Of a DNA stretch of 64,000 bases, positions 1-64,000 are shown one piece after another. The notes beneath the pieces were generated by a model. It had not been told where the DNA came from. It saw only the letters and a program-made list of their open reading frames with translations, and did not search any database. The stretch is from NCBI RefSeq assembly GCF_000568255.1, contig NZ_KK037166.1, forward strand, positions 10,736,296-10,800,295. The letters are read 5' to 3'. The first letter of the stretch is position 1. Every line of letters starts with the position of its first letter. Both the position numbers and the translations under genes were made by a program. The stretch comes from Kutzneria sp. 744. Lineage in GTDB: Bacteria; Actinomycetota; Actinomycetes; Mycobacteriales; Pseudonocardiaceae.

Positions 1-1191
1 GAGGTCGGCGGCGACGGCCTGCACCTGGCCGCCGGCGCCGAGGCCGTCGTGACCCGATGCCGGGTGCGCGAGAGCAAGGCCAGCGGCTGCCACGTCGGGG
101 CGGGGGCGACCGCGACCCTGGAGCACTCCGAGTTCATGGCCAACGGCGGCGACGGGATCCACGTGCTCAGCGATGACCTGGTGCGGCTCATGGAGTGCGT
201 GGTCCGCGACAACCGGCGGCTCCGGCCTGCGCCAGGGCCGGCCGAGCGCGAACCTGACGGTCGCCGGCTGCGCAGCGAGGGCAACGGGGTGCGCGACGCC
301 TACGGATCGGCCGCCGCCGCGTCCGTGACCGCTCAGGCGCCGGCGCCCGCCGCGCCGGCGCAGTCGACGGCGCGGACGCCGAGCGACCCGTTGAGCGAGC
401 TGAACTCGCTGGTCGGCCTGGACGGGGTCAAGCGGGAGGTCAGCTCGCTGGTCAACCTGAACCTGATGGCCAAACGCCGGCAGGAGGCGGGCCTGTCGGC
501 CCCGCCGATGGCCCGCCACCTCGTCTTCGCCGGGGCCCCGGGCACCGGCAAGACCACCGTCGCCCGGCTGTACGGCGCGGTCCTGGCCGACCTGGGCGTG
601 CTGCGCTCGGGCCATCTGGTCGAGGTGGCCAGGGCGGACCTCGTCGCGCAGATCATCGGCGGCACCGCGATCAAGACCACGGAGGTGTTCACCACCGCCC
701 TTGGCGGGGTGCTGTTCGTCGACGAGGCGTACACACTCAGCGCCGGGCAGGGCGGCACCGGGCCCGACTTCGGCCGCGAGGCGATCGACACCCTGCTCAA
801 GCTGATGGAGGACCACCGCGAGGACGTGGTGGTGATCGCCGCGGGGTACTCCGCGCAGATGCGCGAGTTCCTGGGCGCCAACCCCGGCCTGGAGTCACGG
901 TTCAGCCGGACGATCGAGTTCGCGAACTACTCGCCCGACGAACTGGTGACGATCGTCCGCCAGCACTGCAAGCGGCACGACTATCGCGTCGAGGACGCCG
1001 CCTCGGAGCTGTTGCGGGACTACTTCGAACGGATTCCGAAGGACGGCACGTTCGGAAACGGACGCACCGCGCGCAAGGTGTTCGAGGTGATGGCCGACCG
1101 GCAGGCGTCGCGGCTGGCGCTGTCGGGCTCGATGGCCACGGCCGAGCTCACCCTGCTGACCGCCGAGGACTTCGACGAGGCCATGATCTGA
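1..1191 (+). CDS. Beta-helix/AAA ATPase of the CbxX-EccA type, 5' end missing
   Basis: The frame is open from the first base of the window, so the start lies upstream. The first 70 or so residues show degenerate repeats of the right-handed beta-helix type (GGDGLHL, GGDGIHV). After a low-complexity Ala/Pro linker comes one AAA module: Walker A GAPGTGKTT near residue 180, Walker B GVLFVDEA near residue 238, and an Arg-rich sensor region FGNGRTARKVF near the end. The AAA part matches the CbxX/CfqX family, which includes the type VII secretion ATPase EccA; beta-helix plus AAA fusions are known in actinomycetes. No other type VII secretion gene is visible here, so a secretion role is only possible. 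A GC hairpin follows the stop. Confidence 0.85.
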   Translation, partial: EVGGDGLHLAAGAEAVVTRCRVRESKASGCHVGAGATATLEHSEFMANGGDGIHVLSDDLVRLMECVVRDNRRLRPAPGPAEREPDGRRLRSEGNGVRDAYGSAAAASVTAQAPAPAAPAQSTARTPSDPLSELNSLVGLDGVKREVSSLVNLNLMAKRRQEAGLSAPPMARHLVFAGAPGTGKTTVARLYGAVLADLGVLRSGHLVEVARADLVAQIIGGTAIKTTEVFTTALGGVLFVDEAYTLSAGQGGTGPDFGREAIDTLLKLMEDHREDVVVIAAGYSAQMREFLGANPGLESRFSRTIEFANYSPDELVTIVRQHCKRHDYRVEDAASELLRDYFERIPKDGTFGNGRTARKVFEVMADRQASRLALSGSMATAELTLLTAEDFDEAMI

Positions 1192-1211
1192 TCCGCGCGG
1201 GTTCCGCGCCG

Positions 1212-1244
1212 CCGACCGGGCGAGCGCGGCGCGCCGCCGGTCGG
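1212..1244 (+). terminator. GC-rich hairpin after the AAA gene
   Basis: An 8-bp perfect stem (CCGACCGG paired with CCGGTCGG) sits 20 bases past the stop codon. There is no T-tract, which is usual for actinomycete terminators. The call rests on position and symmetry only. Confidence 0.4.
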
Positions 1245-1569
1245 TGCGGCAGTCCCCGCGGATCGTCGTCGCATCCGCGCCGGCCGGTCGGCGGCGCATA
1301 TCTGCCGCCGGCCGCCGTAACGGGGTGGCTCGGCGAGCGCCGATCCCATTTCTCCTGCCGCGAAGAGATGTGTGACTGCTGAGGGGTTTCCCGCTCGCAC
1401 TTCCGCTCTCGTCCGATCTCGCCCGTCTGACCTGGTGTTTTTCTACAATGATGAGCAGGTGAACTCGCGGCGCCGGCAATTCACGTACGGATTCGTGCAT
1501 ATTTCGCTCGGTTAACGAGGTGTTGTGTCTCGCCGCGCGCATTGTGTTTCGACATGAACGGGGCCCAGC
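1245..1569. other. Intergenic, probable promoter region
   Basis: No credible coding frame was found. The last 150 bases are less GC-rich than their surroundings and lie directly upstream of the regulator starting at 1570, so they probably carry its promoter; no clear -10/-35 pair could be assigned. Confidence 0.4.
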
Positions 1570-2706
1570 ATGACGGTGCTAGACGACCGGCCCGGCCAGG
1601 TGTGGCCGAGGGCGGCGACTATCGGGGACGAGCTGACGGCGCTCGCCGACCGGCTGAGCCTGGACGTGTTGACCGCCGCGGCCCGTCCCGCGGCCCGGGC
1701 GCTCTACGGGGAGGTGGCCGCGGTGTACGGGCAGATCCTGGCCGGCGCGCCCGGCGTCACGCCGGGCCAGCGCGCCCGGGTGAGGGCAGCCGCGCGGACC
1801 CTCGCAGCTGCGGGCGGCTGCGCCGACGAGGCCGCCGACCATCTCGGCCGGATCGCCGCTCACACCGTGGACGGCGTCGTCGCCAGGCGGTGCCCGGAGA
1901 CGCTGCCGATCCTGGTGACCGCGGGAAACCTGGTGTTGCGGGATCTGCTCGCCGCGACGGGCGAGGCCGGCGCGCACCAGGGCACACGGCCCAGGCGCGA
2001 GCTGGTGCGCCGGTTGGTCCTCGGTGGCGAGGTGCCGGCAAAACAACGGAGCACGAGCTGGCCGCCAAAAACGACATAAATGGTGCTGAGACCGGCCGAC
2101 GACGCGCCCCAGCAGCGGATGGCCGGGCTGCTGGAGGAATACGAACGCACGGGCATTTCGGTCGCCTGCTGGACGGGGACGGGTCCTGCTCGTCCCGGGT
2201 CGCTGGACTACCCGGCCGAGCGGGCGGCCGAGCGGTGTGCGGCCGGTCTGGGCGTCGCCGTCAGGTGTGCGACGGCGCACCGGTCCCGGGAGCGGATCGC
2301 GTCCGGGTACGAGGAGGCGACCGACGTGCTGACGCTGGCATCCGCCGCCGGCCGCCGCCCCGGCGTGTTCCGCCTGAACGACTTCCTGATCGAGTACGCC
2401 GTGCTGCGCCAGTCCGCCGTGGTCGACAGCCTGTTGGCGATCGTCAAGCCGTTGCTGGCCAACGACATGCTGCGCCGGACGCTGGCCGCGCTGATCGAGT
2501 CGGACTTCAACCGCAACCTCGCCGCCCAGGCGCTGTTCATCCACCGGTCTACTTTGGACTACCGGATCAGGCGGATCGAGGAGGTCACGGGGCACAACCC
2601 GATGAGCGGCAGGGGAGCGCAGGTGCTCAGTGCGGCGATGACGGCGAGCACGGTCGCGGAGGTGATCCGCCGGCGCGGCATGGGAATCCCCATGCCCACG
2701 CCGTGA
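1570..2706 (+). pseudogene. PucR/CdaR-like regulator, interrupted
   Basis: Two pieces in the same frame are separated by a TAA at 2077-2079, directly followed by an ATG. The first piece (169 residues) is the helical N-terminal part. The second (208 residues) ends in the PucR-type helix-turn-helix with the signature FIHRSTLDYRIRRIEEVTGH. Together they span about 378 codons, close to the intact regulator just downstream (about 368). Between about 2040 and 2080 the sensible protein runs in another frame (HELAAKND), so a -1 slip at an A-run near 2039-2043 and a +1 slip near 2078 would restore one protein. The second ATG has no ribosome site, but TAAATG could allow restart. This is either decay, a sequencing error, or two coupled genes; I favour one damaged gene. 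Confidence 0.65.
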
Positions 2707-2830
2707 CGGTCAGGGAGCCCGGGCACGACGGTGTCGCCGCGGTCCGCGCGCTGGTCGGGCCGTTGCCGCTGAGACCGTCGATCTCCGCGGCACGGCTACC
2801 GGCCCGCCGGCCGTCCTCTCCGGTCCGGGC

Positions 2831-3937
2831 TCAGCCGCCGAAGCCGTCCAGCCGCAGCGGGGGCAGTGGCATGGTCGCCGCCTCGTGCGCGGTGATCGCG
2901 GCTCCGAGGACCTGGAGGCCCCGCACCGAAGTCGGGTCGTGCCCGGTCAGTTGTTCGATCCTGCGCAACCGGTAGTCCAGCGTGCTGCGGTGGATGATCA
3001 GGTCCGCGGCCGCCCTCGACCGGTTGCCGTCCGCGGCCAGCAACTGCCGCAGGGTGGCGACCAGCGCCGGGTTCCGCGTGACGGGTTCGATCTTCGACAC
3101 CAGCAGGCCGGCCACCGACGGCTGGGTCAGGACCGCGTACTCCACCAGGACGTCGCCCAGTAGATAGCAGCCCGGGGGCCGTCTGGCCGCGAGCGCCGAG
3201 ACCACCACGTGCATCGCCTCGCCGCGCCCGGCCGGCACCTGACGGACCTTCTGCCGGGAGACCCCGGCCCAGCTCGCCTCGGGCAGCAGGGCATGGATGC
3301 GCTTGCACCGCTTCAGCCAGGCGCCGTCGTCCTCGGCGGGCACGAGCGCGTATCCGCCCTGCTCACAGACGATCGAGAGGACGTCCGCACCGAACTCGCG
3401 GACCGGGACGGGTTTGGTCCGGGCCGGGTTCACGGTGCGGAACACCATCACCGCGTAGGCACCGGCGAACCGGCCGTCGTCCGACCCCACCTGCCCGCGC
3501 AGCAGCGCCACCGCGTCCGCGCGGTGCGTCGGACGCTGCCGGGGCGAGGTGTGGGGAACCTCCTGGTAGCCGCGCAGCAGCTCGCGCATGAACCTGTTGT
3601 TGCACTCGGCGAGCGCCCTGAGCCGGTCAGGGGGGACGCCGGGCACGCCGGCCCCGGCCGCGACGGCCTCCTCACAGACCCGGCCCAACAGTTCGAGCAA
3701 CTCGTCCAGTGGCCAGCCCTCGAGGGCCCAACTGTGGCCCATGGTGCGGACCGCGGCGATCTCCCGCGCGTCCCATTCATCGCGCTCGGTGTTCCCGGCC
3801 ATCAACTGGATTGCCACCTTCACCATCTCGGTGGCTTTCCTCCGGCGGGCCGGGGAAACGCGGTCGACCGTGCCGAGAACGCGGTCCCAGATATCGGCGC
3901 TGAGGCAGTTCATCGGCACGCTTTCGGGCGCGGACAT
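2831..3937 (-). CDS. PucR/CdaR family transcriptional regulator
   Basis: The product has about 368 residues. The last 70 hold the PucR C-terminal helix-turn-helix (IIHRSTLDYRLRRIEQLTGH), nearly the same signature as in the broken regulator on the other strand. The N-terminal part is helical, like the RsbRD/PucR sensor region of actinomycete members. The ATG at 3937 has GAGAGG about 13 bases upstream; an alternative ATG lies 13 codons earlier. It converges on the broken regulator, and the two probably arose by duplication or belong to one specialised-metabolism or morphology locus (inference). The ligand is unknown. Confidence 0.8.
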   Translation of the reverse strand: MSAPESVPMNCLSADIWDRVLGTVDRVSPARRRKATEMVKVAIQLMAGNTERDEWDAREIAAVRTMGHSWALEGWPLDELLELLGRVCEEAVAAGAGVPGVPPDRLRALAECNNRFMRELLRGYQEVPHTSPRQRPTHRADAVALLRGQVGSDDGRFAGAYAVMVFRTVNPARTKPVPVREFGADVLSIVCEQGGYALVPAEDDGAWLKRCKRIHALLPEASWAGVSRQKVRQVPAGRGEAMHVVVSALAARRPPGCYLLGDVLVEYAVLTQPSVAGLLVSKIEPVTRNPALVATLRQLLAADGNRSRAAADLIIHRSTLDYRLRRIEQLTGHDPTSVRGLQVLGAAITAHEAATMPLPPLRLDGFGG

Positions 3938-4479
3938 CAATCGTGGATCCCTCTCGCGTGAAATGCGCGCACTCATGGCGTTGGATTTGTACGTCGGCGC
4001 TCCTTGTGCACAGTGTAAGCGTCGCATAGCCGCGGGTCACAGGCGATGTGCCGCTCATCTCGGCACGTTCGGTGAGTTACGGATTGCAATCCGAGAAATG
4101 CTGAACCGCGGGTCCGGCTTCCTTCGCGTCTTGCGGCTCGGCCGGCGTTGCCGACGGCAACCCGCGCCGGGCTCGCGAGGCGGTAGCCCTGGAAACCTGC
4201 GCCTGCCGGGCCATGTCACGGCAAGAGGGCGTCGGTACCTCCTGAGCAGAGGTGACGCTACCGGCCCGGCGGGTATCCGGCGCGGCGTGCCGGCGGAGGA
4301 GCCCGAGGATTCCGCACAACGCGGAACTTTCCACTCCGTCGAGGACAGGAGAACAAGGGCCGACCTGGGCGACGTGAGTAGGCGTGCCGGGCGATGGCGC
4401 CGCGCCCGACTCGTCGGCAGTGTTCGCCGTCGCATTCGGCGCGGGCGATTCTCGCGGCACGCTTCCCGGTGGGGGCATG
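3938..4479. other. Non-coding stretch left of the IS element
   Basis: No frame here has a plausible protein. Several short dyads are present around 4130-4270 but match no riboswitch I recognise. It contains the upstream region of the PucR gene. The ISAs1 element inserted at its right end. Confidence 0.4.
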
Positions 4480-4489
4480 CGGTATCACC
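4480..4489. repeat. Target site duplication, left copy (ISAs1)
   Basis: CGGTATCACC occurs here and again at 5885-5894, immediately outside the element ends. ISAs1 members usually make 8-10 bp duplications, so this fits. Confidence 0.85.
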
Positions 4490-4563
4490 CAGGGGAATTT
4501 CAAAGTTTGTGATCTTGGCGTGAAGTCCGGCCGGGGCGCTGTCGACATGTGACACCGAGACAA

Positions 4564-4631
4564 GGTGATGGCCTCTCACCTGCGAAGATGCGGGTTCTCA
4601 CACCAAGCACGTCGCAGAACAAGAGGCCACC
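4564..4631 (+). promoter_or_regulatory. Hairpin covering the transposase ribosome site
   Basis: GGTG-AT-GGCCTCT (4564-4576) can pair with AGAGGCCACC (4622-4631), with an inner TGCGA/TCGCA arm. The right arm covers the AAGAGG ribosome site of the transposase. Such structures in other IS block translation of read-through transcripts; the role here is inferred. Confidence 0.5.
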
Positions 4632-4632
4632 G

Positions 4633-5874
4633 TTGTCAGTGTCGCATGCCCTGGATTCGCGCTGTTCGACGACCGGCCACCCCGACGCGGGTGTCGCCGG
4701 TGTCCGGGCGCTGGCCGACATGCTCGACGGGATAGCCGACCCGCGCAAACTGCGGGGAATCCGCCACCAGATCAGCGCCGTGCTGACCGTGATGGTCCTC
4801 GCAGTGCTGGCCGGCGCCCGCAACTTCCGGGAAATCGCCGACCGCAGCGCGGAACTGCCCTCGGACCTGTTGACCCTGGCGGGATGCCGTGTCCATCCAA
4901 GAACCGGTGAACACGTGGTCCCCAGCGCCGCCACGATCCGCCGCGTCGCGCACGGCATCGACGCAGACGCCACCGACCACCAGGTCAGCGCCTGGCTGCG
5001 GGCCGAAGCCCTGGCCCGCACGACCGCCCGAGACGCGGCCGGCGTGCTGGCCGACACACTGGTCGCGGTCGCGATGGACGGAAAGACCATCCGCAACACC
5101 ATCGAACCCGGCGGCCCGGAAGGCAACGAGATCAAGCTGTTCTCCGCGCTGACCCACGCCGAGGCCATCGTGATCGCCCAGCACCGGATTCCCGCCGGCA
5201 CCAACGAAATCACCCAGGTCCCAGCATTGCTGGACGGCGTGGATCTGCGCGGTGTGGTGGTGACCGGGGACGCGGCACACGCCTGCCACGGCACCGCCTC
5301 GCACATCACGACCGAGCGCGGCGGTCACTACGTGCTCACCGTGAAAGGCAACCACCCCGGCCTGCTCGCCCAGGCCACCGCGGTGTTGCCGCCGGCCGCG
5401 CCGGGCAGCGAGCACCACGTCACCGACGACCGTGGCCACGGCCGGGTCGTGCGTCGGGCCATCTGGGTCGCGCCCGCCGACGGGGTCGACTTTCCTGGTG
5501 TGGCACAGGTGTTCCGGATCCGCCGAGACACTTTCGACCACCTCGGCCGCCGACTGTCCAAAGAGGTCGTGCACGGCGTCACCAGTCTGACCGCCGAGCG
5601 GGCCACCCCCGAACAGATCGCCGGTTTGGTCCGCAATCACTGGCGCATCGAGAACAAGAGCCATTGGGTACGCGATGTCGTCTACCGCGAAGACCACCAG
5701 CACGCCTACGCGGGCACCGGAGCCCAGGTGATGGCGACCCTGCGCAACCTGGCGCTGGGCTTGCTACGCCTGGCCGGCGTCACCCAGATCACCCGCACCC
5801 TGCAACGCATCACCGCTGATCGGGCCCGGATCCTGCCGATCATCGCGGCCGCTACCAACGCAAACCGACATTGA
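4633..5874 (+). CDS. ISAs1-family DDE transposase
   Basis: The product has about 413 residues from a TTG start that has AAGAGG six bases upstream; a GTG at 4549 is an in-frame alternative without a ribosome site. The N-terminus has the family's leader (LADPRK-like LDGIADPRKLRGIRH). The DDE core shows AMDGKTIRNT for the first Asp, GDAAHAC for the second, and NHWRIENKSHWVRDVVYRED for the C-terminal acidic motif. It cuts and joins DNA at the element ends. No frameshift is seen. Confidence 0.92.
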   Translation: MSVSHALDSRCSTTGHPDAGVAGVRALADMLDGIADPRKLRGIRHQISAVLTVMVLAVLAGARNFREIADRSAELPSDLLTLAGCRVHPRTGEHVVPSAATIRRVAHGIDADATDHQVSAWLRAEALARTTARDAAGVLADTLVAVAMDGKTIRNTIEPGGPEGNEIKLFSALTHAEAIVIAQHRIPAGTNEITQVPALLDGVDLRGVVVTGDAAHACHGTASHITTERGGHYVLTVKGNHPGLLAQATAVLPPAAPGSEHHVTDDRGHGRVVRRAIWVAPADGVDFPGVAQVFRIRRDTFDHLGRRLSKEVVHGVTSLTAERATPEQIAGLVRNHWRIENKSHWVRDVVYREDHQHAYAGTGAQVMATLRNLALGLLRLAGVTQITRTLQRITADRARILPIIAAATNANRH

Positions 5875-5884
5875 AATCACCCTG

Positions 5885-5894
5885 CGGTATCACC
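5885..5894. repeat. Target site duplication, right copy (ISAs1)
   Basis: CGGTATCACC, identical to 4480-4489. It marks the right boundary of the insertion. Confidence 0.85.
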
Positions 5895-6007
5895 CCTTCG
5901 GTGTTTTTCGGATTTATTGTCTCGTTCTCCGCATTATCTCAGCCTCGTCCGGTCGGTAAATTTCCTTTTGCAGTCCCTGGGCAAGAGTAGACACAATGAT
6001 GTGAGGG

Positions 6008-6397
6008 ATGAGGATGAAACTGAAGCACGTCGCACGAAGCGCCATCGCCGGTGCCCTCGTCGTCACGGCCGCGCTCACCAGCGCCTCGACCGCCACGGCG
6101 GGGCCGACCAACCACTTCGTCCTGCTCGCCAACAAGTCGGTCGTCCTGTTCGTGTGCGCCACGGCGAGGGACGGGCAGGGCGCCGAGGTCGGTCACTCGT
6201 GCCAGACGAGGGCGGCGGGGCAGAAGTTCCTGTTCTGGGTGCCCAACAACGCCACCTCGACACGCTTCACCGCGGCCGACCGCGGCCAGCAGATGATCGG
6301 CGTCGACCTGGCCAACAACCGGGACTGGTGCTACCGCGCCCCGGCCAGCGGCAACGGGAACGTCACCGGGCCGCACAGCCCCTGCACGCCGGACTGA
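6008..6397 (+). CDS. Small secreted protein of unknown function
   Basis: The product has 129 residues. It begins with a classical signal peptide: basic MRMKLKHVAR, a hydrophobic core of about 18 residues, and a probable cleavage after TATA-G near residue 32. The mature part of about 97 residues has four Cys, which could form two disulfides outside the cell, and no recognised domain. GTGAGGG lies just upstream; a second ATG two codons in is an equal candidate. A strong terminator hairpin follows, so it is probably a single-gene unit. Confidence 0.7.
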   Translation: MRMKLKHVARSAIAGALVVTAALTSASTATAGPTNHFVLLANKSVVLFVCATARDGQGAEVGHSCQTRAAGQKFLFWVPNNATSTRFTAADRGQQMIGVDLANNRDWCYRAPASGNGNVTGPHSPCTPD

Positions 6398-6437
6398 CCC
6401 GGATCGGTCGAGCGGGACCCGTGGGAATCACGGGGAC

Positions 6438-6473
6438 AAGGGGTGGGTCCGTGAGAACACGGACCCACCCCTT
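6438..6473 (+). terminator. Strong stem-loop terminator
   Basis: A perfect 16-bp stem (AAGGGGTGGGTCCGTG and its complement) with an AGAA tetraloop lies 40 bases after the stop of the secreted protein. There is no T-tract; the stem alone is strong evidence. Confidence 0.8.
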
Positions 6474-6764
6474 CGGCGTGCGCCGCCTCGGCGGCCGGGC
6501 TGTGGCAGTAGCTGGTCCGGGCGAAGTCCGAACGGCATCAGCGCGGTCGCGACCGATCCGTCGAGGCGCGGCGGGCGCGCCCAGGAAGCCAGGCAGGGAC
6601 GGCGGGCCGCGTCGTCAGCGACGTTCCTCCTCGCTGTGCGGATGGACCCCGTGGCCCGCCGAGGTTATGTTCACCCAGGTCCCAGACGTGATCATGACCG
6701 TCCGACGTGGACCGACCTGGTATCGCGCGGCGTCGGAACCGCCGCGTCCGCGAAAGGCTCCCTC

Positions 6765-7313
6765 GTGAAACTCGATGCGCCGAACGCCGAGCCGGCGATG
6801 ACGTCCGCGACGATCTTGGTCGTCGGCGCGCCCGGCGTGGGCAAGACCGCTTTCCTGCGGTCGGCCTCCCGGATCTCCCCGCCAAGCACGGTCGTTCGAC
6901 TGGGCGCGACCGCGGACGGACTCAGCGGCGTGGCCTTCGAGTTCAGCCGGATCCAGCTGAGCGGCGACCTCGTGGTGAACCTGCTCTCGGCCGCGAGCGG
7001 GCCGGCGCTGTGGGCGACCTGGGATCACTTCGCGCGCGGCGCTATCGGCGTCGTGCTGCTCGCGGACGCCTGCCGGTTGGACACGGTGTCCGCCTCGATC
7101 GACTTCCTTGCTCGACGGCACATGCCATATCTCGTCGCAGTCACCCGTCTCGACCAGGACCTTCGGGTCGAGGACGTCCGCGGCGCGCTTGCGCTCAGTT
7201 CGTCGGCGCCGGTCGTCCGCTGCGACGCCCGTGATCGTCAGTCGGCCGAGTGGACGCTGGCCGCGCTGGTCGAGCACGGTGGCCCGCATGTGTCCTGCCG
7301 GCGGGGCAGTTGA
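6765..7313 (+). CDS. Conservon-type small GTP-binding protein (CvnD-like)
   Basis: The product has about 182 residues. The P-loop GAPGVGKTAFLRS lies near residue 25, followed by GVVLLAD (G3-like) and VAVTRLDQD (G4-like). It belongs to the actinomycete GTPase family whose members usually end cvnABCD conservons, which relay membrane signals. The other conservon genes are absent. The GTG start has AAAGG eight bases upstream, and the paralogue at 8369-9040 has the same AAAGGCNCNCTCGTG arrangement, which supports both starts. It converges on the GH16 gene. Confidence 0.8.
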   Translation: MKLDAPNAEPAMTSATILVVGAPGVGKTAFLRSASRISPPSTVVRLGATADGLSGVAFEFSRIQLSGDLVVNLLSAASGPALWATWDHFARGAIGVVLLADACRLDTVSASIDFLARRHMPYLVAVTRLDQDLRVEDVRGALALSSSAPVVRCDARDRQSAEWTLAALVEHGGPHVSCRRGS

Positions 7314-7376
7314 CGACCGGCGTCGTCGCGCTCGCGGCCGTGCGGATGTCGACGGGCGCCCACCATCACGACGCCC

Positions 7377-7407
7377 GTGTCCGGCGCCGACGGGCGGCGC
7401 CGGACAC
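7377..7407. terminator. Bidirectional hairpin between convergent genes
   Basis: A perfect 12-bp stem (GTGTCCGGCGCC) with a 7-base loop sits between the GTPase stop and the GH16 stop, suited to stop transcription from both sides. Confidence 0.7.
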
Positions 7408-7415
7408 GAGGGTTG

Positions 7416-8201
7416 CTACGTGCGGCTGACCACGACGTTCCGCGCGCGGTACACCGTGGCGCCGCCGGGGCCGGGAGAACCCGAGGACCCCTCCATCTGG
7501 AGGTTGATGATGATCCACATCGGCTTGTCGACGAACCCGGTCGCGTGGTGCACGCCCTGCTGCACGCCGTCGAAGTAGTAGTGGATGTCGACGTCGGTGG
7601 CGCTCACCTTGGTGAGCACGGCGCGGTAGGTGTGCCAGGAGCCAGGGCTGGACACCGACACCTTGGTCGTCGACACGTCGGAGGAGGTGCGGAAGGTGTT
7701 GAACCAGTTGGTGTTCTGGCCCTTGAACTCCAGGATGTCGCTCTCCGGCGGCCAGCCGTTGACGGCGGTGAGCCAGAACGCGGGCCAGGCGCCGCGGACC
7801 GCCGGGGCCTGGAACTGGCCGCTGACGTCCCAGCTGGGATGTGCCGCGCTGACGGTGACCTGCTGCTTGGCGTGCACGGCGCCCGAGTGGTAGTTGATGT
7901 GCAGGTGCGGCGGAGAGCTGCTGGTGCCCTCGTCCTTGGTGATCTTGTTGGCGGTCAACGTGAGCACGCCGCCGGAGGCGGAGACCTGACCGGCGCTCAT
8001 GCGGGCGGACCCGTTGTGGTCCGAGCCCCACGGGTAGAGGTAGTCCCAGTTCGCCTGCAACGTCGAGGTGTTGGCGAACGAGCCACTCAGTACGGTCTGC
8101 GCGGGCGCGGCGTGGCTGATCGACGGCGGGGAGGCGAGCGTGACCGCGAGTCCTGCCGCGGCGGCGAGCAGGAGACCGCGGCGCGTCGTGCGGAGTTGCA
8201 T
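7416..8201 (-). CDS. Secreted glycoside hydrolase family 16 enzyme
   Basis: The product has about 261 residues. A signal peptide with twin arginines (TTRRGLLLAAAAGLAVTLA) suggests export, possibly by Tat, with cleavage after SHA near residue 32. The GH16 catalytic motif appears as ESDILEF, where the first Glu is nucleophile and the last Glu acid/base, preceded by the family's WPAFWL strand. Likely substrates are beta-1,3/1,4-glucans or related polysaccharides; the exact one cannot be read. AAAGG precedes the ATG. Two orphan GTPases flank it. Confidence 0.85.
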   Translation of the reverse strand: MQLRTTRRGLLLAAAAGLAVTLASPPSISHAAPAQTVLSGSFANTSTLQANWDYLYPWGSDHNGSARMSAGQVSASGGVLTLTANKITKDEGTSSSPPHLHINYHSGAVHAKQQVTVSAAHPSWDVSGQFQAPAVRGAWPAFWLTAVNGWPPESDILEFKGQNTNWFNTFRTSSDVSTTKVSVSSPGSWHTYRAVLTKVSATDVDIHYYFDGVQQGVHHATGFVDKPMWIIINLQMEGSSGSPGPGGATVYRARNVVVSRT

Positions 8202-8368
8202 GGAGGACCGCCTTTGCTGGTCGAACACGTTCGTCGGCGTCATGGTGTCCACGAAGTCTTGGCCGGACCCATGAGCCGGTCAAGGAATGCGCCGGACTTC
8301 CGAAAAATAATGAGGCGTCATGTCCTCGTCGCGTGTGCCGGCCGAGATCCTTGCCCGGTGCGCTCGGG

Positions 8369-9040
8369 CTACAACGTGATTCGGCTGGCGAAGGGCGCGC
8401 CGTAGTTCGCCGGCGGCACGGGCGATGCGGAACCGAACTGACGCCCCGGGTCGTCGGACCGTGCCGAATCCGTTGGGGGACCGGCGATGTGGCCGGCGCC
8501 GATGGTGAGGTCGCGCGGCACTGAAAGGTGTCGGTCTATCGTGTGCTCGATCAGGGCGACCAGTGTCCTGCGCACGGGTGCCTGAACGCGGGGATCGCAC
8601 GCGAGGACCGGCACCGACAGGTCGACACCGAGAGCCTGGCGAGCCTCGGCGATCCGGGCACACCGCTTCCGGTCGAAACGGTTGACCGCCACGACGTACG
8701 GCAGCCCCTGTCCGGCGAGGAAGGCGACGGACCGGCACGCGTCGGCCACCCGGCGGTTGTCGACGAGCAGCACGACGCCGACCGCGCCGGTCCCGAACTG
8801 GCCCCACGTCGAGGAAAGAGCGGGTCCGGCCGCCGTGACCAGATGCAGGGCCAGTTCCTCGTCCAGTTGGACGCGAACGAAATCCGTGGCATCGGCGGCG
8901 ATCGCCGTCCCCGGCAGTGTCGACGGCGCGGCCGCCGCGGCCGACCGCAGAAAAGCGGTCTTACCCGCTCGCGGGCCGCCGACGACCACGATCTTCACCG
9001 ACATCGTCGTCCGGTCGGTGGCCGGTGGACGGAGATCCAC
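8369..9040 (-). CDS. Conservon-type small GTP-binding protein (CvnD-like), second copy
   Basis: The product has about 223 residues. P-loop GGPRAGKTAFLRS, G3-like GVVLLVD and G4-like VAVNRFDRK align with the protein at 6765-7313, and similarity continues through the shared AAAGG/GTG start. A C-terminal tail of about 40 residues beyond the GTPase fold is unique to this copy. No cvnA, B or C genes are near, so its signalling partner is unknown. The two copies flank the GH16 gene, which suggests local duplication. Confidence 0.8.
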   Translation of the reverse strand: MDLRPPATDRTTMSVKIVVVGGPRAGKTAFLRSAAAAAPSTLPGTAIAADATDFVRVQLDEELALHLVTAAGPALSSTWGQFGTGAVGVVLLVDNRRVADACRSVAFLAGQGLPYVVAVNRFDRKRCARIAEARQALGVDLSVPVLACDPRVQAPVRRTLVALIEHTIDRHLSVPRDLTIGAGHIAGPPTDSARSDDPGRQFGSASPVPPANYGAPFASRITL

Positions 9041-9274
9041 GAGTGTGCCTTTCGGTGCGTGCGGCCACGTGGCCGCGCCGCGGCGGACGAGCGCGGCGAC
9101 CACGCCGTCGTGCGGACGAGGTTCATGATCGGATCCGGGCCGGCCGGCCGTAACCCGCGCGGGCCTGGGATCCGTCCGAAGTACGCGGAGAACCGGCGCC
9201 GGGTCACAACGATGCGGAGCCGATTCCGCGTTCGTCGGGTGTCCGGTGGGCGTGCGCCGAGGCATCGTGGTGGG

Positions 9275-10463
9275 ATGTGGTGGAACGATCGGTTCGACAG
9301 TGCCGCCATCGGGGTCGAGATCGGCGCCGACCGCGTCGTCGTCGTCTCGGTCACCGAGGACTTCGAGGTGTTGGACACCACCTGCGCACGGTATTCGTCC
9401 GATGTCACGGACGGCCTCGACCGGCGCCCACGCGCTAAATCCTCATGAGGGCTGCTCATGTTACCATAGGTTCAGTATCATTTTCAAGATGCCTCCCAAG
9501 ATACTGGTACATGGGGTATGGGTTCAAGTACTTCGTGAGAGCATGGGACAGGCGGGATAAATAATCACCATTGGACACCTTTTGCGCAGATAAGTCTTGG
9601 CAGACGTAGCTACACCTAAGACAGGAGCCCTAGAAATCACTTGAAAACTGCCGTTAGCCAGGTCAGTCCCGTGCTGACTGTCCCAGGGGGAAGACGAGGG
9701 GATTACTGCCACAGGGTTCGATGTTTTGTCGGTGAGTCCTACGGTGAATGTATGACTCTCCTCCGGATCTACGTTCATCTCCCATGACGACATGCTCCGG
9801 CGGTCGCACTGGTGCGGGCTCAAAGACTTCGTGGTCCCGGTTCCACGGGCGGCTGGTGGCCGATCTTTCCGGCGCGTCCGCCATGGGCCTGCTCGACCGG
9901 GAGTCGATGGACTGGTCGATGGCGGTGCTGCGGCCGCTCGGGCTGTGGCCGCACCAGCTGCCGCCGCTGACCCGCCCCGATCAGAGTTTTTCCGCTCGTC
10001 GAGGAGGCCGCCGAACTCGCCGGCCTTGACCGTGGCAGGCCGTCGTGGTCGGCGCGTCCGGCGCCTGCCTGGCGCCGCTCGCCATGGGGCTGCACCGGCC
10101 GGACGCGACCATGGCATCCGAGCCGGCTGGGTGTGTTGTGCGCCTTGGGAGATCGCCCCGTTCGGTCGGTCTCGTCCACGATGGGCATCGGCGGCCACTG
10201 GCTGCTCGCCCGGTCGCGACGTCGATGACCTCCGGGCGGCCGGTGTCGGCGTCGAGGTGATCAGGGTGGCCGCCGACATGCGGGACTCGCCCGAGGTGGC
10301 GATGGACATCGCCACCTCGCAGGGCGTGTCGGTGGAGATCTCCGCCGTCGACGAGCCGCTGGCCGTCGGAGCCGCCGCGTTGGCCTGGTACACGGTGGGA
10401 GTGCTGCCTTCCTTCGCGGCCACCGGGCGGCTTTTCCCGCCATACAAGGTGTTTCGTCCGTGA
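9275..10463 (+). pseudogene. FGGY-family carbohydrate kinase, decayed
   Basis: Pieces of one kinase appear in order in different frames. The N-terminal nucleotide-binding strand (GVEIGADRVVVVSVTEDFEV) lies at about 9302-9365, HWCGLKDFVV at 9810-9840, ADLSGASAMGLLDRESMDWS at 9858-9920, VVGASGACLAPLAMG at 10040-10090, and the C-terminal AAGVGVEVIRVAADMRDSPE to VGAAALAWY at 10240-10395. These match FGGY kinases (xylulokinase/gluconokinase group), which phosphorylate sugars. The order is right but no continuous frame survives, and a stretch at 9449-9748 of lower GC has no kinase match. The gene is dead. The 240 bases after it hold a possible further fragment I could not identify. Confidence 0.75.
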
Positions 10464-10719
10464 CGGTCGGTCTCGGCTCAGACGTGCCGCTTCGAGCCCC
10501 AAGCGCTCAACGCCGTGGGCTACCTCTCGGCCCGGCTCGGCCGCCGCGACGAGGGACGGACCCGTGTGAACGAGCGGTCGAACTACAACGTCTCCACCAC
10601 GACTGGGCCGTGGAGACGTTGGACAGCCTGGGCTCCCGGCTGCACGAGACGATGCTGGACCTGCTCGGCGCGGCCGGGGTGATCCGGTAGTTGTCAAGTC
10701 CAATTGAGACTGTTGTGGC

Positions 10720-11727
10720 CTACGAGGCTGGTTGCGACTGTTGGTGGACGGGCTGGTTGATCCAGGCCACCTCCGGCAGCACGGGCGGGCGGGGCCGGCG
10801 GGCGAAGCGCTCAGGGTGCGCGGCGTAGGCCCGGTTGAGCGTGGCCTGCCGCTGGACACGGATCTGCTGCGCGGTCCCGAAGTGGACCGAGGCCGGGGTG
10901 TGCATCCCGATTCCGGAATGCCGGTGCTCATGGTTGTAGGCCAGGAAGAAACCCTCGCAGAACGCGCGGGCGTCGGCCAGTGACCCGAACCGGTCGGGAA
11001 AGTCCGGCACGTACTTCATCGTCTTGAACTGCGCTTCGGAGTACGGGTTGTCGTTCGAGGTGCGCGGCCGGGAGTGAGACCGCAGGACACCCAGGTCCAC
11101 CAGGAGTTCGGACACCGGCTTGGACACCATCGCCCCGCCGCGGTCGGCGTGGATCGTGTGTGGCTCGCAGCCGTTACGGCGCACCGCGTCGGCGAGGAAG
11201 TCCTTGGCCACGACCGCGTCCTCGGCCGCGGCGACCAGCCAACCGGTGACGTACCGGGAGAAGATGTCCAGGATGACGTAGCACTTGTACCAGATCCCCT
11301 TCGCGGGCCCTTTCAGCGCGGTGATGTCCCAGGACCACACCTCGCTGGGGCCGCGGGCGACCAGCTCCGGGCGGACCCGGGGCGGGTGGGTGGCGTGCCG
11401 GCGGCGTTCGGACACCTGCCTGGCGGCGCGGGCGATCCGGTACATGGTGGAGATCGAGCAGTGGTAGCGGCCTTCGTCCAGCTCGCGGGCCCAGACCTGG
11501 GGGATGGCCAGGTCCCGGTAGGCGGGGCTGGTCAGCAGGGCGAGCACGGCCGCCCGCTCGGCGTCGGCCAAGGCCGCCGGCGGTGGGGTGCGGGGCAGCC
11601 ATGGGCCGTGCATCGGGCCTGTCGGGCTGGCGCGTCGATAGTGGGTGGCGCGGGGAATGCCGGTCAGCGCGCAGGCTTTCTGCACCGAGGTATGGGCGTC
11701 GCGCAGCTCGGTGAACGCGGTCGTCAT
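10720..11727 (-). CDS. IS3-type transposase OrfB (integrase core)
   Basis: The product has about 335 residues and starts at an ATG that overlaps the orfA stop by 4 bp. The rve-type DDE core is visible: WSWDITALKGP with the first Asp, HADRGG with the second, and SNDNPYSEAQFKTMKY with the final Glu. The C-terminal RHSGIGMHTPASVH is typical of IS3 integrases. The gene itself is intact, but its partner orfA is split, so the element is probably not autonomous. Confidence 0.88.
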   Translation of the reverse strand: MTTAFTELRDAHTSVQKACALTGIPRATHYRRASPTGPMHGPWLPRTPPPAALADAERAAVLALLTSPAYRDLAIPQVWARELDEGRYHCSISTMYRIARAARQVSERRRHATHPPRVRPELVARGPSEVWSWDITALKGPAKGIWYKCYVILDIFSRYVTGWLVAAAEDAVVAKDFLADAVRRNGCEPHTIHADRGGAMVSKPVSELLVDLGVLRSHSRPRTSNDNPYSEAQFKTMKYVPDFPDRFGSLADARAFCEGFFLAYNHEHRHSGIGMHTPASVHFGTAQQIRVQRQATLNRAYAAHPERFARRPRPPVLPEVAWINQPVHQQSQPAS

Positions 11728-12019
11728 GATGTCGTCGGCGGCTCGTCGGTGTCCGCACTCTCGGAGAGTTCTTCCAAGAGTGCGTGTGCTTTTCCCATGA
11801 TGTCCAGCGCGAGTCGGGTCTTGGTGAGGTCGGCTTCCAGTTGTGCGTTGCGGCGGCGGAGTTTGTCCAGCTCGATCTGCTCGGCTGTCTTCTTGGGGCG
11901 CCGGGCAGGGGCGGCGGGGTCTGTGGGTCCGGTGGTCAGGGAGGCTTTCCGCGTAACCGTTGGTGACAGTGCGTAGGATGTGCGGCGACACGCCGAACCC
12001 GTTGCGGTACAACACAAAA

Positions 12020-12076
12020 CGCAGAACCCCGGTATGAAGGTGGTCCTTCCGAGATCAACTTCATAGAGGTTCTGCG
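12020..12076 (+). promoter_or_regulatory. Hairpin upstream of the IS5 transposase start
   Basis: CGCAGAACC (12020-12028) pairs with GGTTCTGCG (12068-12076), with an inner ATGAAG/CTTCAT arm. The right arm overlaps the AGAGG ribosome site just before the ATG at 12081. Likely limits translation from outside transcripts (inference). Confidence 0.55.
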
Positions 12077-12080
12077 CCCG

Positions 12081-12905
12081 ATGAGTGTGACATACACCGC
12101 CACCCTGCCCGTACGCGACCAGACCGTGTTGTACCTGTCCGGCCTGCTGCACGCCGAACGCCTCTGCCGGGGCACTCGCACCGGCACCCGGGCGCTAAGC
12201 CCCTTCAACCAGGCAGTTCTCGTCCTGCGCTGGTTCCTGGACGCCACCCGCGTCCGACAACTGGCCACCGACAACCACATCAGCGGGTCCACCGCCTATG
12301 ACTACCTCGACGAGGGGTTCACGGTCCTGGCGGCTCAAGCGCCAGCGCTCGAATCGGCCCTGCTGGCCGCGAAGATGGCCGGCCACGGCCACATCAGCAT
12401 CGACGGCACGCTGATCGAGACCGACCGCTGCCGCACCCCCGGACCCACCCCCGGCGTGGACCTGTGGTGGTCGGGAAAACACGCCAACCACGGCGGGAAC
12501 GTCCAGGTCATCACCGCCCCCGACGGCTGGCCACTGTGGACCTCCGACGTGCGACCGGGCCGAGAGCACGACACCACCGCGCTGCGCGCCCATCCCGAGA
12601 TCCTGCCCGCCCTGGCCACCTGGACCGGCGCGGAGCGCCCGGTCCTGGGCGACCTGGGCTACGAAGGCGAAGCCGACACCATCACGGTCGCGATCAAGAA
12701 ACCCCGGGACGGCGAACTCACCGGGGACCAGAAGACCCACAACAAGGCCCACAACGGCAAACGAGCGGTCGGCGAACGAGGAAACTCGCTGCTCAAGACC
12801 AGCTTCAAGGCGCTACGCAACATCAGCCTCTGCCCCTGGCGGATCGGCGCGATCGTTGCGGCGGCACTGGTCATCCTTCACGTCGAGCACGGTCGCACAA
12901 CATGA
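12081..12905 (+). CDS. IS5-family DDE transposase
   Basis: The product has 274 residues. An N-terminal helix-turn-helix (LATDNHISGSTAYDYLDEG) is followed by the DDE-4 type core: SIDGTLIETDR with the first Asp, VLGDLGYEGE with the second, and GERGNSLLKTSFKAL with the final acidic residue. The length is full for the family and the frame is intact. An upstream hairpin probably restrains translation. Confidence 0.9.
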   Translation: MSVTYTATLPVRDQTVLYLSGLLHAERLCRGTRTGTRALSPFNQAVLVLRWFLDATRVRQLATDNHISGSTAYDYLDEGFTVLAAQAPALESALLAAKMAGHGHISIDGTLIETDRCRTPGPTPGVDLWWSGKHANHGGNVQVITAPDGWPLWTSDVRPGREHDTTALRAHPEILPALATWTGAERPVLGDLGYEGEADTITVAIKKPRDGELTGDQKTHNKAHNGKRAVGERGNSLLKTSFKALRNISLCPWRIGAIVAAALVILHVEHGRTT

Positions 12906-13223
12906 TCACCCACAGCAACGAACAGTTACGCGGAAAGGCTCAGGGCGCCGGCGTCGCGGGCTCGTGTCCATTCGATGACGTGGGAGGAGTACAGGCCTTC
13001 CCTGCGGAGGATCGCGCCTTTCTCGCCGTTGGGGGCGTTCTCGTACTCGGTGACGATCGCCAGCTTGTACTCGGGGGTGAACGCCCGCCGTGTGGGTCGC
13101 GGTGCGGGGTCGGCCGGCGGGGTCGAGCGGGTGGGCTGGTCGTCAGCGGGGGTGGACACGGGCACAAGGATCTCCGATCCCGCCCTTGGTCAGGAACCCC
13201 TCGTGCTCACACGGGGTGTCTCA

Positions 13224-13467
13224 CACGATCCTGGCAAAGAGGGCGATCGACTGGTCGCGGGCGTCGCCGGCTCTGGTGTGGCTCACGGCTGGTGTGGTCG
13301 AGGAGTACCGCGGTGGTGACGTGGCTTGGCTGCGCCGTCATGGGCACGACGACGACCGGCTGCTTGCAGCTCAGCCCGTGGCCTGACGTCCAACGAGCCG
13401 ACTCCTTCAAACTCGGGGCACATCACTGCCTCATGATCTCGGAATGTGGTACCAGGATCAGGTCGGG
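13224..13467. other. Intergenic remnant right of the IS3 element
   Basis: One frame (about 13230-13386) reads like a short actinobacterial protein remnant with VEEYRGGDVAWLRRHGHD, but it has no start or recognisable family. Otherwise nothing was found. Confidence 0.25.
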
Positions 13468-14370
13468 TCAGCCGGCATTCAGCGTCGTGGTGATCGTGGA
13501 GCGGAGCCAGCGCTGTGCGGCGTCATCGTCGAGGCGGGGATGCCAGGACATGGCGTAGCTCATCGGGCCGATCTCGTCCGGCGCCGCGATCACTGCGGTG
13601 AGTCCTGGTGTCGCGTGCTGGACCGCAAAGCTGTGGGGCAGGGTCGCCACCAGTGCGGATCCGGCCACCGCGGCGGCGGCCGCCGCATGGTAGGGCACGG
13701 TTACGCTCGCTCGTCTTGGCCTGCCGAGGGCTTCGAGCCTTCGATCGACGTGCCCCTGGCGCCCGTCGGCGACATCGACGACGATGTGGGCGCATTCGAG
13801 GTAGTCCGCCAGCGACACGGCAGAACTCTGTGCCAGCGGGTGCTTGCTGGCGACCAGGCAGGCGTACTCCTGTGAGAACAGTGCCTGTGAACGCAGCGGC
13901 GGCGGTGCCACACCGCCGTGGATCAGCAGGTCCACCATGCCGTGTTCGGCATCGCTGAACACCGTGTGGTGCCAGCGGGAGAAGAACACGGTCGATCCCG
14001 GCGACTGTGCGAACACCCGCGCGAGCAGCGCGCCGCTGAGCACGGTGACCGTGTAGTCGGTGCCCGCCAGCCGGAACGAGCGTGCCGCTGTGGCCGGGTC
14101 GAACTCCTCGTCGGAGAAGACGTGCTCCAGGCGCGGCAGCGCGTGCTGCAACTCGGCCTTGATCCGCTCGGCCCGCGGGGTGAGTTGGTAGCCGCTCGGC
14201 CCGCGCACCAGCAATTCGTCGCCGAGGGTGGCGCGCAGCCGTTGCAGCGCCCGGCTCATCGACGGCTGGCTCATGTGCAGTCGGTCGGCCGCGCGCGAGA
14301 CGTGCCGCTCGTCGAGCAGCGCCTGCAGTGGCGCCAGCAGGTTCAGATCCACCGACTCTATACGCGGCAC
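13468..14370 (-). CDS. LysR family transcriptional regulator
   Basis: The product has 300 residues. The N-terminal winged helix-turn-helix (LNLLAPLQALLDERHVSRAA, then MSQPSMSRALQRLR) is typical of LysR regulators, here of the NodD/LinR-like SVDLNLL start type. The rest is the periplasmic-binding-like effector domain. It starts at GTG and is divergent from the hydrolase gene with only 11 bases between starts. LysR proteins commonly control the divergent neighbour, so the hydrolase is the likely target. Confidence 0.9.
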   Translation of the reverse strand: MPRIESVDLNLLAPLQALLDERHVSRAADRLHMSQPSMSRALQRLRATLGDELLVRGPSGYQLTPRAERIKAELQHALPRLEHVFSDEEFDPATAARSFRLAGTDYTVTVLSGALLARVFAQSPGSTVFFSRWHHTVFSDAEHGMVDLLIHGGVAPPPLRSQALFSQEYACLVASKHPLAQSSAVSLADYLECAHIVVDVADGRQGHVDRRLEALGRPRRASVTVPYHAAAAAAVAGSALVATLPHSFAVQHATPGLTAVIAAPDEIGPMSYAMSWHPRLDDDAAQRWLRSTITTTLNAG

Positions 14371-14383
14371 GCATACAGCGTAT
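14360..14383. promoter_or_regulatory. Probable LysR operator
   Basis: ATACGC and GCGTAT form an inverted repeat with a 12-base spacer that overlaps both divergent starts. LysR sites have this dyad shape. The site is placed by symmetry only. Confidence 0.45.
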
Positions 14384-15344
14384 GAGACTTATGGCATTGC
14401 CGCATAGTCTGGCGCTGGGCACGCTGGTGTTTGTGAGTAGAGAACAGCGCGAAGCGCTCGACACCCTGTTCCGCAACGGCCCGCTGCAGATCGGCGGCGA
14501 CCACGTGCAGCAGCGCGCGGTCTTCGCCGGCATGCTCACCTCCCGGCCGCTACCCGACGACGTCATCCTCACCCCCGGCGCGCTCGGCGGCGTGCCAGTG
14601 CTGCAGGTCGGCATCGACGGCGTCGAACCGGAAGGCACCCTGCTGTGGTTCCACGGTGGCTTCTACGTCCTCGGCTCGGCGCGCACCTCGGCTGCTCTGG
14701 CGTCGAACCTCGCCCGCCGCACCCGGATGAACGTCGTCTCCGTGGACTACCGACTGGCGCCCGAGCACCCGTACCCGGCCGCGTTGGATGACGCGCTGGG
14801 CTCCTACCGTGGCCTGATCGAGGAGATCTCGGAGGCCGGTGCGAAGCCGATCGCGGTGGTCGGCGAGTCCGCCGGCGCGGGTCTGGCCGTGGCCCTGCTG
14901 GTGCGTGCGCGCGAGCACAACCTCCCGATGCCGTGCGCCGCCGTCCTGTTCTCGCCGTATGCGGATCTGACGCTGAGCGGGGCGAGCATGAGGACCAAGG
15001 CCGCAGCCGACCCGTCGTTCACTGCGGAGGCGATCGCGGTCCGGGCCAAGGACTACGTTGGTTCCGCGGATCCTGCGGACCCGCTGATCAGTCTGGTGTT
15101 TGCGACCTTGCACGGCCTGCCGCCGTTGTTGATCCAAGCCGGCTCGAACGAACTGCTGCTCGACGACGCGCTGCGGCTCGCGGCACGCGCGGCCGCCGAC
15201 GACGTCCCGGTCACGATCGAGGTCACCCCGAGTGTCCCTCATCTGTTCCAGGCATTCGCCGCGGTGCTTGAGGAAGGCGAGGCCGCTCTCGCGCGGGCGA
15301 CGCATTTCCTGCGCACGACGCTTGGCGTCGGAGCCGCGCGATGA
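14382..15344 (+). CDS. Alpha/beta hydrolase (HSL-type esterase)
   Basis: The product has about 320 residues. The oxyanion-hole motif HGG (WFHGGFYVLGSA) is followed by the strand VDYRLAPEHPYPAA and the nucleophile elbow GESAGAG, all diagnostic of the hormone-sensitive-lipase family of esterases. The catalytic Asp lies in the NELLLDDA region and the His in SVPHLFQAF. It hydrolyses short-chain esters; the natural substrate is unknown. The ATG at 14382 lacks a clear ribosome site, and a GTG at 14433 is an alternative. It is divergent from the LysR gene. Confidence 0.88.
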   Translation: MRLMALPHSLALGTLVFVSREQREALDTLFRNGPLQIGGDHVQQRAVFAGMLTSRPLPDDVILTPGALGGVPVLQVGIDGVEPEGTLLWFHGGFYVLGSARTSAALASNLARRTRMNVVSVDYRLAPEHPYPAALDDALGSYRGLIEEISEAGAKPIAVVGESAGAGLAVALLVRAREHNLPMPCAAVLFSPYADLTLSGASMRTKAAADPSFTAEAIAVRAKDYVGSADPADPLISLVFATLHGLPPLLIQAGSNELLLDDALRLAARAAADDVPVTIEVTPSVPHLFQAFAAVLEEGEAALARATHFLRTTLGVGAAR

Positions 15345-15403
15345 CGGGCGCCACGATGCGTGCGGTGCTGCGCTTCGATCGCTACGGCGGCCGGGACGTG
15401 CTC
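15341..15403 (+). pseudogene. Fragment of a quinone/alcohol oxidoreductase start
   Basis: MRAVLRFDRYGGRDVL, from the ATG at 15356, matches the first strand of zinc-type or quinone oxidoreductases, but the similarity stops after 16 residues and the frame continues into antisense of the transporter remnant. The start overlaps the hydrolase stop (ATGA), so the gene was probably second in that operon before it was cut away. Confidence 0.35.
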
Positions 15404-15550
15404 TCTTTCGCTTGGCTGGCGGGCAAACCCTGGCTGACAAGGTACTCGCGGGGGCCGACCGCCGGAGTGCCGTCGGTCAGCCCTGGAACGAAGGGCTTGA
15501 CGACTCTGTCACCGGAAGAGCCGAACCTGACGCGGTTGGCCGCAGGACGG

Positions 15551-16159
15551 TCAACCGCTGAGCGGCCTCCACGACGAACGCTCGTCGTTTCGCCTGCTCG
15601 TCTGGGTTGTCGGCCTAGCACCATCGCGGCCAGCCCGATCGGCACGTTGACCAGGAACACCCATCGCCGCGCTGACCAGGATCCCACCCAGGATCGGGCC
15701 GGCCGCGGCCGCCAGTCCGACGATGCCGCCCCACACGCCCACCGCGCGGGCCCGCCGGTCCGGATCGTCGTAGGCTGCCCCGCAGCAAGGCCAGTGACGC
15801 CGGCACCGCCAGAGCCGCCCCATTCCCTGCACCACCCGCGCGGCCACCAGCACCCCGACCCCGGGCGCCAGCCCGCAGGCCACCGACGACAGCACGAACA
15901 CGCCCAGCCCCTATTGGAACACCCGCCGCGGACCCAACGGATCGGCCAGCGCGCCCCAGGACAGCAATCCGGCGGCCAGGACCAGCAGGTAACTGTCGAC
16001 CACCCACTGCAGACCACTCACGTCCGCCCGCCGGTCCTGCCGCAACGCCGGCAACGCCACGTTGATGATCGTGCTGTCGAGAATGACCATGAAGTAGCCG
16101 AGGCACACCGCCACCAACGCCGGCGACAGCACCCTCACCTGACCGAATCGGACAGTCAT
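15551..16159 (-). pseudogene. MFS drug transporter (DHA2/EmrB type), decayed
   Basis: The start encodes the first helix of DHA2 transporters with VILDSTIINVALPAL and then QWVVDSYLLVLAAGLLSWG. A TAG at 15911-15913 interrupts the same frame just before GLGVFVLSSVACGLAPG. Later segments change frame: AALAVPASLALL, VGVWGGIVGLAAAAGPILGG and VFLVNVPIGLAAMVLG are each recognisable but in different frames. The C-terminal two thirds are missing. The transporter cannot function. Confidence 0.8.
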
Positions 16160-16505
16160 GCCGACCGGCTACCCGGCCGCTCCCGCCGCAACGCCCTCAG
16201 TCGGCCAGCCGGTGTGGACGATAGTGGTGTAGCCGTTCAGTATCGCGCCGACGAACCCGGCGCAATGGTCGGCGTCGGGGGCGATGGCCGCGCCGCCAAC
16301 TCGTCATTCGCCCGTGCCGCCCGGTCGTCGCGTCGGGGTCGGATTCGCCCTGCACCCAGGTCGAATCCGCCCGGAAGTCGTATCGCTGGTGTGGTAGAGA
16401 TCGCTTGACGTGGCAAAATCCAGCAGAACCGCCAGGCTAGACTGCCTCCATGTGAATCCACCACAGTTCGACGGGAACGCCACTGCTTTCTAACCCGTTC
16501 CGGCC
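16160..16505. other. Non-coding stretch before the histidine kinase
   Basis: No convincing gene. A GTG at 16452 opens the kinase frame with 13 codons (NPPQFDGNATAF) but meets TAA at 16491, so it may be the old start of the kinase. Confidence 0.4.
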
Positions 16506-17558
16506 GTGCTCGGGGCGAGTTTCGGGGATCTGCCGAAACGGCCGCCCGACGTGTTCGCCGTCCTGCTCACGCTGGGGATGACGGTGCCGCTCGCGGGCCG
16601 CCAGCGGTGGCCCGCCGCGTCGTTCGCGGTGATTGCGACATGTTTTGCGGTGCACGAGGTGGTTGCATACCCCGCCACGGCGGGCACATTGGGGCTGCTG
16701 GCCGCGCTGTATTCGGTCGGCGCGCTGCAGGAGAGGCACCGCTGGGCCGTCGCGATCGTGAGCACCGCCGGGTATCTCGGATTCTGCCTAGCCTTGGTCC
16801 TGCGGCGTTCGCCGGAGGGGATCGCGGACTTTGTCGTGTTCTACGCGGCGTTGGTGGTGTGCGTGGGGATCGGCGCATTGGTGCGGGCGCGGCGCGCAGA
16901 AGAGGTGGCGCGGCGGCGGTTGGAGGCCGAGGGTGCGAAGGCGGCGGAGCGGGCACACATCGCGCGTGAGTTGCACGATGTGGTGACCCACCACGTGACC
17001 TCGATCGTCGTGCAGGCCGGTGCGACGAAGTACCTGCCGGGCCTGCCGGAGCGCGTGACGGAGTCGCTGGACACGATCGGTATGACGGGGCGGCGGGCCC
17101 TGAAGGAGTTACGGTCGTTGCTGAGCGTGCTGGAGGCCACGGGTGAGCGGGCCGTGGCGAGTGACGTGCCCGGGTTGGATGACGTCGTGGAGTTGGTGGC
17201 TCTGACGAAGAGCGGGGGGCAGCCGGTGCAGTTGGTGGTGGAGGGGGCCCCGATGGCACTGCCGGAGAATATGGAGCTGGCGGGATATCGGGTGGTGCAG
17301 GAAGCACTCACCAATGCGGTGAAGTACGCCGCGGGGTGTCCGACGGGCGTGCGGATCGGTTACTCGGTGACGGCCGTGGAGATCGAGGTGGCTAACGCCG
17401 GGGGGACAATGATGCCGGAACGGGAGCTTTCGGGTGGGCGGGGGTTGAGCGGGTTGCGGGAGCGAGTGGAGGGCGTAGGGGGCGAGTTGGTAACGGGGCC
17501 CGACGCTGATGGGGGGTTCCGGGTATGGGCGAGGATTCCGATGAAGAGCGGGGCATGA
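16506..17558 (+). CDS. NarL-type sensor histidine kinase
   Basis: The product has about 350 residues. Four or five membrane segments fill the first 120. A HisKA_3 dimerisation domain carries the phospho-accepting His in ARELHDVVTHHVTSIVVQA, and a HATPase domain has NAVKYA and GGRGLSGLRERVEGVGG. It autophosphorylates and passes phosphate to the regulator that overlaps its stop by 4 bp. The start is odd: the frame is blocked by TAA only 15 bases upstream of the GTG used here, and the first membrane helix of related kinases seems missing, so the N-terminus may be damaged. Confidence 0.85.
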   Translation: MLGASFGDLPKRPPDVFAVLLTLGMTVPLAGRQRWPAASFAVIATCFAVHEVVAYPATAGTLGLLAALYSVGALQERHRWAVAIVSTAGYLGFCLALVLRRSPEGIADFVVFYAALVVCVGIGALVRARRAEEVARRRLEAEGAKAAERAHIARELHDVVTHHVTSIVVQAGATKYLPGLPERVTESLDTIGMTGRRALKELRSLLSVLEATGERAVASDVPGLDDVVELVALTKSGGQPVQLVVEGAPMALPENMELAGYRVVQEALTNAVKYAAGCPTGVRIGYSVTAVEIEVANAGGTMMPERELSGGRGLSGLRERVEGVGGELVTGPDADGGFRVWARIPMKSGA

Positions 17559-18223
17559 TCAGGGTGCTGATCTGCGAGGACCAAGCGCTGATCCGTGCCG
17601 GTTACGCGATGATCTTCAACTCGCAGCCCGACCTGGATGTTGTCGGTGAAGCGGCGGACGGGCCGGCCGGGCTTGAGGCGGCGCTGCGGCTCGAGCCGGA
17701 CGTAATCGTGATGGACATCCAGATGCCGCTGATGGACGGGATCGAGGTGACGACGCGGCTGGCGGGCGCGGGGGTCGCGAACCCGGCGAAGATTCTTGTC
17801 GTCACGAATTTCAACGTCGACGAGTACGTCTACGCGGCGCTCAAGGCCGGCGCCAGCGGATTCCTCCTGAAGGATTCACCGCCGGAGGAACTGATCAACG
17901 GCGTTCGCACGATCGCCAGGGGCGAGTCGCTGCTGGCGCCGGTTGTCACGCGCACGCTGATCGGCCGGTTCGCCGAACGCATCCGCCCCGCCGAAGAGGC
18001 CCCACGTCGACAGGCGCTGGAGGCCCTGGCGCCCCGCGAGCGGGAGGTGTTGGGGCTGGTCGCGCAGGGCCTGTCGAACGCGGAGATCGCGGCGGAGCTG
18101 GTGATCGGCTCGGAGACTGTGAAGACGTATATGTCGCGGATCCTGACGAAGCTCAACCTGCGTGACCGGGTTCAGGCTGTGGTGCTGGCGTACCAGTCGG
18201 GGCTGGTCGCAGTTCAGGACTGA
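17555..18223 (+). CDS. NarL/FixJ family response regulator
   Basis: The product has 222 residues. The receiver domain shows the acidic pair (CEDQ), the phospho-accepting Asp in DVIVMDIQMPLMDG, and the Lys in FLLKDSPPEEL. A LuxR-type helix-turn-helix follows (LAPREREVLGLVAQGLSNAEI). ATGA overlap with the kinase indicates one operon and one signalling pair. The last 10 bp overlap the convergent CPBP protease gene. Confidence 0.93.
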   Translation: MIRVLICEDQALIRAGYAMIFNSQPDLDVVGEAADGPAGLEAALRLEPDVIVMDIQMPLMDGIEVTTRLAGAGVANPAKILVVTNFNVDEYVYAALKAGASGFLLKDSPPEELINGVRTIARGESLLAPVVTRTLIGRFAERIRPAEEAPRRQALEALAPREREVLGLVAQGLSNAEIAAELVIGSETVKTYMSRILTKLNLRDRVQAVVLAYQSGLVAVQD

Positions 18224-19056
18224 GCTGCGGATCGCCGGACGATCAGGTTGTCGCGCTTGATCTTGCGGAGGAAGTACGCGATAGGCGCCAAGCAGGCGAG
18301 CACCGCGATGAGGCTCGCTTCGGGTCCGAAGGAGCCCCCAGTGAGAAGCGCGGGGCCCGACAGTGTGGTGGTGAGCAGGCCGTGCGCGGTGCCCGTAGCG
18401 CCGGAGACGGTGGTGCCGAAAACTCCGGATTCGACAAGGTTCCAGGCGAAGTGGAAGCCGATCGGCAGCCACAGTGAGCGGGTGGCGGCATAGCAGATGG
18501 CGAGCGTGACGCCGGCTTCGATGGCGATCGCGAATGCGCCCCACAGCGTCGCTCCGGTGTTGAGCAGGTGCGAGCCGCCGAACAGGACCGCTGACAGCGT
18601 CACTGCGATCCACGTGCCGAACCGGTTCTGGGTGATTCGGAAGATCACGCCGCGGAAGAGCAGCTCTTCGTTGACCGCGGCGCTGGCCATCACGCCCACG
18701 CTGGTCAGAAACCCCCAGAACGAGCCACTGGCGAAGTGGTCCCAGCCGCCGAACAACCCGATGAACAGCATGGTCGTGACGAAGGCGCCGGCGCCGATCG
18801 CGGCTCCGCGGAGGAGCCCTGGCAGTGCCTCGGTTCGGGCCAGCTCGGGGACGCTGCGGCGGCGTTCGAGCCGCCGCGACAGGCGGGTGTACACGAAGAG
18901 TCCGGCTGCCGCGGTGGCGATACCGCCGACGACCGAGAGGGGACCGAGGCCGGACAGGCCCGCGTTGATGAGACTCGCGATCGCCACCACGGCGAGCATC
19001 GCGATAACCAGGATCGGGAAACGGAACTTGCTGGGTGTGTCCGTCTTCGTTGTCAT
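18214..19056 (-). CDS. CPBP family intramembrane metalloprotease
   Basis: The product has 280 residues with about seven hydrophobic segments. The CPBP/CAAX protease motifs are present: EELLFRG, then FGGSHL and the late FHFAWN. Family members cleave within membranes or act in prenyl-protein processing and bacteriocin immunity. It converges on the response regulator with a 10-bp overlap, so antisense interference is possible. Confidence 0.88.
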   Translation of the reverse strand: MTTKTDTPSKFRFPILVIAMLAVVAIASLINAGLSGLGPLSVVGGIATAAAGLFVYTRLSRRLERRRSVPELARTEALPGLLRGAAIGAGAFVTTMLFIGLFGGWDHFASGSFWGFLTSVGVMASAAVNEELLFRGVIFRITQNRFGTWIAVTLSAVLFGGSHLLNTGATLWGAFAIAIEAGVTLAICYAATRSLWLPIGFHFAWNLVESGVFGTTVSGATGTAHGLLTTTLSGPALLTGGSFGPEASLIAVLACLAPIAYFLRKIKRDNLIVRRSAAQS

Positions 19057-19325
19057 GCCGGGAAAGCTAGCCTTCCTCGGGCATCCAGGAATCCCCGTGG
19101 TGAGAACATTCGGTTGTAGCTCTCACGGGGGACAAGGCATCAGGCGGTAAGCTCGGCAGCTCGATCTGCCGCGCCGAGCCGTTCGAGTCCGCCATCGAAG
19201 TCCGGTTCATCGCTTTCGATCTACCTGTACGACTCTGTTGCCTAATTTTCGGTCGTGCCGCTATGCGGCCAGAGCGAGAGGATGTCCCGTCCGCTGTTGA
19301 ACTTGGGTGACGGTCGTTGGTCATG

Positions 19326-20618
19326 TTAGGCGGTCGCAGCGAGGGTGTCAGGCTTGACGGGATGGGCGTGTCGGGCGAGGGCGGCCACGAGGAGCGGCAT
19401 GCCCTTGTGGCCCTTGACACGACGGAACTTGCTCTCGGCGACGAGCATGCCGGCGGCGGACCATCGCCGCGTCCTTCCAGTTCTTGACGTTGCGCTGGGT
19501 GGTGCGGGTAATGGAGATCATGGACTCGATGGGGTTGGTCGTGCTCAGCGTGCGCTCCAGCGCCTCGCAGACGCCCAGCCCGCGGACGGTGAACATCTCC
19601 TCCAGGCCCTCGCGGATGCTGGCCGCGGCGGACGGGTGAGTGCGCTGCAGGCCACTGGCCAGCTCGCGGGCGGCGCGCAGGCCGAGCTCGGGGTCGGGGT
19701 GGGTGAACGCGCGAACCAGCTTGCGGTCAATGAGTTCCCGTTCCCGCTCCGGCAGGTGGTCAGCGACGTTCCGTCGCTTGTGGACAGTGCAACGCTGAAC
19801 CAATGCCTTGGCACCGAACACCTTGCGCACTGCCTTGGACAGCGCCTTGGACCCGTCCAGCACGAACAGCAGCCCGTCGGAGGCATCCAGGCCGCGGTCG
19901 ACCAGTTCGGCCAGCAGCGCGGTGACCACGGTGGTGTTCTCCGTGTCGCCTTCATACAGCCCGACCGGCACCTTGGTCCCGTCGGTGGTGATGGCCAGCG
20001 CGACGACCATCAGGTGCTCGGCGATGTGCAGCCCGTCGATCATCATCGCGGCGACCTTGAGCGTCGACAGGTCGCGGGCCAGCAGCTCGGCCAGTGCGGT
20101 CTCGGTGGCCTTGACGAACCGGCGGGACTATTTTCCGCTGAGCGCGACGTCGACCGTGCCTGGGCGGCCACCCGCTCACCGACCGGCTCGTCCCCGGCGG
20201 TGAAGCGACGGCAGGCCAGCCCGGCCAGCATCCGGCTCATCACCGCCTCGCCCAGCGGGTCGTCGGCGGCGAACGCGGCGAACGTGGACAACTGCACTTC
20301 CTGGCCGTCGACGGTGCGGGCCCGCGGCCGCCGCACCGGCACCCGCCGGGCGCCCAGCGTCACCGACGTCGGCGCCCAGCCGTGCCGCGCGGCCTCGCGG
20401 TCGGCGTCATGCCTGCCCTTCGGGCCTGCCAACCCGGTGATTTCCGCGTCCATCATCGCGGCCATCACCGTCAGGCCGGTGGCCACGCTCATCGCCAGCA
20501 GTCCCTCCCGGGCTGAGATGGCGGCCTCGGACAACGCCAGGCGCACCTGTTCGGGCAGGTCGGGCAGCTCGGGCATGGCGTGTTTCTCGGCCACGCGCAG
20601 GGTCGGTACCGTGGTCAT
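19326..20618 (-). pseudogene. IS256-family transposase, frameshifted
   Basis: The N-terminal part (20140-20618) has GLLAMSVATGL and DPLGEAVMSRMLAG. The frame breaks near 20128-20135, at an A-rich spot, and resumes with MMIDGLHIAEHLMVVALAI, the first Asp of the mutator-type DDE core, then GLLFVLDGSKALSKAV with the second. It breaks again near 19450 (a small deletion in the WTAAGML region), and the last 40 codons to TAA at 19326-19328 are in a third frame. Two disruptions make it inactive unless they are sequencing errors. Confidence 0.85.
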
Positions 20619-20700
20619 GGCGGTCCCCTTTCCATGGGTCGACTTGGCGGTCGCCCAACACCTACCCCACGGCAGGCGTCAGGCGGGGGACCGCCACCTC

Positions 20701-22250
20701 GTGTGTCCTGATAGGAGAGTGATGGTGATGGAGTAGGTCGCCAGCACGAACCGTGCTGTGCCAGTGATGGAGGTCGGCCCTCCGGGTTCGCCGTGCAGGC
20801 GGAGAACCCAAACCACCGCAGTGTCATGCCGGTCAAGAGCCGGGGTGGGAAGCGACTGCGGACAAGGCCCGCAACCAGCGGGTCAGGTGTGCGACGAGAA
20901 GACGAACGTGTGTGAACCACTGCTGACGCATCGAAATGTCCCAAAGAAGGCGTCGAAACCGGGGGCGGAGGTGGTCCCCGGGACAAAGGCACGCCCCGTA
21001 AAGGCGTGCCCTCAGCCAGGAAGTGGCCTGCGTGCTGGCCTGGTGGTGCCCGGTGTATAGGTGGCGTGAGCTCGTCGCAGGCGCTGGCATGGAACAGGAG
21101 AACCTGTCGTCTCGATACCGTCCCGGCCGTGCATGTGGGTTTGTGCCCGGCCGGCGAGAGGGAGAACCCCAAGCGGTCAGAACCACGAGGGGCAGAGTAC
21201 CGATGCGGGACACAGGGGCGGACCGGCTCGTAGTAGCGAGGAAGGTCCTGTAATGGGGCTGGAGCCAAGGGGCCGGGCAGACCAGGGTCATCTGGAGGTC
21301 AACCCTGCGGGGGAGGAGCCGACCGGGCGACCCAAGCCGGAGGGCAAGTCGTTTGAGATCCCCAAGCGTCTCGTCTACGAGGCGTGGGAGAAGGTCCGGG
21401 CCAACAACGGAGCACCGGGCGTGGACGCCGTCAGCATCACCGAGTTCGGCAACGAGGAGAAGAACAACCTCTACAAGTTGTGGAACCGGATGTCCTCGGG
21501 GAGTTACATGCCGGGGCCGGTGCGGGCGGTGGAGATACCGAAGGATCATGGGGCGGGGGTGAGGATTCTCGGGGTGCCGAACACGGCCGATCGGGTGGCC
21601 CAGACCGCAGCGGCGATGCTGCTGGAACAGAAGCTGGAGCCGATCTTCCATCCCGACAGCTACGGCTATCGTCCTGGGCGCTCTGCCCATGACGCCCTGG
21701 CTGTGACTCGAAAGCGCTGCTGGAAACAGGACTGGATCTTGGACCTTGACGTCAGGGCCTTCTTCGACAGCGTTCCCCATGATCTGTTGCTCAAAGCGGT
21801 GGCTCACCACACCGATGAGCGGTGGGTCCTGCTCTACATCGAGCGGTGGCTCAAAGCCCCCATGCAGATGCCGGACGGGACCCTTCTCGCACGAGAAAAG
21901 GGGACCCCGCAAGGGTCTCCGATCTCGCCGTTGCTCGCCAACCTGTTCATGCACTACGCGTTCGACCGGTGGATGGACCGGGAGTACCCGGGCTGCCCGT
22001 TCGAGCGCTATGCAGATGACATCGTCGCCCACTGCGACACCGAGGAACAGGCCCGAACGCTGTGGGCCACCATCGCCGAGCGGCTCGGACTCTTGGGTCT
22101 GGAGCTGCACCCCGAGAAGACGAAAGTCGTGTACTGCAAAGACACGCACCGCCGAGGAGACTCCGAGCACACCAGCTTCGACTTCCTTGGCTATACCAGC
22201 GCCACCACCAAAGGTCGTATCAAGATCACCAGACTCACCTGCCTTCACTT
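20701..22250 (+). mobile_element. Group II intron, 3'-truncated
   Basis: The stretch begins with GTGTG, the GUGYG-type 5' end of group II introns, and has about 550 bases of structured non-coding sequence before a reverse transcriptase gene, the usual layout. The ribozyme's 3' domains V and VI and the end of the protein gene are missing: recognisable intron sequence stops near 22250, about 90 bases before the CBS gene. The copy cannot splice. It lies just upstream of the dead IS256 gene, in keeping with the taste of these introns for mobile DNA. Confidence 0.75.
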
Positions 22251-22974
22251 GGGTCGGATGTCGTCACAGTGCGACCACAACATTGCCGACGCAAGGGGCC
22301 ACCTGCGGTGGCAGGTCCGGCCACACCCGAGTGATGGTCAGTTTTGCGCGCAGACAGCTGCGACGAAGCGCCCGACAGCGTCCGCGGGAAGGTGCCGGGC
22401 CAGGTCGGCCTCGCTGATCATGCCGACGAGTCGGTGGTTCTCGATGACCAGAAGCCGACGGACCCGGTGTTCCTCCATGAGCGCCAACACATCGTCGACG
22501 TCGGCGTCGGCGTTGACGGTGCAGGGCTTGCGTTGTGCCAGCTCACCGGCGGCCATGGTGTTCGGGTCGCGGCCCTCGGCGACACACTTGATCACGATGT
22601 CCCTGTCGGTGACGATCCCGTGCAGCCGGTCGTCATCACCGCAGATCGGCAGCGCGCCGACACCGAGTTCACCCATGCGCCGCGCAGCAGTGTCCAGCGT
22701 CTCGTGTTCGCCGATGCACTCGGCACCTGTGTGCATGATGTCTTTCGCGATGGGTCATCAGGCCCTCCTCTGTCTTGCTGGAAAAGACATCTGCACCGTC
22801 CTGCGGCACCATGCGGCTGGAAAGGGTCGAAAGTCCTCACTTTCCGACCGGACCGAGTATTTCTCAGAAACCATCCCGGGGGCAGCCGCCGCTCGTTCAG
22901 CGCAGCACGATCGGGCGTCAGACATCGATCGTCACGGCGCACCGCCACGCTCCGGTCTCGTGGGAGAAACGTAG
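21253..22974 (+). CDS. Group II intron reverse transcriptase, truncated and run on into foreign sequence
   Basis: Residues 1 to about 330 are a group II intron reverse transcriptase: VYEAWEKVRANNGAPGVDAV, DSYGYRPGRSAHDAL, LDLDVRAFFDSVPHDLL, GTPQGSPISPLLANLF and the catalytic RYADDIVAHC are all present. Similarity ends after FDFLGYT near 22195-22250. The maturase domain X and the HNH domain are absent, and the frame then runs antisense through the CBS gene to a stop at 22974. The RT core looks intact, but the protein lacks what is needed for splicing or mobility. The ATG at 21253 follows an AAGG-type site. Confidence 0.7.
   Translation: MGLEPRGRADQGHLEVNPAGEEPTGRPKPEGKSFEIPKRLVYEAWEKVRANNGAPGVDAVSITEFGNEEKNNLYKLWNRMSSGSYMPGPVRAVEIPKDHGAGVRILGVPNTADRVAQTAAAMLLEQKLEPIFHPDSYGYRPGRSAHDALAVTRKRCWKQDWILDLDVRAFFDSVPHDLLLKAVAHHTDERWVLLYIERWLKAPMQMPDGTLLAREKGTPQGSPISPLLANLFMHYAFDRWMDREYPGCPFERYADDIVAHCDTEEQARTLWATIAERLGLLGLELHPEKTKVVYCKDTHRRGDSEHTSFDFLGYTSATTKGRIKITRLTCLHLGRMSSQCDHNIADARGHLRWQVRPHPSDGQFCAQTAATKRPTASAGRCRARSASLIMPTSRWFSMTRSRRTRCSSMSANTSSTSASALTVQGLRCASSPAAMVFGSRPSATHLITMSLSVTIPCSRSSSPQIGSAPTPSSPMRRAAVSSVSCSPMHSAPVCMMSFAMGHQALLCLAGKDICTVLRHHAAGKGRKSSLSDRTEYFSETIPGAAAARSAQHDRASDIDRHGAPPRSGLVGET
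22338..22736 (-). CDS. CBS-domain pair protein
   Basis: The product has 132 residues and consists of two CBS domains (LGVGALPICGDDDRLHGIVT and RVRRLLVIENHRLVGMISEA), which bind adenosyl nucleotides and sense energy state. Related proteins start with a short MT..KDIMHTGA leader. Here the best ribosome site (GGAGGG) lies before an ATG at 22758 that is one base out of frame with the CBS frame, which itself opens at the ATG at 22736 just after an in-frame TGA. A one-base slip in the leader is likely. Downstream of archease on the same strand. Confidence 0.8.
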   Translation of the reverse strand: MHTGAECIGEHETLDTAARRMGELGVGALPICGDDDRLHGIVTDRDIVIKCVAEGRDPNTMAAGELAQRKPCTVNADADVDDVLALMEEHRVRRLLVIENHRLVGMISEADLARHLPADAVGRFVAAVCAQN

Positions 22975-23340
22975 ACCGTGCAGGGCCACCGCCTTGGGCG
23001 CCGCACCAACTATGTCCACGTCCTGCACACGTGCCACCGGCATCCGGACCCGTAGCCTGGCCGCACCGCGCTCGACATCTGCACCCAGCGGGACGACGTC
23101 CTGGGTATCGAGCAAGTAGATGACCTCGTCGAGCGTCCCGAGCAACGCCTCCTCTTCGGTGTCCGCACCGAGATCGAACTCGACGCATCGTTGCTCTCGC
23201 GCACCGGAGACGTCGGCGAAGGTGGCGACGAGTGCGGCAACGGCTTCGGACAGACACGACTCCTGGGTCGGTCCCCATGCCTGGATGCGGATGTCGGCTG
23301 TGTGCGGCAGCTCGCGATGCCCGCGTTCGGGTCGAGTCAT
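22918..23340 (-). CDS. Archease, RtcB partner protein
   Basis: The product has 140 residues, the usual archease length. Diagnostic pieces are [11 protein letters not shown] near the start, [18 protein letters not shown] in the middle and [10 protein letters not shown] near the end. Archease helps RtcB take up GMP and turn over many times during RNA ligation. Its ATG overlaps the rtcB stop by 4 bp, so the two are translated together. Confidence 0.9.
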
Positions 23341-24755
23341 CCCTTGACCACTCCCACCGGCCGCAGCCGTGCGACGGTGCGACCCAGGCCCGCTGCCTCG
23401 GCCACCGCCACTACCTCGGCGACGTCCTTGTAGGCCGAAGGAGCCTCTTCGGCCAGGCCGCGTGAGGACGCTCCGCGGACGGCGACTCCCTGGCGTTCCA
23501 GGCAATTCCGCAAGTCGTTGGCGTTCACGGAGCGTGCGGCGTGGTGTCGGCTGTGTACCCGGTCTGCTCCGTGGCAGGTGGAGTAGAAGGCGCTGCCGCC
23601 GGGGATGCCGGCCATGACATAGGACGCGGTGCCCATCGAGCCTGGGATCAGGACCGGCTGACCGACCCCGAGAAGGTCCGATGGCAGGTCGGGGTGGCCA
23701 GGTGGCAGGGCGCGAGTGGCTCCCTTGCGATGAACGCAGAGCTGGCGCCGCTCGCCGTCGATCACGTGCGACTCGAGTGTGGCCAGGTTGTGCGACACGT
23801 CGTAGACGAGATCCAGGGCGCGTCCGGTCACCGAGCGGAACACGGTCGCGGCTGCCTCGCCCAGCATGTGCCGGTTGGCGCGGGCGTAGTTCGCCGCGGC
23901 GGCCATCGCCCCGAGGTAGGCACGTGCCTCCGGGGAGGTCACCGGGGCACAGGCCAACTGCCGATCCGGCACCTGAATCCCGTACCGCGGCATGGCCTTG
24001 TCCATCACCCGGACGTGATCCGAGCAGATCTGGTGTCCCAGCCCCCGAGAACCGCAGTGGATCATGACGCAGACCTGGTCGAGCCGCAGGCCGAACACCG
24101 CGGCAGCCGGCTCGTCGTAGACCGCGTCGACGACTTGGACCTCCAGGAAGTGGTTGCCGGAACCCAGACTGCCGAGTTGGCCGAGCCCGCGTTCCATCGC
24201 GCGGGAGCTCACCGGAGCGAGATCAGCACCGTCGACGGTGCCGCCGTCTTCACAGCGGCCGAGGTCGCGCTGGTCGCCGTAGCCCTGTTCGACGGCGTAG
24301 CGCGCACCGCCGAGCAGTGCCTGCTCGAGTTCCCGCCGCCCCGACAGTCGCCATACCGCGCCCCGGCCCACGCCACGCGGAACAGCACGGGCGAGCGCGT
24401 CCATGATCACCTCGCTGACATGGTCGAACTCCACGCTGTCCAGATCGGCCGTGAGTAGCCGGACGCCGCACGAGATGTCGAAGCCCACGCCGCCTGGCGA
24501 TACCACGCCGCCCTCACGCACATCCGTCGCCGCGACGCCACCGATCGGGAAGCCGTACCCCCGGTGCACGTCCGGCATCGCGTAGGAGGCGATGACGATG
24601 CCGCGCAGAGCGGCGACGTTGGCCACCTGTTCCAGCGCGTGATCCCGGTCGGCATCGGGCAACAGCCGCCTCGACGCGAAGACCACGCCCGGCACGCGCA
24701 TCGATCCGTATCGCTCGATGCGGAAGCGGTACGGCGTCTCCTCAACCAGTTCCAT
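23337..24755 (-). CDS. rtcB: RNA-splicing ligase RtcB
   Basis: The product has about 472 residues, normal for the family. RtcB joins 2',3'-cyclic phosphate (or 3'-phosphate) ends to 5'-OH ends of RNA using GTP and Mn2+. Seen motifs: [31 protein letters not shown] with the metal-binding Cys, [21 protein letters not shown], and near the C-terminus [12 protein letters not shown] with the His that carries GMP. The ATG at 24755 has GGAGG upstream. It is followed by archease in an overlapping pair, a set thought to repair cleaved tRNA or rRNA under stress. Confidence 0.93.
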
Positions 24756-25028
24756 CGCACGCCTCCGCTGACGCCCCGCACCCAGCGTCAACCCTGGCAC
24801 CATATGCGAGGAACGCTCAGAGGCCAAGGTCCTTCACGGGCAAGGCCAAACGATGGCGGAACCCATCGCACCTGACGAACGACAGCGGTGGGTAGGAACC
24901 ATTCGATTCGGGCTGGATCCGCAGGCTCGATGCAACGGAGCTGGAACACCCCTGTACCCGACTTCGTTGACAATAGTGGAAACGAGTGGCGCCTGGCGCG
25001 TGAGAGGAGGAAGGGAAGGGGGACGACC
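24756..25028. other. Divergent promoter region
   Basis: Non-coding space between rtcB (minus) and the sigma-factor remnant (plus). It must contain both promoters; no clear boxes could be assigned. An AAGGGGG ribosome site lies at its right end. Confidence 0.35.
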
Positions 25029-25946
25029 ATGGTGAAGAATCCCAAGCCCATGGCACGCCGTGTCGAGCGGGTCGGCGAGCCCGACGCGCTGCGCTACTAC
25101 CTCAACTAGATCGCTGCCACACCGCTGCCGAAGAGGTGCAGTTGGCCGAGCGGATCGAGGCCGGCGTCTACGCCGCGGAGCTGCTGCGCCGCGCCGACGC
25201 GAGTGAGGACGAGCTGCCTACGACGCGACGTGAACTCGAGGCAGTCGCCCGCGTCGGTGAGCGCGCGAAGGAACACATGATTTGCGCGGATCTGCGGCTG
25301 GTCGTGAAGGCCGCGAAGCAGCGCGCCCGCGTGGGCATGCCGCTGCTGGACGTGATCCAGGAGGGCAACCTCGGCTTGATCCGGGCAGTCGAGAAGTTCG
25401 ACTACACCAAAGGGTGCAAGTTCTCCACCTACGCCATGTGGTGGATCCGACAGGCGATCCAGCGCGGCACGGCAATGCAGGCGCGCACGATCCGCTTGCC
25501 GGTGCACGTCCTCGACGACGTGGCCAAACTCCGTCGACTCGACGGCATGCTGGAGGTTCGTCTCGGCCGGGCGCCCACGGTTGAGGAGTTGGCGGCTGTG
25601 TCGGGGATGCCTGTCGACAAGGTGGTCGAGCTGCGGCGCGAGGCTGTCAGTCTGGACACCCCCGTCGGCGAAGATTCCGACCTGCGGCTGGTGGACCTGA
25701 TCGAGGACGCCGAGGCGGCACGGGCACCGGAGGGGGCCGAGCGTCACGCACTGGCCGAGGAGTTGGATGCGGTGCTGGCGATGCTGCCGCAACGCCAAGC
25801 CGAGATCGTCTCACTACGGTTCGGTCTGCATGGGGCCTGGGCCCCGGACCCTACAGGAAATCGGCGACCAGCTGGCGCTGACGCATGAACGTGTGCGCCA
25901 ACTGGAAGCGGAGGCATGGGGACGGCTTCGAACGCAGGGACGGTGA
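25029..25946 (+). pseudogene. Sigma-70 family factor, disrupted
   Basis: Translation from the ATG at 25029 gives ARRVERVGEPDALRYYLN and stops at TAG 25107-25109, where related factors have Glu. A two-base loss near 25125 then shifts the frame. Regions 2 and 3 are clear afterwards (LLDVIQEGNLGLIRAVEKFD, KFSTYAMWWIRQAIQRG). A third break near 25845 separates them from region 4.2, which appears in another frame as LQEIGDQLALTHERVRQLE. An internal GTG at 25136 could start a protein lacking region 1.2 and the end of region 4. The factor resembles group 2/HrdB-like sigma factors. Three breaks suggest a dead gene. Confidence 0.75.
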
Positions 25947-26092
25947 CGGCGCCTGCAAGCATGGGCCGCCTGAGGCCATAGTGAGCACACCTCAGCAAGG
26001 CGGGACTTTGGACACTAGCGGCGCCGCTCGGTGTCCAGTCAGCTGACACAGAGGTGTCATTGCTGTGCGGCGGACCTCGAGCGGAGGGCCAC

Positions 26093-27415
26093 ATGCTGTT
26101 CGTCAACCGGGCCGACGCGGGCCGGCGACTCGCCGAGCGGCTGGCATACCTACGCCAGCAGAACGTCGTCGTGCTCGGCCTGCCACGCGGCGGCGTGCCG
26201 GTCGCCTACGAGGTCGCCCGAGCCCTGAACGCTCCGCTGGATGTGCTCGTAGTCCGAAAGCTCGGCCTGCCCTACCAACCAGAACTCGCGATGGGGGCAA
26301 TCGGGGAAGGAGGCGTCGGAGTCCTCAACGACGACGTCGTGCGCGCGGCCCATGTCACCGACGAGGAGTTGAAGGCCGCGGCCAACCGTGAGCGGGTGGA
26401 ACTGGACTCGCGGGTGCGGCACCTGCGCGGCGACCGGCCACGACTGCCGCTGACCGGCCGAACAGTCGTCATCGTCGACGACGGGATCGCCACCGGCGCG
26501 ACCGCACGTGCGGCATGCCAGGTTGCCCGGGCGCACCACGCCGCCAGGATCATCGTCGCGATGCCGGTGGGAGCTCCCGACACCGTGGAGAGCTTGAGCC
26601 GGGTCGCCGACGAGGTGGTCTGTCTGGAAACGCCACGGAACTTCTACGGGGTGGGCCAGTGGTACGCCGACTTCACCCAGATCAGCGACGCCGAGGTCGC
26701 GTCCCTGCTGACCGCAGGCGCGACCGACAGCACCCTGGCGGCCATGACCCAGCAGTCCGATCCGCCACCGGTCCGCGAGAAGGACATCACTATCACGGCC
26801 GACGGCGCTGCGCTTGCGGGACGGCTGGCCGTGCCGGACAGAGCCGAACACCTGATCCTGTTCGCCCATGGCAGTGGCAGCAGTCGGTTCAGCCCGCGCA
26901 ACCGGTTCGTGGCGACCGCGCTCAACCATGCGGGCTTCGCCACACTGCTGATGGACCTGCTCACTCCTGAGGAGGAATGGGACCAGGGACACGTGTTCGA
27001 CATCGCACTCCTGGCGGACCGGCTGGAGAAGGCTACCGGCCGGTTGCGGGGCGAGTACGCACGTGTGGGTTACTTTGGCGCGAGCACCGGGGGTGCCGCC
27101 GCATTGTGGGCCGCCGCCGAGCCAGGCGCGGATGTCGCCGCAGTTGTCTCCCGTGGTGGCCGGCCCGACCTGGCCGGGGATCGGTTGCGCCTGGTCGCGG
27201 CGCCGACGCTGCTGATCGTGGGCAGCCGCGACGAGATCGTCCTCGACCTCAACCGTGGCGCGCGTGCGCAGCTGCGCTGTCCGAGCGATCTGGTGGTGGT
27301 TTCGGGGGCCACGCACCTGTTCGAGGAGCCTGGTGCGCTCCAGCGCGTCGCGGACCTCGCCCGCGACTGGTTCAGTGCCCATCTCGCGAGGACGTCGCGC
27401 AGCCAGCTCAGTTGA
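26093..27415 (+). CDS. Phosphoribosyltransferase / dienelactone hydrolase-like fusion
   Basis: The product has 440 residues in two domains. Residues 1-215 are a type I phosphoribosyltransferase with the PRPP-binding loop VVIVDDGIATGAT and GLPRGGVPVAYEVA. Residues 225-435 are an alpha/beta hydrolase with HGSGSSRFSPRN, nucleophile elbow YFGASTGGAA (Ser), a late Asp in VGSRDEIV and His in SGATHLFEE. This fusion recurs in actinobacterial stress regions. The substrate of either half is unknown. GGAGGG precedes the ATG. It ends 7 bases before the convergent papain-like gene. Confidence 0.88.
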   Translation: MLFVNRADAGRRLAERLAYLRQQNVVVLGLPRGGVPVAYEVARALNAPLDVLVVRKLGLPYQPELAMGAIGEGGVGVLNDDVVRAAHVTDEELKAAANRERVELDSRVRHLRGDRPRLPLTGRTVVIVDDGIATGATARAACQVARAHHAARIIVAMPVGAPDTVESLSRVADEVVCLETPRNFYGVGQWYADFTQISDAEVASLLTAGATDSTLAAMTQQSDPPPVREKDITITADGAALAGRLAVPDRAEHLILFAHGSGSSRFSPRNRFVATALNHAGFATLLMDLLTPEEEWDQGHVFDIALLADRLEKATGRLRGEYARVGYFGASTGGAAALWAAAEPGADVAAVVSRGGRPDLAGDRLRLVAAPTLLIVGSRDEIVLDLNRGARAQLRCPSDLVVVSGATHLFEEPGALQRVADLARDWFSAHLARTSRSQLS

Positions 27416-27422
27416 CCGCGCG

Positions 27423-28094
27423 TCAGTTGGCGGGAGTCATCGATGCGACGGCAGATGTGCCGGGAGGAACGCTCACGGCGATCTCCTCACCGAGTACTGT
27501 CCCCGCGGCCAGGTTCAGGTGGTCGCCGCTCCAGAACCTGCCGGCGTCGTACCAGTTCGGCCGGTGAGACGGCGGCAGCAGACCCATCTCCTCGTAGGTG
27601 ATGGCGACGATCTCCGCGCAGTAGGCGGTCTCCAGCTCCCCACGCCAGGATGCGCGCTTCCTGACCGGAACCCGCCCGCTCAGCCACCGGGTGACCAGCC
27701 GGAACCTGGAGGGGAACGGGGTGCCGTCCAAGCGCGCGATGGTGCGTAGGACGGCGTCCTCCATGTCGCGGGTGCGCGGGCAGTCGAGTTGGCGTAGCCA
27801 CAGCCGCTGGTCGTACTTGGTGGCCCAGACGAGGACCGCGCTGCGCAGGTCGTGCAGTTGAGCCCCACGTCGGTGGACGCCCGACCACAGGTCGGGTAGG
27901 GAACGGCCGAGCTCGGCATGCCACATCAGCGCGGGCAGGTCTTCGATGGTCACGGACATGCCGACGTGGTTGACCGGACTGTTCGTCGAGACCTGGATGA
28001 GCCGGTCGGCGGCGGTGTGTCCGCGGAACAGCCACACGTCTCCGGTGCGTGTCAGGTCGACGGCTGCGTCGAGACCGAGCTGCGTTCCTGGCAC
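27423..28094 (-). CDS. Permuted papain-like (YiiX/NlpC-P60 superfamily) protein
   Basis: The product has 223 residues. GDVWLFRGHTAADRLIQ and SPVNHVGMSV at the N-terminus place the catalytic His early, and AYCAEIVAITYEEMGLLPP places the Cys late, the order found in circularly permuted NlpC/P60 enzymes of the YaeF/YiiX group. Family members are thought to act as amidases or acyltransferases on lipids or peptides. No signal peptide is visible, so it may be cytoplasmic. The assignment rests on these two motifs. Confidence 0.7.
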   Translation of the reverse strand: MPGTQLGLDAAVDLTRTGDVWLFRGHTAADRLIQVSTNSPVNHVGMSVTIEDLPALMWHAELGRSLPDLWSGVHRRGAQLHDLRSAVLVWATKYDQRLWLRQLDCPRTRDMEDAVLRTIARLDGTPFPSRFRLVTRWLSGRVPVRKRASWRGELETAYCAEIVAITYEEMGLLPPSHRPNWYDAGRFWSGDHLNLAAGTVLGEEIAVSVPPGTSAVASMTPAN

Positions 28095-28111
28095 TGGTCT
28101 AGCCTAGGCCG

Positions 28112-28267
28112 GTGCGCTGGTGGAAAATACTGGGCTTGGCCGGCTTCCTCGGGATCGCCGCCACTGGTGTGGTGATCCTCCGAGAAGAGCGACGACGCCG
28201 TGCGCTCACTCCCGAGCAGATCCGTGAGCGACTCCACGCCCGCCTCACCGAGGATCGTCACGAATGA
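28112..28267 (+). CDS. Small single-pass membrane protein
   Basis: A 51-residue frame starts at GTG. It has RWWKILGLAGFLGIAATGVV, one membrane helix, followed by a basic stretch (REERRRRALTPEQIRERL) and a short amphipathic tail. The composition and the Trp-Trp start resemble small conserved membrane proteins of Pseudonocardiales and other actinomycetes. It is divergent from the papain-like gene with 17 bases between starts. Function unknown. Confidence 0.6.
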   Translation: MRWWKILGLAGFLGIAATGVVILREERRRRALTPEQIRERLHARLTEDRHE

Positions 28268-28340
28268 ACGCGGAGTCTTGCTGACAGAACGACACCCGCT
28301 CGGCCAACACGTGGAACGTAGACACCGCCGAACACAGGCG

Positions 28341-28841
28341 TCACACAGGTCCGAGCTTGTACCCCAGCTCCCGCAACAACGCGTGCCGGTCGGCCACGTC
28401 GTCGTCGGTCTCCACGCCCACCGGCGGTGCGCCATCCACGACACCGACGACGCCCCGGCCTCGATCGGTGACCGCGACGAGCACATCGACCGCGTTCGCG
28501 GTCGCGCAGAAAACCGTGCACACCTCGGGAACGAGCTTGACCGGGTTGAGCACGTTCACCGGGAACCCGCCACGCAGCAGGATAACGAACGAGTGTCCCG
28601 CGCCGATGGCCAGCGCCGTTTCCGCCGCGAGGTCAACGAGCTCCTCGTCGTTTCCCGAGCGGCGGACCAGGCGGGCACCCGACGCCTCGCAGAAGCCGAC
28701 GCCGAACTCAATCTGGGAGCCCACCCCGACCAGTGCCTCGTGTAGGTCCTCGACGGTCTTGATGAAGTGCGCCTGTCCGATCACGACGTTGGTGTCGTCC
28801 GGCTTGTCCACCGGGACCACCTCGAAGGCCACAGCGGCCAT
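28341..28841 (-). CDS. Adenosine-specific kinase family protein
   Basis: The product has 166 residues and matches the small archaeal/bacterial family named after a structure of an adenosine-specific kinase: VVIGQAHFIKTVEDLHEALV, FGVGFCEASGARLVR, AGHSFVILLRGGFPVNVLN and CTVFCATANAVDVLVA follow each other. The exact reaction of the family is not well settled. AAGGGG lies eight bases before the ATG at 28841. It stands in the stress-type cluster. Confidence 0.85.
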   Translation of the reverse strand: MAAVAFEVVPVDKPDDTNVVIGQAHFIKTVEDLHEALVGVGSQIEFGVGFCEASGARLVRRSGNDEELVDLAAETALAIGAGHSFVILLRGGFPVNVLNPVKLVPEVCTVFCATANAVDVLVAVTDRGRGVVGVVDGAPPVGVETDDDVADRHALLRELGYKLGPV

Positions 28842-29029
28842 GACACTCACCCCTTACGACGACACTGCCGAGGGCGGTTCTCATGGCGACAGTAGCGCCA
28901 CATGGCCGACGGCGCCGGTGGCTGCTGCCACCTCTCGTACTCACCGGAGGCGGACTTTCGCCTCTGTCCACGGCACGCAGACGGGCCGGACGCTGGTCGT
29001 CGGAGGAGTGAAGCCCCGGGAGGCCGATC

Positions 29030-29482
29030 ATGCCATCGACGAAGGCGTCCGTGTTCGACCACGCCGTGCATACCGCGAACGAATGGGTGCGAGATGTGGC
29101 CGACGAGTTCGACACCGACGACCGGCCGTTCGCCTATCGGGTCCTTCGCGCGTGGCTACACACCCTGCGCGACCGGCTCACGGTGGAAGCCAGCGCGCAC
29201 CTCACCGCGCAACTCCCCGAACTGCTGCGCGGAATCTATTACGAGGGGTGGGATCCCACCGCGGTCCCGCACCGGTTCGACGCCAAGGGCTATGAGTCGC
29301 GATTCGCGCGGGATGCCAACATCTCCGTGCAGGACGTGCACCGGGCTGCCCCGGCGGTGACGGCGGTCGCGCAGCGTCGACTGTCCCCAGGGCAGGTCAG
29401 CAAGACACTCGACCAACTGCCGGAGGACGTGCGTACACTGCTACGGCCGCCCGCTCCCGGCGACGTCGAGACAGGCTGCTGA
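29030..29482 (+). CDS. DUF2267 protein
   Basis: The product has 150 residues. ANEWVRDVADEFDTDDRPFA, VLRAWLHTLRDRLTVEAS, LPELLRGIYYEGWDPTAVP and PEDVRTLL near the end are family features. DUF2267 proteins are small helical proteins frequent near Hsp20, CBS and universal stress genes in actinobacteria; their function is unknown. Confidence 0.85.
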   Translation: MPSTKASVFDHAVHTANEWVRDVADEFDTDDRPFAYRVLRAWLHTLRDRLTVEASAHLTAQLPELLRGIYYEGWDPTAVPHRFDAKGYESRFARDANISVQDVHRAAPAVTAVAQRRLSPGQVSKTLDQLPEDVRTLLRPPAPGDVETGC

Positions 29483-29579
29483 CGAAGGCGAGCGTGCCAC
29501 GGATTCCGGGCCGTCAAAGACATGGCCGTCCCGATTTCTTGCTCCGTCGGGGGTTGCCGCTGCTGGCACAGTGGCAGGC

Positions 29580-30710
29580 ATGGCAGACGCCACGGCGACG
29601 ACCGTGTTCCTCTCCGGCGATGTGATGCCCAGCAGGGGAGTGGACCAAATCCTTCCCCACCCCGGTGACCCGTCACTGCGGGAGAGCTACGTCACCGACG
29701 CGCGCAGGTACGTGGACTTGGCAGAAGCGGCCAACGGCCCGATTCCCTATCCGGTCGAGTTCGCGTGGCCGTGGGGAGACTCCCTGCCGGCGCTGGACGC
29801 GATCGCACCCGACGTACGCGTGATCAATCTCGAGTCGAGCATCACTGCCGATGGCGAGTTCGCGCCAGGCAAAGCCGTGCACTACCGCATGAATCCAGAC
29901 AACATCGGTTGCCTGACCGCGGCTCGCCCGGACGTGTGCGCGCTGGCCAACAACCACGTGCTCGACTTCGGCCGGCGAGGACTGATCGACACCCTCGACG
30001 CGCTTCGTGGCGCCGGCCTGTGCGGGGCAGGCGCAGGTGTCGACATCGAGCAGGCGCGCCGACCCGCGATCGTCACCAGCAGGGGCGGCTGCCGTGTCCT
30101 GATCTTCGCCTGCGGCATGGCGTCCAGCGGCATCCCGGCGGATTGGGCAGCCACCGCGGACCGGCCGGGCATCTGCTACCTCCCGGATGGCTCCGATCGC
30201 GAAGCCTCCGCTCTCGCCGGGCAGGTGCGGGCCGTCAAGCGGCCGGGGGAGGTCGTGATCGTTTCCGTGCACTGGGGGGCGAACTGGGGCTACCAGGTCA
30301 CTCGGGACCAGGTGGAGTTCGGGCACCTGCTGATCGATGCGGGCGTGGACATCGTGCACGGGCACTCTTCGCACCATCCGCGCCCGATCGAGATCTACCA
30401 CGACCGGCTGGTCCTGTACGGGTGCGGCGATCTCATCGACGACTACGAAGGCGTCGGCGGTTACGAGCGGTTCCGTGACGATCTGCGGCTGCTGTATTTC
30501 GTGTCGGTGCGGCCGGACACGGGTGCGCTGGTGAGTCTGCGGATGGTGCCCGTGCAGGCGCGCAACCTGCGCCTGCGGCGGGCATCGGCCGCCGATGCGG
30601 CGTGGTTGCGAGGCACGCTCGAGCGGATCAGCCGCTCGTTCGGAACACGCCTTGTCCTCGGTTCCGACGGTGTGCTCACTGTTGGTCGAGCCCGGGCGAC
30701 ACGCAGCTGA
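29580..30710 (+). CDS. CapA-family metallophosphatase-like protein
   Basis: The product has about 376 residues. The calcineurin-like CapA fold is shown by FLSGDVMPSRGVD, INLESSIT, LANNHVLDFGRRGLIDTLDA, VIVSVHWGANWGY and GHSSHHPRPIEIY. CapA/PgsA proteins take part in poly-gamma-glutamate capsule formation, but many actinobacterial members stand alone with unknown roles. No other capsule gene is near and no signal peptide is seen. The ATG at 29580 is preferred; a GTG nine bases earlier is possible. Confidence 0.85.
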   Translation: MADATATTVFLSGDVMPSRGVDQILPHPGDPSLRESYVTDARRYVDLAEAANGPIPYPVEFAWPWGDSLPALDAIAPDVRVINLESSITADGEFAPGKAVHYRMNPDNIGCLTAARPDVCALANNHVLDFGRRGLIDTLDALRGAGLCGAGAGVDIEQARRPAIVTSRGGCRVLIFACGMASSGIPADWAATADRPGICYLPDGSDREASALAGQVRAVKRPGEVVIVSVHWGANWGYQVTRDQVEFGHLLIDAGVDIVHGHSSHHPRPIEIYHDRLVLYGCGDLIDDYEGVGGYERFRDDLRLLYFVSVRPDTGALVSLRMVPVQARNLRLRRASAADAAWLRGTLERISRSFGTRLVLGSDGVLTVGRARATRS

Positions 30711-30734
30711 AGCACCACCGCCAGGAGGCGTGAC

Positions 30735-31376
30735 ATGCACGAAGGCCGCACAGCTGAAGACTTGGTGCGCGCCGTGCGGTCTAACGGTGTCAGCGATGAG
30801 CGCCTGCTTGAGGCGATCCGGACCACGCCACGAGCGGAGTTCGTCCCCGCAGGCCACACTGCGGTCGCCAATCACGATGCGCCCATTCCGATCGGCCACA
30901 ACCAGGTCACCACGCAGCCGTCGCTGTCCGCGAAGATGATCGAGGGCCTCGCCCTCACCGGCAGCGAGCACCTGCTGGAGATCGGCACCGGCTTCGGCTT
31001 CCAGACCGCACTGCTGGCCCGCTTGGCCGACGATGTGGTCAGCGTCGAGTGGTGGCTGGACCTGGCGCGCCGGGCTGAGCGCAACCTGGCGCGGGTCGGC
31101 ATCCACAACGTGGAGCTGTTTGTCGGTGACGGCAGCTGTGGCGTGCCCGCACGCGCACCCTACGATGCCGTCGTCGTCTCGGCGGCCTTCCCGGAGGTGC
31201 CGGCAGTGTTGGCCGCGCAGGTTCACGCTGGCGGCCGACTCGTCCAACCGATCGGCCCTGGCGGCCACGCAGAGGTCGTCCTGTTCCAACAAACCATCGA
31301 GGGACCGCAACGACGAACGGTCCTCACCCTTGCCCGGTTCGTGCGACTACGCGGCACCGTTCAGGACCATGGCTGA
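30735..31376 (+). CDS. pcm: Protein-L-isoaspartate O-methyltransferase
   Basis: The product has 213 residues. It transfers methyl from SAM to isoaspartyl residues to start their repair. Motif I appears as LLEIGTGFGFQTALLA, and VISVEWW-like VVSVEWWLDLARRAERNL, GDGSCGVPARAPYDAVVVSA and RFVRLRG follow in family order. AGGAGG lies before the ATG. The stop overlaps the next start (ATGGCTGA), so the membrane protein downstream is cotranslated. Protein repair fits the stress setting. Confidence 0.9.
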   Translation: MHEGRTAEDLVRAVRSNGVSDERLLEAIRTTPRAEFVPAGHTAVANHDAPIPIGHNQVTTQPSLSAKMIEGLALTGSEHLLEIGTGFGFQTALLARLADDVVSVEWWLDLARRAERNLARVGIHNVELFVGDGSCGVPARAPYDAVVVSAAFPEVPAVLAAQVHAGGRLVQPIGPGGHAEVVLFQQTIEGPQRRTVLTLARFVRLRGTVQDHG

Positions 31377-32070
31377 AAACAAGGGCGCCACCAGACCCGC
31401 GATCCGCCCCATCGAGTTGTTCGCCGGGGCTCTTGCTGCCGTCACCGCCGCATTTCTCGGCTCCCTGTTCGGCGTCGCCGGCACGGTGATCGGAGCTGCC
31501 CTCGCCAGCCTGGTCTCAGCAGTCGGCGCCGCTGTCTACCAGCGCTCACTGGATCGCGCATGGCAATCGCTGTGGTCACGGTTGGCCGCGCCGCCGCGGT
31601 CTGGTTCCGGCGATGCCGCGGGCCGAGCTGTGCCGGATGAGCACTCGTCACTCGCAACACCTCAACCGATCAACCCGCCTACGAGCAGTGGCCGGCACAA
31701 GCACCGTTGGCTGCCACTGATCGTTGCGGCCGTCGCCATGTTCGTGCTGGGCATGGCGGTGTTGACCGGCGTGGAGTTGTTGCACGGCGGCCCGATCTCC
31801 GGAGGCAACGCGGGGACCACGATTGGCGGCCTGTTCGGGCGACCCACGCAGCGTCCAACCCAAACCCGTGCTCCCGAATCGACCTCCACCACACCGAGAC
31901 CAACGAGCCCGACGCAGACGACCACGACGCAAGTGAACAGCCCGCCGACCGCGTCCACCACAACGACGACGTCCACCTCCACCACCTTGTCGACAACCTC
32001 CAGCGGCTCCACCGTGACGCCCCCAACGGACATGGCTACCAGCACTCCCACCGAGGGCAGCCACCCGTGA
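31369..32070 (+). CDS. Two-helix membrane protein with a Ser/Thr-rich tail
   Basis: The product has about 233 residues. One glycine-rich hydrophobic hairpin (FAGALAAVTAAFLGSLFGVA) spans residues 18-60, a second helix (LIVAAVAMFVLGMAVLTGV) lies near 120-140, and the last 80 residues are almost only Thr, Ser and Pro. The tail is probably outside the cell and could be O-mannosylated or wall-spanning (inference). It overlaps the methyltransferase stop by 8 bp. No family recognised. Confidence 0.7.
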   Translation: MAENKGATRPAIRPIELFAGALAAVTAAFLGSLFGVAGTVIGAALASLVSAVGAAVYQRSLDRAWQSLWSRLAAPPRSGSGDAAGRAVPDEHSSLATPQPINPPTSSGRHKHRWLPLIVAAVAMFVLGMAVLTGVELLHGGPISGGNAGTTIGGLFGRPTQRPTQTRAPESTSTTPRPTSPTQTTTTQVNSPPTASTTTTTSTSTTLSTTSSGSTVTPPTDMATSTPTEGSHP

Positions 32071-32329
32071 CAAACGCTGGTTAGCCTACGGGCGTATCTA
32101 CGCCGACCATAACAGTGCGACATCTGAGCAATATGAGAGCCTGCGGACGACATGCCCGCGCGAGGATCGCGCTACCCCACCGACGTGATGCTCGACAGAC
32201 AAGCAGAGTTCGTTGTATGGAGGGGAGAACGTTCAGCTGAGTGTTAGTCGCGTTGGGCGGGTGGCCCCTTGCGGATGGCGTCGCGGGTGTGTCTCATGAC
32301 GTGTAGCGCCACCGTTGTGAGGAGAAGTC
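32071..32329. other. Intergenic
   Basis: No gene seen. A GGAGGGGAG-type purine run at 32219 has no start after it. The GTGAGGAG site for the next gene is at the right end. Confidence 0.3.
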
Positions 32330-32572
32330 ATGGCGACATGCGATGTCTGCGGCAACGAATACGTCAAGTCCTTCGAGATCCACATCGAAAATTCAGTGCA
32401 CACGTTCGACAGCCTGGAATGTGCCATCCAACGCGTCGCGCCTACGTGTGGCAACTGCGGCTGTCGCGTTGTCGGCCACGGGGTGGAGGTCGGCGGAGCC
32501 TTCTACTGCTGCGCCCACTGCGCCCGAATCGTTGAACCGAGGGTTGCCGCCCGGGTGGCTGACCACGCCTGA
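32330..32572 (+). CDS. Small zinc-ribbon protein
   Basis: The product has 80 residues and nine Cys in the pattern CDVCGNEY, LECAIQ, CGNCGCRVVGHG and CCAHCAR, enough for two zinc sites. Similar short actinobacterial proteins read C..C...Y...F.....FDS.ECAI and often sit beside stress genes. Likely a metal-binding or redox protein; no activity can be assigned. GTGAGGAG is seven bases before the ATG. Confidence 0.75.
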   Translation: MATCDVCGNEYVKSFEIHIENSVHTFDSLECAIQRVAPTCGNCGCRVVGHGVEVGGAFYCCAHCARIVEPRVAARVADHA

Positions 32573-32633
32573 TCGCGGACGCGAGCGGCCTGCGAGACGA
32601 CAAGCCGCTCACGCCCGCTGCGGTCAGGCGCGC

Positions 32634-33089
32634 TCAGTCACTCGAGATGGCGATCCGTCGCGCCTTGGCTTGCTCGGTTTTGGGCGCCCGCACGTTGAGC
32701 ACACCGTCGGCGAGGTTCGCCTCGATGTGGTCCTCGTCGACGTCCTGGGGCAGCAGTACGCGGAAGGTGAACCGTCCGGCGCGCCGGGCGCGCTGACGGA
32801 ACACGCCTTCGCGTTCCCTGTCCTTGATCTCGCCGTCGATGACCAACTCGTTGCCGACCAGGTCGATGGCGACATCGTCGCGTGCCACGCCGGGCAGGTC
32901 GACCTCGACCAGGTACTCCTCGGCCGTCTCGGACACATCGGCCAGTGGCGTCCAGGTGCGCAGACGCTCGTCGATGCGGCCCGCGGCGGCGTCCAACCAG
33001 CGGCCCAGCTGACCGTAGATGTCCTCGAACTCGCGGAACGGATCCCATCTGCCCAGCATGTGCGCCGAGCGGCCGACAGGAAGGGTCAT
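32634..33089 (-). CDS. Hsp20 small heat-shock protein
   Basis: The product has about 151 residues. The alpha-crystallin domain runs from PLADVSETAEEYLVEVDLPG to the I-x-I-like end, with LPGVARDDVAIDL, GRFTFRVLLPQDVD and ANLADGVLNVRAPK. It is an ATP-independent holdase for unfolding proteins. GGAGTGAGG precedes the ATG at 33089. It lies 32 bases after the glycogen synthase stop on the same strand and may be cotranscribed with it. Confidence 0.92.
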   Translation of the reverse strand: MTLPVGRSAHMLGRWDPFREFEDIYGQLGRWLDAAAGRIDERLRTWTPLADVSETAEEYLVEVDLPGVARDDVAIDLVGNELVIDGEIKDREREGVFRQRARRAGRFTFRVLLPQDVDEDHIEANLADGVLNVRAPKTEQAKARRIAISSD

Positions 33090-33121
33090 GATCCTCACTC
33101 CTTCGAAATTCTGATCGTGCC

Positions 33122-34585
33122 TCACTTGTGCCTGATGTGGTCATAAATGTTCTGGTAGTGCTGGCCGGGCCCGGCCCAGGAATGCTCGGCCCGCATGCCG
33201 TTGAGCATCAGGTGCCGGAACTCGGTCGGGAACAGGTTCCACAGACCCAGCGCACGCCCCAACGCCGACTCCAGCGCAGCGTTGTCGGTCTCGTGGAACA
33301 CGTAGCCGTTGCGTTCGTGCGGCGGTCGGAACGAGTAGTCGCGGTCGAACACGGTGTCGCTCAACCCGCCCGTGGAGCGCACCACCGGCACCGTGCCGTA
33401 ACGCATGGCGACCATGGGCACCAGGCCGCACGGCTCGAACATGCTCGGCACCACCACGATGTCCGCCCCGGCGTACACCAGGTGCGCCAGCTCCTCGGTG
33501 TAGCCGATCTGCAGGTGGCAGTCCGGATTGTCGTTCAGGTAGCGCTTGAGGTGCCGGAAGTGCCCGCTGATGCCGTTGTGGTGGAAGGCGTCGCCCAGCA
33601 GCACGAACTGGGCGCCGTTGGCCAGCGCGTAGAACAGGGCGTGGTGCACCAGGTGCATGCCCTTCTGCTGGTCCAGTCGGCCGATGTAGGCCACGATCGG
33701 GCAGTAGCGGTCCCGCAGCCAGAACCGCTCGCGCAGGGCCCGCTTGTTGGCGTACTTGCCCTCCGGCCGGTCGGCCGAGAAACCGGCCGGGATCAACGGG
33801 TCGACCTCCGGGTTCCACATGTGGTAGTCGATTCCGTTGAGCACGCCGCCGAACTTGACCCGATGTGCGTGCAGGGTGTGGCCGAGGCCGCGGCCCTGGT
33901 CGCCGTAGCGTGCCTCGTCGGCGTGGGCGGGCGACACAGTGGTGACGAAGTTGGAGTACACGATTCCTGCCTTCATCAGGTTGACGGCGTCGCCGTCGCC
34001 GAGCCGGTCGGGGTGCAGGAAGTGGTCGGGCCGGCCGAGTTGGGTCGCCCAGAGCACTCGGTCGTCCGTGACGCCCTGGTGGCCGAAGTTGTGGATGGTG
34101 TAGCAGACCCTGCTATCGGCGAGCCCGGGTTGGTACTGCTCGTAGAGCAGCACCGGGACGATGCCGGTCTGCCAGTCGTGGCAGTGGATCACGTCGGGGC
34201 GTTTGCCGGAGTGCAGCAGGAACTCCAGGGCGGCCTTGCTGAAGAAGGTGAACCGGTCGACGTCGTCGGGGTAGCCGTAGAGCCGGTCTCGGCCGAAGAA
34301 GTTGTCGCCGCAGTGCGGTTCGACGAAGTAGCACGTGCGGCCGTGCACGTGGCCGAACCAGACGGTGCAGCGCACGGCCCCGCCGAACCACGGCACCCAC
34401 AGGTCGCGGTAGGCCACCTGGAGGCCCCAGATGTCCTGGTAGCGCATGCAGTCGTACTTCGGCAGCACGATCTCCACCGCGTTGCCGCGTAGTTCCAGCT
34501 CCCGGCTCAGGCCGAACACCACGTCGGCGAGCCCGCCGGCCTTGGCCACGGGTGCGCATTCGGCCGCGATCATCACCACGTACAC
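33122..34585 (-). CDS. glgA: Glycogen synthase (GT5)
   Basis: The product has about 487 residues. It adds glucose from ADP- or UDP-glucose to alpha-1,4-glucan. The N-terminal sugar-nucleotide motif is KAGGLADVV, followed by HCHDWQTGIVPVLL, TIHNFGHQG, GVLNGIDYHMWNP, YIGRLDQQKGMHLV and the catalytic PSMFEPCGLVPMVAMRYGT. The GTG at 34585 lies 8 bases after the stop of the upstream GH57 gene. With two GH57 genes upstream and Hsp20 downstream it forms a carbohydrate-storage operon. Confidence 0.9.
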   Translation of the reverse strand: MYVVMIAAECAPVAKAGGLADVVFGLSRELELRGNAVEIVLPKYDCMRYQDIWGLQVAYRDLWVPWFGGAVRCTVWFGHVHGRTCYFVEPHCGDNFFGRDRLYGYPDDVDRFTFFSKAALEFLLHSGKRPDVIHCHDWQTGIVPVLLYEQYQPGLADSRVCYTIHNFGHQGVTDDRVLWATQLGRPDHFLHPDRLGDGDAVNLMKAGIVYSNFVTTVSPAHADEARYGDQGRGLGHTLHAHRVKFGGVLNGIDYHMWNPEVDPLIPAGFSADRPEGKYANKRALRERFWLRDRYCPIVAYIGRLDQQKGMHLVHHALFYALANGAQFVLLGDAFHHNGISGHFRHLKRYLNDNPDCHLQIGYTEELAHLVYAGADIVVVPSMFEPCGLVPMVAMRYGTVPVVRSTGGLSDTVFDRDYSFRPPHERNGYVFHETDNAALESALGRALGLWNLFPTEFRHLMLNGMRAEHSWAGPGQHYQNIYDHIRHK

Positions 34586-34592
34586 CAGACGC

Positions 34593-35760
34593 TCACCCGA
34601 GCTCAACCCCAGCGGTGGCCACCAGCTCCAGCGCACGCTCGAGATCCCGTTCGCACCGGCCCAGCCATGCCGATCCCCAGAAGAAGCTGCAGCTGGTCTC
34701 GGCCCGCAACACATGCCGCAGCGCCTCGGCGAGTTCAGGCCGTGCACCGTCCGCGCGCCAGCGGGCCTCGTGCACGCGCTCACTGACCTCGTACACCCGC
34801 GCAAGCGCCGCACGCTGCTCACTGCTGCCGGTCCACTGGGTGAATCCGACGCCGTCATGCCACCCTGTGTTCCAGGCGCCCGCATGGATCCGCACCTCGC
34901 CGACCGGGGGATGCTCGGCCAGGTAGTCGTGGATGAACACCGGCCGGATGCCGCCGCTGTCGCCGCGGCGGCTGCGGTCGAGCAGCTCGGTGTAGAACCC
35001 GGTCCAGAAGTTGCTGCCGGCGGTGGTGTTGCGGAACCAGCCGCCGTTGTCGCCGTCGGTGCACGTGGTCACCAACGGCGTGAAATCGCAGCGTCGGGTG
35101 CGGTCCCGCACCTCGCGGACGAACCAGTCCGCGTCCATCCCCGATTCCTGCGCGTCGGACAACTCCCGGTCGCGCACCACCACGACCATCTCCTGCCCAC
35201 GGTACCGTGTCACATGCGGCCGGTAGCGCAGCTCGTCCCAGCGCATCGGGGTCACTGGCGCGACATGGACACTGTCGACGAGCACGTACCGGTAGCCTAG
35301 GCGGCGGATCAGCGGGACGAGTTCGGGGCAGAAGCCCATCTCCGGTGGCCACATCCCCGCGAACTCGCAGCGGTTGAACAATAAATTGGCGACACCGTGC
35401 CACCGCAGCAGCTGCTCGGCGCGGTCCACGGCTGGGATCAGTGGTAGCACCGGGGTGGTAGTAGGCGGTGCCGAGAATGTCGATGATCCGTGTGTTCTGC
35501 AGATGCCACAGCAGCGAGCCGCAGTCGACGATGCCGTAGACCCGCTGCTGGAATGCGGGGTCGGCCAACGTCGCCAGCAGCGTCCCCGACAGCGCCAGAT
35601 GGACGCGGGCGCAGTCCTCGTACGGCCACAGCGACCGCGGGATGCGGTCCAGCGCATAGAGGATCTCCCGTGCCGCCCACTCGTCGGTGTCGAGCAGGTA
35701 CTCGAGGTTTCCCTCCGGCTGGTGGAGGTTGAGCACCAGCGCGAAGGCGATCTCACTCAT
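34593..35760 (-). pseudogene. GH57 glycosidase, one frameshift
   Basis: The first 100 residues from the ATG at 35760 (ALVLNLHQPEGNLEYLL, then DILGTAYYHP) are in one frame. The rest, from VLPLIPAVDRAEQLL onward, is in another. Removing one base from the G-run at 35452-35455 (C-run on the coding strand) joins them into one protein of about 388 residues. The GH57 nucleophile Glu sits in MWPPEMGFCPEL and the acid/base Asp in TCTDGDNGGWF, both present. Since all else is conserved, a sequencing error or very recent mutation is as likely as decay. It starts inside the stop of the upstream GH57 gene. Confidence 0.8.
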
Positions 35761-37213
35761 CGCGCCCCTGGATGGCCTGCATGGCCCGCCGGGCCATCTC
35801 CGCCCCGTACTCCGTCCACCGACCCTGTCCCCAGTAGCGGTAGCAGCTGGTCTCCGCCGACAGCAGGTGGAACAAGGCCCGGCGGTACCGGGGGTCGCTG
35901 GTCGCGACGTCGGTGTCGGTCCGCCACTGGTGGAACGCCGCGCTCGCCCGGTCCATCGGCGCCAGCACGTCCTCGTAGCCCTGGACCCAGGACACGTCGT
36001 TGGTCCAGCTGCCGCCCTCTGTGTGGAACCGCGGCTGCTCCGCCGCCAGATCCGTGATCACCGACGCCAGCCGCAGCGGACCGTCGCCCGGGGACAGTCG
36101 CTGCCAGATCAGGTGGTGCCACAGCGGCCTCAGCTGGGGCAGGTCGCGGTCGGTCACGCCGAGCTCGGCGATGCCCGCGAGATACTCGCTGACGTTGACC
36201 ATCGGTGTGGTGCTGTCGGAGCATTCGCGGACGACGTCGACGTACTTGGGTGGGAATTCGTTCATCATCACCCCGCCGTTCTCGCCGTCGGCGATCTGGA
36301 CGACCAGCGGTGGCACCCGTGTGCCGGCCAACTCGACCGGCCCGAGGCCGAGCGCCTCGTAGTAGGGCTGCATCTGGCCCACCAGTTTGGTGTCGCTGCC
36401 CTGGGTCTTGACGATCGCGATGATGTCCGCGGTCTCGCCCCTGGAGTTCGTGCACACCAGGCGATGCGGCACATGTGGGTTGGCGGGCGGCGTACCGTCG
36501 GGGGTCTCGACGGTGTGCTCCTGCACGAGCACCCACCGGTAGCCGCAGTCGCGCAGCGTGCGCACGAATTCGTAGGCGACGTCGGGATGGTTCGGCAGTG
36601 CCATTTCGGCCGGCGAGAAGCCGCGGACCCGGGACAGGGCGTCCAGGCCGAAGATCGACGCGAAGTGGTGTTGCCACGCTTGTACGTGCAACCGGAAATC
36701 CTGCACCGGAGTCGAGGGGGCCACCGCGTGGCCCCAGGTGCTGCCCAGCCATTCCACCGTCCGGGATTCCCTCGGCGCGCGCGTGATCCGGACGAGCGCG
36801 TCGAGCACGTCGTGCGCGCCCATCTGGCGCAGCCCGTACAACAGGGTGCCGGAGTAGTCCAGCATCACCCGCGGCCGCAGGCCCTCGTCCAGCAACTGCG
36901 GAAGGAACTCGCCCATCCTCTTGTAGCACCACCGCATCATCGGCGCATTGTGGTTGTCCCCGATGTCCTGGTGCTCGGTCATCCACTGCAGGTTCCCAAT
37001 GACAGCAGCGGTCGAGATGTCCTCACCACCCGCGGGGATCAGGGGCTGGTGCATGTGCAGCGCGACGGCGAAGCAACTACGCAGCTCACGTAGATCGACG
37101 CCATCCGCGGCACCCACGAGCCGCCCGTTCGCCATCGCCTCCCCGACCCGCTCCTCCTGACCGCAGATGTTGGGCAAGCCATCGATGAGTTCGGGGAAGA
37201 CAGACTCAGCCAC
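35753..37213 (-). CDS. GH57 family glycosidase
   Basis: The product has 486 residues. HMHQPLIPAGGED at the N-terminus, STWGHAVAPSTP, GFSPAEMALPNHPDVAYEF with the nucleophile Glu, and QIADGENGGVMMNEFPPKY with the acid/base Asp define a GH57 enzyme acting on alpha-glucans (amylase, branching or 4-alpha-glucanotransferase type). The GTG start has GAGGAGG upstream and is first in the GH57-GH57-glgA order. It overlaps the next gene by 8 bp (ATGAGTGA). Confidence 0.88.
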   Translation of the reverse strand: MAESVFPELIDGLPNICGQEERVGEAMANGRLVGAADGVDLRELRSCFAVALHMHQPLIPAGGEDISTAAVIGNLQWMTEHQDIGDNHNAPMMRWCYKRMGEFLPQLLDEGLRPRVMLDYSGTLLYGLRQMGAHDVLDALVRITRAPRESRTVEWLGSTWGHAVAPSTPVQDFRLHVQAWQHHFASIFGLDALSRVRGFSPAEMALPNHPDVAYEFVRTLRDCGYRWVLVQEHTVETPDGTPPANPHVPHRLVCTNSRGETADIIAIVKTQGSDTKLVGQMQPYYEALGLGPVELAGTRVPPLVVQIADGENGGVMMNEFPPKYVDVVRECSDSTTPMVNVSEYLAGIAELGVTDRDLPQLRPLWHHLIWQRLSPGDGPLRLASVITDLAAEQPRFHTEGGSWTNDVSWVQGYEDVLAPMDRASAAFHQWRTDTDVATSDPRYRRALFHLLSAETSCYRYWGQGRWTEYGAEMARRAMQAIQGRDE

Positions 37214-37373
37214 CGAACCTCCTCAGCAGGTGCTCGGCCGGACAACCAAACTGTGGCAGCCACTCGTGCGAGGCACCAGAGGCCACATGTGTCTGCCAGC
37301 AAGGGCCTGCCCGGGAAGCACTCCCCGTCTTAGCTTGAGATTTAAGGTTGGCGTGCCCACGACGGCACCCGGT

Positions 37374-37450
37374 TGATCATGGATGAAGCCCTTGGTTGAT
37401 CATTCCTTCCTGCGACAGTCGGAAGATCACACCAAGGGCTTCGATGATCA
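37374..37450 (+). promoter_or_regulatory. Hairpin masking the IS transposase start
   Basis: TGATCAT and GAAGCCCTTGGT (37374-37396) pair with ACCAAGGGCTTC and ATGATCA (37431-37450). The ATG at 37444 and its AAGGGC ribosome site lie within the right arm. Probable guard against read-through expression (inference). Confidence 0.6.
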
Positions 37451-38859
37451 GTGTGCACCACACCAGCGCCACCGCTGTGCTGGGGGACCTGTCCGGGTTC
37501 CGTAAGGCGTTCTACCAGTGTCTGACCGCACGGGCGGACGCGTTGTTCGAGTTGGCCGACGCGGCACTGTGCGCCGAGGGACCGGTCACCTCGCTGGTCG
37601 AGTTATCACTGGCCACCGAACACCGACGGGGCCACGGCACCCTGTACGACGGCCTGCGCCAGGGCAAGATCGACATCACCCGATTCCGCAACGTTGTCGC
37701 CCGCCAGTCGATCCCCCGCTGCGACGACGGCCGGATCGTGTTGGCCATCGACGTGAGCCACTGGCTACGCCCGGATGCGAACACCAGCCCGGAGCGGCTG
37801 TTCTGCCACACCTACGCACGCGGTCGCGGCCAAGCCCAGATCATCCCCGGCTGGCCCTACTCCTTCGTCGCCGCCCTGGAACCCGGCCGCACCTCGTGGA
37901 CGGCGATGCTCGACGTGACGCGCGTGCGTCCCGACGATGACCACACCGACCTGGCCGCCACCCAACTCCGCGCCGTGGTGGACGCGCTGGTCACCGCCGG
38001 ACACTGGCACGCCGGCGATCCAGAGATCTGGATCACCGGCGACAGCGGCTATGACGGTCCCCGCCTGGCATTCCTGCTGGCCGACCTCCCGGTCCAGGTG
38101 CTGGTGCGACTACGGTCCGACCGGGTGCTTGCCTTCCCCGCGCCGCCACGGCAGCCCGGCGCCCGAGGCCGCAGCACCCGGCACGGAGCCCGGTTCGTGT
38201 TCGCTGATCCGGCGACCTGGCCGGTCCCCGTGCGCACCACGACGACCGACACCACCCGCTACGGCGCCGCCCACGCTCGCTCCTGGGATCGGTTGCACCC
38301 CAAGCTGACCCGCACGGGCGCCTGGGCCGACCACGCCGGCCACCTGCCGATCATGGAAGGCGCGGTGATCCGGCTCCAGGTCGACCGGCTACCCGGCACC
38401 GGCACCCCGAAACCGTTGTGGCTGTGGCACTCCACGACCGCGGCAACCCCGGAGCAGGTGGATCGGCTGTGGCAGATGTTCCTGCGGCGTTTCGACCTGG
38501 AGCACACTTTCCGTTTCCTCAAACAAACTCTGGGCTGGACCACGCCTCGCGTCCGTACGCCCGACGCCGCGGATCGGTGGACCTGGCTGATGATCGCGGT
38601 CTACATCCAGCTTCGGCTGGCCCGTCACCTCGTGGAAGATCGACGGCGTCCCTGGGAGCGAAAGTCGGCAACACCTGCCCGGTTGTCCCCGACCCGGGTC
38701 CGGCGAGGTTTTCGCGCGGTTCGCCCGACGGCCGCTTTGCCTGCCAGCGCACCGAAATTCTCCCGGCCCGGTCCTGGACGTCCGGCAGGGTCACGAAACT
38801 CCAGCCAAGCCCCGGTACACGACCCCGGCAAGCCCAAAAAAACAGACATTGAGGGTTAA
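37444..38859 (+). CDS. IS701-like (NF041680 family) DDE transposase
   Basis: The product has about 471 residues. The N-terminus SGFRKAFYQCLTARADALFE and SLVELSLATEHRRGHG are typical of this actinomycete transposase group. The DDE core shows VLAIDVSHWLRPD (first Asp), ITGDSGYDGPRLAFLLADLP (second) and FDLEHTFRFLKQTLGWTTPR (final Glu). Intact. A basic Pro/Arg-rich tail closes the protein. Confidence 0.9.
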   Translation: MISVHHTSATAVLGDLSGFRKAFYQCLTARADALFELADAALCAEGPVTSLVELSLATEHRRGHGTLYDGLRQGKIDITRFRNVVARQSIPRCDDGRIVLAIDVSHWLRPDANTSPERLFCHTYARGRGQAQIIPGWPYSFVAALEPGRTSWTAMLDVTRVRPDDDHTDLAATQLRAVVDALVTAGHWHAGDPEIWITGDSGYDGPRLAFLLADLPVQVLVRLRSDRVLAFPAPPRQPGARGRSTRHGARFVFADPATWPVPVRTTTTDTTRYGAAHARSWDRLHPKLTRTGAWADHAGHLPIMEGAVIRLQVDRLPGTGTPKPLWLWHSTTAATPEQVDRLWQMFLRRFDLEHTFRFLKQTLGWTTPRVRTPDAADRWTWLMIAVYIQLRLARHLVEDRRRPWERKSATPARLSPTRVRRGFRAVRPTAALPASAPKFSRPGPGRPAGSRNSSQAPVHDPGKPKKTDIEG

Positions 38860-38872
38860 ATCTCAAGCTTAG

Positions 38873-39263
38873 GGCGGTAGGTCAAACTGGCTCCTCAGCC
38901 ACGAAAATCCTGTGCTTCCTCGGGCGGCTCGCCGGGACTTCCCGGCACCATCAGCATGCACCGGTCGGCACGACGCTGTGACGGCCATAGGTCCTTGGCC
39001 GGCAGAGTCCATGTTCCTCGGCCTTGGGGTCCTGTTGGGTTCGTCGTGGCGCCCGTTGCGAGGAAAGCTTGCATATCTCCGCGCCGACCGGTCTCGTCGC
39101 CGCACCCTCACATCGGCGTAGTCGGCGCGGTGCTTGTCAATAGGCCGGTGTTGCGACGACCGGTTGAGCCTGGTCAATACACCTCCGGCCAGTACGCTCG
39201 CGTGGCTGCCGAGACCGTTGTCCGACTCTCGGTCGGACGCAAGGGACAACGCGGGGACAAGCC
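38873..39263. other. Non-coding stretch right of the IS
   Basis: No convincing gene on either strand. It leads into an IS3 integrase remnant and is probably degraded mobile DNA. Confidence 0.3.
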
Positions 39264-39414
39264 ATGGCCCACCAAAGTCAAGGCACACAAGGAAATCTTC
39301 GCCCACATCGAGGGGTGGTACAACACCCGCCGTCGGCATTCCAGCCTGGGCTATCTCAGCCCGGCCGGCTATGAAGCCACGGAGGTGTCCGTTCCTCGGC
39401 GTGAGGTAGCGTGA
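39264..39414 (+). pseudogene. C-terminal fragment of an IS3 integrase
   Basis: About 50 codons survive, with KVKAHKEIFAHIEGWYNTRR and HSSLGYLSPAGYEA, the classic C-terminal end of IS3 OrfB. Everything before it is gone. Confidence 0.75.
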
Positions 39415-39522
39415 GTTCACCATATCGACCCTGTCCGTCGAATCGGGTCAACCCCGCGCTGAGCCGCTCGAGGGCCTTCGTAGGGTCCTTGTAGCCCAGG
39501 GCACCGGGCATGGCTACGCCGA

Positions 39523-40296
39523 CTACTCCGCCACGCATGGCTTGAGGGGATGGCCCTGGCCAGACTCCGCCGATGGCGTGGCACGGCCGTCATCTGGTGA
39601 CGTGACGCGCAGTTCGCCCCTCGCGACCGCGCGGGCGACGCCGGCAAGCTTGAGGTTGTTCCTTCGGGCGTAACCCCGCAGTACGGTGAAGGCGTCGTCG
39701 ACAGTCACCCGCAGGCGCTCCGCCAGGACACCTTTGGCCTGTTCGATCGTGATCCTGCTCTGGAGCGCGCGTTCGAGCTGTTCGATGACCACCGCGCTGT
39801 TCCGGGCCCGTTCGTTGAGCACGCCAATAGTGGCCACGTCGGCCAATGTCTGGCCGAGTTCGGCGGCCTCGACGTCAAGCTTGCCGGGCTGGACGGAGAA
39901 CAGGTTCATCGCTCCTATGGTCCGATCGTGCCACCGCATCGGGAACGCGTGTACGGCGCCGAATCCGGCCGCCCGCGCGGCGGCGGTGAAGGTTGGCCAA
40001 CGGTCTTCCGTTGCCAGATCAGGCGAACACACCAGGGATCCGCCGTGGAAGGCGTCCAGGCCGGGGCTGTCGTTCTGCGGTTCGGACAGCTCCGTGACAC
40101 GGGGCCATTCCGAGGAGGCAGCTAGGCGCAATGCCTGTCGATGATCGGCCAACAGGACCCCGTTGGCCGCCACGTCCAGTAGGTCAACGCTGAGTTGGGC
40201 GAGGGCGCCCAGATAGTCGATGGCGTCGACGTCGGTGACCAACCTGCCTGCGAGCAGGACGAATGCCTGTCGCGCTCGCCTGTCCAAGGAATTCAT
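39523..40296 (-). CDS. GAF-ANTAR RNA-binding regulator
   Basis: The product has 257 residues. A GAF sensor domain (residues 15-160, with GFGAVHAFPMRWHDRTIGAM) is followed by an ANTAR domain (LQSRITIEQAKGVLAERLRV and AFTVLRGYARRNNLKL). ANTAR proteins bind paired hairpins in RNA and prevent termination. The C-terminal 30 residues are extra. GGGAGGAA precedes the ATG. It lies next to the response regulator and kaiBC genes and may share their signalling. Confidence 0.9.
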   Translation of the reverse strand: MNSLDRRARQAFVLLAGRLVTDVDAIDYLGALAQLSVDLLDVAANGVLLADHRQALRLAASSEWPRVTELSEPQNDSPGLDAFHGGSLVCSPDLATEDRWPTFTAAARAAGFGAVHAFPMRWHDRTIGAMNLFSVQPGKLDVEAAELGQTLADVATIGVLNERARNSAVVIEQLERALQSRITIEQAKGVLAERLRVTVDDAFTVLRGYARRNNLKLAGVARAVARGELRVTSPDDGRATPSAESGQGHPLKPCVAE

Positions 40297-40425
40297 CCTG
40301 TTCCTCCCGTAGCTGCTGGCATGTGTCAGCCGGCCACGACGCTACGGGGGACTGCCCTGGCGAAACGTCCCCCAGGTGGTCCGGTCGCGCCCCTCAGGTG
40401 GGCTGAAACGGTGGCGCTGGCCTGA

Positions 40426-41064
40426 TCAACTGGTGGTGGGAGGCGTGGGCAGGAGCCCGATCCGGGTGGCGATGATGACCGCCTCGAGCTGGGTGTGCGC
40501 GTCCAACTTGCGCATGACGCTCTTGACGTGTCCCCGCGCGGTGTGCGTGCTCACGACGAGCCGCTGTGCGATCACGGTGGCGGCGAATCCTTCCCCCATC
40601 AAACCGAGGATCTCTCGTTCCCGGGGGGTGAGCCCGGTCAGATCAGGTACCAGGACGACCGGTGCGAGCGCCGCGATGGAGGTCTCCTCGACCAGGACCT
40701 TTCCTTCGACCGGGGTCCGGATCGCCGTCAAGATGTCAGGCAATGTGCTCGCCTTGGCCAAGAACGCGGTGGCGCCGGCCGCGACGGCCTCGGTGAGCAG
40801 GCGGGGATCGGTGTTCGCGGTCAGGATGAGCACTCGGACACGGGGGTGTGTCGCCATGATTCGCCGAGTGCCCTCGATGCCGTTCATGCCTGGCAGACGG
40901 ATGTCCATGAGCACGACGTCAGGGCTTTGGCGGCCGGCCAGCGCCAGCGCGTCCTCGACCGTGCCCACGGCGCCGACGCAGTCCAGGTCGGGCTGAGTGT
41001 CGACCGCGATTTCCAGGGCGTCGGCGAGCGTTCGTTGGTCCTCGACCACCAGCACACGGATCAC
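40426..41064 (-). CDS. NarL/LuxR family response regulator
   Basis: The product has 212 residues. The receiver has VVEDQRTLADAL, the phospho-Asp in PDVVLMDIRLPGMNG and Lys in FLAKASTLPD. The LuxR helix-turn-helix is LTPREREILGLMGEGFAATV to HTARGHVKSVMRKLDAHT. The GTG start has GAAGGG seven bases upstream. It is divergent from the kaiB-kaiC-kinase operon across 171 bases and is the natural partner of that kinase (inference). Confidence 0.88.
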   Translation of the reverse strand: MIRVLVVEDQRTLADALEIAVDTQPDLDCVGAVGTVEDALALAGRQSPDVVLMDIRLPGMNGIEGTRRIMATHPRVRVLILTANTDPRLLTEAVAAGATAFLAKASTLPDILTAIRTPVEGKVLVEETSIAALAPVVLVPDLTGLTPREREILGLMGEGFAATVIAQRLVVSTHTARGHVKSVMRKLDAHTQLEAVIIATRIGLLPTPPTTS

Positions 41065-41235
41065 GTCTGTCGCCCTTCGTGTTCCCCGCGTCAACGGTAC
41101 CCGCTGCCCGCGATTCGGTCGGGCGTAACCTGGCGATGCGAGCGCACCTCGCTTCGAGCGACGGGAGGTGTCGTACGAGATGGATAGTGTGAACGCGTTG
41201 CGGCACACGGGGGTGGACGGGCGGGGCAGAATGCC
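41065..41235. promoter_or_regulatory. Divergent promoter region, response regulator / kaiB
   Basis: The 171-base gap between divergent starts must hold both promoters. No box could be assigned with confidence. Confidence 0.35.
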
Positions 41236-41541
41236 GTGACCACTTACTCGTTTCGGCTCTACGTGGCTGGGCAGACGGAACGGTCCCAGGCCGCGCAGGT
41301 GAACCTCCGCATGCTGTGCGACTCCCGCCTTCCCGGCCGTTACCAGATTGACGTTGTTGATGTCACCGACCAGCCCGACCTGGCGGAGGAGGAGCGAGTA
41401 CTGGCCACTCCGACCGTCATCAGGATGGCTCCGTTGCCGAGGCGGAGGGTGATCGGGGATCTGTCCGACCACCGCCGCACGGCGTTGGCTCTCGGCCTGC
41501 CAGGAGTGGCCACTTCTACTCCACTGGAGGATGAAATATGA
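41236..41541 (+). CDS. kaiB: KaiB-like protein
   Basis: The product has 101 residues with the thioredoxin-like KaiB pattern: FRLYVAGQTERSQAAQVNLR, IDVVDVTDQPDLAEEERVLATPTV and RRVIGDLSDHRR. In cyanobacteria KaiB binds phosphorylated KaiC and drives the clock's dephosphorylation phase. It starts at GTG and its stop overlaps the kaiC start by 4 bp. No kaiA is present, as in other non-cyanobacterial kaiBC loci. Confidence 0.88.
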   Translation: MTTYSFRLYVAGQTERSQAAQVNLRMLCDSRLPGRYQIDVVDVTDQPDLAEEERVLATPTVIRMAPLPRRRVIGDLSDHRRTALALGLPGVATSTPLEDEI

Positions 41542-43070
41542 CCGACAACGCCCCTATCAGGCGGCTTCCCACCGATATCAACGGCTTCGATCACGTGGCG
41601 CTGGGCGGGCTGCCCGCCGGCCGGTCCACCCTGGTCGCCGGCACCACTGGCACCGGCAAGACGTTGTTCGCCATCGAGTTCCTCGCCAAGGGCGTCCTTG
41701 GCTCCGGCGAGCCGGGCGTGTTCGTCAACTTCGAGGAGAATCCCGAGGACATCCGCCACAACGCGGCCTCGCTCGGCTTCCCGATCGAGCAATGGGAACG
41801 CGAGGGGAAATGGGCGTTCGTCGACGCGGCAGCCGAGGCCAATGATGATGAAGTGTCGATCATCGGCGCCTACGACTTCGGCGGGCTGGCGGCCCGCATC
41901 GAACACGCGGTCCGCGAGACCAACGCCACGCGCGTGTCACTCGACTCGCTCGGCGCGATCTTCGGCCGGTTCCGCGACTCCGCGATCGTCCGCCAGGAGC
42001 TTCACCGGATCGCGCACCTCCTGGGGCGGCTCGGGGTCACGTCCGTCCTCACCGCGGAGCGCACCGGCGAATACGAAGGCGTATCCCAACACAACGTCGA
42101 GGAGTTCGTACTCGACAACGTGATCATCCTTCGCAACGTCCTGGAGAACGAGCGGCGACGGCGGACTTTGGAGGTCGTCAAGTTCCGCGGCACCGGACAC
42201 CGCACCGGCGAATGGTTGTTCACGATCGATCCGCGGGATGGAATCGTCGTGATGCCGCTGGCGTTCCTCACGGCGCCCGTGCCGGCGTCTCGCGTGCGCG
42301 TGTCCACGGGCAACACCGGACTAGACGGGATGTGCGGCGGTGGTCTGTTCAAGGACTCGATCGTGCTGCTGACCGGACCGAGCGGCTCCGGGAAGACACT
42401 GACGGCATTCGGGTTCACCGCGGCGGGGGTCAAGGCCGACGAACGCTGCCTGATCTACGCCCTCGACGAGAGCCGGGCCCAGCTGGGGCGCAGCGCCTCC
42501 GGCTGGGGATTCGATCTCGACGCCATGGAGGCGTCGGGCCTGCTGCGGATCGTGTGCGAGTACCCGGAGGTCGCGTCGCTGGAGGACCACTTCCTCAGGA
42601 TCAGGCGAGCCGTCGAGGAATTCAGGCCGTCCCGCCTGGTCATCGACACGCTGTCCGCGTTGGAGCGTGTCGTCTCGCCGCGAGCGCTGCTCGACTTCGT
42701 GATCACGTTGGCCGTCGTGGCACGCCACCACCAAGTGACCACGCTACTCACCTCGGCGCCCGCAGGGCGGTTCACCCCCCGGCTCACACCGACGATCGCG
42801 GACGAGATCGCCAGTCTCACCGACGTCACGGTCAGCCTCCGCTACTTCGAGAGTGCCGGTGAGATCCAGCGCGCGATCGCCATCCTGCAGACGCGAGGCT
42901 CCGCCCATGATCACACCATCCGCCGGGTGACCGTCGACGGTGACGGTCTGCACATAGGTGAGCGCCTGTCCAGCGTGGTGGGCATCCTGTCCGACAGCCC
43001 CGTGGTCTCCGCGGCCCCGTGGTGGTTGGTCGGCCTGGCGCGGCCAGAGGGCCCTCGGCCAGGTGAGTGA
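41538..43070 (+). CDS. kaiC: KaiC-like double ATPase
   Basis: The product has 510 residues with two RecA-like domains, like KaiC (519 in Synechococcus). CI: Walker A GTTGTGKT at 35-42 and the catalytic Glu pair in VNFEENPED. CII: Walker A GPSGSGKT at about 280-287 and ALDESRAQLGRSA. At the phosphorylation site Synechococcus has Ser431-Thr432; aligning ADEIASLTDV gives Ala425 and Ser426, so only the second acceptor remains (as Ser). It probably has ATPase and perhaps single-site kinase activity. The last 8 bp overlap the histidine kinase gene. Confidence 0.92.
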   Translation: MTDNAPIRRLPTDINGFDHVALGGLPAGRSTLVAGTTGTGKTLFAIEFLAKGVLGSGEPGVFVNFEENPEDIRHNAASLGFPIEQWEREGKWAFVDAAAEANDDEVSIIGAYDFGGLAARIEHAVRETNATRVSLDSLGAIFGRFRDSAIVRQELHRIAHLLGRLGVTSVLTAERTGEYEGVSQHNVEEFVLDNVIILRNVLENERRRRTLEVVKFRGTGHRTGEWLFTIDPRDGIVVMPLAFLTAPVPASRVRVSTGNTGLDGMCGGGLFKDSIVLLTGPSGSGKTLTAFGFTAAGVKADERCLIYALDESRAQLGRSASGWGFDLDAMEASGLLRIVCEYPEVASLEDHFLRIRRAVEEFRPSRLVIDTLSALERVVSPRALLDFVITLAVVARHHQVTTLLTSAPAGRFTPRLTPTIADEIASLTDVTVSLRYFESAGEIQRAIAILQTRGSAHDHTIRRVTVDGDGLHIGERLSSVVGILSDSPVVSAAPWWLVGLARPEGPRPGE

Positions 43071-44094
43071 GCACGCCAGCGCCTGGTTCCCGGACGACAT
43101 CATCCGACTCATCGTCACGGCGTCGGCCGATGGGATCCTCGCGGTCGACGGAGAAGGGGTCATCCGGCTGTGCAATAGGGCCGCGGAGGATCTGTTCGCC
43201 CGCCCGGCGGCCGACCTGGTCGGCTCCCCGTTCGGCTATCCGATCGCCGTGGGCGTGTCCGAGATCGACCTGATACTGCCTGGCGGTCGCAAGCGGGTGG
43301 TCGAGATGCGGGTCACCGCCACAACACTGCACGGTAAGCGCCTGCATGTCGCGGCGCTGCGGGACGTCACCCGCCGCCGAGACATCGAACGCGCACTGCA
43401 GGCGGCGCTGGAGCGGCAGAACATCGTGCTCGCGGTGGCAGCGCACGAGCTGCACAGCCCGCTCGCCGCGATCAGTGTGCTGGCGCACGTGCTGCGTGAC
43501 AACGGGGCCGGCCTGACCCAGCAGCGACGGGCCGAGATCACGGACCGCATCATCGAGCGCATCGCCTACTTGCAGGCGCTGGTGCGCAAGCTCCTCACCG
43601 CGTCGCGGATCGACGCCGCTGGTGGGAGCCCTGTCGTCGAACATGTGCCCGTCCTTGAAGTCGTCATCGAGCAACTCGCCGGCATCGAAGAGAAGTCGAG
43701 AGACGTCCGCGTGACGTGCCCCGAGGGGCTGGTGGCGGCCGTCGACCGGGCCGAGTTCTGCGAGATGCTCGCCAACTACCTGGAGAACGCCTTCTCCTAC
43801 GGGCAGCCACCCGTCCAGATCCAGGGGAGAGCGAAGGCGGGCTGGGTCGAGGTGCGGGTGATCGACCAGGGCCCGGGAGTGCCCACCTCCTTCGTGCCCT
43901 ACCTGTTCGAGCGGTTCCGGCGCGGTCCGGGCAGCGAGCGCCGGACTGATGGAACCGGGCTGGGGCTGTGGATCGTCCGCAACCTCGCGCAGGCCAACGG
44001 TGGAGACGCCTGGTACGAACCCGGCACGCGGCGAGGTGCTTGTTTCTGTCTGCGCCTGCGGCAGGCCGTCGCCACCCGGGCGATGTCTGGCTGA
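43063..44094 (+). CDS. PAS-containing sensor histidine kinase
   Basis: The product has about 343 residues. A PAS domain (LIVTASADGILAVDGEG) is followed by HisKA with His in VAAHELHSPLAAISV, and a HATPase domain with LANYLENAFSYG, DQGPGVP and GTGLGLWIVRNL. No membrane segment is seen, so it is cytoplasmic. The GTG start overlaps the kaiC stop by 8 bp. SasA in cyanobacteria reads KaiC state by a KaiB-like domain; this kinase lacks that domain and would need the PAS part or the separate KaiB for contact (inference). Confidence 0.9.
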   Translation: MSEHASAWFPDDIIRLIVTASADGILAVDGEGVIRLCNRAAEDLFARPAADLVGSPFGYPIAVGVSEIDLILPGGRKRVVEMRVTATTLHGKRLHVAALRDVTRRRDIERALQAALERQNIVLAVAAHELHSPLAAISVLAHVLRDNGAGLTQQRRAEITDRIIERIAYLQALVRKLLTASRIDAAGGSPVVEHVPVLEVVIEQLAGIEEKSRDVRVTCPEGLVAAVDRAEFCEMLANYLENAFSYGQPPVQIQGRAKAGWVEVRVIDQGPGVPTSFVPYLFERFRRGPGSERRTDGTGLGLWIVRNLAQANGGDAWYEPGTRRGACFCLRLRQAVATRAMSG

Positions 44095-44264
44095 TTCCAG
44101 GTCCCGACCCCGGCCTGCCGGGCTGATGGTTGTCTGAGGATCTCCGAGGTGAGCACATGTGGTCGGGTAGCGGGGACGCATTGCTGCGCCCCCTAGACAA
44201 GTAACAACTGACACGAAGATGAACGGAACTCGCAGCTCACAGCGTGATCGCTACGGGGGTGTAC
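44095..44264. other. Intergenic between kinase and IS110 fragment
   Basis: No gene. It contains the probable right end of the IS110 remnant, but IS110 elements lack inverted ends, so the border cannot be placed. Confidence 0.3.
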
Positions 44265-44828
44265 TCATGCTCCGATCGGGTCGAAGCGGACGGTGAGTCC
44301 GAGGGCGTTGGCCTGCGCGGTGATGCGGCGCATCCCTTGGGTCGGGTCGCGCTTGGCGAAGTAGTCGGCACCGAGGTCGTGGTACGCGACCTTGCCAGCG
44401 AGGACGTGCCAGATCGCGATGACGAGTTTGTGCATGACCGCGACCAAGGCGCGTTGCTTGCCGTGACGCGCGGACAGACGCCGGTAATAGACTCCGTAGT
44501 AGGAATCCTTCTGTTTGATCGCGGCCATCGCCGCGATCCCGAGCACCCGTTTAAGGTTGGCGTTGCCGTGGCGGGTGTGCCCAGACTTGTTGACCCCGGC
44601 GGACTCGTTGACTCCAGGGCACACCCCGATCCAGGAGGCCAGGTGCCCGGCGGTGGTGAACGGCGCCATATCACCGCCAGTCTCAGCGATCACGATCACG
44701 ATCTCGGCGGCGGCGCGCCCGATCCCGGGAATCGTGTCGAGGTTGTCGATGTCCTGCTCCCACTCGGCCTGCTGCATGGTCGCGGCGATCCTGGCAGACG
44801 CCTCGCAGGACTGCTCGACGACTATCAA
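44265..44828 (-). pseudogene. IS110-family transposase, C-terminal part
   Basis: 188 codons remain, all from the Transposase_20 half: IDNLDTIPGIGRAAAEIVI, the catalytic Ser region LASWIGVCPGVNESAGVNKS and GNANLKRVLGIAAMAAI. The N-terminal DEDD nuclease half is missing upstream of about 44830. It cannot move. Confidence 0.85.
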
Positions 44829-45255
44829 TCGGCCGCCTAAAATCCCAGCCCACAGACGATGACAGCATTTTCGACCAGGACAGGCGAATGCCCATTGCGG
44901 AGGGACGCTGTCGGTGCCCGTGATGCCGTCGTTGCGATGTCAACTGCTTGAGGGCGACGGGCCGGCTGTCAGGGGTAGGGCTTGGCGCGTTGTTGACACT
45001 GTCGTGAATCATGAGGGTTCCGCGCGTTGGCCCCTCGCGTCGACGGTGTGGGGTGCGGGCCCTGGCACTTCTCCCCAGGTGTCAGGGACCGCCCCTGTTG
45101 CAAGCGAGGTGCTGGGGTTGGGGCGTGGTGCCGCCTCTGGCGCGGGGCGCTCATCGATCTGCTCGCCGAGCGTCGGCTTGTTCAGTTCGGGATGGTCCCC
45201 GAACACGGCCGTGTCTTACTTGAGGGGCACCGGCCGTGCCTGCGTGGTCGGGTCG
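44829..45255. other. Non-coding stretch
   Basis: No credible gene on either strand and no recognised RNA. Confidence 0.35.
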
Positions 45256-45564
45256 TCAGCGCGGGCTGTAGGTGAGGCAGTTGGCGGCGTGGTCGCCCTC
45301 GCCGGGGGCAATGCGCACGCCGGAGGCGGTGCACTCCAGGTCGCTGTTGTGTATGCAGTCTGCCCTGGAGCAGGCGCCGACCTGGGCGAGGACCTTCGGC
45401 AGGCCCCCTTTGCGGGACAGCGGGACGAAGGTGCCACAGTCGGCGACCCCGTTCGCGCCGTACACCGTGATCGCGAAGGTGTGGCAGCCGTCGTCCTGGT
45501 TGTATGAGCAGCCGCTGACGGTGCACTCCTGGACAGCGGGCATCCGTGTTTCGGTGGTTGCCAT
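45256..45564 (-). CDS. Double DUF1540 cysteine-rich protein
   Basis: The product has 102 residues and eight Cys. Two DUF1540 units are visible, each with C..x.C.YN-type spacing: ECTVSGCSYNQDDGCHTFAI and GACSRADCIHNSDLECTASG, each ending with a further Cys. They probably bind zinc. Such proteins are common in actinomycetes with no known role. GAGGAG lies eight bases before the ATG at 45564. Confidence 0.85.
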   Translation of the reverse strand: MATTETRMPAVQECTVSGCSYNQDDGCHTFAITVYGANGVADCGTFVPLSRKGGLPKVLAQVGACSRADCIHNSDLECTASGVRIAPGEGDHAANCLTYSPR

Positions 45565-46810
45565 GAGCACTCCTCAGATGTGAGTGGTTGACACGCTGCC
45601 ACCGAAAACCGGCCCCCGCAACACGCAGGTAGTGAGGATAGCCTCACCTTGAAAAAAAGGTTCCGCAGGTCAACCCTGTGATCAATCTATTCGGGATTGC
45701 CCCCAGCGGGTAATTGGCCCCCGCCATTTTCCGCGCCTCGGGCCGGCCGTCGTGCCAGGAGAGCAGCTCGTGTGGGGACAACACCCGAGTGCACTACTTC
45801 ACCACGGTAGCCTCCGGGCCGCCGCTGGCGCGGAGACAACCTTGCTGACCTGTAACTCTGCACCGGTAGCCGCCCAACGGAATCATTTTCAAGAACGAGA
45901 GTCGTAGGGGCCCTCGACCCCCAAGGGGAGGGGCCTCGCGGCATCCCGTCGACTTGGCAACGCCCATCACGCCCGTCAAGGGGGCACCTGCGCGCCGACC
46001 TGCGCCCGCCGAGAATGGGCGTCATCGCGGGTTTTCTCCTGTGCGGCAGAGGGACGGCATCTGGAAGGGCCGGGTGGTGGGACGGCAGCCGGGCCGGATG
46101 GCGTTTGTGGTGCTTGAGTGGGGTTCTGGCCAGTCCTGGCCAGTGGCGTCATGTCTCCCTGGTGTCGGGGTGTTGTCTCTGGTTGAGTGCTGCTCAGATC
46201 CGGGCACGCTCCCCCGATGTGCGCCGGGTTTGCGGGGGTACCGGTCCGACGACATGCGGGTCGGGGGACCGGTACCCATCCGGGGGCGAACGTCCAGGGC
46301 TGGGCGGCGGCCAGGACGTGGCGGGCCAGGGCGAGGCTCAGCCCTTGGCGGCGGTCCGCCCAGCGGCGGGGTTCGAGTCTTCTCGGTCCACCCGTTGGTG
46401 GAACGGGGCGCGTTCGTTCCGTGCGGAGCGGCGGCCGGCGGCGACCTGTGGTGTCGTTGTGAGGATGACGGTCAGATCGTCGAAGGCTGACACGTCCTGG
46501 GTCGCGTTGCCGCCCTCGTTCGGAGTATCCTGTGGTGCAAGGGATGTGTCGCTGGAAGGCCGGTCCTCACACTGGTTGCAGGTGGAGAAAATCTGGAGAG
46601 TCCGATGACCCTGTACTGCACGGAACGGCGGTCTACGGCACCGAACGGACGGCGGTTTTCCTGCGGTGCCTTGGTTTCCGCAGGTGACTGTCCTCTTTGG
46701 ATCACGCTGGCAGTGTGAGGGTCAGGCTCGACATCTCCGCAGGTCAAGTGCTCTGCTGAGTCTGGCGGACGCGGACGCATAGGTCTCGGCTTACATGAAC
46801 GGTCAGGCGT
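45565..46810. other. Long stretch without a supported gene
   Basis: Several long frames exist, as always at this GC, but their products are Gly/Arg/Pro-rich without domains, ribosome sites or agreement between frames. No RNA gene was recognised. I call it non-coding or degraded. Confidence 0.4.
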
Positions 46811-47866
46811 CTACTTCCCGGTTGATTGCCCGCTATAACGATGTGCCCGCTGAAGCCAGTCCCGCACGTCGGCCGGCTGGATGGCGGCGTCCGCGGTGCT
46901 GGCGGGATTACCCAACCGCCAGCGTCCTCGGGATACCTCGATGAACGCGTCCCGTCGACGCAGTTCTGCCCGGATCGCGTCGCCGCGCTCGCGCGGTGTG
47001 CCGGACAGGTGCATTCGCGTGGCCATCTCGGTCGCAGTCATCGGCTCGTCGGCTTCCGCGAGGAGTCGGGCGATCTGTTCTGACAACGCCTGACGCTCAG
47101 CTGGCTGGATGACGTTAATCACCCAGGTGACCTGCGCCTTGGTGTGCCGCTCGAAGACCGTCGCCGCGAGCGGAATGATGGTGTCGAAGGCTTTCCCGGT
47201 CAGCTCACGGACTCTGCTGACGTGCTGGTGGGCCTTGCCGCTCTGCTCCCACCAGTACAGTCCCGCCAAACCGGCGAGGAGCAGGATGGCTTGCGCCCAC
47301 TGGGGCAGCTTGGCAAACGTCCGGCCTGTGGCCTTGGCAAGCTCTATGGCGAGAACGGTTGGAAGCCGAACGGTGGTGCCGACAAGTTCCATCTCGGCCT
47401 GGTTCGCCGACGCGAGCGTGAGCGGCAACCAGTTCGGGTCGCCGAAGCCGTTGTCGGTCAGGTCTGGGTCCTGGATGAGCCCGTGACAGGGTGCAAGAGC
47501 AACAGCCAGTCGGGCGGTGGGCAGGTCGACCGGGTGGCGGTTTGCGACCTGGGTGACGCGGTCGTCGCCCTCACCCCAGGTTTCCGGCACCGGCACCACG
47601 ACGATGTACGGCAGATACATGCTGTGCCAGCGCCTCACAGCGAGCGTCGGGTCGACGTGTCGATCCTCGGCGAAGCCTGATCGGTCTCGCTCCATCTCGA
47701 CGAGCACATGCTCGGCGACGAACAAGCGCGCGGCGTCATGATGAAGGGCTGCGAGCAGGCCGGTCAGTTCGCCGCGACGAGCACCCTGGACCACTTCGTT
47801 CATCAGCACGCCGGTATCCCCCACCAGCAGGCGGGGCGGTCCGAAGCGCACCAACGGCGAAGCCAC
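46811..47866 (-). CDS. PIN-like / membrane / helix-turn-helix protein
   Basis: The product has 351 residues. The start (LLVGDTGVLMNEVVQGARRG) and LFVAEHVLVEMERD look like a PIN nuclease core with its first Asp and Glu. A hydrophobic segment (WAQAILLLAGLAGLYWW) lies near residue 215. The last 110 residues contain a winged-helix-like part (TATEMATRMHLSG and RRRDAFIEVSRGRWRLG). A PIN-like head with a membrane anchor and DNA-binding-like tail is unusual. Function is unknown; RNA cleavage is a guess from the PIN resemblance. Confidence 0.6.
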   Translation of the reverse strand: MASPLVRFGPPRLLVGDTGVLMNEVVQGARRGELTGLLAALHHDAARLFVAEHVLVEMERDRSGFAEDRHVDPTLAVRRWHSMYLPYIVVVPVPETWGEGDDRVTQVANRHPVDLPTARLAVALAPCHGLIQDPDLTDNGFGDPNWLPLTLASANQAEMELVGTTVRLPTVLAIELAKATGRTFAKLPQWAQAILLLAGLAGLYWWEQSGKAHQHVSRVRELTGKAFDTIIPLAATVFERHTKAQVTWVINVIQPAERQALSEQIARLLAEADEPMTATEMATRMHLSGTPRERGDAIRAELRRRDAFIEVSRGRWRLGNPASTADAAIQPADVRDWLQRAHRYSGQSTGK

Positions 47867-48332
47867 CCGATCATCGTATGCTCCCTGGCCATGCGTTTTC
47901 TGGCCGGCGAGGGCACCGCGGGTCGACCGCGATCCACCCCGGGCGCGGGTGGGTGTTCGACCATTGCGGCCCCGCCGGTAGTTCGGCGCCGGCTGTGGTG
48001 ATCCGGGTCTTTGGCTGGCCCGGTGATGTTGCGACGGGCCCGGTCGGGTGTGAACCGCTGGTGATGGGCTGATAGGGCGTGCGTCGGGCGTGTAGGGGTG
48101 GGAGCTGACGGCAACGGCGGTCGACGGTGGCGAACGGTTGCCGGCTACGTTCGGTTCGAGGTGGTTGTGGTCGGTTGATGTCGGTTGGCGGATCTACCTG
48201 GGCGGGTGGTGTGAACCGCGACCCCGTAACAGTGTTACGTAAAAAACTGTGGGCACCCGCTCCTGTTTCGCTCCTATTTTGGGGCTCAGGCGGGGTTTCT
48301 GGTCCACTGTGGATGGTCGATGGAAGATCGTC
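47867..48332. other. Non-coding stretch left of the tRNA fragment
   Basis: No supported gene on either strand. Confidence 0.35.
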
Positions 48333-48355
48333 GGCGGGCATGAAAAAGGCCCGCC
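48333..48355 (-). terminator. Hairpin downstream of the tRNA-Pro fragment
   Basis: GGCGGGC and GCCCGCC pair around a 9-base loop, 43 bases past the tRNA 3' end on the minus strand. Likely the terminator of the original tRNA gene, carried along with its 3' end. Confidence 0.5.
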
Positions 48356-48397
48356 TACCTGGGCGTTTGCCCTGGATCGGCGGACCTCCTTCGACCG

Positions 48398-48439
48398 TCG
48401 GGACGACAGGATTTGAACCTGCGACCCCTTGACCCCCAG
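48398..48439 (-). pseudogene. 3' half of tRNA-Pro(GGG), probable attachment site
   Basis: Read on the minus strand, the sequence has the anticodon loop CTGGGGG, the 3' anticodon stem TCAAG, the variable loop, the T arm GCAGGTTCAAATCCTGT and the acceptor strand CGTCCCG with discriminator A. Upstream of the loop the 5' half of a tRNA is absent. A tRNA cut exactly at the anticodon loop is the mark left by tyrosine integrases, which recombine there and rebuild the tRNA at the other end. No integrase gene is in the window. Confidence 0.8.
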
Positions 48440-48727
48440 TTGAAGACGGGGTCAACGGCGTGCTCGCGGCCGTTCTCCAAGCTCGGGTCCAACTGTACTT
48501 GCCGCAGTAAAGGAGTCTGCGATTCGGAGTCTTGATCATGGGCCGGAGTGGTGCTGGGATAGTTCGCCCAGCATGTGGACGCGTGTACGCGTCACGGTGA
48601 CGTCTCGCGGTGCTGGGAGACCTGTCCGATCTGGGCCGACCGGTCGAGTGTGTTGACGTTGGCATGGATGTACTGCTGCTCGGCGTGGAACTTGTTGAGC
48701 CTCTCCCGGCGAACCCGCTGGATGGTA
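48440..48727. other. Intergenic
   Basis: No supported gene; inner flank of the putative attachment site. Confidence 0.3.
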
Positions 48728-49174
48728 TTAGCTCTGTTTCGAATGGTGGCCATTCGGTGCTCGGTACGTCGTCCCGGAGATGGATATGCGACCTTCGCGC
48801 CAGGAGAACTCTGTTTTATTGGTGCCGCTAGCTATGTCGGGCCAAATCTTCTCGGCTACCAGGATGTAGCAGACGCCAGATCCCACAACGCGGAACAGGG
48901 AATTCCTGCGGGCCTCGTCTTCCTTGGCGATCGGCCACCATGCCGACATTAGTTCCATAGTCGCCACGAACATTTCCTTGCTTGTCTTTGTCAACTGTGT
49001 CAAAGTGGCGATCGCCGCAGCCTCTCTGATTGGCGAGTTTGAGGTGAGTGCCTCGGCGGCCTGTAGGTAAGCCACTAGTGGCGATGTGCATTCATGATGC
49101 AGTGCTATGTTGCCATTGATCACTCGGCTCTGAATCACCGTGCTGACACTCTCGGCTGACACCTCGTTGTGCAT
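48728..49174 (-). CDS. Small helical protein with an amyloid-like N-terminal motif
   Basis: The product has 148 residues and lower GC than its neighbours. Residues 9-27 (VSTVIQSRVINGNIALHH) resemble the short V.Q....I.G.... motifs placed at the ends of actinobacterial signalling proteins that work with STAND or effector modules. Residues 28-110 are helical; the end is beta-rich (SWREGRISISGTTYR). No named family. No strong ribosome site is seen. It lies just inside the tRNA boundary, so it may belong to the integrated DNA. Confidence 0.5.
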   Translation of the reverse strand: MHNEVSAESVSTVIQSRVINGNIALHHECTSPLVAYLQAAEALTSNSPIREAAAIATLTQLTKTSKEMFVATMELMSAWWPIAKEDEARRNSLFRVVGSGVCYILVAEKIWPDIASGTNKTEFSWREGRISISGTTYRAPNGHHSKQS

Positions 49175-49780
49175 ATCTTGTAGTGTGCGGCACGCGATCT
49201 GTTATTGGTCAACGGTATTGGCGTGCCGCGTTGATGTGGGCCGGCTGGCCCGAGCGATGCGGGCGGTGGCGATCCGCGCGGACGTCGTCGCCGAACTGCG
49301 CCAGCCGGGCCGTCGAGTACTGACGCCCAGCGGCGAACGGGGAGTTCTCGAGCGCGGCCGCGGCCCAGTTGAAAACCTGTGCGACGGAAGGCGGTTGCGG
49401 CCCGACGGTTGCTACCAGGTCGGGGTCGATGCCCGGGTTCACGCTCTTGTCAGCCACGGCGGGTCGTCTCAGGGACGAACCGGTGCGCGGGCAACGTGTT
49501 CCCCTCCTTCGGATCGGCTGTGGCGAGTGACGGTGGCGTGTGCGCCTGTCGAGGGGGCCGGTGCGGCATCTGTCGTGAGCGTGCATGAAAGCAGCAATCT
49601 CACGTCCGCACTCCCGTATTTTCGGGACAAGGGCGGATAATCACCCTGCTGGAGTCGCTGTGGCGGCACACCATCGCTGGCTGCGACAGCCGTTGGTATG
49701 TCAAGGCTTCGTCCTTCGATCGAGTGGCAATAGGATGGATCGTCGGGACTTTTGGGTGACGTCGGAGTAGGCATCCGGCC
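49175..49780. other. Non-coding stretch before the Crp/Fnr gene
   Basis: Frames exist on both strands but none has a family or start site. The last 100 bases probably carry the Crp/Fnr promoter. Confidence 0.35.
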
Positions 49781-50455
49781 ATGCACGGTCACCGAGTGGG
49801 CATCACTTTTCGCCAGATACTGTCGCCTGGGCAGCAGCAACGGCTGCTCGGCGGCAAGTCCTCGACGCTGTTCCGTCCCCGCAGCGAGATCCTGCTGCAG
49901 GAAGACCGCTCCGAGCACGCCTACTACATCGTCCAAGGGCGGGTCGCCGCGGTGTACTCGCATCCCGACGGCCGCCAGCAGTTGGAGGCGGTGTTGGGGC
50001 CGGGCGACCTGGTCGGCGAGTTCCCGATGCTCGACTCGCAGCCGCGGTGCGCGACGGTCCGCGCGATCGACGCGTGCTCGGTGTATTCGCTGAGGGCGGG
50101 CGATTTCCTCCGGATCGGGGGCCCGCGGGTGCAATCGGAGCTGCTGGGCTCGTACGTGACGGGCAAGATTCGCGGGCGGCAGGTCCGGCCGTACGACATC
50201 ATGCACCTCAAGGTGCCGGCGCGGCTGGCAATGTTACTGCTGATGTGCGTCGACGTGGCACGGACGCGGATGGGCGACCGGCTGACGCTGCCGTTGAGGC
50301 ACGAAGACCTGGCCGTCTACCTGGGCGTGTCGAAGAGCAGCGTGGACGGCGCGATGCGAGGGCTGACCGGCCGGGGCCTGATCCGTAGCGAGCACCGCGC
50401 GGTTGTGGTGACGGACGTCGACGGGCTGCGCCGCTTCGTCGAACGCGCCGCGTAG
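49781..50455 (+). CDS. Crp/Fnr family transcriptional regulator
   Basis: The product has 224 residues. A cyclic-nucleotide-binding-type beta barrel has GPGDLVGEFPMLDSQPRCATVRA, in which the Glu and Arg of the phosphate-binding cassette are in place, so it could bind a cyclic nucleotide. The C-terminal winged helix reads LPLRHEDLAVYLGVSKSSVD. It ends 100 bases before the cyclase-like gene, same strand, and may control or sense that operon (inference). Confidence 0.88.
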   Translation: MHGHRVGITFRQILSPGQQQRLLGGKSSTLFRPRSEILLQEDRSEHAYYIVQGRVAAVYSHPDGRQQLEAVLGPGDLVGEFPMLDSQPRCATVRAIDACSVYSLRAGDFLRIGGPRVQSELLGSYVTGKIRGRQVRPYDIMHLKVPARLAMLLLMCVDVARTRMGDRLTLPLRHEDLAVYLGVSKSSVDGAMRGLTGRGLIRSEHRAVVVTDVDGLRRFVERAA

Positions 50456-50554
50456 TGACGCCCGTCACAGGGGCGCTCTCAGTTCTGTGCGCGGCGGTGC
50501 CGGCCGACCGGCACGCTGCCCAATAGGTGTCCGCCACGTCCAAGTGAGGTCGAC

Positions 50555-51322
50555 ATGTCAGGTGGTGACGCAGCAGCGCGCAGCAGGGGCCTGCCGCCGT
50601 TCCGCGCCGTGTTCGCGGTGGACACGATGTCCTTCGGGCGCAACACGGATCCCGTGCAACGTGAACTCGCGGACCAGTTGCCGTCGGTGGTTGCCCGTGC
50701 GTTCGACCAGGCCGGCGCGGAGGACGCCTGGCGAGACCGGCACTTCGTGCGCAACCCGGGCGACGGGTACTGGTTCTGTTGCTCGGCGAGCCATCTCCCG
50801 GTGCTGCTCGGTGTATTCGGTGCGCTCCAGGACTTGTTGCTGGGGATGGCCTTGGAGGACCGAGGCGGTCCGCGTATGCGACTGCGGGCCAGCCTGCACG
50901 TCGGGCCGATCGCCGACCCGGGCCGGTCGGGCGAGATCGTGGGCAACACTGTGATCACCGCGCACCGGCTGCTCGACGCTCAGCCGGCGCGGGACGCGCT
51001 GGAACGGTCCGACCCCGACCAGACCTTGCTGGTGGCGATGATCTCGGCGCCCGTCTACGACAGCGTGGTCGCGACCGGCCTCGGAGCTGTGCCGGCCGCG
51101 CGTTTTGCGGCCTGCACCGTCCAGGTGAAGGAATTGTCGGCCCAGGCCTACCTATACGTGCCGTGCCCGAGTGGCGACCTGTTGCGGGACGGCGTCGCCG
51201 GCAAGCCGTTGGCCCGGACCGACTCTACGGCCGGGGGGCTGGTGGTCACCGGCAGCGGCCAGGGCATCTACCAGCCGCTGGTGTTCGGGGACATCGTCAA
51301 CGGCCCGGGGACCGCGCGATGA
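50555..51322 (+). CDS. Class III nucleotide cyclase-like protein with a C-terminal shared motif
   Basis: The product has 255 residues. Class III cyclase features are visible: first metal Asp at 23 in VFAVDTMSFG, second acidic loop in VRNPGDGYWFCC, LRASLHVGPI, and VGNTVITAHRLLD, where active cyclases have VN.AAR. Some catalytic positions differ, so activity is uncertain. Residues 235-249 (GQGIYQPLVFGDIVN) recur at the N-terminus of the next protein. It is first of eight packed genes and overlaps the next by 4 bp. It may sense or make a nucleotide signal for the operon. Confidence 0.7.
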   Translation: MSGGDAAARSRGLPPFRAVFAVDTMSFGRNTDPVQRELADQLPSVVARAFDQAGAEDAWRDRHFVRNPGDGYWFCCSASHLPVLLGVFGALQDLLLGMALEDRGGPRMRLRASLHVGPIADPGRSGEIVGNTVITAHRLLDAQPARDALERSDPDQTLLVAMISAPVYDSVVATGLGAVPAARFAACTVQVKELSAQAYLYVPCPSGDLLRDGVAGKPLARTDSTAGGLVVTGSGQGIYQPLVFGDIVNGPGTAR

Positions 51323-53340
51323 CCGCGGACAATGCGCAATTCCCTTTCGCCACCGGGCAATCGGTGCACCGGCCGCTCGTCTTCGGCGACATCCGCAACG
51401 TCCAGCACGAACACCATGTGACCATCCCCGTGGGCGACCAGCCGACACGTGTCCCTCGCGTCACGGGCTTCATCGACCCGGATGTCGTCGCGGTGTCGGC
51501 GCGCCGGTTCGTCGAACCGCCCGGCCTGTACCGTCTGTTGCCGGTGCTCAAGCTGCGCAGGTACCTGATCCTGAGCGGCGAGCGTAAGTCCGGCCTCTGG
51601 ACGGCGGGGCTGAACATGTTGGGGGAATGCGCATCCCTATGCGGCGTCGAGTTGCGGCCGAGGTCGGCCGTCGTCGACGAGCAGAGTTCGCTCGACGACC
51701 TGTTGGGTCGCGACGACCGCTCACATGCCGTCCTGCTCGACCTGACCGGCACTGACCCGGTCGCCGACTGCGCCGTGTTCGGCAGCGTGGCCGAGCAGCT
51801 GGTCCACTTCGGCGAGCAGCTGGCCCACTGCGAGAGTTTCTTGGTGGTGCTGGTGCCGGCTGAGGTGCACGCGTTGTTCAACGCCACGGTGCCGAAGTGC
51901 TGCCACCCACTGCCGGTGCCGGTCGCGACCGACGTCTTCCGCGAGCATCTGCGCACCGCAGGGTTCGCCGAGCACCGGATTGACGACTGGCTTTCCTTCG
52001 ACGAGTTGCCGCCCCTGCTGAGGCGGGCGCTGCCCGGAGAGGTTGCCCGGATCACCGGGCTGATCGCCGGTATCGATCCTGCCGGCTCCCGGGGACCCGC
52101 GGTCCTGGGCGAGGACTTCAGCAACGCGGTTCGGGACTGGACCGTCCACTTGCGAGCAGAGTTCGATTCCGGGGACGAGGAATGGCGCGCCGCCACGACC
52201 ATGGTGGCGTTGATCGAACACGCGCCATGCGAGGTCCTGTTCCGCGAACTGCGACGGTTCATGGCCATTCTCGGCGTGCCCGAGGTGGGCCGGTCCCGGC
52301 CGTTCGCTGGTCCCGGCGCCACTCGCAGACTGGCAGCGATCGGGGCGACCAGGACCTCCGACGACCGGGTGGAGTTCCACCGGCCGGCATTCGGCGCGGC
52401 GGTGCTGCGCTACGTCTGGCAGGAGTACCCGGAGAACCGCGAGCACCTGTTGCGATGGCTGGCCGACATCGAGCTCGGCCGGGGCACCGGCCTCTACGTG
52501 CGAGACGGCGAACGCCTGGTCAATCGGCTGGTCGAGCTGCTGTCCGGCGCGCGAGACGCCCGCACCGTGCTCCGTATCGCCGAGGCATGGGTGGCGCGGT
52601 CGCTGACTTGCGACTATCTCCTGCCGATGGTGGAGCGGCTGCTGGTCAAGGCGGCGACGAGCGGAGGTATCGGCTCCGCGGTGCGCAAGCGGCTCTATGA
52701 CTGGGCGTACGTGGTGAACTCGGATGAGCTGTTGGCTGAAGTTGTCGCGCGGGTCTGTGGCGGTATCGGGGCCGAGTACGGCAACGTCGCGATGACGAGG
52801 CTGAGGCTGCTGGCCGGCTGGGGTGACCGGCGCGTCGGCGATGCGGTGGTGTCGGCCGTGTCGGCCGTCGCGCGGTGCTCCCCGGCCTTCGACTGCGTGC
52901 TGGAGCAGTTGGTCACCTGGATCGCCGACGCCGAGCCCACGCGTCGTCGCGTCGGCCTGGCCGCGTTCCGCACGATCACCGATCCGGCGACCCATCCCGA
53001 GTGCCTGCGCCTGGTTCGGCCGGCGGTGGAGGACGGCGGCAGTGATCGGGCCGTCGTCGCCGGGTGGCGGGCACTGCTCAAGCAGGCGAGCACCCAGGAG
53101 GTGCACCTGGCCGTCGTGGCGTGGCTCAACGCGGCCGCCGCCGACACCGAGCACCGGGAGGTGATGATCGACCTGCTCGCGGACGCGGCCGGCCAGGGGG
53201 CGGACGCGTTCGTCAAGGTCGGCTACGTCTGCTACCACTGGTCGTTGGCCGCCGCCGACGAGGCCCGGGACGCCGTGGTCGCCCTGCTCCGGCTGCGGCT
53301 GGACGAGGTCGATCCCATTGTCGCCACGCTCGCCGACTGA
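51319..53340 (+). CDS. STAND-like protein with shared N-terminal motif and helical repeats
   Basis: The product has about 673 residues. Residues 13-27 (GQSVHRPLVFGDIRN) match the C-terminal motif of the preceding protein at 10 of 15 positions. Residues about 65-230 look like a NACHT/STAND NTPase without a usable Walker A: the strand YLILSGERKSGLW stands where GxxGxGKT is expected. The last 300 residues are alpha-helical repeats (HEAT/ARM-like). The design recalls bacterial NLR-like sensors with a recruitment motif, but with a dead nucleotide site. Starts by ATGA overlap. Confidence 0.6.
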   Translation: MTADNAQFPFATGQSVHRPLVFGDIRNVQHEHHVTIPVGDQPTRVPRVTGFIDPDVVAVSARRFVEPPGLYRLLPVLKLRRYLILSGERKSGLWTAGLNMLGECASLCGVELRPRSAVVDEQSSLDDLLGRDDRSHAVLLDLTGTDPVADCAVFGSVAEQLVHFGEQLAHCESFLVVLVPAEVHALFNATVPKCCHPLPVPVATDVFREHLRTAGFAEHRIDDWLSFDELPPLLRRALPGEVARITGLIAGIDPAGSRGPAVLGEDFSNAVRDWTVHLRAEFDSGDEEWRAATTMVALIEHAPCEVLFRELRRFMAILGVPEVGRSRPFAGPGATRRLAAIGATRTSDDRVEFHRPAFGAAVLRYVWQEYPENREHLLRWLADIELGRGTGLYVRDGERLVNRLVELLSGARDARTVLRIAEAWVARSLTCDYLLPMVERLLVKAATSGGIGSAVRKRLYDWAYVVNSDELLAEVVARVCGGIGAEYGNVAMTRLRLLAGWGDRRVGDAVVSAVSAVARCSPAFDCVLEQLVTWIADAEPTRRRVGLAAFRTITDPATHPECLRLVRPAVEDGGSDRAVVAGWRALLKQASTQEVHLAVVAWLNAAAADTEHREVMIDLLADAAGQGADAFVKVGYVCYHWSLAAADEARDAVVALLRLRLDEVDPIVATLAD

Positions 53341-53415
53341 CCCTCACGAAATCCCGTCACCCGATCCGCTCCGCCAACTGTGGTGGGCGGAGCCCTGTCC
53401 TGCCGAGGAGCCCGC

Positions 53416-54600
53416 GTGAGCACGGCTACCGAAAGCCCTTTCGCCGCACTGTTGAACAAGTGCCTTGCCCCGGTCACCACGCGGCAGGACGCGATGATCG
53501 CGGACTCGGAGACGCTGAACTGGGCGCGCGCGGTGTACGCCGCCTTCGGCGACCACGACGAGGGCGACGGCCTGACCAAGGAGGAGCTCACCCAGCACTG
53601 CGCCGGCGCCGGGCCCGGTCGGTTCGAGCCCCGCTTCGACCACTTCATGACCACCAAGATGCTGTCTACGGACAAGGCCGGCGGCCATCGGTACGTGCTG
53701 GACGACAGCAGTGCCGTGATGCTGTTGATCATCGAGCGGCTGCTGCGGGCCGACGGCGTGGCCGAGTTGATCATTTTGCTCGAGCGGACCCAGGAGGACC
53801 TGGCCCTCGGCCTGCTCAGCCGCCAGGAGGTGTCGGACCTGCTGGTGCTGATGCGGCAGAAGCTGTCGATCGAATGCCCTCGGCTGGAGCGGCTCAGCGC
53901 GAAACCGGTCGAGGATGTGCTCCGCTACCGCCGGCTGCGGCGCAACGGTGACGCCCTGGTGCCTCGGGCCAGGAAGCTGATCGACGTGGTGGCCTCGACG
54001 TTTCCGGAGTTGCACGGCCTGGGGACCCGGCTGATCGCCGAGGCGCAGCGGTACTCGCTGGCGGTCAGCGCGGTCGTCGACCGGATCGCCTCCTATGCCC
54101 GGGCTCGTCGCGACTTCAGTTTGCTCGCGCCCGGCCAGTACCTCGATGCCGTCCGGGCCGCCTCGGTCGACCAGTTGGCCGAGGTGTTCGCAAGCACCGT
54201 GTTCGACCGGCCGGAGCTGGAACTGCGGCCGGACGAGGTAGCCGTGGCCGCGGAGGAGTTCCGGCCGACGCCGAGCCGGGTCCGGCCGCCCCGCTCGATA
54301 GACCTGGGACCGCTGACCGATCCCATCGACCTGGTGCGGGACCGGGAGGAGCGGGTCAGGGGGACACGACGGCACCGGCTCGGCGAGTTGCTCGACGGCG
54401 AGCGGAGGGTCGACCTCACCCCGCTGCTGTTGGAGAAGGGCTGGCCCGGCGCGGTCGAATTGGTGGTCTGGTTGATGGCCGCGGTCGCCGACCGCAGCCT
54501 CGGCTGCCGGATCGAGTTGTCGGACCGGTTGTTGGTCGACAGCACGGCCACGGTCACCTACCTCACGCCCGTCCAGCTGGTCCGAAGCGGGGGAACGTGA
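53416..54600 (+). CDS. Possible kleisin-like (JetA/MukF-type) subunit
   Basis: The product has about 394 residues and is mostly helical. The first 150 residues may be a winged-helix domain (LTKEELTQHCAGAG, HRYVLDDSSAVMLLIIERLL); a long helical middle follows (LLSRQEVSDLLVLMRQKLSI), then a small C-terminal domain. I do not recognise a family by motif. The role is inferred from position: first of the subunits that lead to an SMC-like ATPase, where JetA or MukF would be. GAGGAG lies before the GTG start; 75 bases separate it from the STAND-like gene. Confidence 0.5.
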   Translation: MSTATESPFAALLNKCLAPVTTRQDAMIADSETLNWARAVYAAFGDHDEGDGLTKEELTQHCAGAGPGRFEPRFDHFMTTKMLSTDKAGGHRYVLDDSSAVMLLIIERLLRADGVAELIILLERTQEDLALGLLSRQEVSDLLVLMRQKLSIECPRLERLSAKPVEDVLRYRRLRRNGDALVPRARKLIDVVASTFPELHGLGTRLIAEAQRYSLAVSAVVDRIASYARARRDFSLLAPGQYLDAVRAASVDQLAEVFASTVFDRPELELRPDEVAVAAEEFRPTPSRVRPPRSIDLGPLTDPIDLVRDREERVRGTRRHRLGELLDGERRVDLTPLLLEKGWPGAVELVVWLMAAVADRSLGCRIELSDRLLVDSTATVTYLTPVQLVRSGGT

Positions 54601-54601
54601 C

Positions 54602-55126
54602 GTGGACGAGACCGCGTACTGGTTGGCCCGGCTGCGGGCGACGCGCACCGCGCCGGAATTTGCCGTGCCGGACGCGGCGGAGCTGGTGAGGGTGGCCGAG
54701 CGGGCCGGCCGGGCGTTGGCCATCGCCGAAGACGGGGACCAGGTTCCGGTGCTGGTCCTGGGCGCGGCCGCCGACTTCCTGCCCGAGGACGGCGACGGGT
54801 TCACCCGCCCGGTGGCGACCGGCCCGGTGCGCCTGGTCATGGCCGTCTGTCTGCGCTGTTGCTGGCTCGACCCTGATCTGCCGATCTATCCGGGCCGGCC
54901 GACGACGGTCGGAGAGATCCAGGCCGTCCTCGCGGCGCTCGGCGAGTCGTACGACGCGCCACGGCTTGGCCGACCGCTCATGGCGTTGCGGGTCACCGGA
55001 TATCTCCGCCGCGACGGCGATCTCATCCGGCTGGGGCCGAAGGTTGCGCTGTGGAGCACCTCTGAGCTGACCGCGTTGCGCCAACTACACGAGCTTTTGC
55101 CTGAACCGGATGGGAGGTTTCGATGA
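54602..55126 (+). CDS. Small winged-helix-like subunit 1 (possible JetB/kite type)
   Basis: The product has 174 residues. The last 80 residues look like a winged helix ending in YLRRDGDLIRLGPKVALW. The next protein has a similar late hairpin (LVARVDGAVRLGPQFDRL), suggesting paralogous kite-type subunits of a condensin-like complex. The GTG starts 1 base after the preceding stop. Family not recognised; call rests on context. Confidence 0.45.
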   Translation: MDETAYWLARLRATRTAPEFAVPDAAELVRVAERAGRALAIAEDGDQVPVLVLGAAADFLPEDGDGFTRPVATGPVRLVMAVCLRCCWLDPDLPIYPGRPTTVGEIQAVLAALGESYDAPRLGRPLMALRVTGYLRRDGDLIRLGPKVALWSTSELTALRQLHELLPEPDGRFR

Positions 55127-55749
55127 CCACGACGGGGTTCGACGCGTTGCCCGAGGACGCCAAGGCCGAGGTCCGCACTGCGGTAGCCGCGCTTGAGGTC
55201 GCGGCGGCGCCGGTACCGCGCACGGCGTTTCGGGCGCTGGCCGACGAGACGCTGCATGGCGCGGTGGTGGAGCTGCTGGGCTCGCTGGGGCGGGTGCTGG
55301 TCGTGTCGGGACGCGGGTTCCTGTCCGGCTATGACGATCGCATCGCGAGCAGGCTCGCCGCCGAGGGCTTCGGTGTACTGCCAGAACGGCAGCGCGCCAC
55401 GCTGGCGCTCGTGTTCGTCCTGTCCGTCGCGATTCCACGGGCCGAGGGTCGGATCGCCGCCGAGACGCCGTGGACGAAGGGGATTCCGGTGACCGTGCAG
55501 GACATGCGGGTGGGACCGCTGAACGAGTCCCGGGTCGAAACGGAGCTACGGGAGCTGGCACGGGCCGACCTGGTCGCGCGGGTCGACGGGGCGGTGCGCC
55601 TCGGGCCGCAGTTCGACCGGCTCACCGAGCGGGCCCTCAAGGACCTGTTCGACGAGCTGATCCTGTTCGCCGAACCGGACGGCGACGCCGCCCGGAAGAT
55701 CCGCCGGGACCGCGAGGTCCGCCGAGCACAGGAGCGTGACCAGCGATGA
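55123..55749 (+). CDS. Small winged-helix-like subunit 2 (possible JetB/MukE type)
   Basis: The product has 208 residues, close to JetB. Helical segments and a late winged hairpin (ARADLVARVDGAVRLGPQFD) are visible, followed by an acidic-to-basic helical tail. It overlaps both neighbours by 4 bp, directly before the SMC-like gene, the position of the kite subunit in Wadjet and MukBEF loci. Role inferred. Confidence 0.5.
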   Translation: MTTTGFDALPEDAKAEVRTAVAALEVAAAPVPRTAFRALADETLHGAVVELLGSLGRVLVVSGRGFLSGYDDRIASRLAAEGFGVLPERQRATLALVFVLSVAIPRAEGRIAAETPWTKGIPVTVQDMRVGPLNESRVETELRELARADLVARVDGAVRLGPQFDRLTERALKDLFDELILFAEPDGDAARKIRRDREVRRAQERDQR

Positions 55750-58700
55750 GCGAGAGCAACGGCGGCGACAACGGGATCGATCGCGGGGTGATCGGCGACC
55801 GGGAGCTGCTGGCGGTGCAGACGTTCGACATCGCCCGCCTCACCAACCATCCGGTGCCGATCGTGCCGAACACCTTCGTCGCCGTGTCCGGGCAGGGACC
55901 GCGGGGCGACTCCAACGGCTCCGGCAAGACGACATTCCTGGCGGCGGTGTCGTTGCTGCTCGCGGACCCCCAGTGGGGCCTGTTGACCAACGGCGGCCGG
56001 CCGGCCGCGGGACTGTTGTTCAAGCCGGCCCCGGCCGGTATCGACCTCGCCCAGCGCATTCCACCGGCGGCCCAGGGCTTTGTCGTTGGCGTGTTCGCCG
56101 AGCAGGACGATCCCGAGTCCACGGCGCGCACGATCTGGATCCGGATCGAGCCCACCACACCCCATGTGCAAGTCCGCTGGGCGGACGGCGCGCATCTGAT
56201 CGCCGCCGGCGACGACGACGAGCGCGACCGCCAAGCGCCGCTGAAGTGGCGCGCCCTCAAGCGAAACGGCACGATCTCGGCGCGCCAGTTCGCGGAGGTC
56301 TGCTTCGGGGACGCCCCGCGCTGCCTGAGCTACCTCGACACCTCCCTGCGACCGCCCGCGCCGTCACTGCTCAGCCACCAGCTGACCGAGATGGAGCCGC
56401 ACGAGATCGGCGCCGCGCTGATCTCCCTGTCCGGCGCGAAGCACCTGATCGACCAGGAACGCCGAGACCGGGCGGCGCTGCTGGCTCAGCGCCGCGCGCT
56501 GGCCGAGAGCGAGGCCGCCGACCGCGAGAACCGCCGCGAGGAGGAGACGCGACTGTCGGAAGTCCGGGCCAGGAACAAGTCCCGGTCGATGCTGGACAAG
56601 GCCGACCGCAGCTGGCAGGTGTTCCTGGCCAAGCGCTACCTCCACGTGCTCGCCCGCGACGAGGACCTCGCGGAGCGGCTGCGAGAACTTGACGCGCAAC
56701 GGCTGCCGCTGGCTGAAGATCTACGGGACAAAGGGGGCGAGCGGGACGCCCTGGCAGCCGAACGGGATTGCGTGTCGTTGGCTGAGCGAACCCTGGCGGA
56801 GTGGGAGGTCGCCAAAGAGAGCCTGGCCAGCGCTCGTGACGAGCGAGCGGTCTTGGCGGCCGGCCGCGCCCAACTGGCCGACCGCCGTGCGCAGTGTCGG
56901 GCTCGGGCCACCGGCTGGACCAAGGAATCCGTTGCCAAGGCACAGAACAACAAAGAGGATGCGGAGCGGCTGCACGTCGCCGCGCTCGTGCGGGTCGCCT
57001 CGGCCACCGCTGCGGTGGAGGAAGCCGCCGCCGTGCTCATGGCCGCTGAACAAGGCCTGGGTGGCTCGGCGGGCCAGCTCACGGCCGCGCTCAACGCCGC
57101 CGGCTGCTCGGCGGCGCCGTTGTTCGATGCCGTCACTGTCGACGAGGCGCAGCGCGCGCACTGGGAGCCGCGGCTGTGGCCGTGGCGTGATGCGGTGGTC
57201 GTGGCCGGCGGCGTCGAGGACGTCGCCAGCGTCGCGGCCGAGTTCCCGGGCGCACTGCTCGTCACCGAGGACGAGGAACCGATCGCCAGCCCGGCCGGCA
57301 TCGGCTGCCGCTTCGCGATCGGCGGCTTCCTGCGGACGCTGTCCGAACGCTGGACACCGGAGGATTCCGAACGCTGGGTCCACGACGACGGGCAGCGGAC
57401 CACGGTGTTCGGCGGCTTCGCGGGGCCGGTCGCCGGGCGAGAGGCACTGGTCACCCGACTACGAGGCGAGCTCGACCAGAAGACTGCGGCCCAGCGGACC
57501 GCGGCGGAAGGCCAGCAGGCGGCCGCATCCGCGCTCGCCGTCGCGATCACGCGATACGATGCCGCCGTCGCGGCCGCCGAGTTGACGGCAATCGCTGCTC
57601 AGGACGCGGATCTCGCCGCCAGACTGTCCGATGTGGACGCCCGGATCATCGCTCGGGAAACCGCAGAGCGGGAGAAGTTCGGGCTGTGGCGGCAGGCGCA
57701 GGACATCGCCGACCAGTACCAGTACCGCACGCTGCTCGCCGAGAGCAAAGTCGAACAAGCCCAGCAGGCTCTAGATACGCATGACGAGCGCATGGCGGCC
57801 GTCAAGCAGGACCGGGTGGCCCTGGACGTCGAACGTTGGCGTGTGCTGTGGCCGACCGGCCGTGACGGAGCGGACCACCAGTTGCACGCCGAACCCGGCT
57901 TCGCCGACCGCAAGGCCGAGTCGCTCGGCACGGAGACGATGCGCCGCATCTACGACGCCTTCGAGGCCTGCGAGTTCACTCCGGACAGTGAACAGACCCC
58001 GGCCGACATGCGGCGGGCATTCACACTTCTGGCCCGCCTTGAAGGCCAGCTCGGCCTGGCGAAGGTGCCGACCGTCACCTTCGCGGACGTCACGTCCACC
58101 CTGTCCAAGCAGCTGGAAGACACCGACGCGCACGACCGCCGGGTGCTGACGACGATCGACGAGGAGCAGGCCAAGCGCCGGCGCTACAACGAACATCTGC
58201 GCGAGGAGGTGGACGGGCGCGAGGCCACGGTGCGCAATCTCCAAGCTATGATCGGCCGGTCGATCGAAGGGACCCTCGACCAGGTCTCGCAGGCATTCAA
58301 TCGGCTCGACCTGGACAACGGCGGCTTCGGCGCGGACCTCGTCGTGCACGGTCCGCCACCGGCCGACGACGGCGTCTGGCGCTGGGAGGTCACGCCGCGC
58401 TGGCGGCGTTCCCAGCGCGGCGGCCTGGTCTCGTATCAGGTGATCGCCAACGGCGCCCAGGTCAAGGTGCACGCCGTGCAGCTGGTGCTCGCCGCGCTGC
58501 TCGCCGACACCAGCACCCAGGGACGCGTGCTCGTGCTCGACGAACTGGGCAACAGCCTCGGCGACGTCAACCGCAAGGACATCCTGCGAGTGCTGAAGAC
58601 CGTCGCCGAGGAACGGCGGGTGACGGTGCTGGGCACCTGCCAGGACAGCGTCCTGCTCGACGCGTCCGAGGTGTGCGGTGAGTTGCTGTGGTTCAACCAC

Positions 58701-58811
58701 GCCCACGAGTACGACACGTTCAACCGGCCCACCCGGGCCTGGGGATTCGACGACCAGTCCCGCCGCGTGGAGCTCACCGCCCCGGCCCTGCGGGCAGGGA
58801 GGACCTCATGA
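55746..58811 (+). CDS. SMC-like ATPase (JetC/MukB type)
   Basis: The product has 1021 residues. An N-terminal ABC-type head has Walker A GDSNGSGKTT at 54-63. Two long coiled-coil stretches (about 230-420 and 580-690) flank a central domain of about 120 residues that would be the hinge. The C-terminal head has a degenerate signature (VIANGAQVKVHAVQLVLAAL) and Walker B RVLVLDELGNSLGD near 926-939. It is the motor of condensin-like complexes and of Wadjet, which extrudes and cuts circular DNA. Overlaps with both neighbours are 4 bp. Confidence 0.8.
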   Translation: MSESNGGDNGIDRGVIGDRELLAVQTFDIARLTNHPVPIVPNTFVAVSGQGPRGDSNGSGKTTFLAAVSLLLADPQWGLLTNGGRPAAGLLFKPAPAGIDLAQRIPPAAQGFVVGVFAEQDDPESTARTIWIRIEPTTPHVQVRWADGAHLIAAGDDDERDRQAPLKWRALKRNGTISARQFAEVCFGDAPRCLSYLDTSLRPPAPSLLSHQLTEMEPHEIGAALISLSGAKHLIDQERRDRAALLAQRRALAESEAADRENRREEETRLSEVRARNKSRSMLDKADRSWQVFLAKRYLHVLARDEDLAERLRELDAQRLPLAEDLRDKGGERDALAAERDCVSLAERTLAEWEVAKESLASARDERAVLAAGRAQLADRRAQCRARATGWTKESVAKAQNNKEDAERLHVAALVRVASATAAVEEAAAVLMAAEQGLGGSAGQLTAALNAAGCSAAPLFDAVTVDEAQRAHWEPRLWPWRDAVVVAGGVEDVASVAAEFPGALLVTEDEEPIASPAGIGCRFAIGGFLRTLSERWTPEDSERWVHDDGQRTTVFGGFAGPVAGREALVTRLRGELDQKTAAQRTAAEGQQAAASALAVAITRYDAAVAAAELTAIAAQDADLAARLSDVDARIIARETAEREKFGLWRQAQDIADQYQYRTLLAESKVEQAQQALDTHDERMAAVKQDRVALDVERWRVLWPTGRDGADHQLHAEPGFADRKAESLGTETMRRIYDAFEACEFTPDSEQTPADMRRAFTLLARLEGQLGLAKVPTVTFADVTSTLSKQLEDTDAHDRRVLTTIDEEQAKRRRYNEHLREEVDGREATVRNLQAMIGRSIEGTLDQVSQAFNRLDLDNGGFGADLVVHGPPPADDGVWRWEVTPRWRRSQRGGLVSYQVIANGAQVKVHAVQLVLAALLADTSTQGRVLVLDELGNSLGDVNRKDILRVLKTVAEERRVTVLGTCQDSVLLDASEVCGELLWFNHAHEYDTFNRPTRAWGFDDQSRRVELTAPALRAGRTS

Positions 58812-60250
58812 GCTTCTGGGACCAGCACGGCGACGACGCCTACACAGAGGCCGACGACGACACCCCGGTCAGCTGTCCACTGCTGGTCGGCGAGGCGCAG
58901 GGCCGAACGCGGTGGCCATTGCCGGGACTGCCAACGGGAATCGCCGCCTACACGGTGCCCAAGAAGACCGAGGCGGGTCCGGTCGTGCCGAAGGATCGGC
59001 GCCAGCGCCCCAATCCTCGGCGGGTGGACCTGGTGGTCGAGGTGATGGACGGCTCGTTCCAGCTGCCGGCGGGATTCAGCACGAGCCAGCTGAAGTGGGT
59101 GCTCACCATGCCGTCGCGGCGACAGTGGCGCGGTGTGCTCTCCAAGTTCGGGGATTCGGCCTGGGACAAGGCGATCCAGCTGGCCCGGGCCGGCGTCGTG
59201 GTGGTGGAGTGCGCTACCGAGGGCTTCGGCTACCAGCCGGTCGGCATCCGGCTGACGGCGGCCTGGCAGGAGGTCGCCGCCGACGCGGTGGCCGACCTCA
59301 CCGGGTGGCGGCCGCCGGCCGAGGTCCGAGCCGAGCTGATCGCCCTCATGGAGTCCGTGCCCGACCTGGCAGCCGAACGAGCGCTGTTGGCCCGACAGCA
59401 TCTGGATGATCCGTTGTGTGTCCCGGAGGGCTCGAAGTCCGGCGCGACGCGATGGTCGGTCCACGAGGCCGCGATCCGTGCGGTCTGTGCCCGACACGGC
59501 CTTCAGGTCGAGGGCGTGACGCCGACCGAGGCCAAGGTCGCCGCCGAGGCGTTCCACAACTCCCACGGCTGGACCGGTGCCCGACGGACCGCGTTCGCGA
59601 ACCTCGTGAACCTTCCGTTCGCACTCGCGGTGCGAGAACCGTTCGTCGCGGTGCTGCTACGCGGCCCGGTCGTCTGGCGGATCGGCGGCGTCGTGGCCGA
59701 CGCTCGCGCCTGCGTGCCGTTCGTCGGCGTGCCGGCCAACAGCCTCGACGTCATCGGCGTGCTCGACCCGACGCGCGTGCGCGGCGTGCTCGTCATCGAG
59801 AACCGGGACACGTTCCAGGATGTCTGCTGGCAGGAGGACATCATCGACCGCTGGCTGTGCGTGTGGGGACGCGGCTACTCGCCCAACGCCGTGATCACCG
59901 TCGTCAAGGCGATGGGGTCGCTGCCGGTCGCCGGCTGGGCCGACCTGGACGCCGACGGCGTCGGGATCATCGCCAATCTCGTGAAACGCCTCGGCCATCC
60001 GATCCGCACCGTCGGCATGGACGCGACGCTCTGGCTCGCTGCCAAGAAACGCCGTCAGACGCCGACGGCACAGCAGCGAGGCCGCCGGCTGGCCGAGGAC
60101 CTGGCCGTTGACGGCCCGGAGTCGCTGCGCGACCTCGCCGCCCTTGTGGCACCGGACGGGGACGGGACGGAACAGGAGCTGATCAGCAAGCACGTGGTGC
60201 CCGAACTCGACCGCATCCTTACCGAGTTCGAGGAAGGAGCAGGTCCGTGA
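58808..60250 (+). CDS. TOPRIM nuclease-like protein (JetD type)
   Basis: The product has 480 residues. The C-terminal half carries TOPRIM features: Glu331 in GVLVIENRDTF, then VWGRGYSPNAVI and ADLDADGVGI with Asp379, Asp381 and Asp383. JetD of Wadjet has the same ENxxxF ... W-G-x-G ... D-x-D order and is the topoisomerase VI-like nuclease. The N-terminal half (WVLTMPSRRQWRGVLSKFGD) is helical. Directly follows the SMC-like gene by ATGA overlap, as in Wadjet. Confidence in TOPRIM is fair; the Wadjet link depends on both motif and order. Confidence 0.72.
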   Translation: MSFWDQHGDDAYTEADDDTPVSCPLLVGEAQGRTRWPLPGLPTGIAAYTVPKKTEAGPVVPKDRRQRPNPRRVDLVVEVMDGSFQLPAGFSTSQLKWVLTMPSRRQWRGVLSKFGDSAWDKAIQLARAGVVVVECATEGFGYQPVGIRLTAAWQEVAADAVADLTGWRPPAEVRAELIALMESVPDLAAERALLARQHLDDPLCVPEGSKSGATRWSVHEAAIRAVCARHGLQVEGVTPTEAKVAAEAFHNSHGWTGARRTAFANLVNLPFALAVREPFVAVLLRGPVVWRIGGVVADARACVPFVGVPANSLDVIGVLDPTRVRGVLVIENRDTFQDVCWQEDIIDRWLCVWGRGYSPNAVITVVKAMGSLPVAGWADLDADGVGIIANLVKRLGHPIRTVGMDATLWLAAKKRRQTPTAQQRGRRLAEDLAVDGPESLRDLAALVAPDGDGTEQELISKHVVPELDRILTEFEEGAGP

Positions 60251-63189
60251 GCGGCTATTTCCGTCGGTACAGCCGGTTGGTGCGCCTGCCTCGCGGCAGA
60301 TCGTTGGTGCGGAACACACCCTACGCCGGGGAAGGTCTGCGTCGGGCGCAGCGCGGCGCAGTGCACGCCGTGTGCGGGCACTTTGCGACCTCGATGGCGC
60401 CGGCACTTGTCGCGATGCCCACGGGCAGCGGCAAAACCGCCGTGATGACCATCCTTGCGTTCGAACTGGAGGCCGCGCGGGTGCTGGTCGTGGCCCCGTC
60501 CAAGGTGCTGCGCGAGCAACTCGCCGACGAATTCCGGTCGCTCAAAGTGATTCGAGACCGCGAAGTGTTCCCGCCCGACCGACCACTGCCGAAAGTGGCG
60601 GTGCTGGAACACAAAGCTGACGCGCAGGTGTGGGCCAGTCTTGGTGATCACGATGTCGTTGTCGGCACGATCAACGCGGTGTCCCCGGTGCTGGCCGACG
60701 TCGCCGCGCCGCCTGCCGGCACGTTCGATCTGATCATCATCGACGAGGGACACCACACCGCGGCACCCAGCTACCGGGCGCTGCTGGACGCATTCCCGGA
60801 TGTGCCGGTGGTGCTGTTCACCGCCACGCCGTTCCGGCGGGACCGGCAGCACCTGCCGGCCGAACTTGTCTTCAACTATGGGCTCTCCCAGGCATTGGCC
60901 GAAGGCGTGCTCGCACCGATCGACTTCGTGCCGATCGACGTCGCGTCCCAGGCCACCCCCGCCCAGCAGGATATCGCGCTGGTCGAGGCGGCCCGCGGTC
61001 TGCTTGCGACAGTCGAACACACCGCGGCCGGTACGTGCGTCATCGCCCGTACCAGCACCATCGCGCACGCCGAGCAACTCGTCGAGCGCTATCGCGAGGC
61101 CGGCCTGGAGATGGGTTTTATCTCGGCCGGCACGTCGGCATCGGAGGCCAGGGCCGTCCTGGACCGGCTCAGGGCCGGCGAACTGGCCGGCCTGATCAGT
61201 GTCGGCGTCCTCGGTGAGGGCTTCGACTTCCCCCGCTTGAAGATCGGGGTCTACCACCGTCGACACGCCAGCCTCCCGGCGACGCTCCAGTTCCTGGGCC
61301 GGATCGCCCGCGTGTTGCCCGGCGGACCACGGGCCTGCCTGGTCGCGGTCAGAGAGGAGGTCAACGACGAAACCCGCGAGCTCTACGCCAGCGATGTCGC
61401 CTGGGCCGAGTTGGTGCCTGCCCTTGCTGACGCGGCCGTCGCCGCCGAGGGCAGGCGGCGGTCCTACGTGCTGAACTTCGACACCACTCTGTCGCAGCCA
61501 CTGAGCCTGTCCGCGTTGCGCCCCAGCAAGAACGTCCAGGTGTTCCAGCTGCCGGAGGACAGCGCTCTTGACCTGCGGACACCGGTTGCCGGTATCGCCC
61601 GCGGCATCGTGACCGACTGGGGGATCGACGACGAGGGCCGGCTCGCCGTGTTCATCACCCAGCATCTCGACCGTCCGGATTGGATCGCGTCCGACGCCCT
61701 GGACGGCATCCGGCCGGAGCTGCACGTGGTGGTGCTGGACAAGGAAAAGCGCCTCGCGTTTGTCTACGGTACAACCGACCACACCATCGGCTGCCTTCTC
61801 CGCGCACTCGGCGAGGAGCGGCCCCTCCTGGTGAACCCCGCCTGGCTGGACCGAGTCATGGCGGCACGAACGTTGTACGGATACCACGCGATCGGCATGC
61901 GCAGCACCAGGGGCGCGGGCGGCAGGCTCGCCGGCTACCGGCAGGTCTCGGGCACCGATGTCGGCCGCGCAGTGCTGCCGTCGGAGGCCCGTTCCTATGG
62001 TGCCACCCACGTGAACGCGAGTGTGCCCGGCGACATCGACGAACCGGGCGGCGCACGGCGCAGCTCACTTGGCATCGCCTACGCCCGTGGCAAGGTCTTC
62101 AGCCCGACTCGGCTGGATCTGCTGGCCTTCCGGACCTGGTGCGACGAGCTGGCGGACGTGATGACCGCCAGCTCCATCGCGGCGCCGGCCGGCCTGCCCG
62201 GCCTCGACCTGCCCAGCCCACGACTGCTCGAGGCGTTCCCCGCACACCCGTACCTGGTCACGGTGGATCCTCTGCTGCTGGGGCAGGGGATCCGGGTCGG
62301 TGACGCCAGGACCGGCGCGTGGTACGAGATCGAACGCCTCGAGCTCCTGGTCGACAGTCATTCGGCGTGGGCGTTGCAGCTGGTCGGCAACATCGATGGG
62401 CAGCCGTGGTGGCACGGGGTCCTCACCACTGACGGTGCCGTGCATTCCAACGACAGCAACATCCTCGTGGATGTCGGCGCGGGCGAGCCAGTGTCTCCTC
62501 TGGCCGGCGTGCTGCAGCGCACCGCGACATCGGTGTTCTTCGCCGATGGCGCCAGCACGATCGGCGGCCAGGTCTACCGCCGCCGCGTGGACGGCTATCC
62601 GGACCTGCAGCCACAGGTCGTGCGGAGCCTCGGGTTCGACCACGTCGACATCAGGGCGGAGGCCAAGAACCCTCGCCGCGGCAAGATCACCATCAAGGAG
62701 TACATTGTGGCGTGGCTCGCCCGCGATCCCGATGTCGAGTTCGTGATCGACGACGACCGGGCCGGAGAGACCGCCGACCTGGTTGTGATCCACCGCCCGG
62801 ATAGCCGGGGAATACGCCGGATCTGGCTGTACCACTTGAAGTTCTCCTCGAAGCCCAAGCCTGGCCGTCGGCTCGGCGACCTGTACGAGGTCTTTGGCCA
62901 AGCCGGCCGCAGCGCGCGCTGGCTGCACGCCGCGCAGCTGGCCCGGCGGCTGCTGGACCGTCTCCGGACCGGCAGCAAGGTCGCGCACGGCGATCCCGAC
63001 CAAGTCCAGCAGCTGCTGGCTGACATGGTCGCTGGCTGCGTGGCCGTCGACTGGGGGATCGCCGTCGTGCAGCCGGGCCTGGTGGCCGCGGCGGTCAACG
63101 CCAAGGCGACAATCAAGGTGATGGTCACCGAGCTGCGCGAGTTGGCGTTGCAGGTGGATGCCGACTTCGTGGTCATAGGTCACGAATGA
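60247..63189 (+). CDS. SF2 helicase with possible C-terminal nuclease-like domain
   Basis: The product has 980 residues. Helicase motifs: Walker A AMPTGSGKTAVM near 56-67, DEGH box LIIIDEGHHTA near 163-173, FTATPFRRD, and motif VI QFLGRIARVLPGG near 353. The middle 350 residues are unassigned. Near the end, AGETADLVVIHRPDSRGIRRI and WLYHLKFSSKPKPG followed by DLYEVFGQAGRSARW have the strand order D...xxK of PD-(D/E)XK enzymes, with His where Glu or Gln is usual. The GTG overlaps the TOPRIM gene by 4 bp. Wadjet does not normally include such a helicase. Confidence 0.8.
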   Translation: MSGYFRRYSRLVRLPRGRSLVRNTPYAGEGLRRAQRGAVHAVCGHFATSMAPALVAMPTGSGKTAVMTILAFELEAARVLVVAPSKVLREQLADEFRSLKVIRDREVFPPDRPLPKVAVLEHKADAQVWASLGDHDVVVGTINAVSPVLADVAAPPAGTFDLIIIDEGHHTAAPSYRALLDAFPDVPVVLFTATPFRRDRQHLPAELVFNYGLSQALAEGVLAPIDFVPIDVASQATPAQQDIALVEAARGLLATVEHTAAGTCVIARTSTIAHAEQLVERYREAGLEMGFISAGTSASEARAVLDRLRAGELAGLISVGVLGEGFDFPRLKIGVYHRRHASLPATLQFLGRIARVLPGGPRACLVAVREEVNDETRELYASDVAWAELVPALADAAVAAEGRRRSYVLNFDTTLSQPLSLSALRPSKNVQVFQLPEDSALDLRTPVAGIARGIVTDWGIDDEGRLAVFITQHLDRPDWIASDALDGIRPELHVVVLDKEKRLAFVYGTTDHTIGCLLRALGEERPLLVNPAWLDRVMAARTLYGYHAIGMRSTRGAGGRLAGYRQVSGTDVGRAVLPSEARSYGATHVNASVPGDIDEPGGARRSSLGIAYARGKVFSPTRLDLLAFRTWCDELADVMTASSIAAPAGLPGLDLPSPRLLEAFPAHPYLVTVDPLLLGQGIRVGDARTGAWYEIERLELLVDSHSAWALQLVGNIDGQPWWHGVLTTDGAVHSNDSNILVDVGAGEPVSPLAGVLQRTATSVFFADGASTIGGQVYRRRVDGYPDLQPQVVRSLGFDHVDIRAEAKNPRRGKITIKEYIVAWLARDPDVEFVIDDDRAGETADLVVIHRPDSRGIRRIWLYHLKFSSKPKPGRRLGDLYEVFGQAGRSARWLHAAQLARRLLDRLRTGSKVAHGDPDQVQQLLADMVAGCVAVDWGIAVVQPGLVAAAVNAKATIKVMVTELRELALQVDADFVVIGHE

Positions 63190-64000
<811 letters not shown>

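Follow-up and report, generated by a model that had tools for sequence, protein, structure and literature searches.

Eight open reading frames on the + strand, between positions 50555 and 63189 of the window (the whole 64-kb stretch of DNA analysed here), encode in order Cyc, Std, JetA, X4, JetB, SMC, JetD and Hel. The question this locus raises is whether they constitute one conserved system, as an earlier note had proposed, or several units lying end to end.

Gene contacts and the units of the locus

The earlier note had described eight genes on one strand with contacts of 1 to 4 bp and one 75-base gap, and the ORF coordinates in Table 1 agree. Cyc and Std overlap by 4 bp, as they also do in loci L194, L198 and L060; a single base separates JetA from X4; and 4-bp overlaps occur at each junction from X4 through JetB, SMC and JetD to Hel. 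A gene caller based on codon position recovers these eight genes too, with later starts for Cyc, Std, JetA and Hel, and the contacts at these four genes therefore depend on the start chosen. Simple promoter and terminator scans of the 75-base gap reveal no promoter-like and no terminator-like site. A Crp-type regulator, absent from the earlier note, lies 99 bases upstream of Cyc and goes with Cyc and Std. The locus looks like three units: a front signalling cassette of Crp, Cyc and Std (49781–53340), a condensin core (53416–60250) and Hel at the back.

Table 1. Features of the locus, in window coordinates
Feature	Position	Strand	Basis or remark
Crp/Fnr-type regulator, cNMP-binding domain and HTH_Crp_2	49781..50455	+	Pfam cNMP_binding 4.7e-19, HTH_Crp_2 3.4e-13
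Putative Crp-type operator AGTGA-N6-TCACA	50454..50469	.	overlaps Crp stop codon
Cyc, predicted class III nucleotide cyclase domain and C-terminal homotypic tail	50555..51322	+	profile match 3mr7
Homotypic motif PLVFGDI, Cyc tail	51275..51295	+	matches Std head
Std, degenerate STAND-like protein	51319..53340	+	nSTAND3 in relatives, under cut-off
Homotypic motif PLVFGDI, Std head	51373..51393	+	matches Cyc tail
Intergenic gap, 75 bases	53341..53415	.	between front cassette and condensin core
JetA, kleisin-like subunit	53416..54600	+	family recurs before X4
X4, first small subunit, KITE-like	54602..55126	+	profile match to JetB
JetB, second small subunit, KITE-like	55123..55749	+	fold of relative's fusion
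SMC/JetC-like ATPase	55746..58811	+	SMC_N 0.0054, under cut-off
JetD-like effector subunit	58808..60250	+	Pfam JetD_C 1.8e-12 (above cut-off), PADLOC JetD1 5.3e-12
JetD N-terminal putative 'docking' domain, residues 25-169	58880..59314	+	profile A3, common to kinase effectors
JetD TOPRIM nuclease domain, residues 322-461	59771..60190	+	E331, D379, D381 invariant in 6 rows
Hel, SF2 helicase	60247..63189	+	ResIII 7.8e-24, Helicase_C 5.4e-7
Hel conserved C-terminal nuclease-like module, E-x-A-D ... H-x-K	62554..63036	+	both motifs in 10/10 aligned members

Seven other actinobacterial genomes that were examined have all five core genes together. The five genes are contiguous in L080, L081 and L124 at 34–51% identity, and are found as profile matches in L229–L232, where L232 has JetD first. 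The front and back genes are not kept with them. Among 109 condensin loci, none carries a relative of Crp, Std or Hel at E 1e-5, and only two carry a relative of Cyc, 2.0–2.5 kb past SMC and inside long opposite-strand ORFs; we therefore reject a single conserved unit of eight genes, and a lack of such conservation is what the earlier note had named as refuting its proposal. L081 has a weaker Hel-like match on the other strand, ∼3 kb before JetA (E 5.9e-6, calculated for that locus alone). Elsewhere Crp-Cyc-Std forms a cassette of its own without a condensin, with one further copy in the window's genome.

All eight genes, or nine with Crp, could nevertheless have been assembled locally into a signal-gated defence system, in which Std would detect an invader, Cyc would produce a cyclic nucleotide, Crp would switch on the operon, the condensin would locate and cut circular foreign DNA and the helicase-nuclease would degrade the products. 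The single strand, the 4-bp overlaps, the Crp-type site at the operon head and the lone gap lacking a terminator-like site are consistent with this, as is a Hel start that can overlap the JetD stop (60247 vs 60250); given that overlap and that gap, all eight genes may work jointly here. However, in genomes of this kind unrelated neighbours, too, can overlap tightly by 4 bp, the condensin loci lack the front and back genes, and no core gene is seen beside Crp-Cyc-Std in L060, L062 and L194 or in nine neighbourhoods of helicase relatives. Such a fusion is possible in this genome alone, and we regard it as rather unlikely. We favor instead, with a probability of roughly 0.7, that the core belongs to an actinobacterial lineage of DNA-looping, Wadjet-like condensins which falls outside PADLOC types I–III and has an exchangeable effector, with separate front and back units on either side.

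The condensin-like core and its fifth subunit

The Wadjet order that the earlier note had assigned to the five genes before the helicase (kleisin-like protein, small subunits, SMC, TOPRIM) is borne out in the window and in the relatives other than L232. Wadjet extrudes DNA loops and cuts small circular DNA, using JetD for the cut (PMC10586767). The core resembles Wadjet types I–III and MksBEFG/EptABCD in gene order, in the homologous C-terminus of JetD and in the KITE-like fold of a relative's small subunits, but differs in having two different small subunits and an extra N-terminal domain on JetD, and in that a kinase replaces TOPRIM in some relatives.

Profiles of SMC, JetA and JetB retrieved no condensin subunit from the PDB, and canonical Wadjet-I JetA, JetB and JetC gave no convincing alignment with the corresponding core families. 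JetA has no significant match to a known kleisin by sequence or fold; its AlphaFold model (pLDDT 74.6, pTM 0.44) has winged-helix-like ends and a helical middle, and its best kleisin match in Foldseek is MukF (E 0.37, not significant). We read JetA as kleisin-like because of its position, these predicted ends and the non-significant MukF match.

X4 and JetB form one ORF in 8 of 20 loci of the class, and their profiles are related (E 9.9e-5, probability 58). The window JetB matches none of the PADLOC sequence models, and 1 of 45 rows of its relatives reaches JetB1 (4.3e-5). When the predicted fold of a natural X4-JetB fusion (L147) was searched, the only matches below 1e-3 were to ScpB (2.8e-4 and 6.3e-4), and KITE-type proteins, or chains from SMC complexes that contain a KITE, made up 15 of the top 20; JetABC chains followed at E 2e-3, 0.031 and 0.039. 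The TM-scores of the KITE matches are ≤0.28 by query length, and the query is a relative's fusion rather than the window proteins. This modeling supports a KITE-like fold for the small subunits of the relatives. This may be a bacterial condensin whose two KITE-like subunits differ and are in some loci fused, to which the Nse1-Nse3 pair of Smc5/6 is a parallel.

The Walker A region of SMC is kept in 12/12 rows and the Walker B region in 11/12, the exception (L057) being a piece that ends before that region; the ABC signature of the window SMC is divergent. Its best PADLOC match is mad3 (4.1e-8), and its relatives match LmuB (3e-8). JetD, in turn, is homologous to JetD/MksG, as the TOPRIM call in the earlier note would have it, with a profile match to the solved MksG (9.9e-6). 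Of the matches to JetC and JetD that the note had asked for, the one for the TOPRIM protein is found by profile, whereas the window SMC matches no JetC model and gives a poor alignment to the JetC of canonical type I (hhalign probability 10.9).

The core might be of Wadjet type II or III and have diverged too far for profile libraries to recognise it. Relatives' SMCs touch JetC2 (1.9e-6 at best, 4/12 rows) and JetC3 (0.0029, 2/12), and the X4-JetB fusion aligns along the 384-residue chain 9qe0_D of a Wadjet-II JetABC structure (E 2e-3, TM 0.28; the subunit identity of that chain is not established). However, when the window proteins are compared with PADLOC Wadjet I–III, no Jet model is matched with an E of 1 or less by JetA, X4, JetB or SMC, and JetD, which alone matches, is nearer to JetD1 (5.3e-12) than to JetD3 (0.016) or JetD2 (0.055). 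Such an assignment seems improbable to us, and the set is, as first proposed, unlike the described Wadjet types in that no PADLOC type is matched by all subunits. As a positive control, PADLOC finds a canonical Wadjet-I in the same genome (JetA1 7.9e-213, JetB1 2.4e-94, JetC1 0, JetD1 9e-135).

A chromosome-organizing, MksBEF-like condensin, with the TOPRIM subunit a repair or topology factor rather than a defence nuclease, is another reading. Like MksBEF-like condensins without a nuclease, most SMC relatives have no fifth subunit: neither JetD nor the docking domain is found in 74 of the best 80 relatives in named genomes, or in 20/20 of a second set, some contigs ending nearby. The unit also lies 3–9 kb from an SbcCD-like pair in L033, L034 and L037 (Pfam-checked in L037). 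The window and seven close relatives differ, however. In the SMC tree the window clade (support 100/100) has a TOPRIM subunit in 8/8 rows, four of which were found through that subunit, while in the other clade kinase, TOPRIM-b and effector-less rows are intermixed. The TOPRIM subunit is also scattered: a JetD match occurs in 3 of 298 genomes of the order, this genome included and one being an unrelated arrangement. We consider a chromosome-organizing role unlikely for this core. In four JetD-less loci an alpha/beta hydrolase-like gene (hydrolase by eye) lies 3' of SMC; we rejected it as a hidden effector.

The N-terminal domain of JetD, which has no Pfam match, is defined by profile A3 (8 rows including the window JetD; E 5.6e-65 on that protein). 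It occurs in 16 loci, joined to TOPRIM in 11 and to a Ser/Thr kinase in 5, with Pkinase matches of 1.2e-26 and 6.2e-27 among the kinase-type relatives. The domain of L092 (TOPRIM) is 82–84% identical to those of L057 and L228, and at 84% identity L092 and L228 (kinase) carry unrelated effectors; conversely, L228 and L233 share 55% identity in this domain and 88% in the kinase. At the level of sequence, these comparisons show that the fifth-subunit effector is exchangeable on one N-terminal domain, which would act in docking. In L056 (G560) a JetD-like C-terminus adjoins a different 1550-residue SMC-like protein, and this locus was set aside.

The front cassette and the back helicase

Cyc alone matches nothing in Pfam, PADLOC or NCBIfam. 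A profile of nine relatives matches class III cyclases (3mr7, 9e-9), in line with the cyclase-like call of the earlier note, and D23, G69-D70 and R138 are invariant in nine rows. Std alone matched nothing of note. Two of four Std relatives scanned match nSTAND3 weakly (2.2e-4 and 0.0037, both under cut-off), and 51 of 249 genomes in the family to which G199 belongs have Std relatives. An intact Walker A is missing; the window has SGERKSGLWTA at that place, and six Std relatives have Arg at the expected Lys position (by eye).

The motif in the Cyc tail scores 58 against its own Std head and ≤31 against nine other Std heads. Crp relatives adjoin Cyc-Std in L060, L062 and L194. GTGA-N6-TCAC occurs once in the 64-kb window, against 1.55 expected by chance, and the operator-like site is that sole copy. 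The same putative operator overlaps the Crp stop codon in L194 and L062, and in L060, L078, L079 and L195 the stretch from Crp to Cyc yielded no such site. The common short motif and the operator-like site link Crp, Cyc and Std as a putative signalling cassette.

Features in common with Pycsar are the class III cyclase domain of Cyc, with its pair of conserved Asp residues (D23 and D70; predicted activity), and the PycTM genes (L078, L079) and Crp genes next to Cyc relatives. The cassette differs in pairing the cyclase with a STAND-like partner, and a Pfam scan of nine window proteins shows no PycTM or PycTIR, the Crp regulator being the receptor candidate. Conflict systems in which STANDs are paired through EAD or BASS are also similar; PMC7159879 and PMC8195603 (BASS via PMC12261475) contain passages on cNMP cyclases and inactive STANDs, and in these systems, too, one product shares a short motif at its tail with the head of a STAND-like partner. 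However, no vWA-MoxR pair is seen here, and the words SMC, TOPRIM and Wadjet are absent from the main text of PMC7159879 and PMC8195603.

An SF2 helicase with a nuclease-like end, as the earlier note had described Hel, agrees with the domain matches and C-terminal motifs in Table 1. Through its matches to ResIII and to RadD (1.4e-18, well below the RadD cut-off), Hel is akin to SF2 helicases of the RadD-like and type I restriction-like kinds, but has its own C-terminal module, where Pfam gives no match and which we read as PD-(D/E)XK-like. The family is widespread, and its relatives adjoin other defence genes.

A proposed mechanism and its output

In the Wadjet-like reading that we favor, SMC, the kleisin-like JetA and the X4/JetB KITE pair would load on DNA and extrude loops. 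A hallmark of foreign or small circular DNA, once encountered, would then activate the fifth subunit, held by its conserved N-terminal docking domain, and in the window the TOPRIM nuclease would cut the DNA; sister systems would use a Ser/Thr kinase on the same domain. In the front cassette, Std might sense, Cyc would make a cyclic nucleotide, and Crp would bind it and act at the site before Cyc, possibly driving the operon. Hel would be a separate helicase/nuclease of the same neighbourhood.

More tentatively, and with some doubt, the core could represent a new Wadjet type, its condensin serving as a general sensor of DNA topology into which one of two outputs is plugged, a TOPRIM nuclease or a kinase of the Hanks type that has a conserved partner gene. 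The nuclease form would here stand behind a cyclic-nucleotide switch of Crp, cyclase and STAND and be linked to a helicase-nuclease. The kinase form would signal by phosphorylation, whereas the nuclease form would cut DNA. One domain carrying either effector would show that condensin sensing is separable from the response, and kinase and nuclease versions with such similar docking domains make the hand-over of the signal from condensin to effector directly testable. Among the open-licence PMC papers retrieved, no title or abstract opening describes this variant. Viral contigs scanned with the SMC alignment and with Hel contain no relative; tblastn searches of plasmids recover none with JetD and one Nonomuraea record with SMC.

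Organization of the locus

The ORFs bear out the eight same-strand genes and the contacts described in the earlier note: Cyc (nucleotide cyclase), Std (degenerate STAND-like protein), JetA (kleisin-like), X4 and JetB (KITE-like small subunits), SMC, JetD (TOPRIM effector) and Hel (SF2 helicase). The contacts are mostly 4-bp overlaps, with a 1-base gap between JetA and X4 and a 75-base gap between Std and JetA; a codon-position gene caller recovers all eight genes but places the starts of Cyc, Std, JetA and Hel further downstream. A Crp-type regulator gene lies 99 bases upstream of the run. The Kutzneria genome is a single contig of 11.65 Mb, in which the window occupies 10.74-10.80 Mb. An IS110-type transposase gene is found ~5 kb upstream of Crp, and the ORF 3' of Hel, with an HTH_32 match of 1.1e-6 (under the cut-off), may be a piece of another mobile element.

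Positions of the features discussed, numbered within the window or within each comparison locus
Feature	Locus	Positions	Strand
IS110-type transposase gene	window	44265-44828	
Crp-type regulator	window	49781-50455	
Eight-gene run	window	50555-63189	+
Five-gene core	window	53416-60250	+
SMC	window	55746-58811	+
ORF 3' of Hel	window	63574-63999	
Canonical Wadjet-I	L058 (own genome)	3407-10065	
SMC-like/TOPRIM pair	L056 (G560)	4881-10812	
Five-gene locus	L232 (G1084)	10014-17210	
Extra gene of kinase loci	L112	9221-10276	
Extra gene of kinase loci	L057	9403-10416	
Extra gene of kinase loci	L228	12906-13925	
Extra gene of kinase loci	L233	7761-8768	
Extra gene of kinase loci	L235	7786-8793	

The proposal that these genes form a single system fares less well, as the front and back genes are not conserved with the core. 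In tblastn searches (E 1e-5) of 109 condensin loci (20 from the window's class, the best 80 of 180 SMC relatives, eight further docking-domain loci and L057; some genomes occur twice and several loci are cut by contig ends), relatives of Crp, Std and Hel were found in 0/109 each and relatives of Cyc in two, L125 and L128, where the matches lie on the opposite strand, 2.0-2.5 kb past SMC, within ORFs of 877 and 1037 codons. Against these zero counts stands L081, which, when searched alone, has an opposite-strand helicase-like ORF ~3 kb before JetA whose match to Hel, in the helicase part, reaches 5.9e-6. It is possible that the eight genes are functionally coupled in this genome alone, as the start of Hel overlaps JetD and no terminator-like site was found in the Std/JetA gap. 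By the counts above, the eight-gene set was seen in this genome only, and the 75-base gap is the junction of two units that are found separately.

A Wadjet-like core

Among the window's own proteins, the anticipated match to JetC and JetD models is found for the TOPRIM protein only. JetD matches Pfam JetD_C (1.8e-12, over the cut-off), PADLOC JetD1 (5.3e-12) and, by profile search, the solved MksG (9.9e-6), and aligns to the canonical JetD of its own genome with an hhalign probability of 93. For the window JetA, X4, JetB and SMC, searches up to E 1 give no hit to any Jet model of PADLOC, JetC included, and the top PADLOC match of SMC is mad3 (4.1e-8). Among aligned sequences of the families, LmuB is matched by 7/12 SMC rows (best 3e-8), JetC2 by 4/12 (best 1.9e-6) and JetB1 by one of 45 small-subunit rows (4.3e-5); none of 42 JetA rows matches a JetA model. 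Since JetD matches and the other subunits are mostly unseen by the Jet models, the lineage is, as judged from sequence, Wadjet-like yet outside types I-III as defined in PADLOC 2.0.0, in line with the earlier note, which knew of no described Wadjet type with the eight-gene set. The same genome carries a complete canonical Wadjet-I at 2.81 Mb, all four subunits of which PADLOC recognises. Where its JetC has SGGQ, NTAQMDE or NGAQVKV is aligned here (a weak alignment), and the ABC signature motif of the window SMC and its relatives seems to be lost or replaced.

Profile comparison relates X4 to JetB (E 9.9e-5, probability 58), and the two are matched within one ORF in 8/20 class loci, as well as in many of the best 80 of 180 relatives. 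For the natural X4-JetB fusion of L147, the predicted structure (mean pLDDT 80.4, pTM 0.54) yields only two Foldseek matches <1e-3, both ScpB (2.8e-4 and 6.3e-4), followed by a Wadjet-II JetABC chain (9qe0_D, 2e-3, subunit not named), with an Nse1-Nse3-Nse4 chain at 4.4e-3. KITE-type proteins or chains from KITE-bearing SMC complexes make up 15 of the top 20, and the TM-scores of the matches are all low (<=0.28 by query length). The JetA model (pLDDT 74.6, pTM 0.44) has winged-helix-like ends; its "kleisin" label is mainly a positional assignment, because the top kleisin match among known folds, MukF, is not significant (E 0.37).

SMC relatives occur in 28/394 class genomes, the window's own counted. 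Profiles detect JetA, X4, JetB and SMC in all 20 loci read from the other 27 genomes (fused X4-JetB counted), and JetD or its docking domain in 0/20. An SbcCD-like pair lies 3-9 kb from the JetD-less unit in L033, L034 and L037 (Pfam check for L037), which suggests a chromosomal role for this branch. JetD is matched in 3/298 genomes of the window's order, namely its own, L057 and L056; in L056 a 1550-residue SMC-like protein is followed by a JetD-like TOPRIM protein that lacks the docking domain, which is another Wadjet-like arrangement.

A shared putative docking domain with exchanged effectors

The N-terminal domain of JetD, which would dock on the condensin, lies outside every Pfam match in all four proteins put through Pfam, those of the window, L057, L112 and L092. 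In a genome-contig scan with SMC it occurs in six of the best 80 of 180 relatives (L080, L081, L124, L092, L109 and L112), where several contigs end near SMC and some genomes are shared with the 20. Three of these six, those with SMC identity of ~40%, have the full five-gene core; they come from Actinomadura rupiterrae, Streptomyces sp. ISL-36 and S. prunicolor. The domain profile matches 10/248 genomes in the family of the L112 genome (G861, Saccharothrix); eight new ones were read, four of which (L229-L232) have the complete five-gene set in the window's form. The six and the eight, with the window and L057, amount to 16 loci. In L232 the JetD gene precedes JetA, unlike in other TOPRIM-a loci.

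The domains are conserved and the effectors are exchanged: TOPRIM-a in the window, L080, L081, L124 and L229-L232; TOPRIM-b in L092, L109 and L234 (broken; assigned from a 139-residue stretch that is 58% identical to L092); and a Ser/Thr protein kinase in L057, L112, L228, L233 and L235. Pfam Pkinase matches L057 at 1.2e-26 and L112 at 6.2e-27, and GQGAVY, ALK, HRD-KP-N, ADWG and APE, which we take to be kinase motifs, are found in all five. L092 and L228 have docking domains that are 84% identical and unrelated effectors (local score 42, the level of other unrelated pairs), and L228 and L233 share 88% identity in the kinase vs 55% in the docking domain; the exchanged piece is therefore the effector part rather than the whole gene. 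In a tree of 33 hand-chosen SMC rows covering 15 docking-domain loci (L235, with its split SMC, omitted), TOPRIM-a forms one clade (100/100), and the other mixes kinase, TOPRIM-b and effector-less rows; long-branch warnings apply to L232, the window and others.

By analogy with Wadjet, a loop-extruding machine whose JetD cuts small circular DNA (PMC10586767), we infer the extrusion, target and activation of the core: it would extrude DNA loops and license the TOPRIM subunit to cut DNA; in the kinase forms the identical trigger would lead to phosphorylation. Among the open-licence papers listed by literature searches, no title or displayed abstract reports an actinobacterial Wadjet of five genes that has a docking domain or a kinase effector.

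A further conserved gene lies near the kinase in 5/5 kinase loci (1.7 kb away in L228) and is absent from the window and the 10 other docking loci. Its product of ~340 residues, 83-85% identical to the L112 copy and without a Pfam match in three copies scanned, may serve the kinase as a substrate or partner. Two members are degenerate: SMC is interrupted in L057, by eye by a transposase gene, and split in L235, whose fetched 20 kb contain no JetA, X4 or JetB profile match.

The front cassette and the helicase

Replicons of Streptomyces sp. NBC_01450 and Embleya sp. NBC_00896 carry Crp-Cyc-Std without a condensin, and so does the window's own genome at 7.47 Mb, where a second copy lies; Std relatives are found in 51/249 genomes in the family of G199. 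The profile of Cyc is that of a class III cyclase (3mr7, 9e-9; uridylate cyclase 8jsz, 0.28 only). Nine aligned sequences all keep two Asp and one Arg. Class III cyclases usually carry an Asn ahead of that Arg, which the Cyc family does not retain. PycTM genes adjoin Cyc relatives in L078 and L079. Two further Cyc relatives of this genome (L195, 9.19 Mb; L196, 9.97 Mb) have other neighbours, one being near a Crp gene.

The Cyc tail and the Std head have PLVFGDI in common. When tails and heads were paired across 10 gene pairs (gene preceding Std, gap <60 bases; L062, L078 and L206 omitted for larger gaps), the own pair ranked first in six, second in two, sixth in one and tenth in one; six of the preceding genes are too distant for BLAST to call Cyc. 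The motif looks akin to EAD or BASS pairing as described in PMC7159879, PMC8195603 and PMC12261475. The only GTGA-N6-TCAC in the window (a chance-level count, 1.55 being expected) overlaps the Crp stop, as it does in two of six other loci scanned (L194 and L062); the scans did not find it in L060, L078, L079 or L195.

Hel relatives are found in 6/394 class genomes at E 1e-30, the own counted; with the limit set at 1e-20, 77 plasmid records also carry one. No core gene was seen in nine Hel neighbourhoods, five from genomes (by a gene caller that misses genes in lower-GC stretches) and four from the 77 plasmid records (by annotated names); BREX, type I restriction and AbiE genes adjoin Hel relatives in three of these four records. 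Finally, ten members have in common a C-terminal module that carries E-x-A-D and H-x-K and that we read as PD-(D/E)XK-like.
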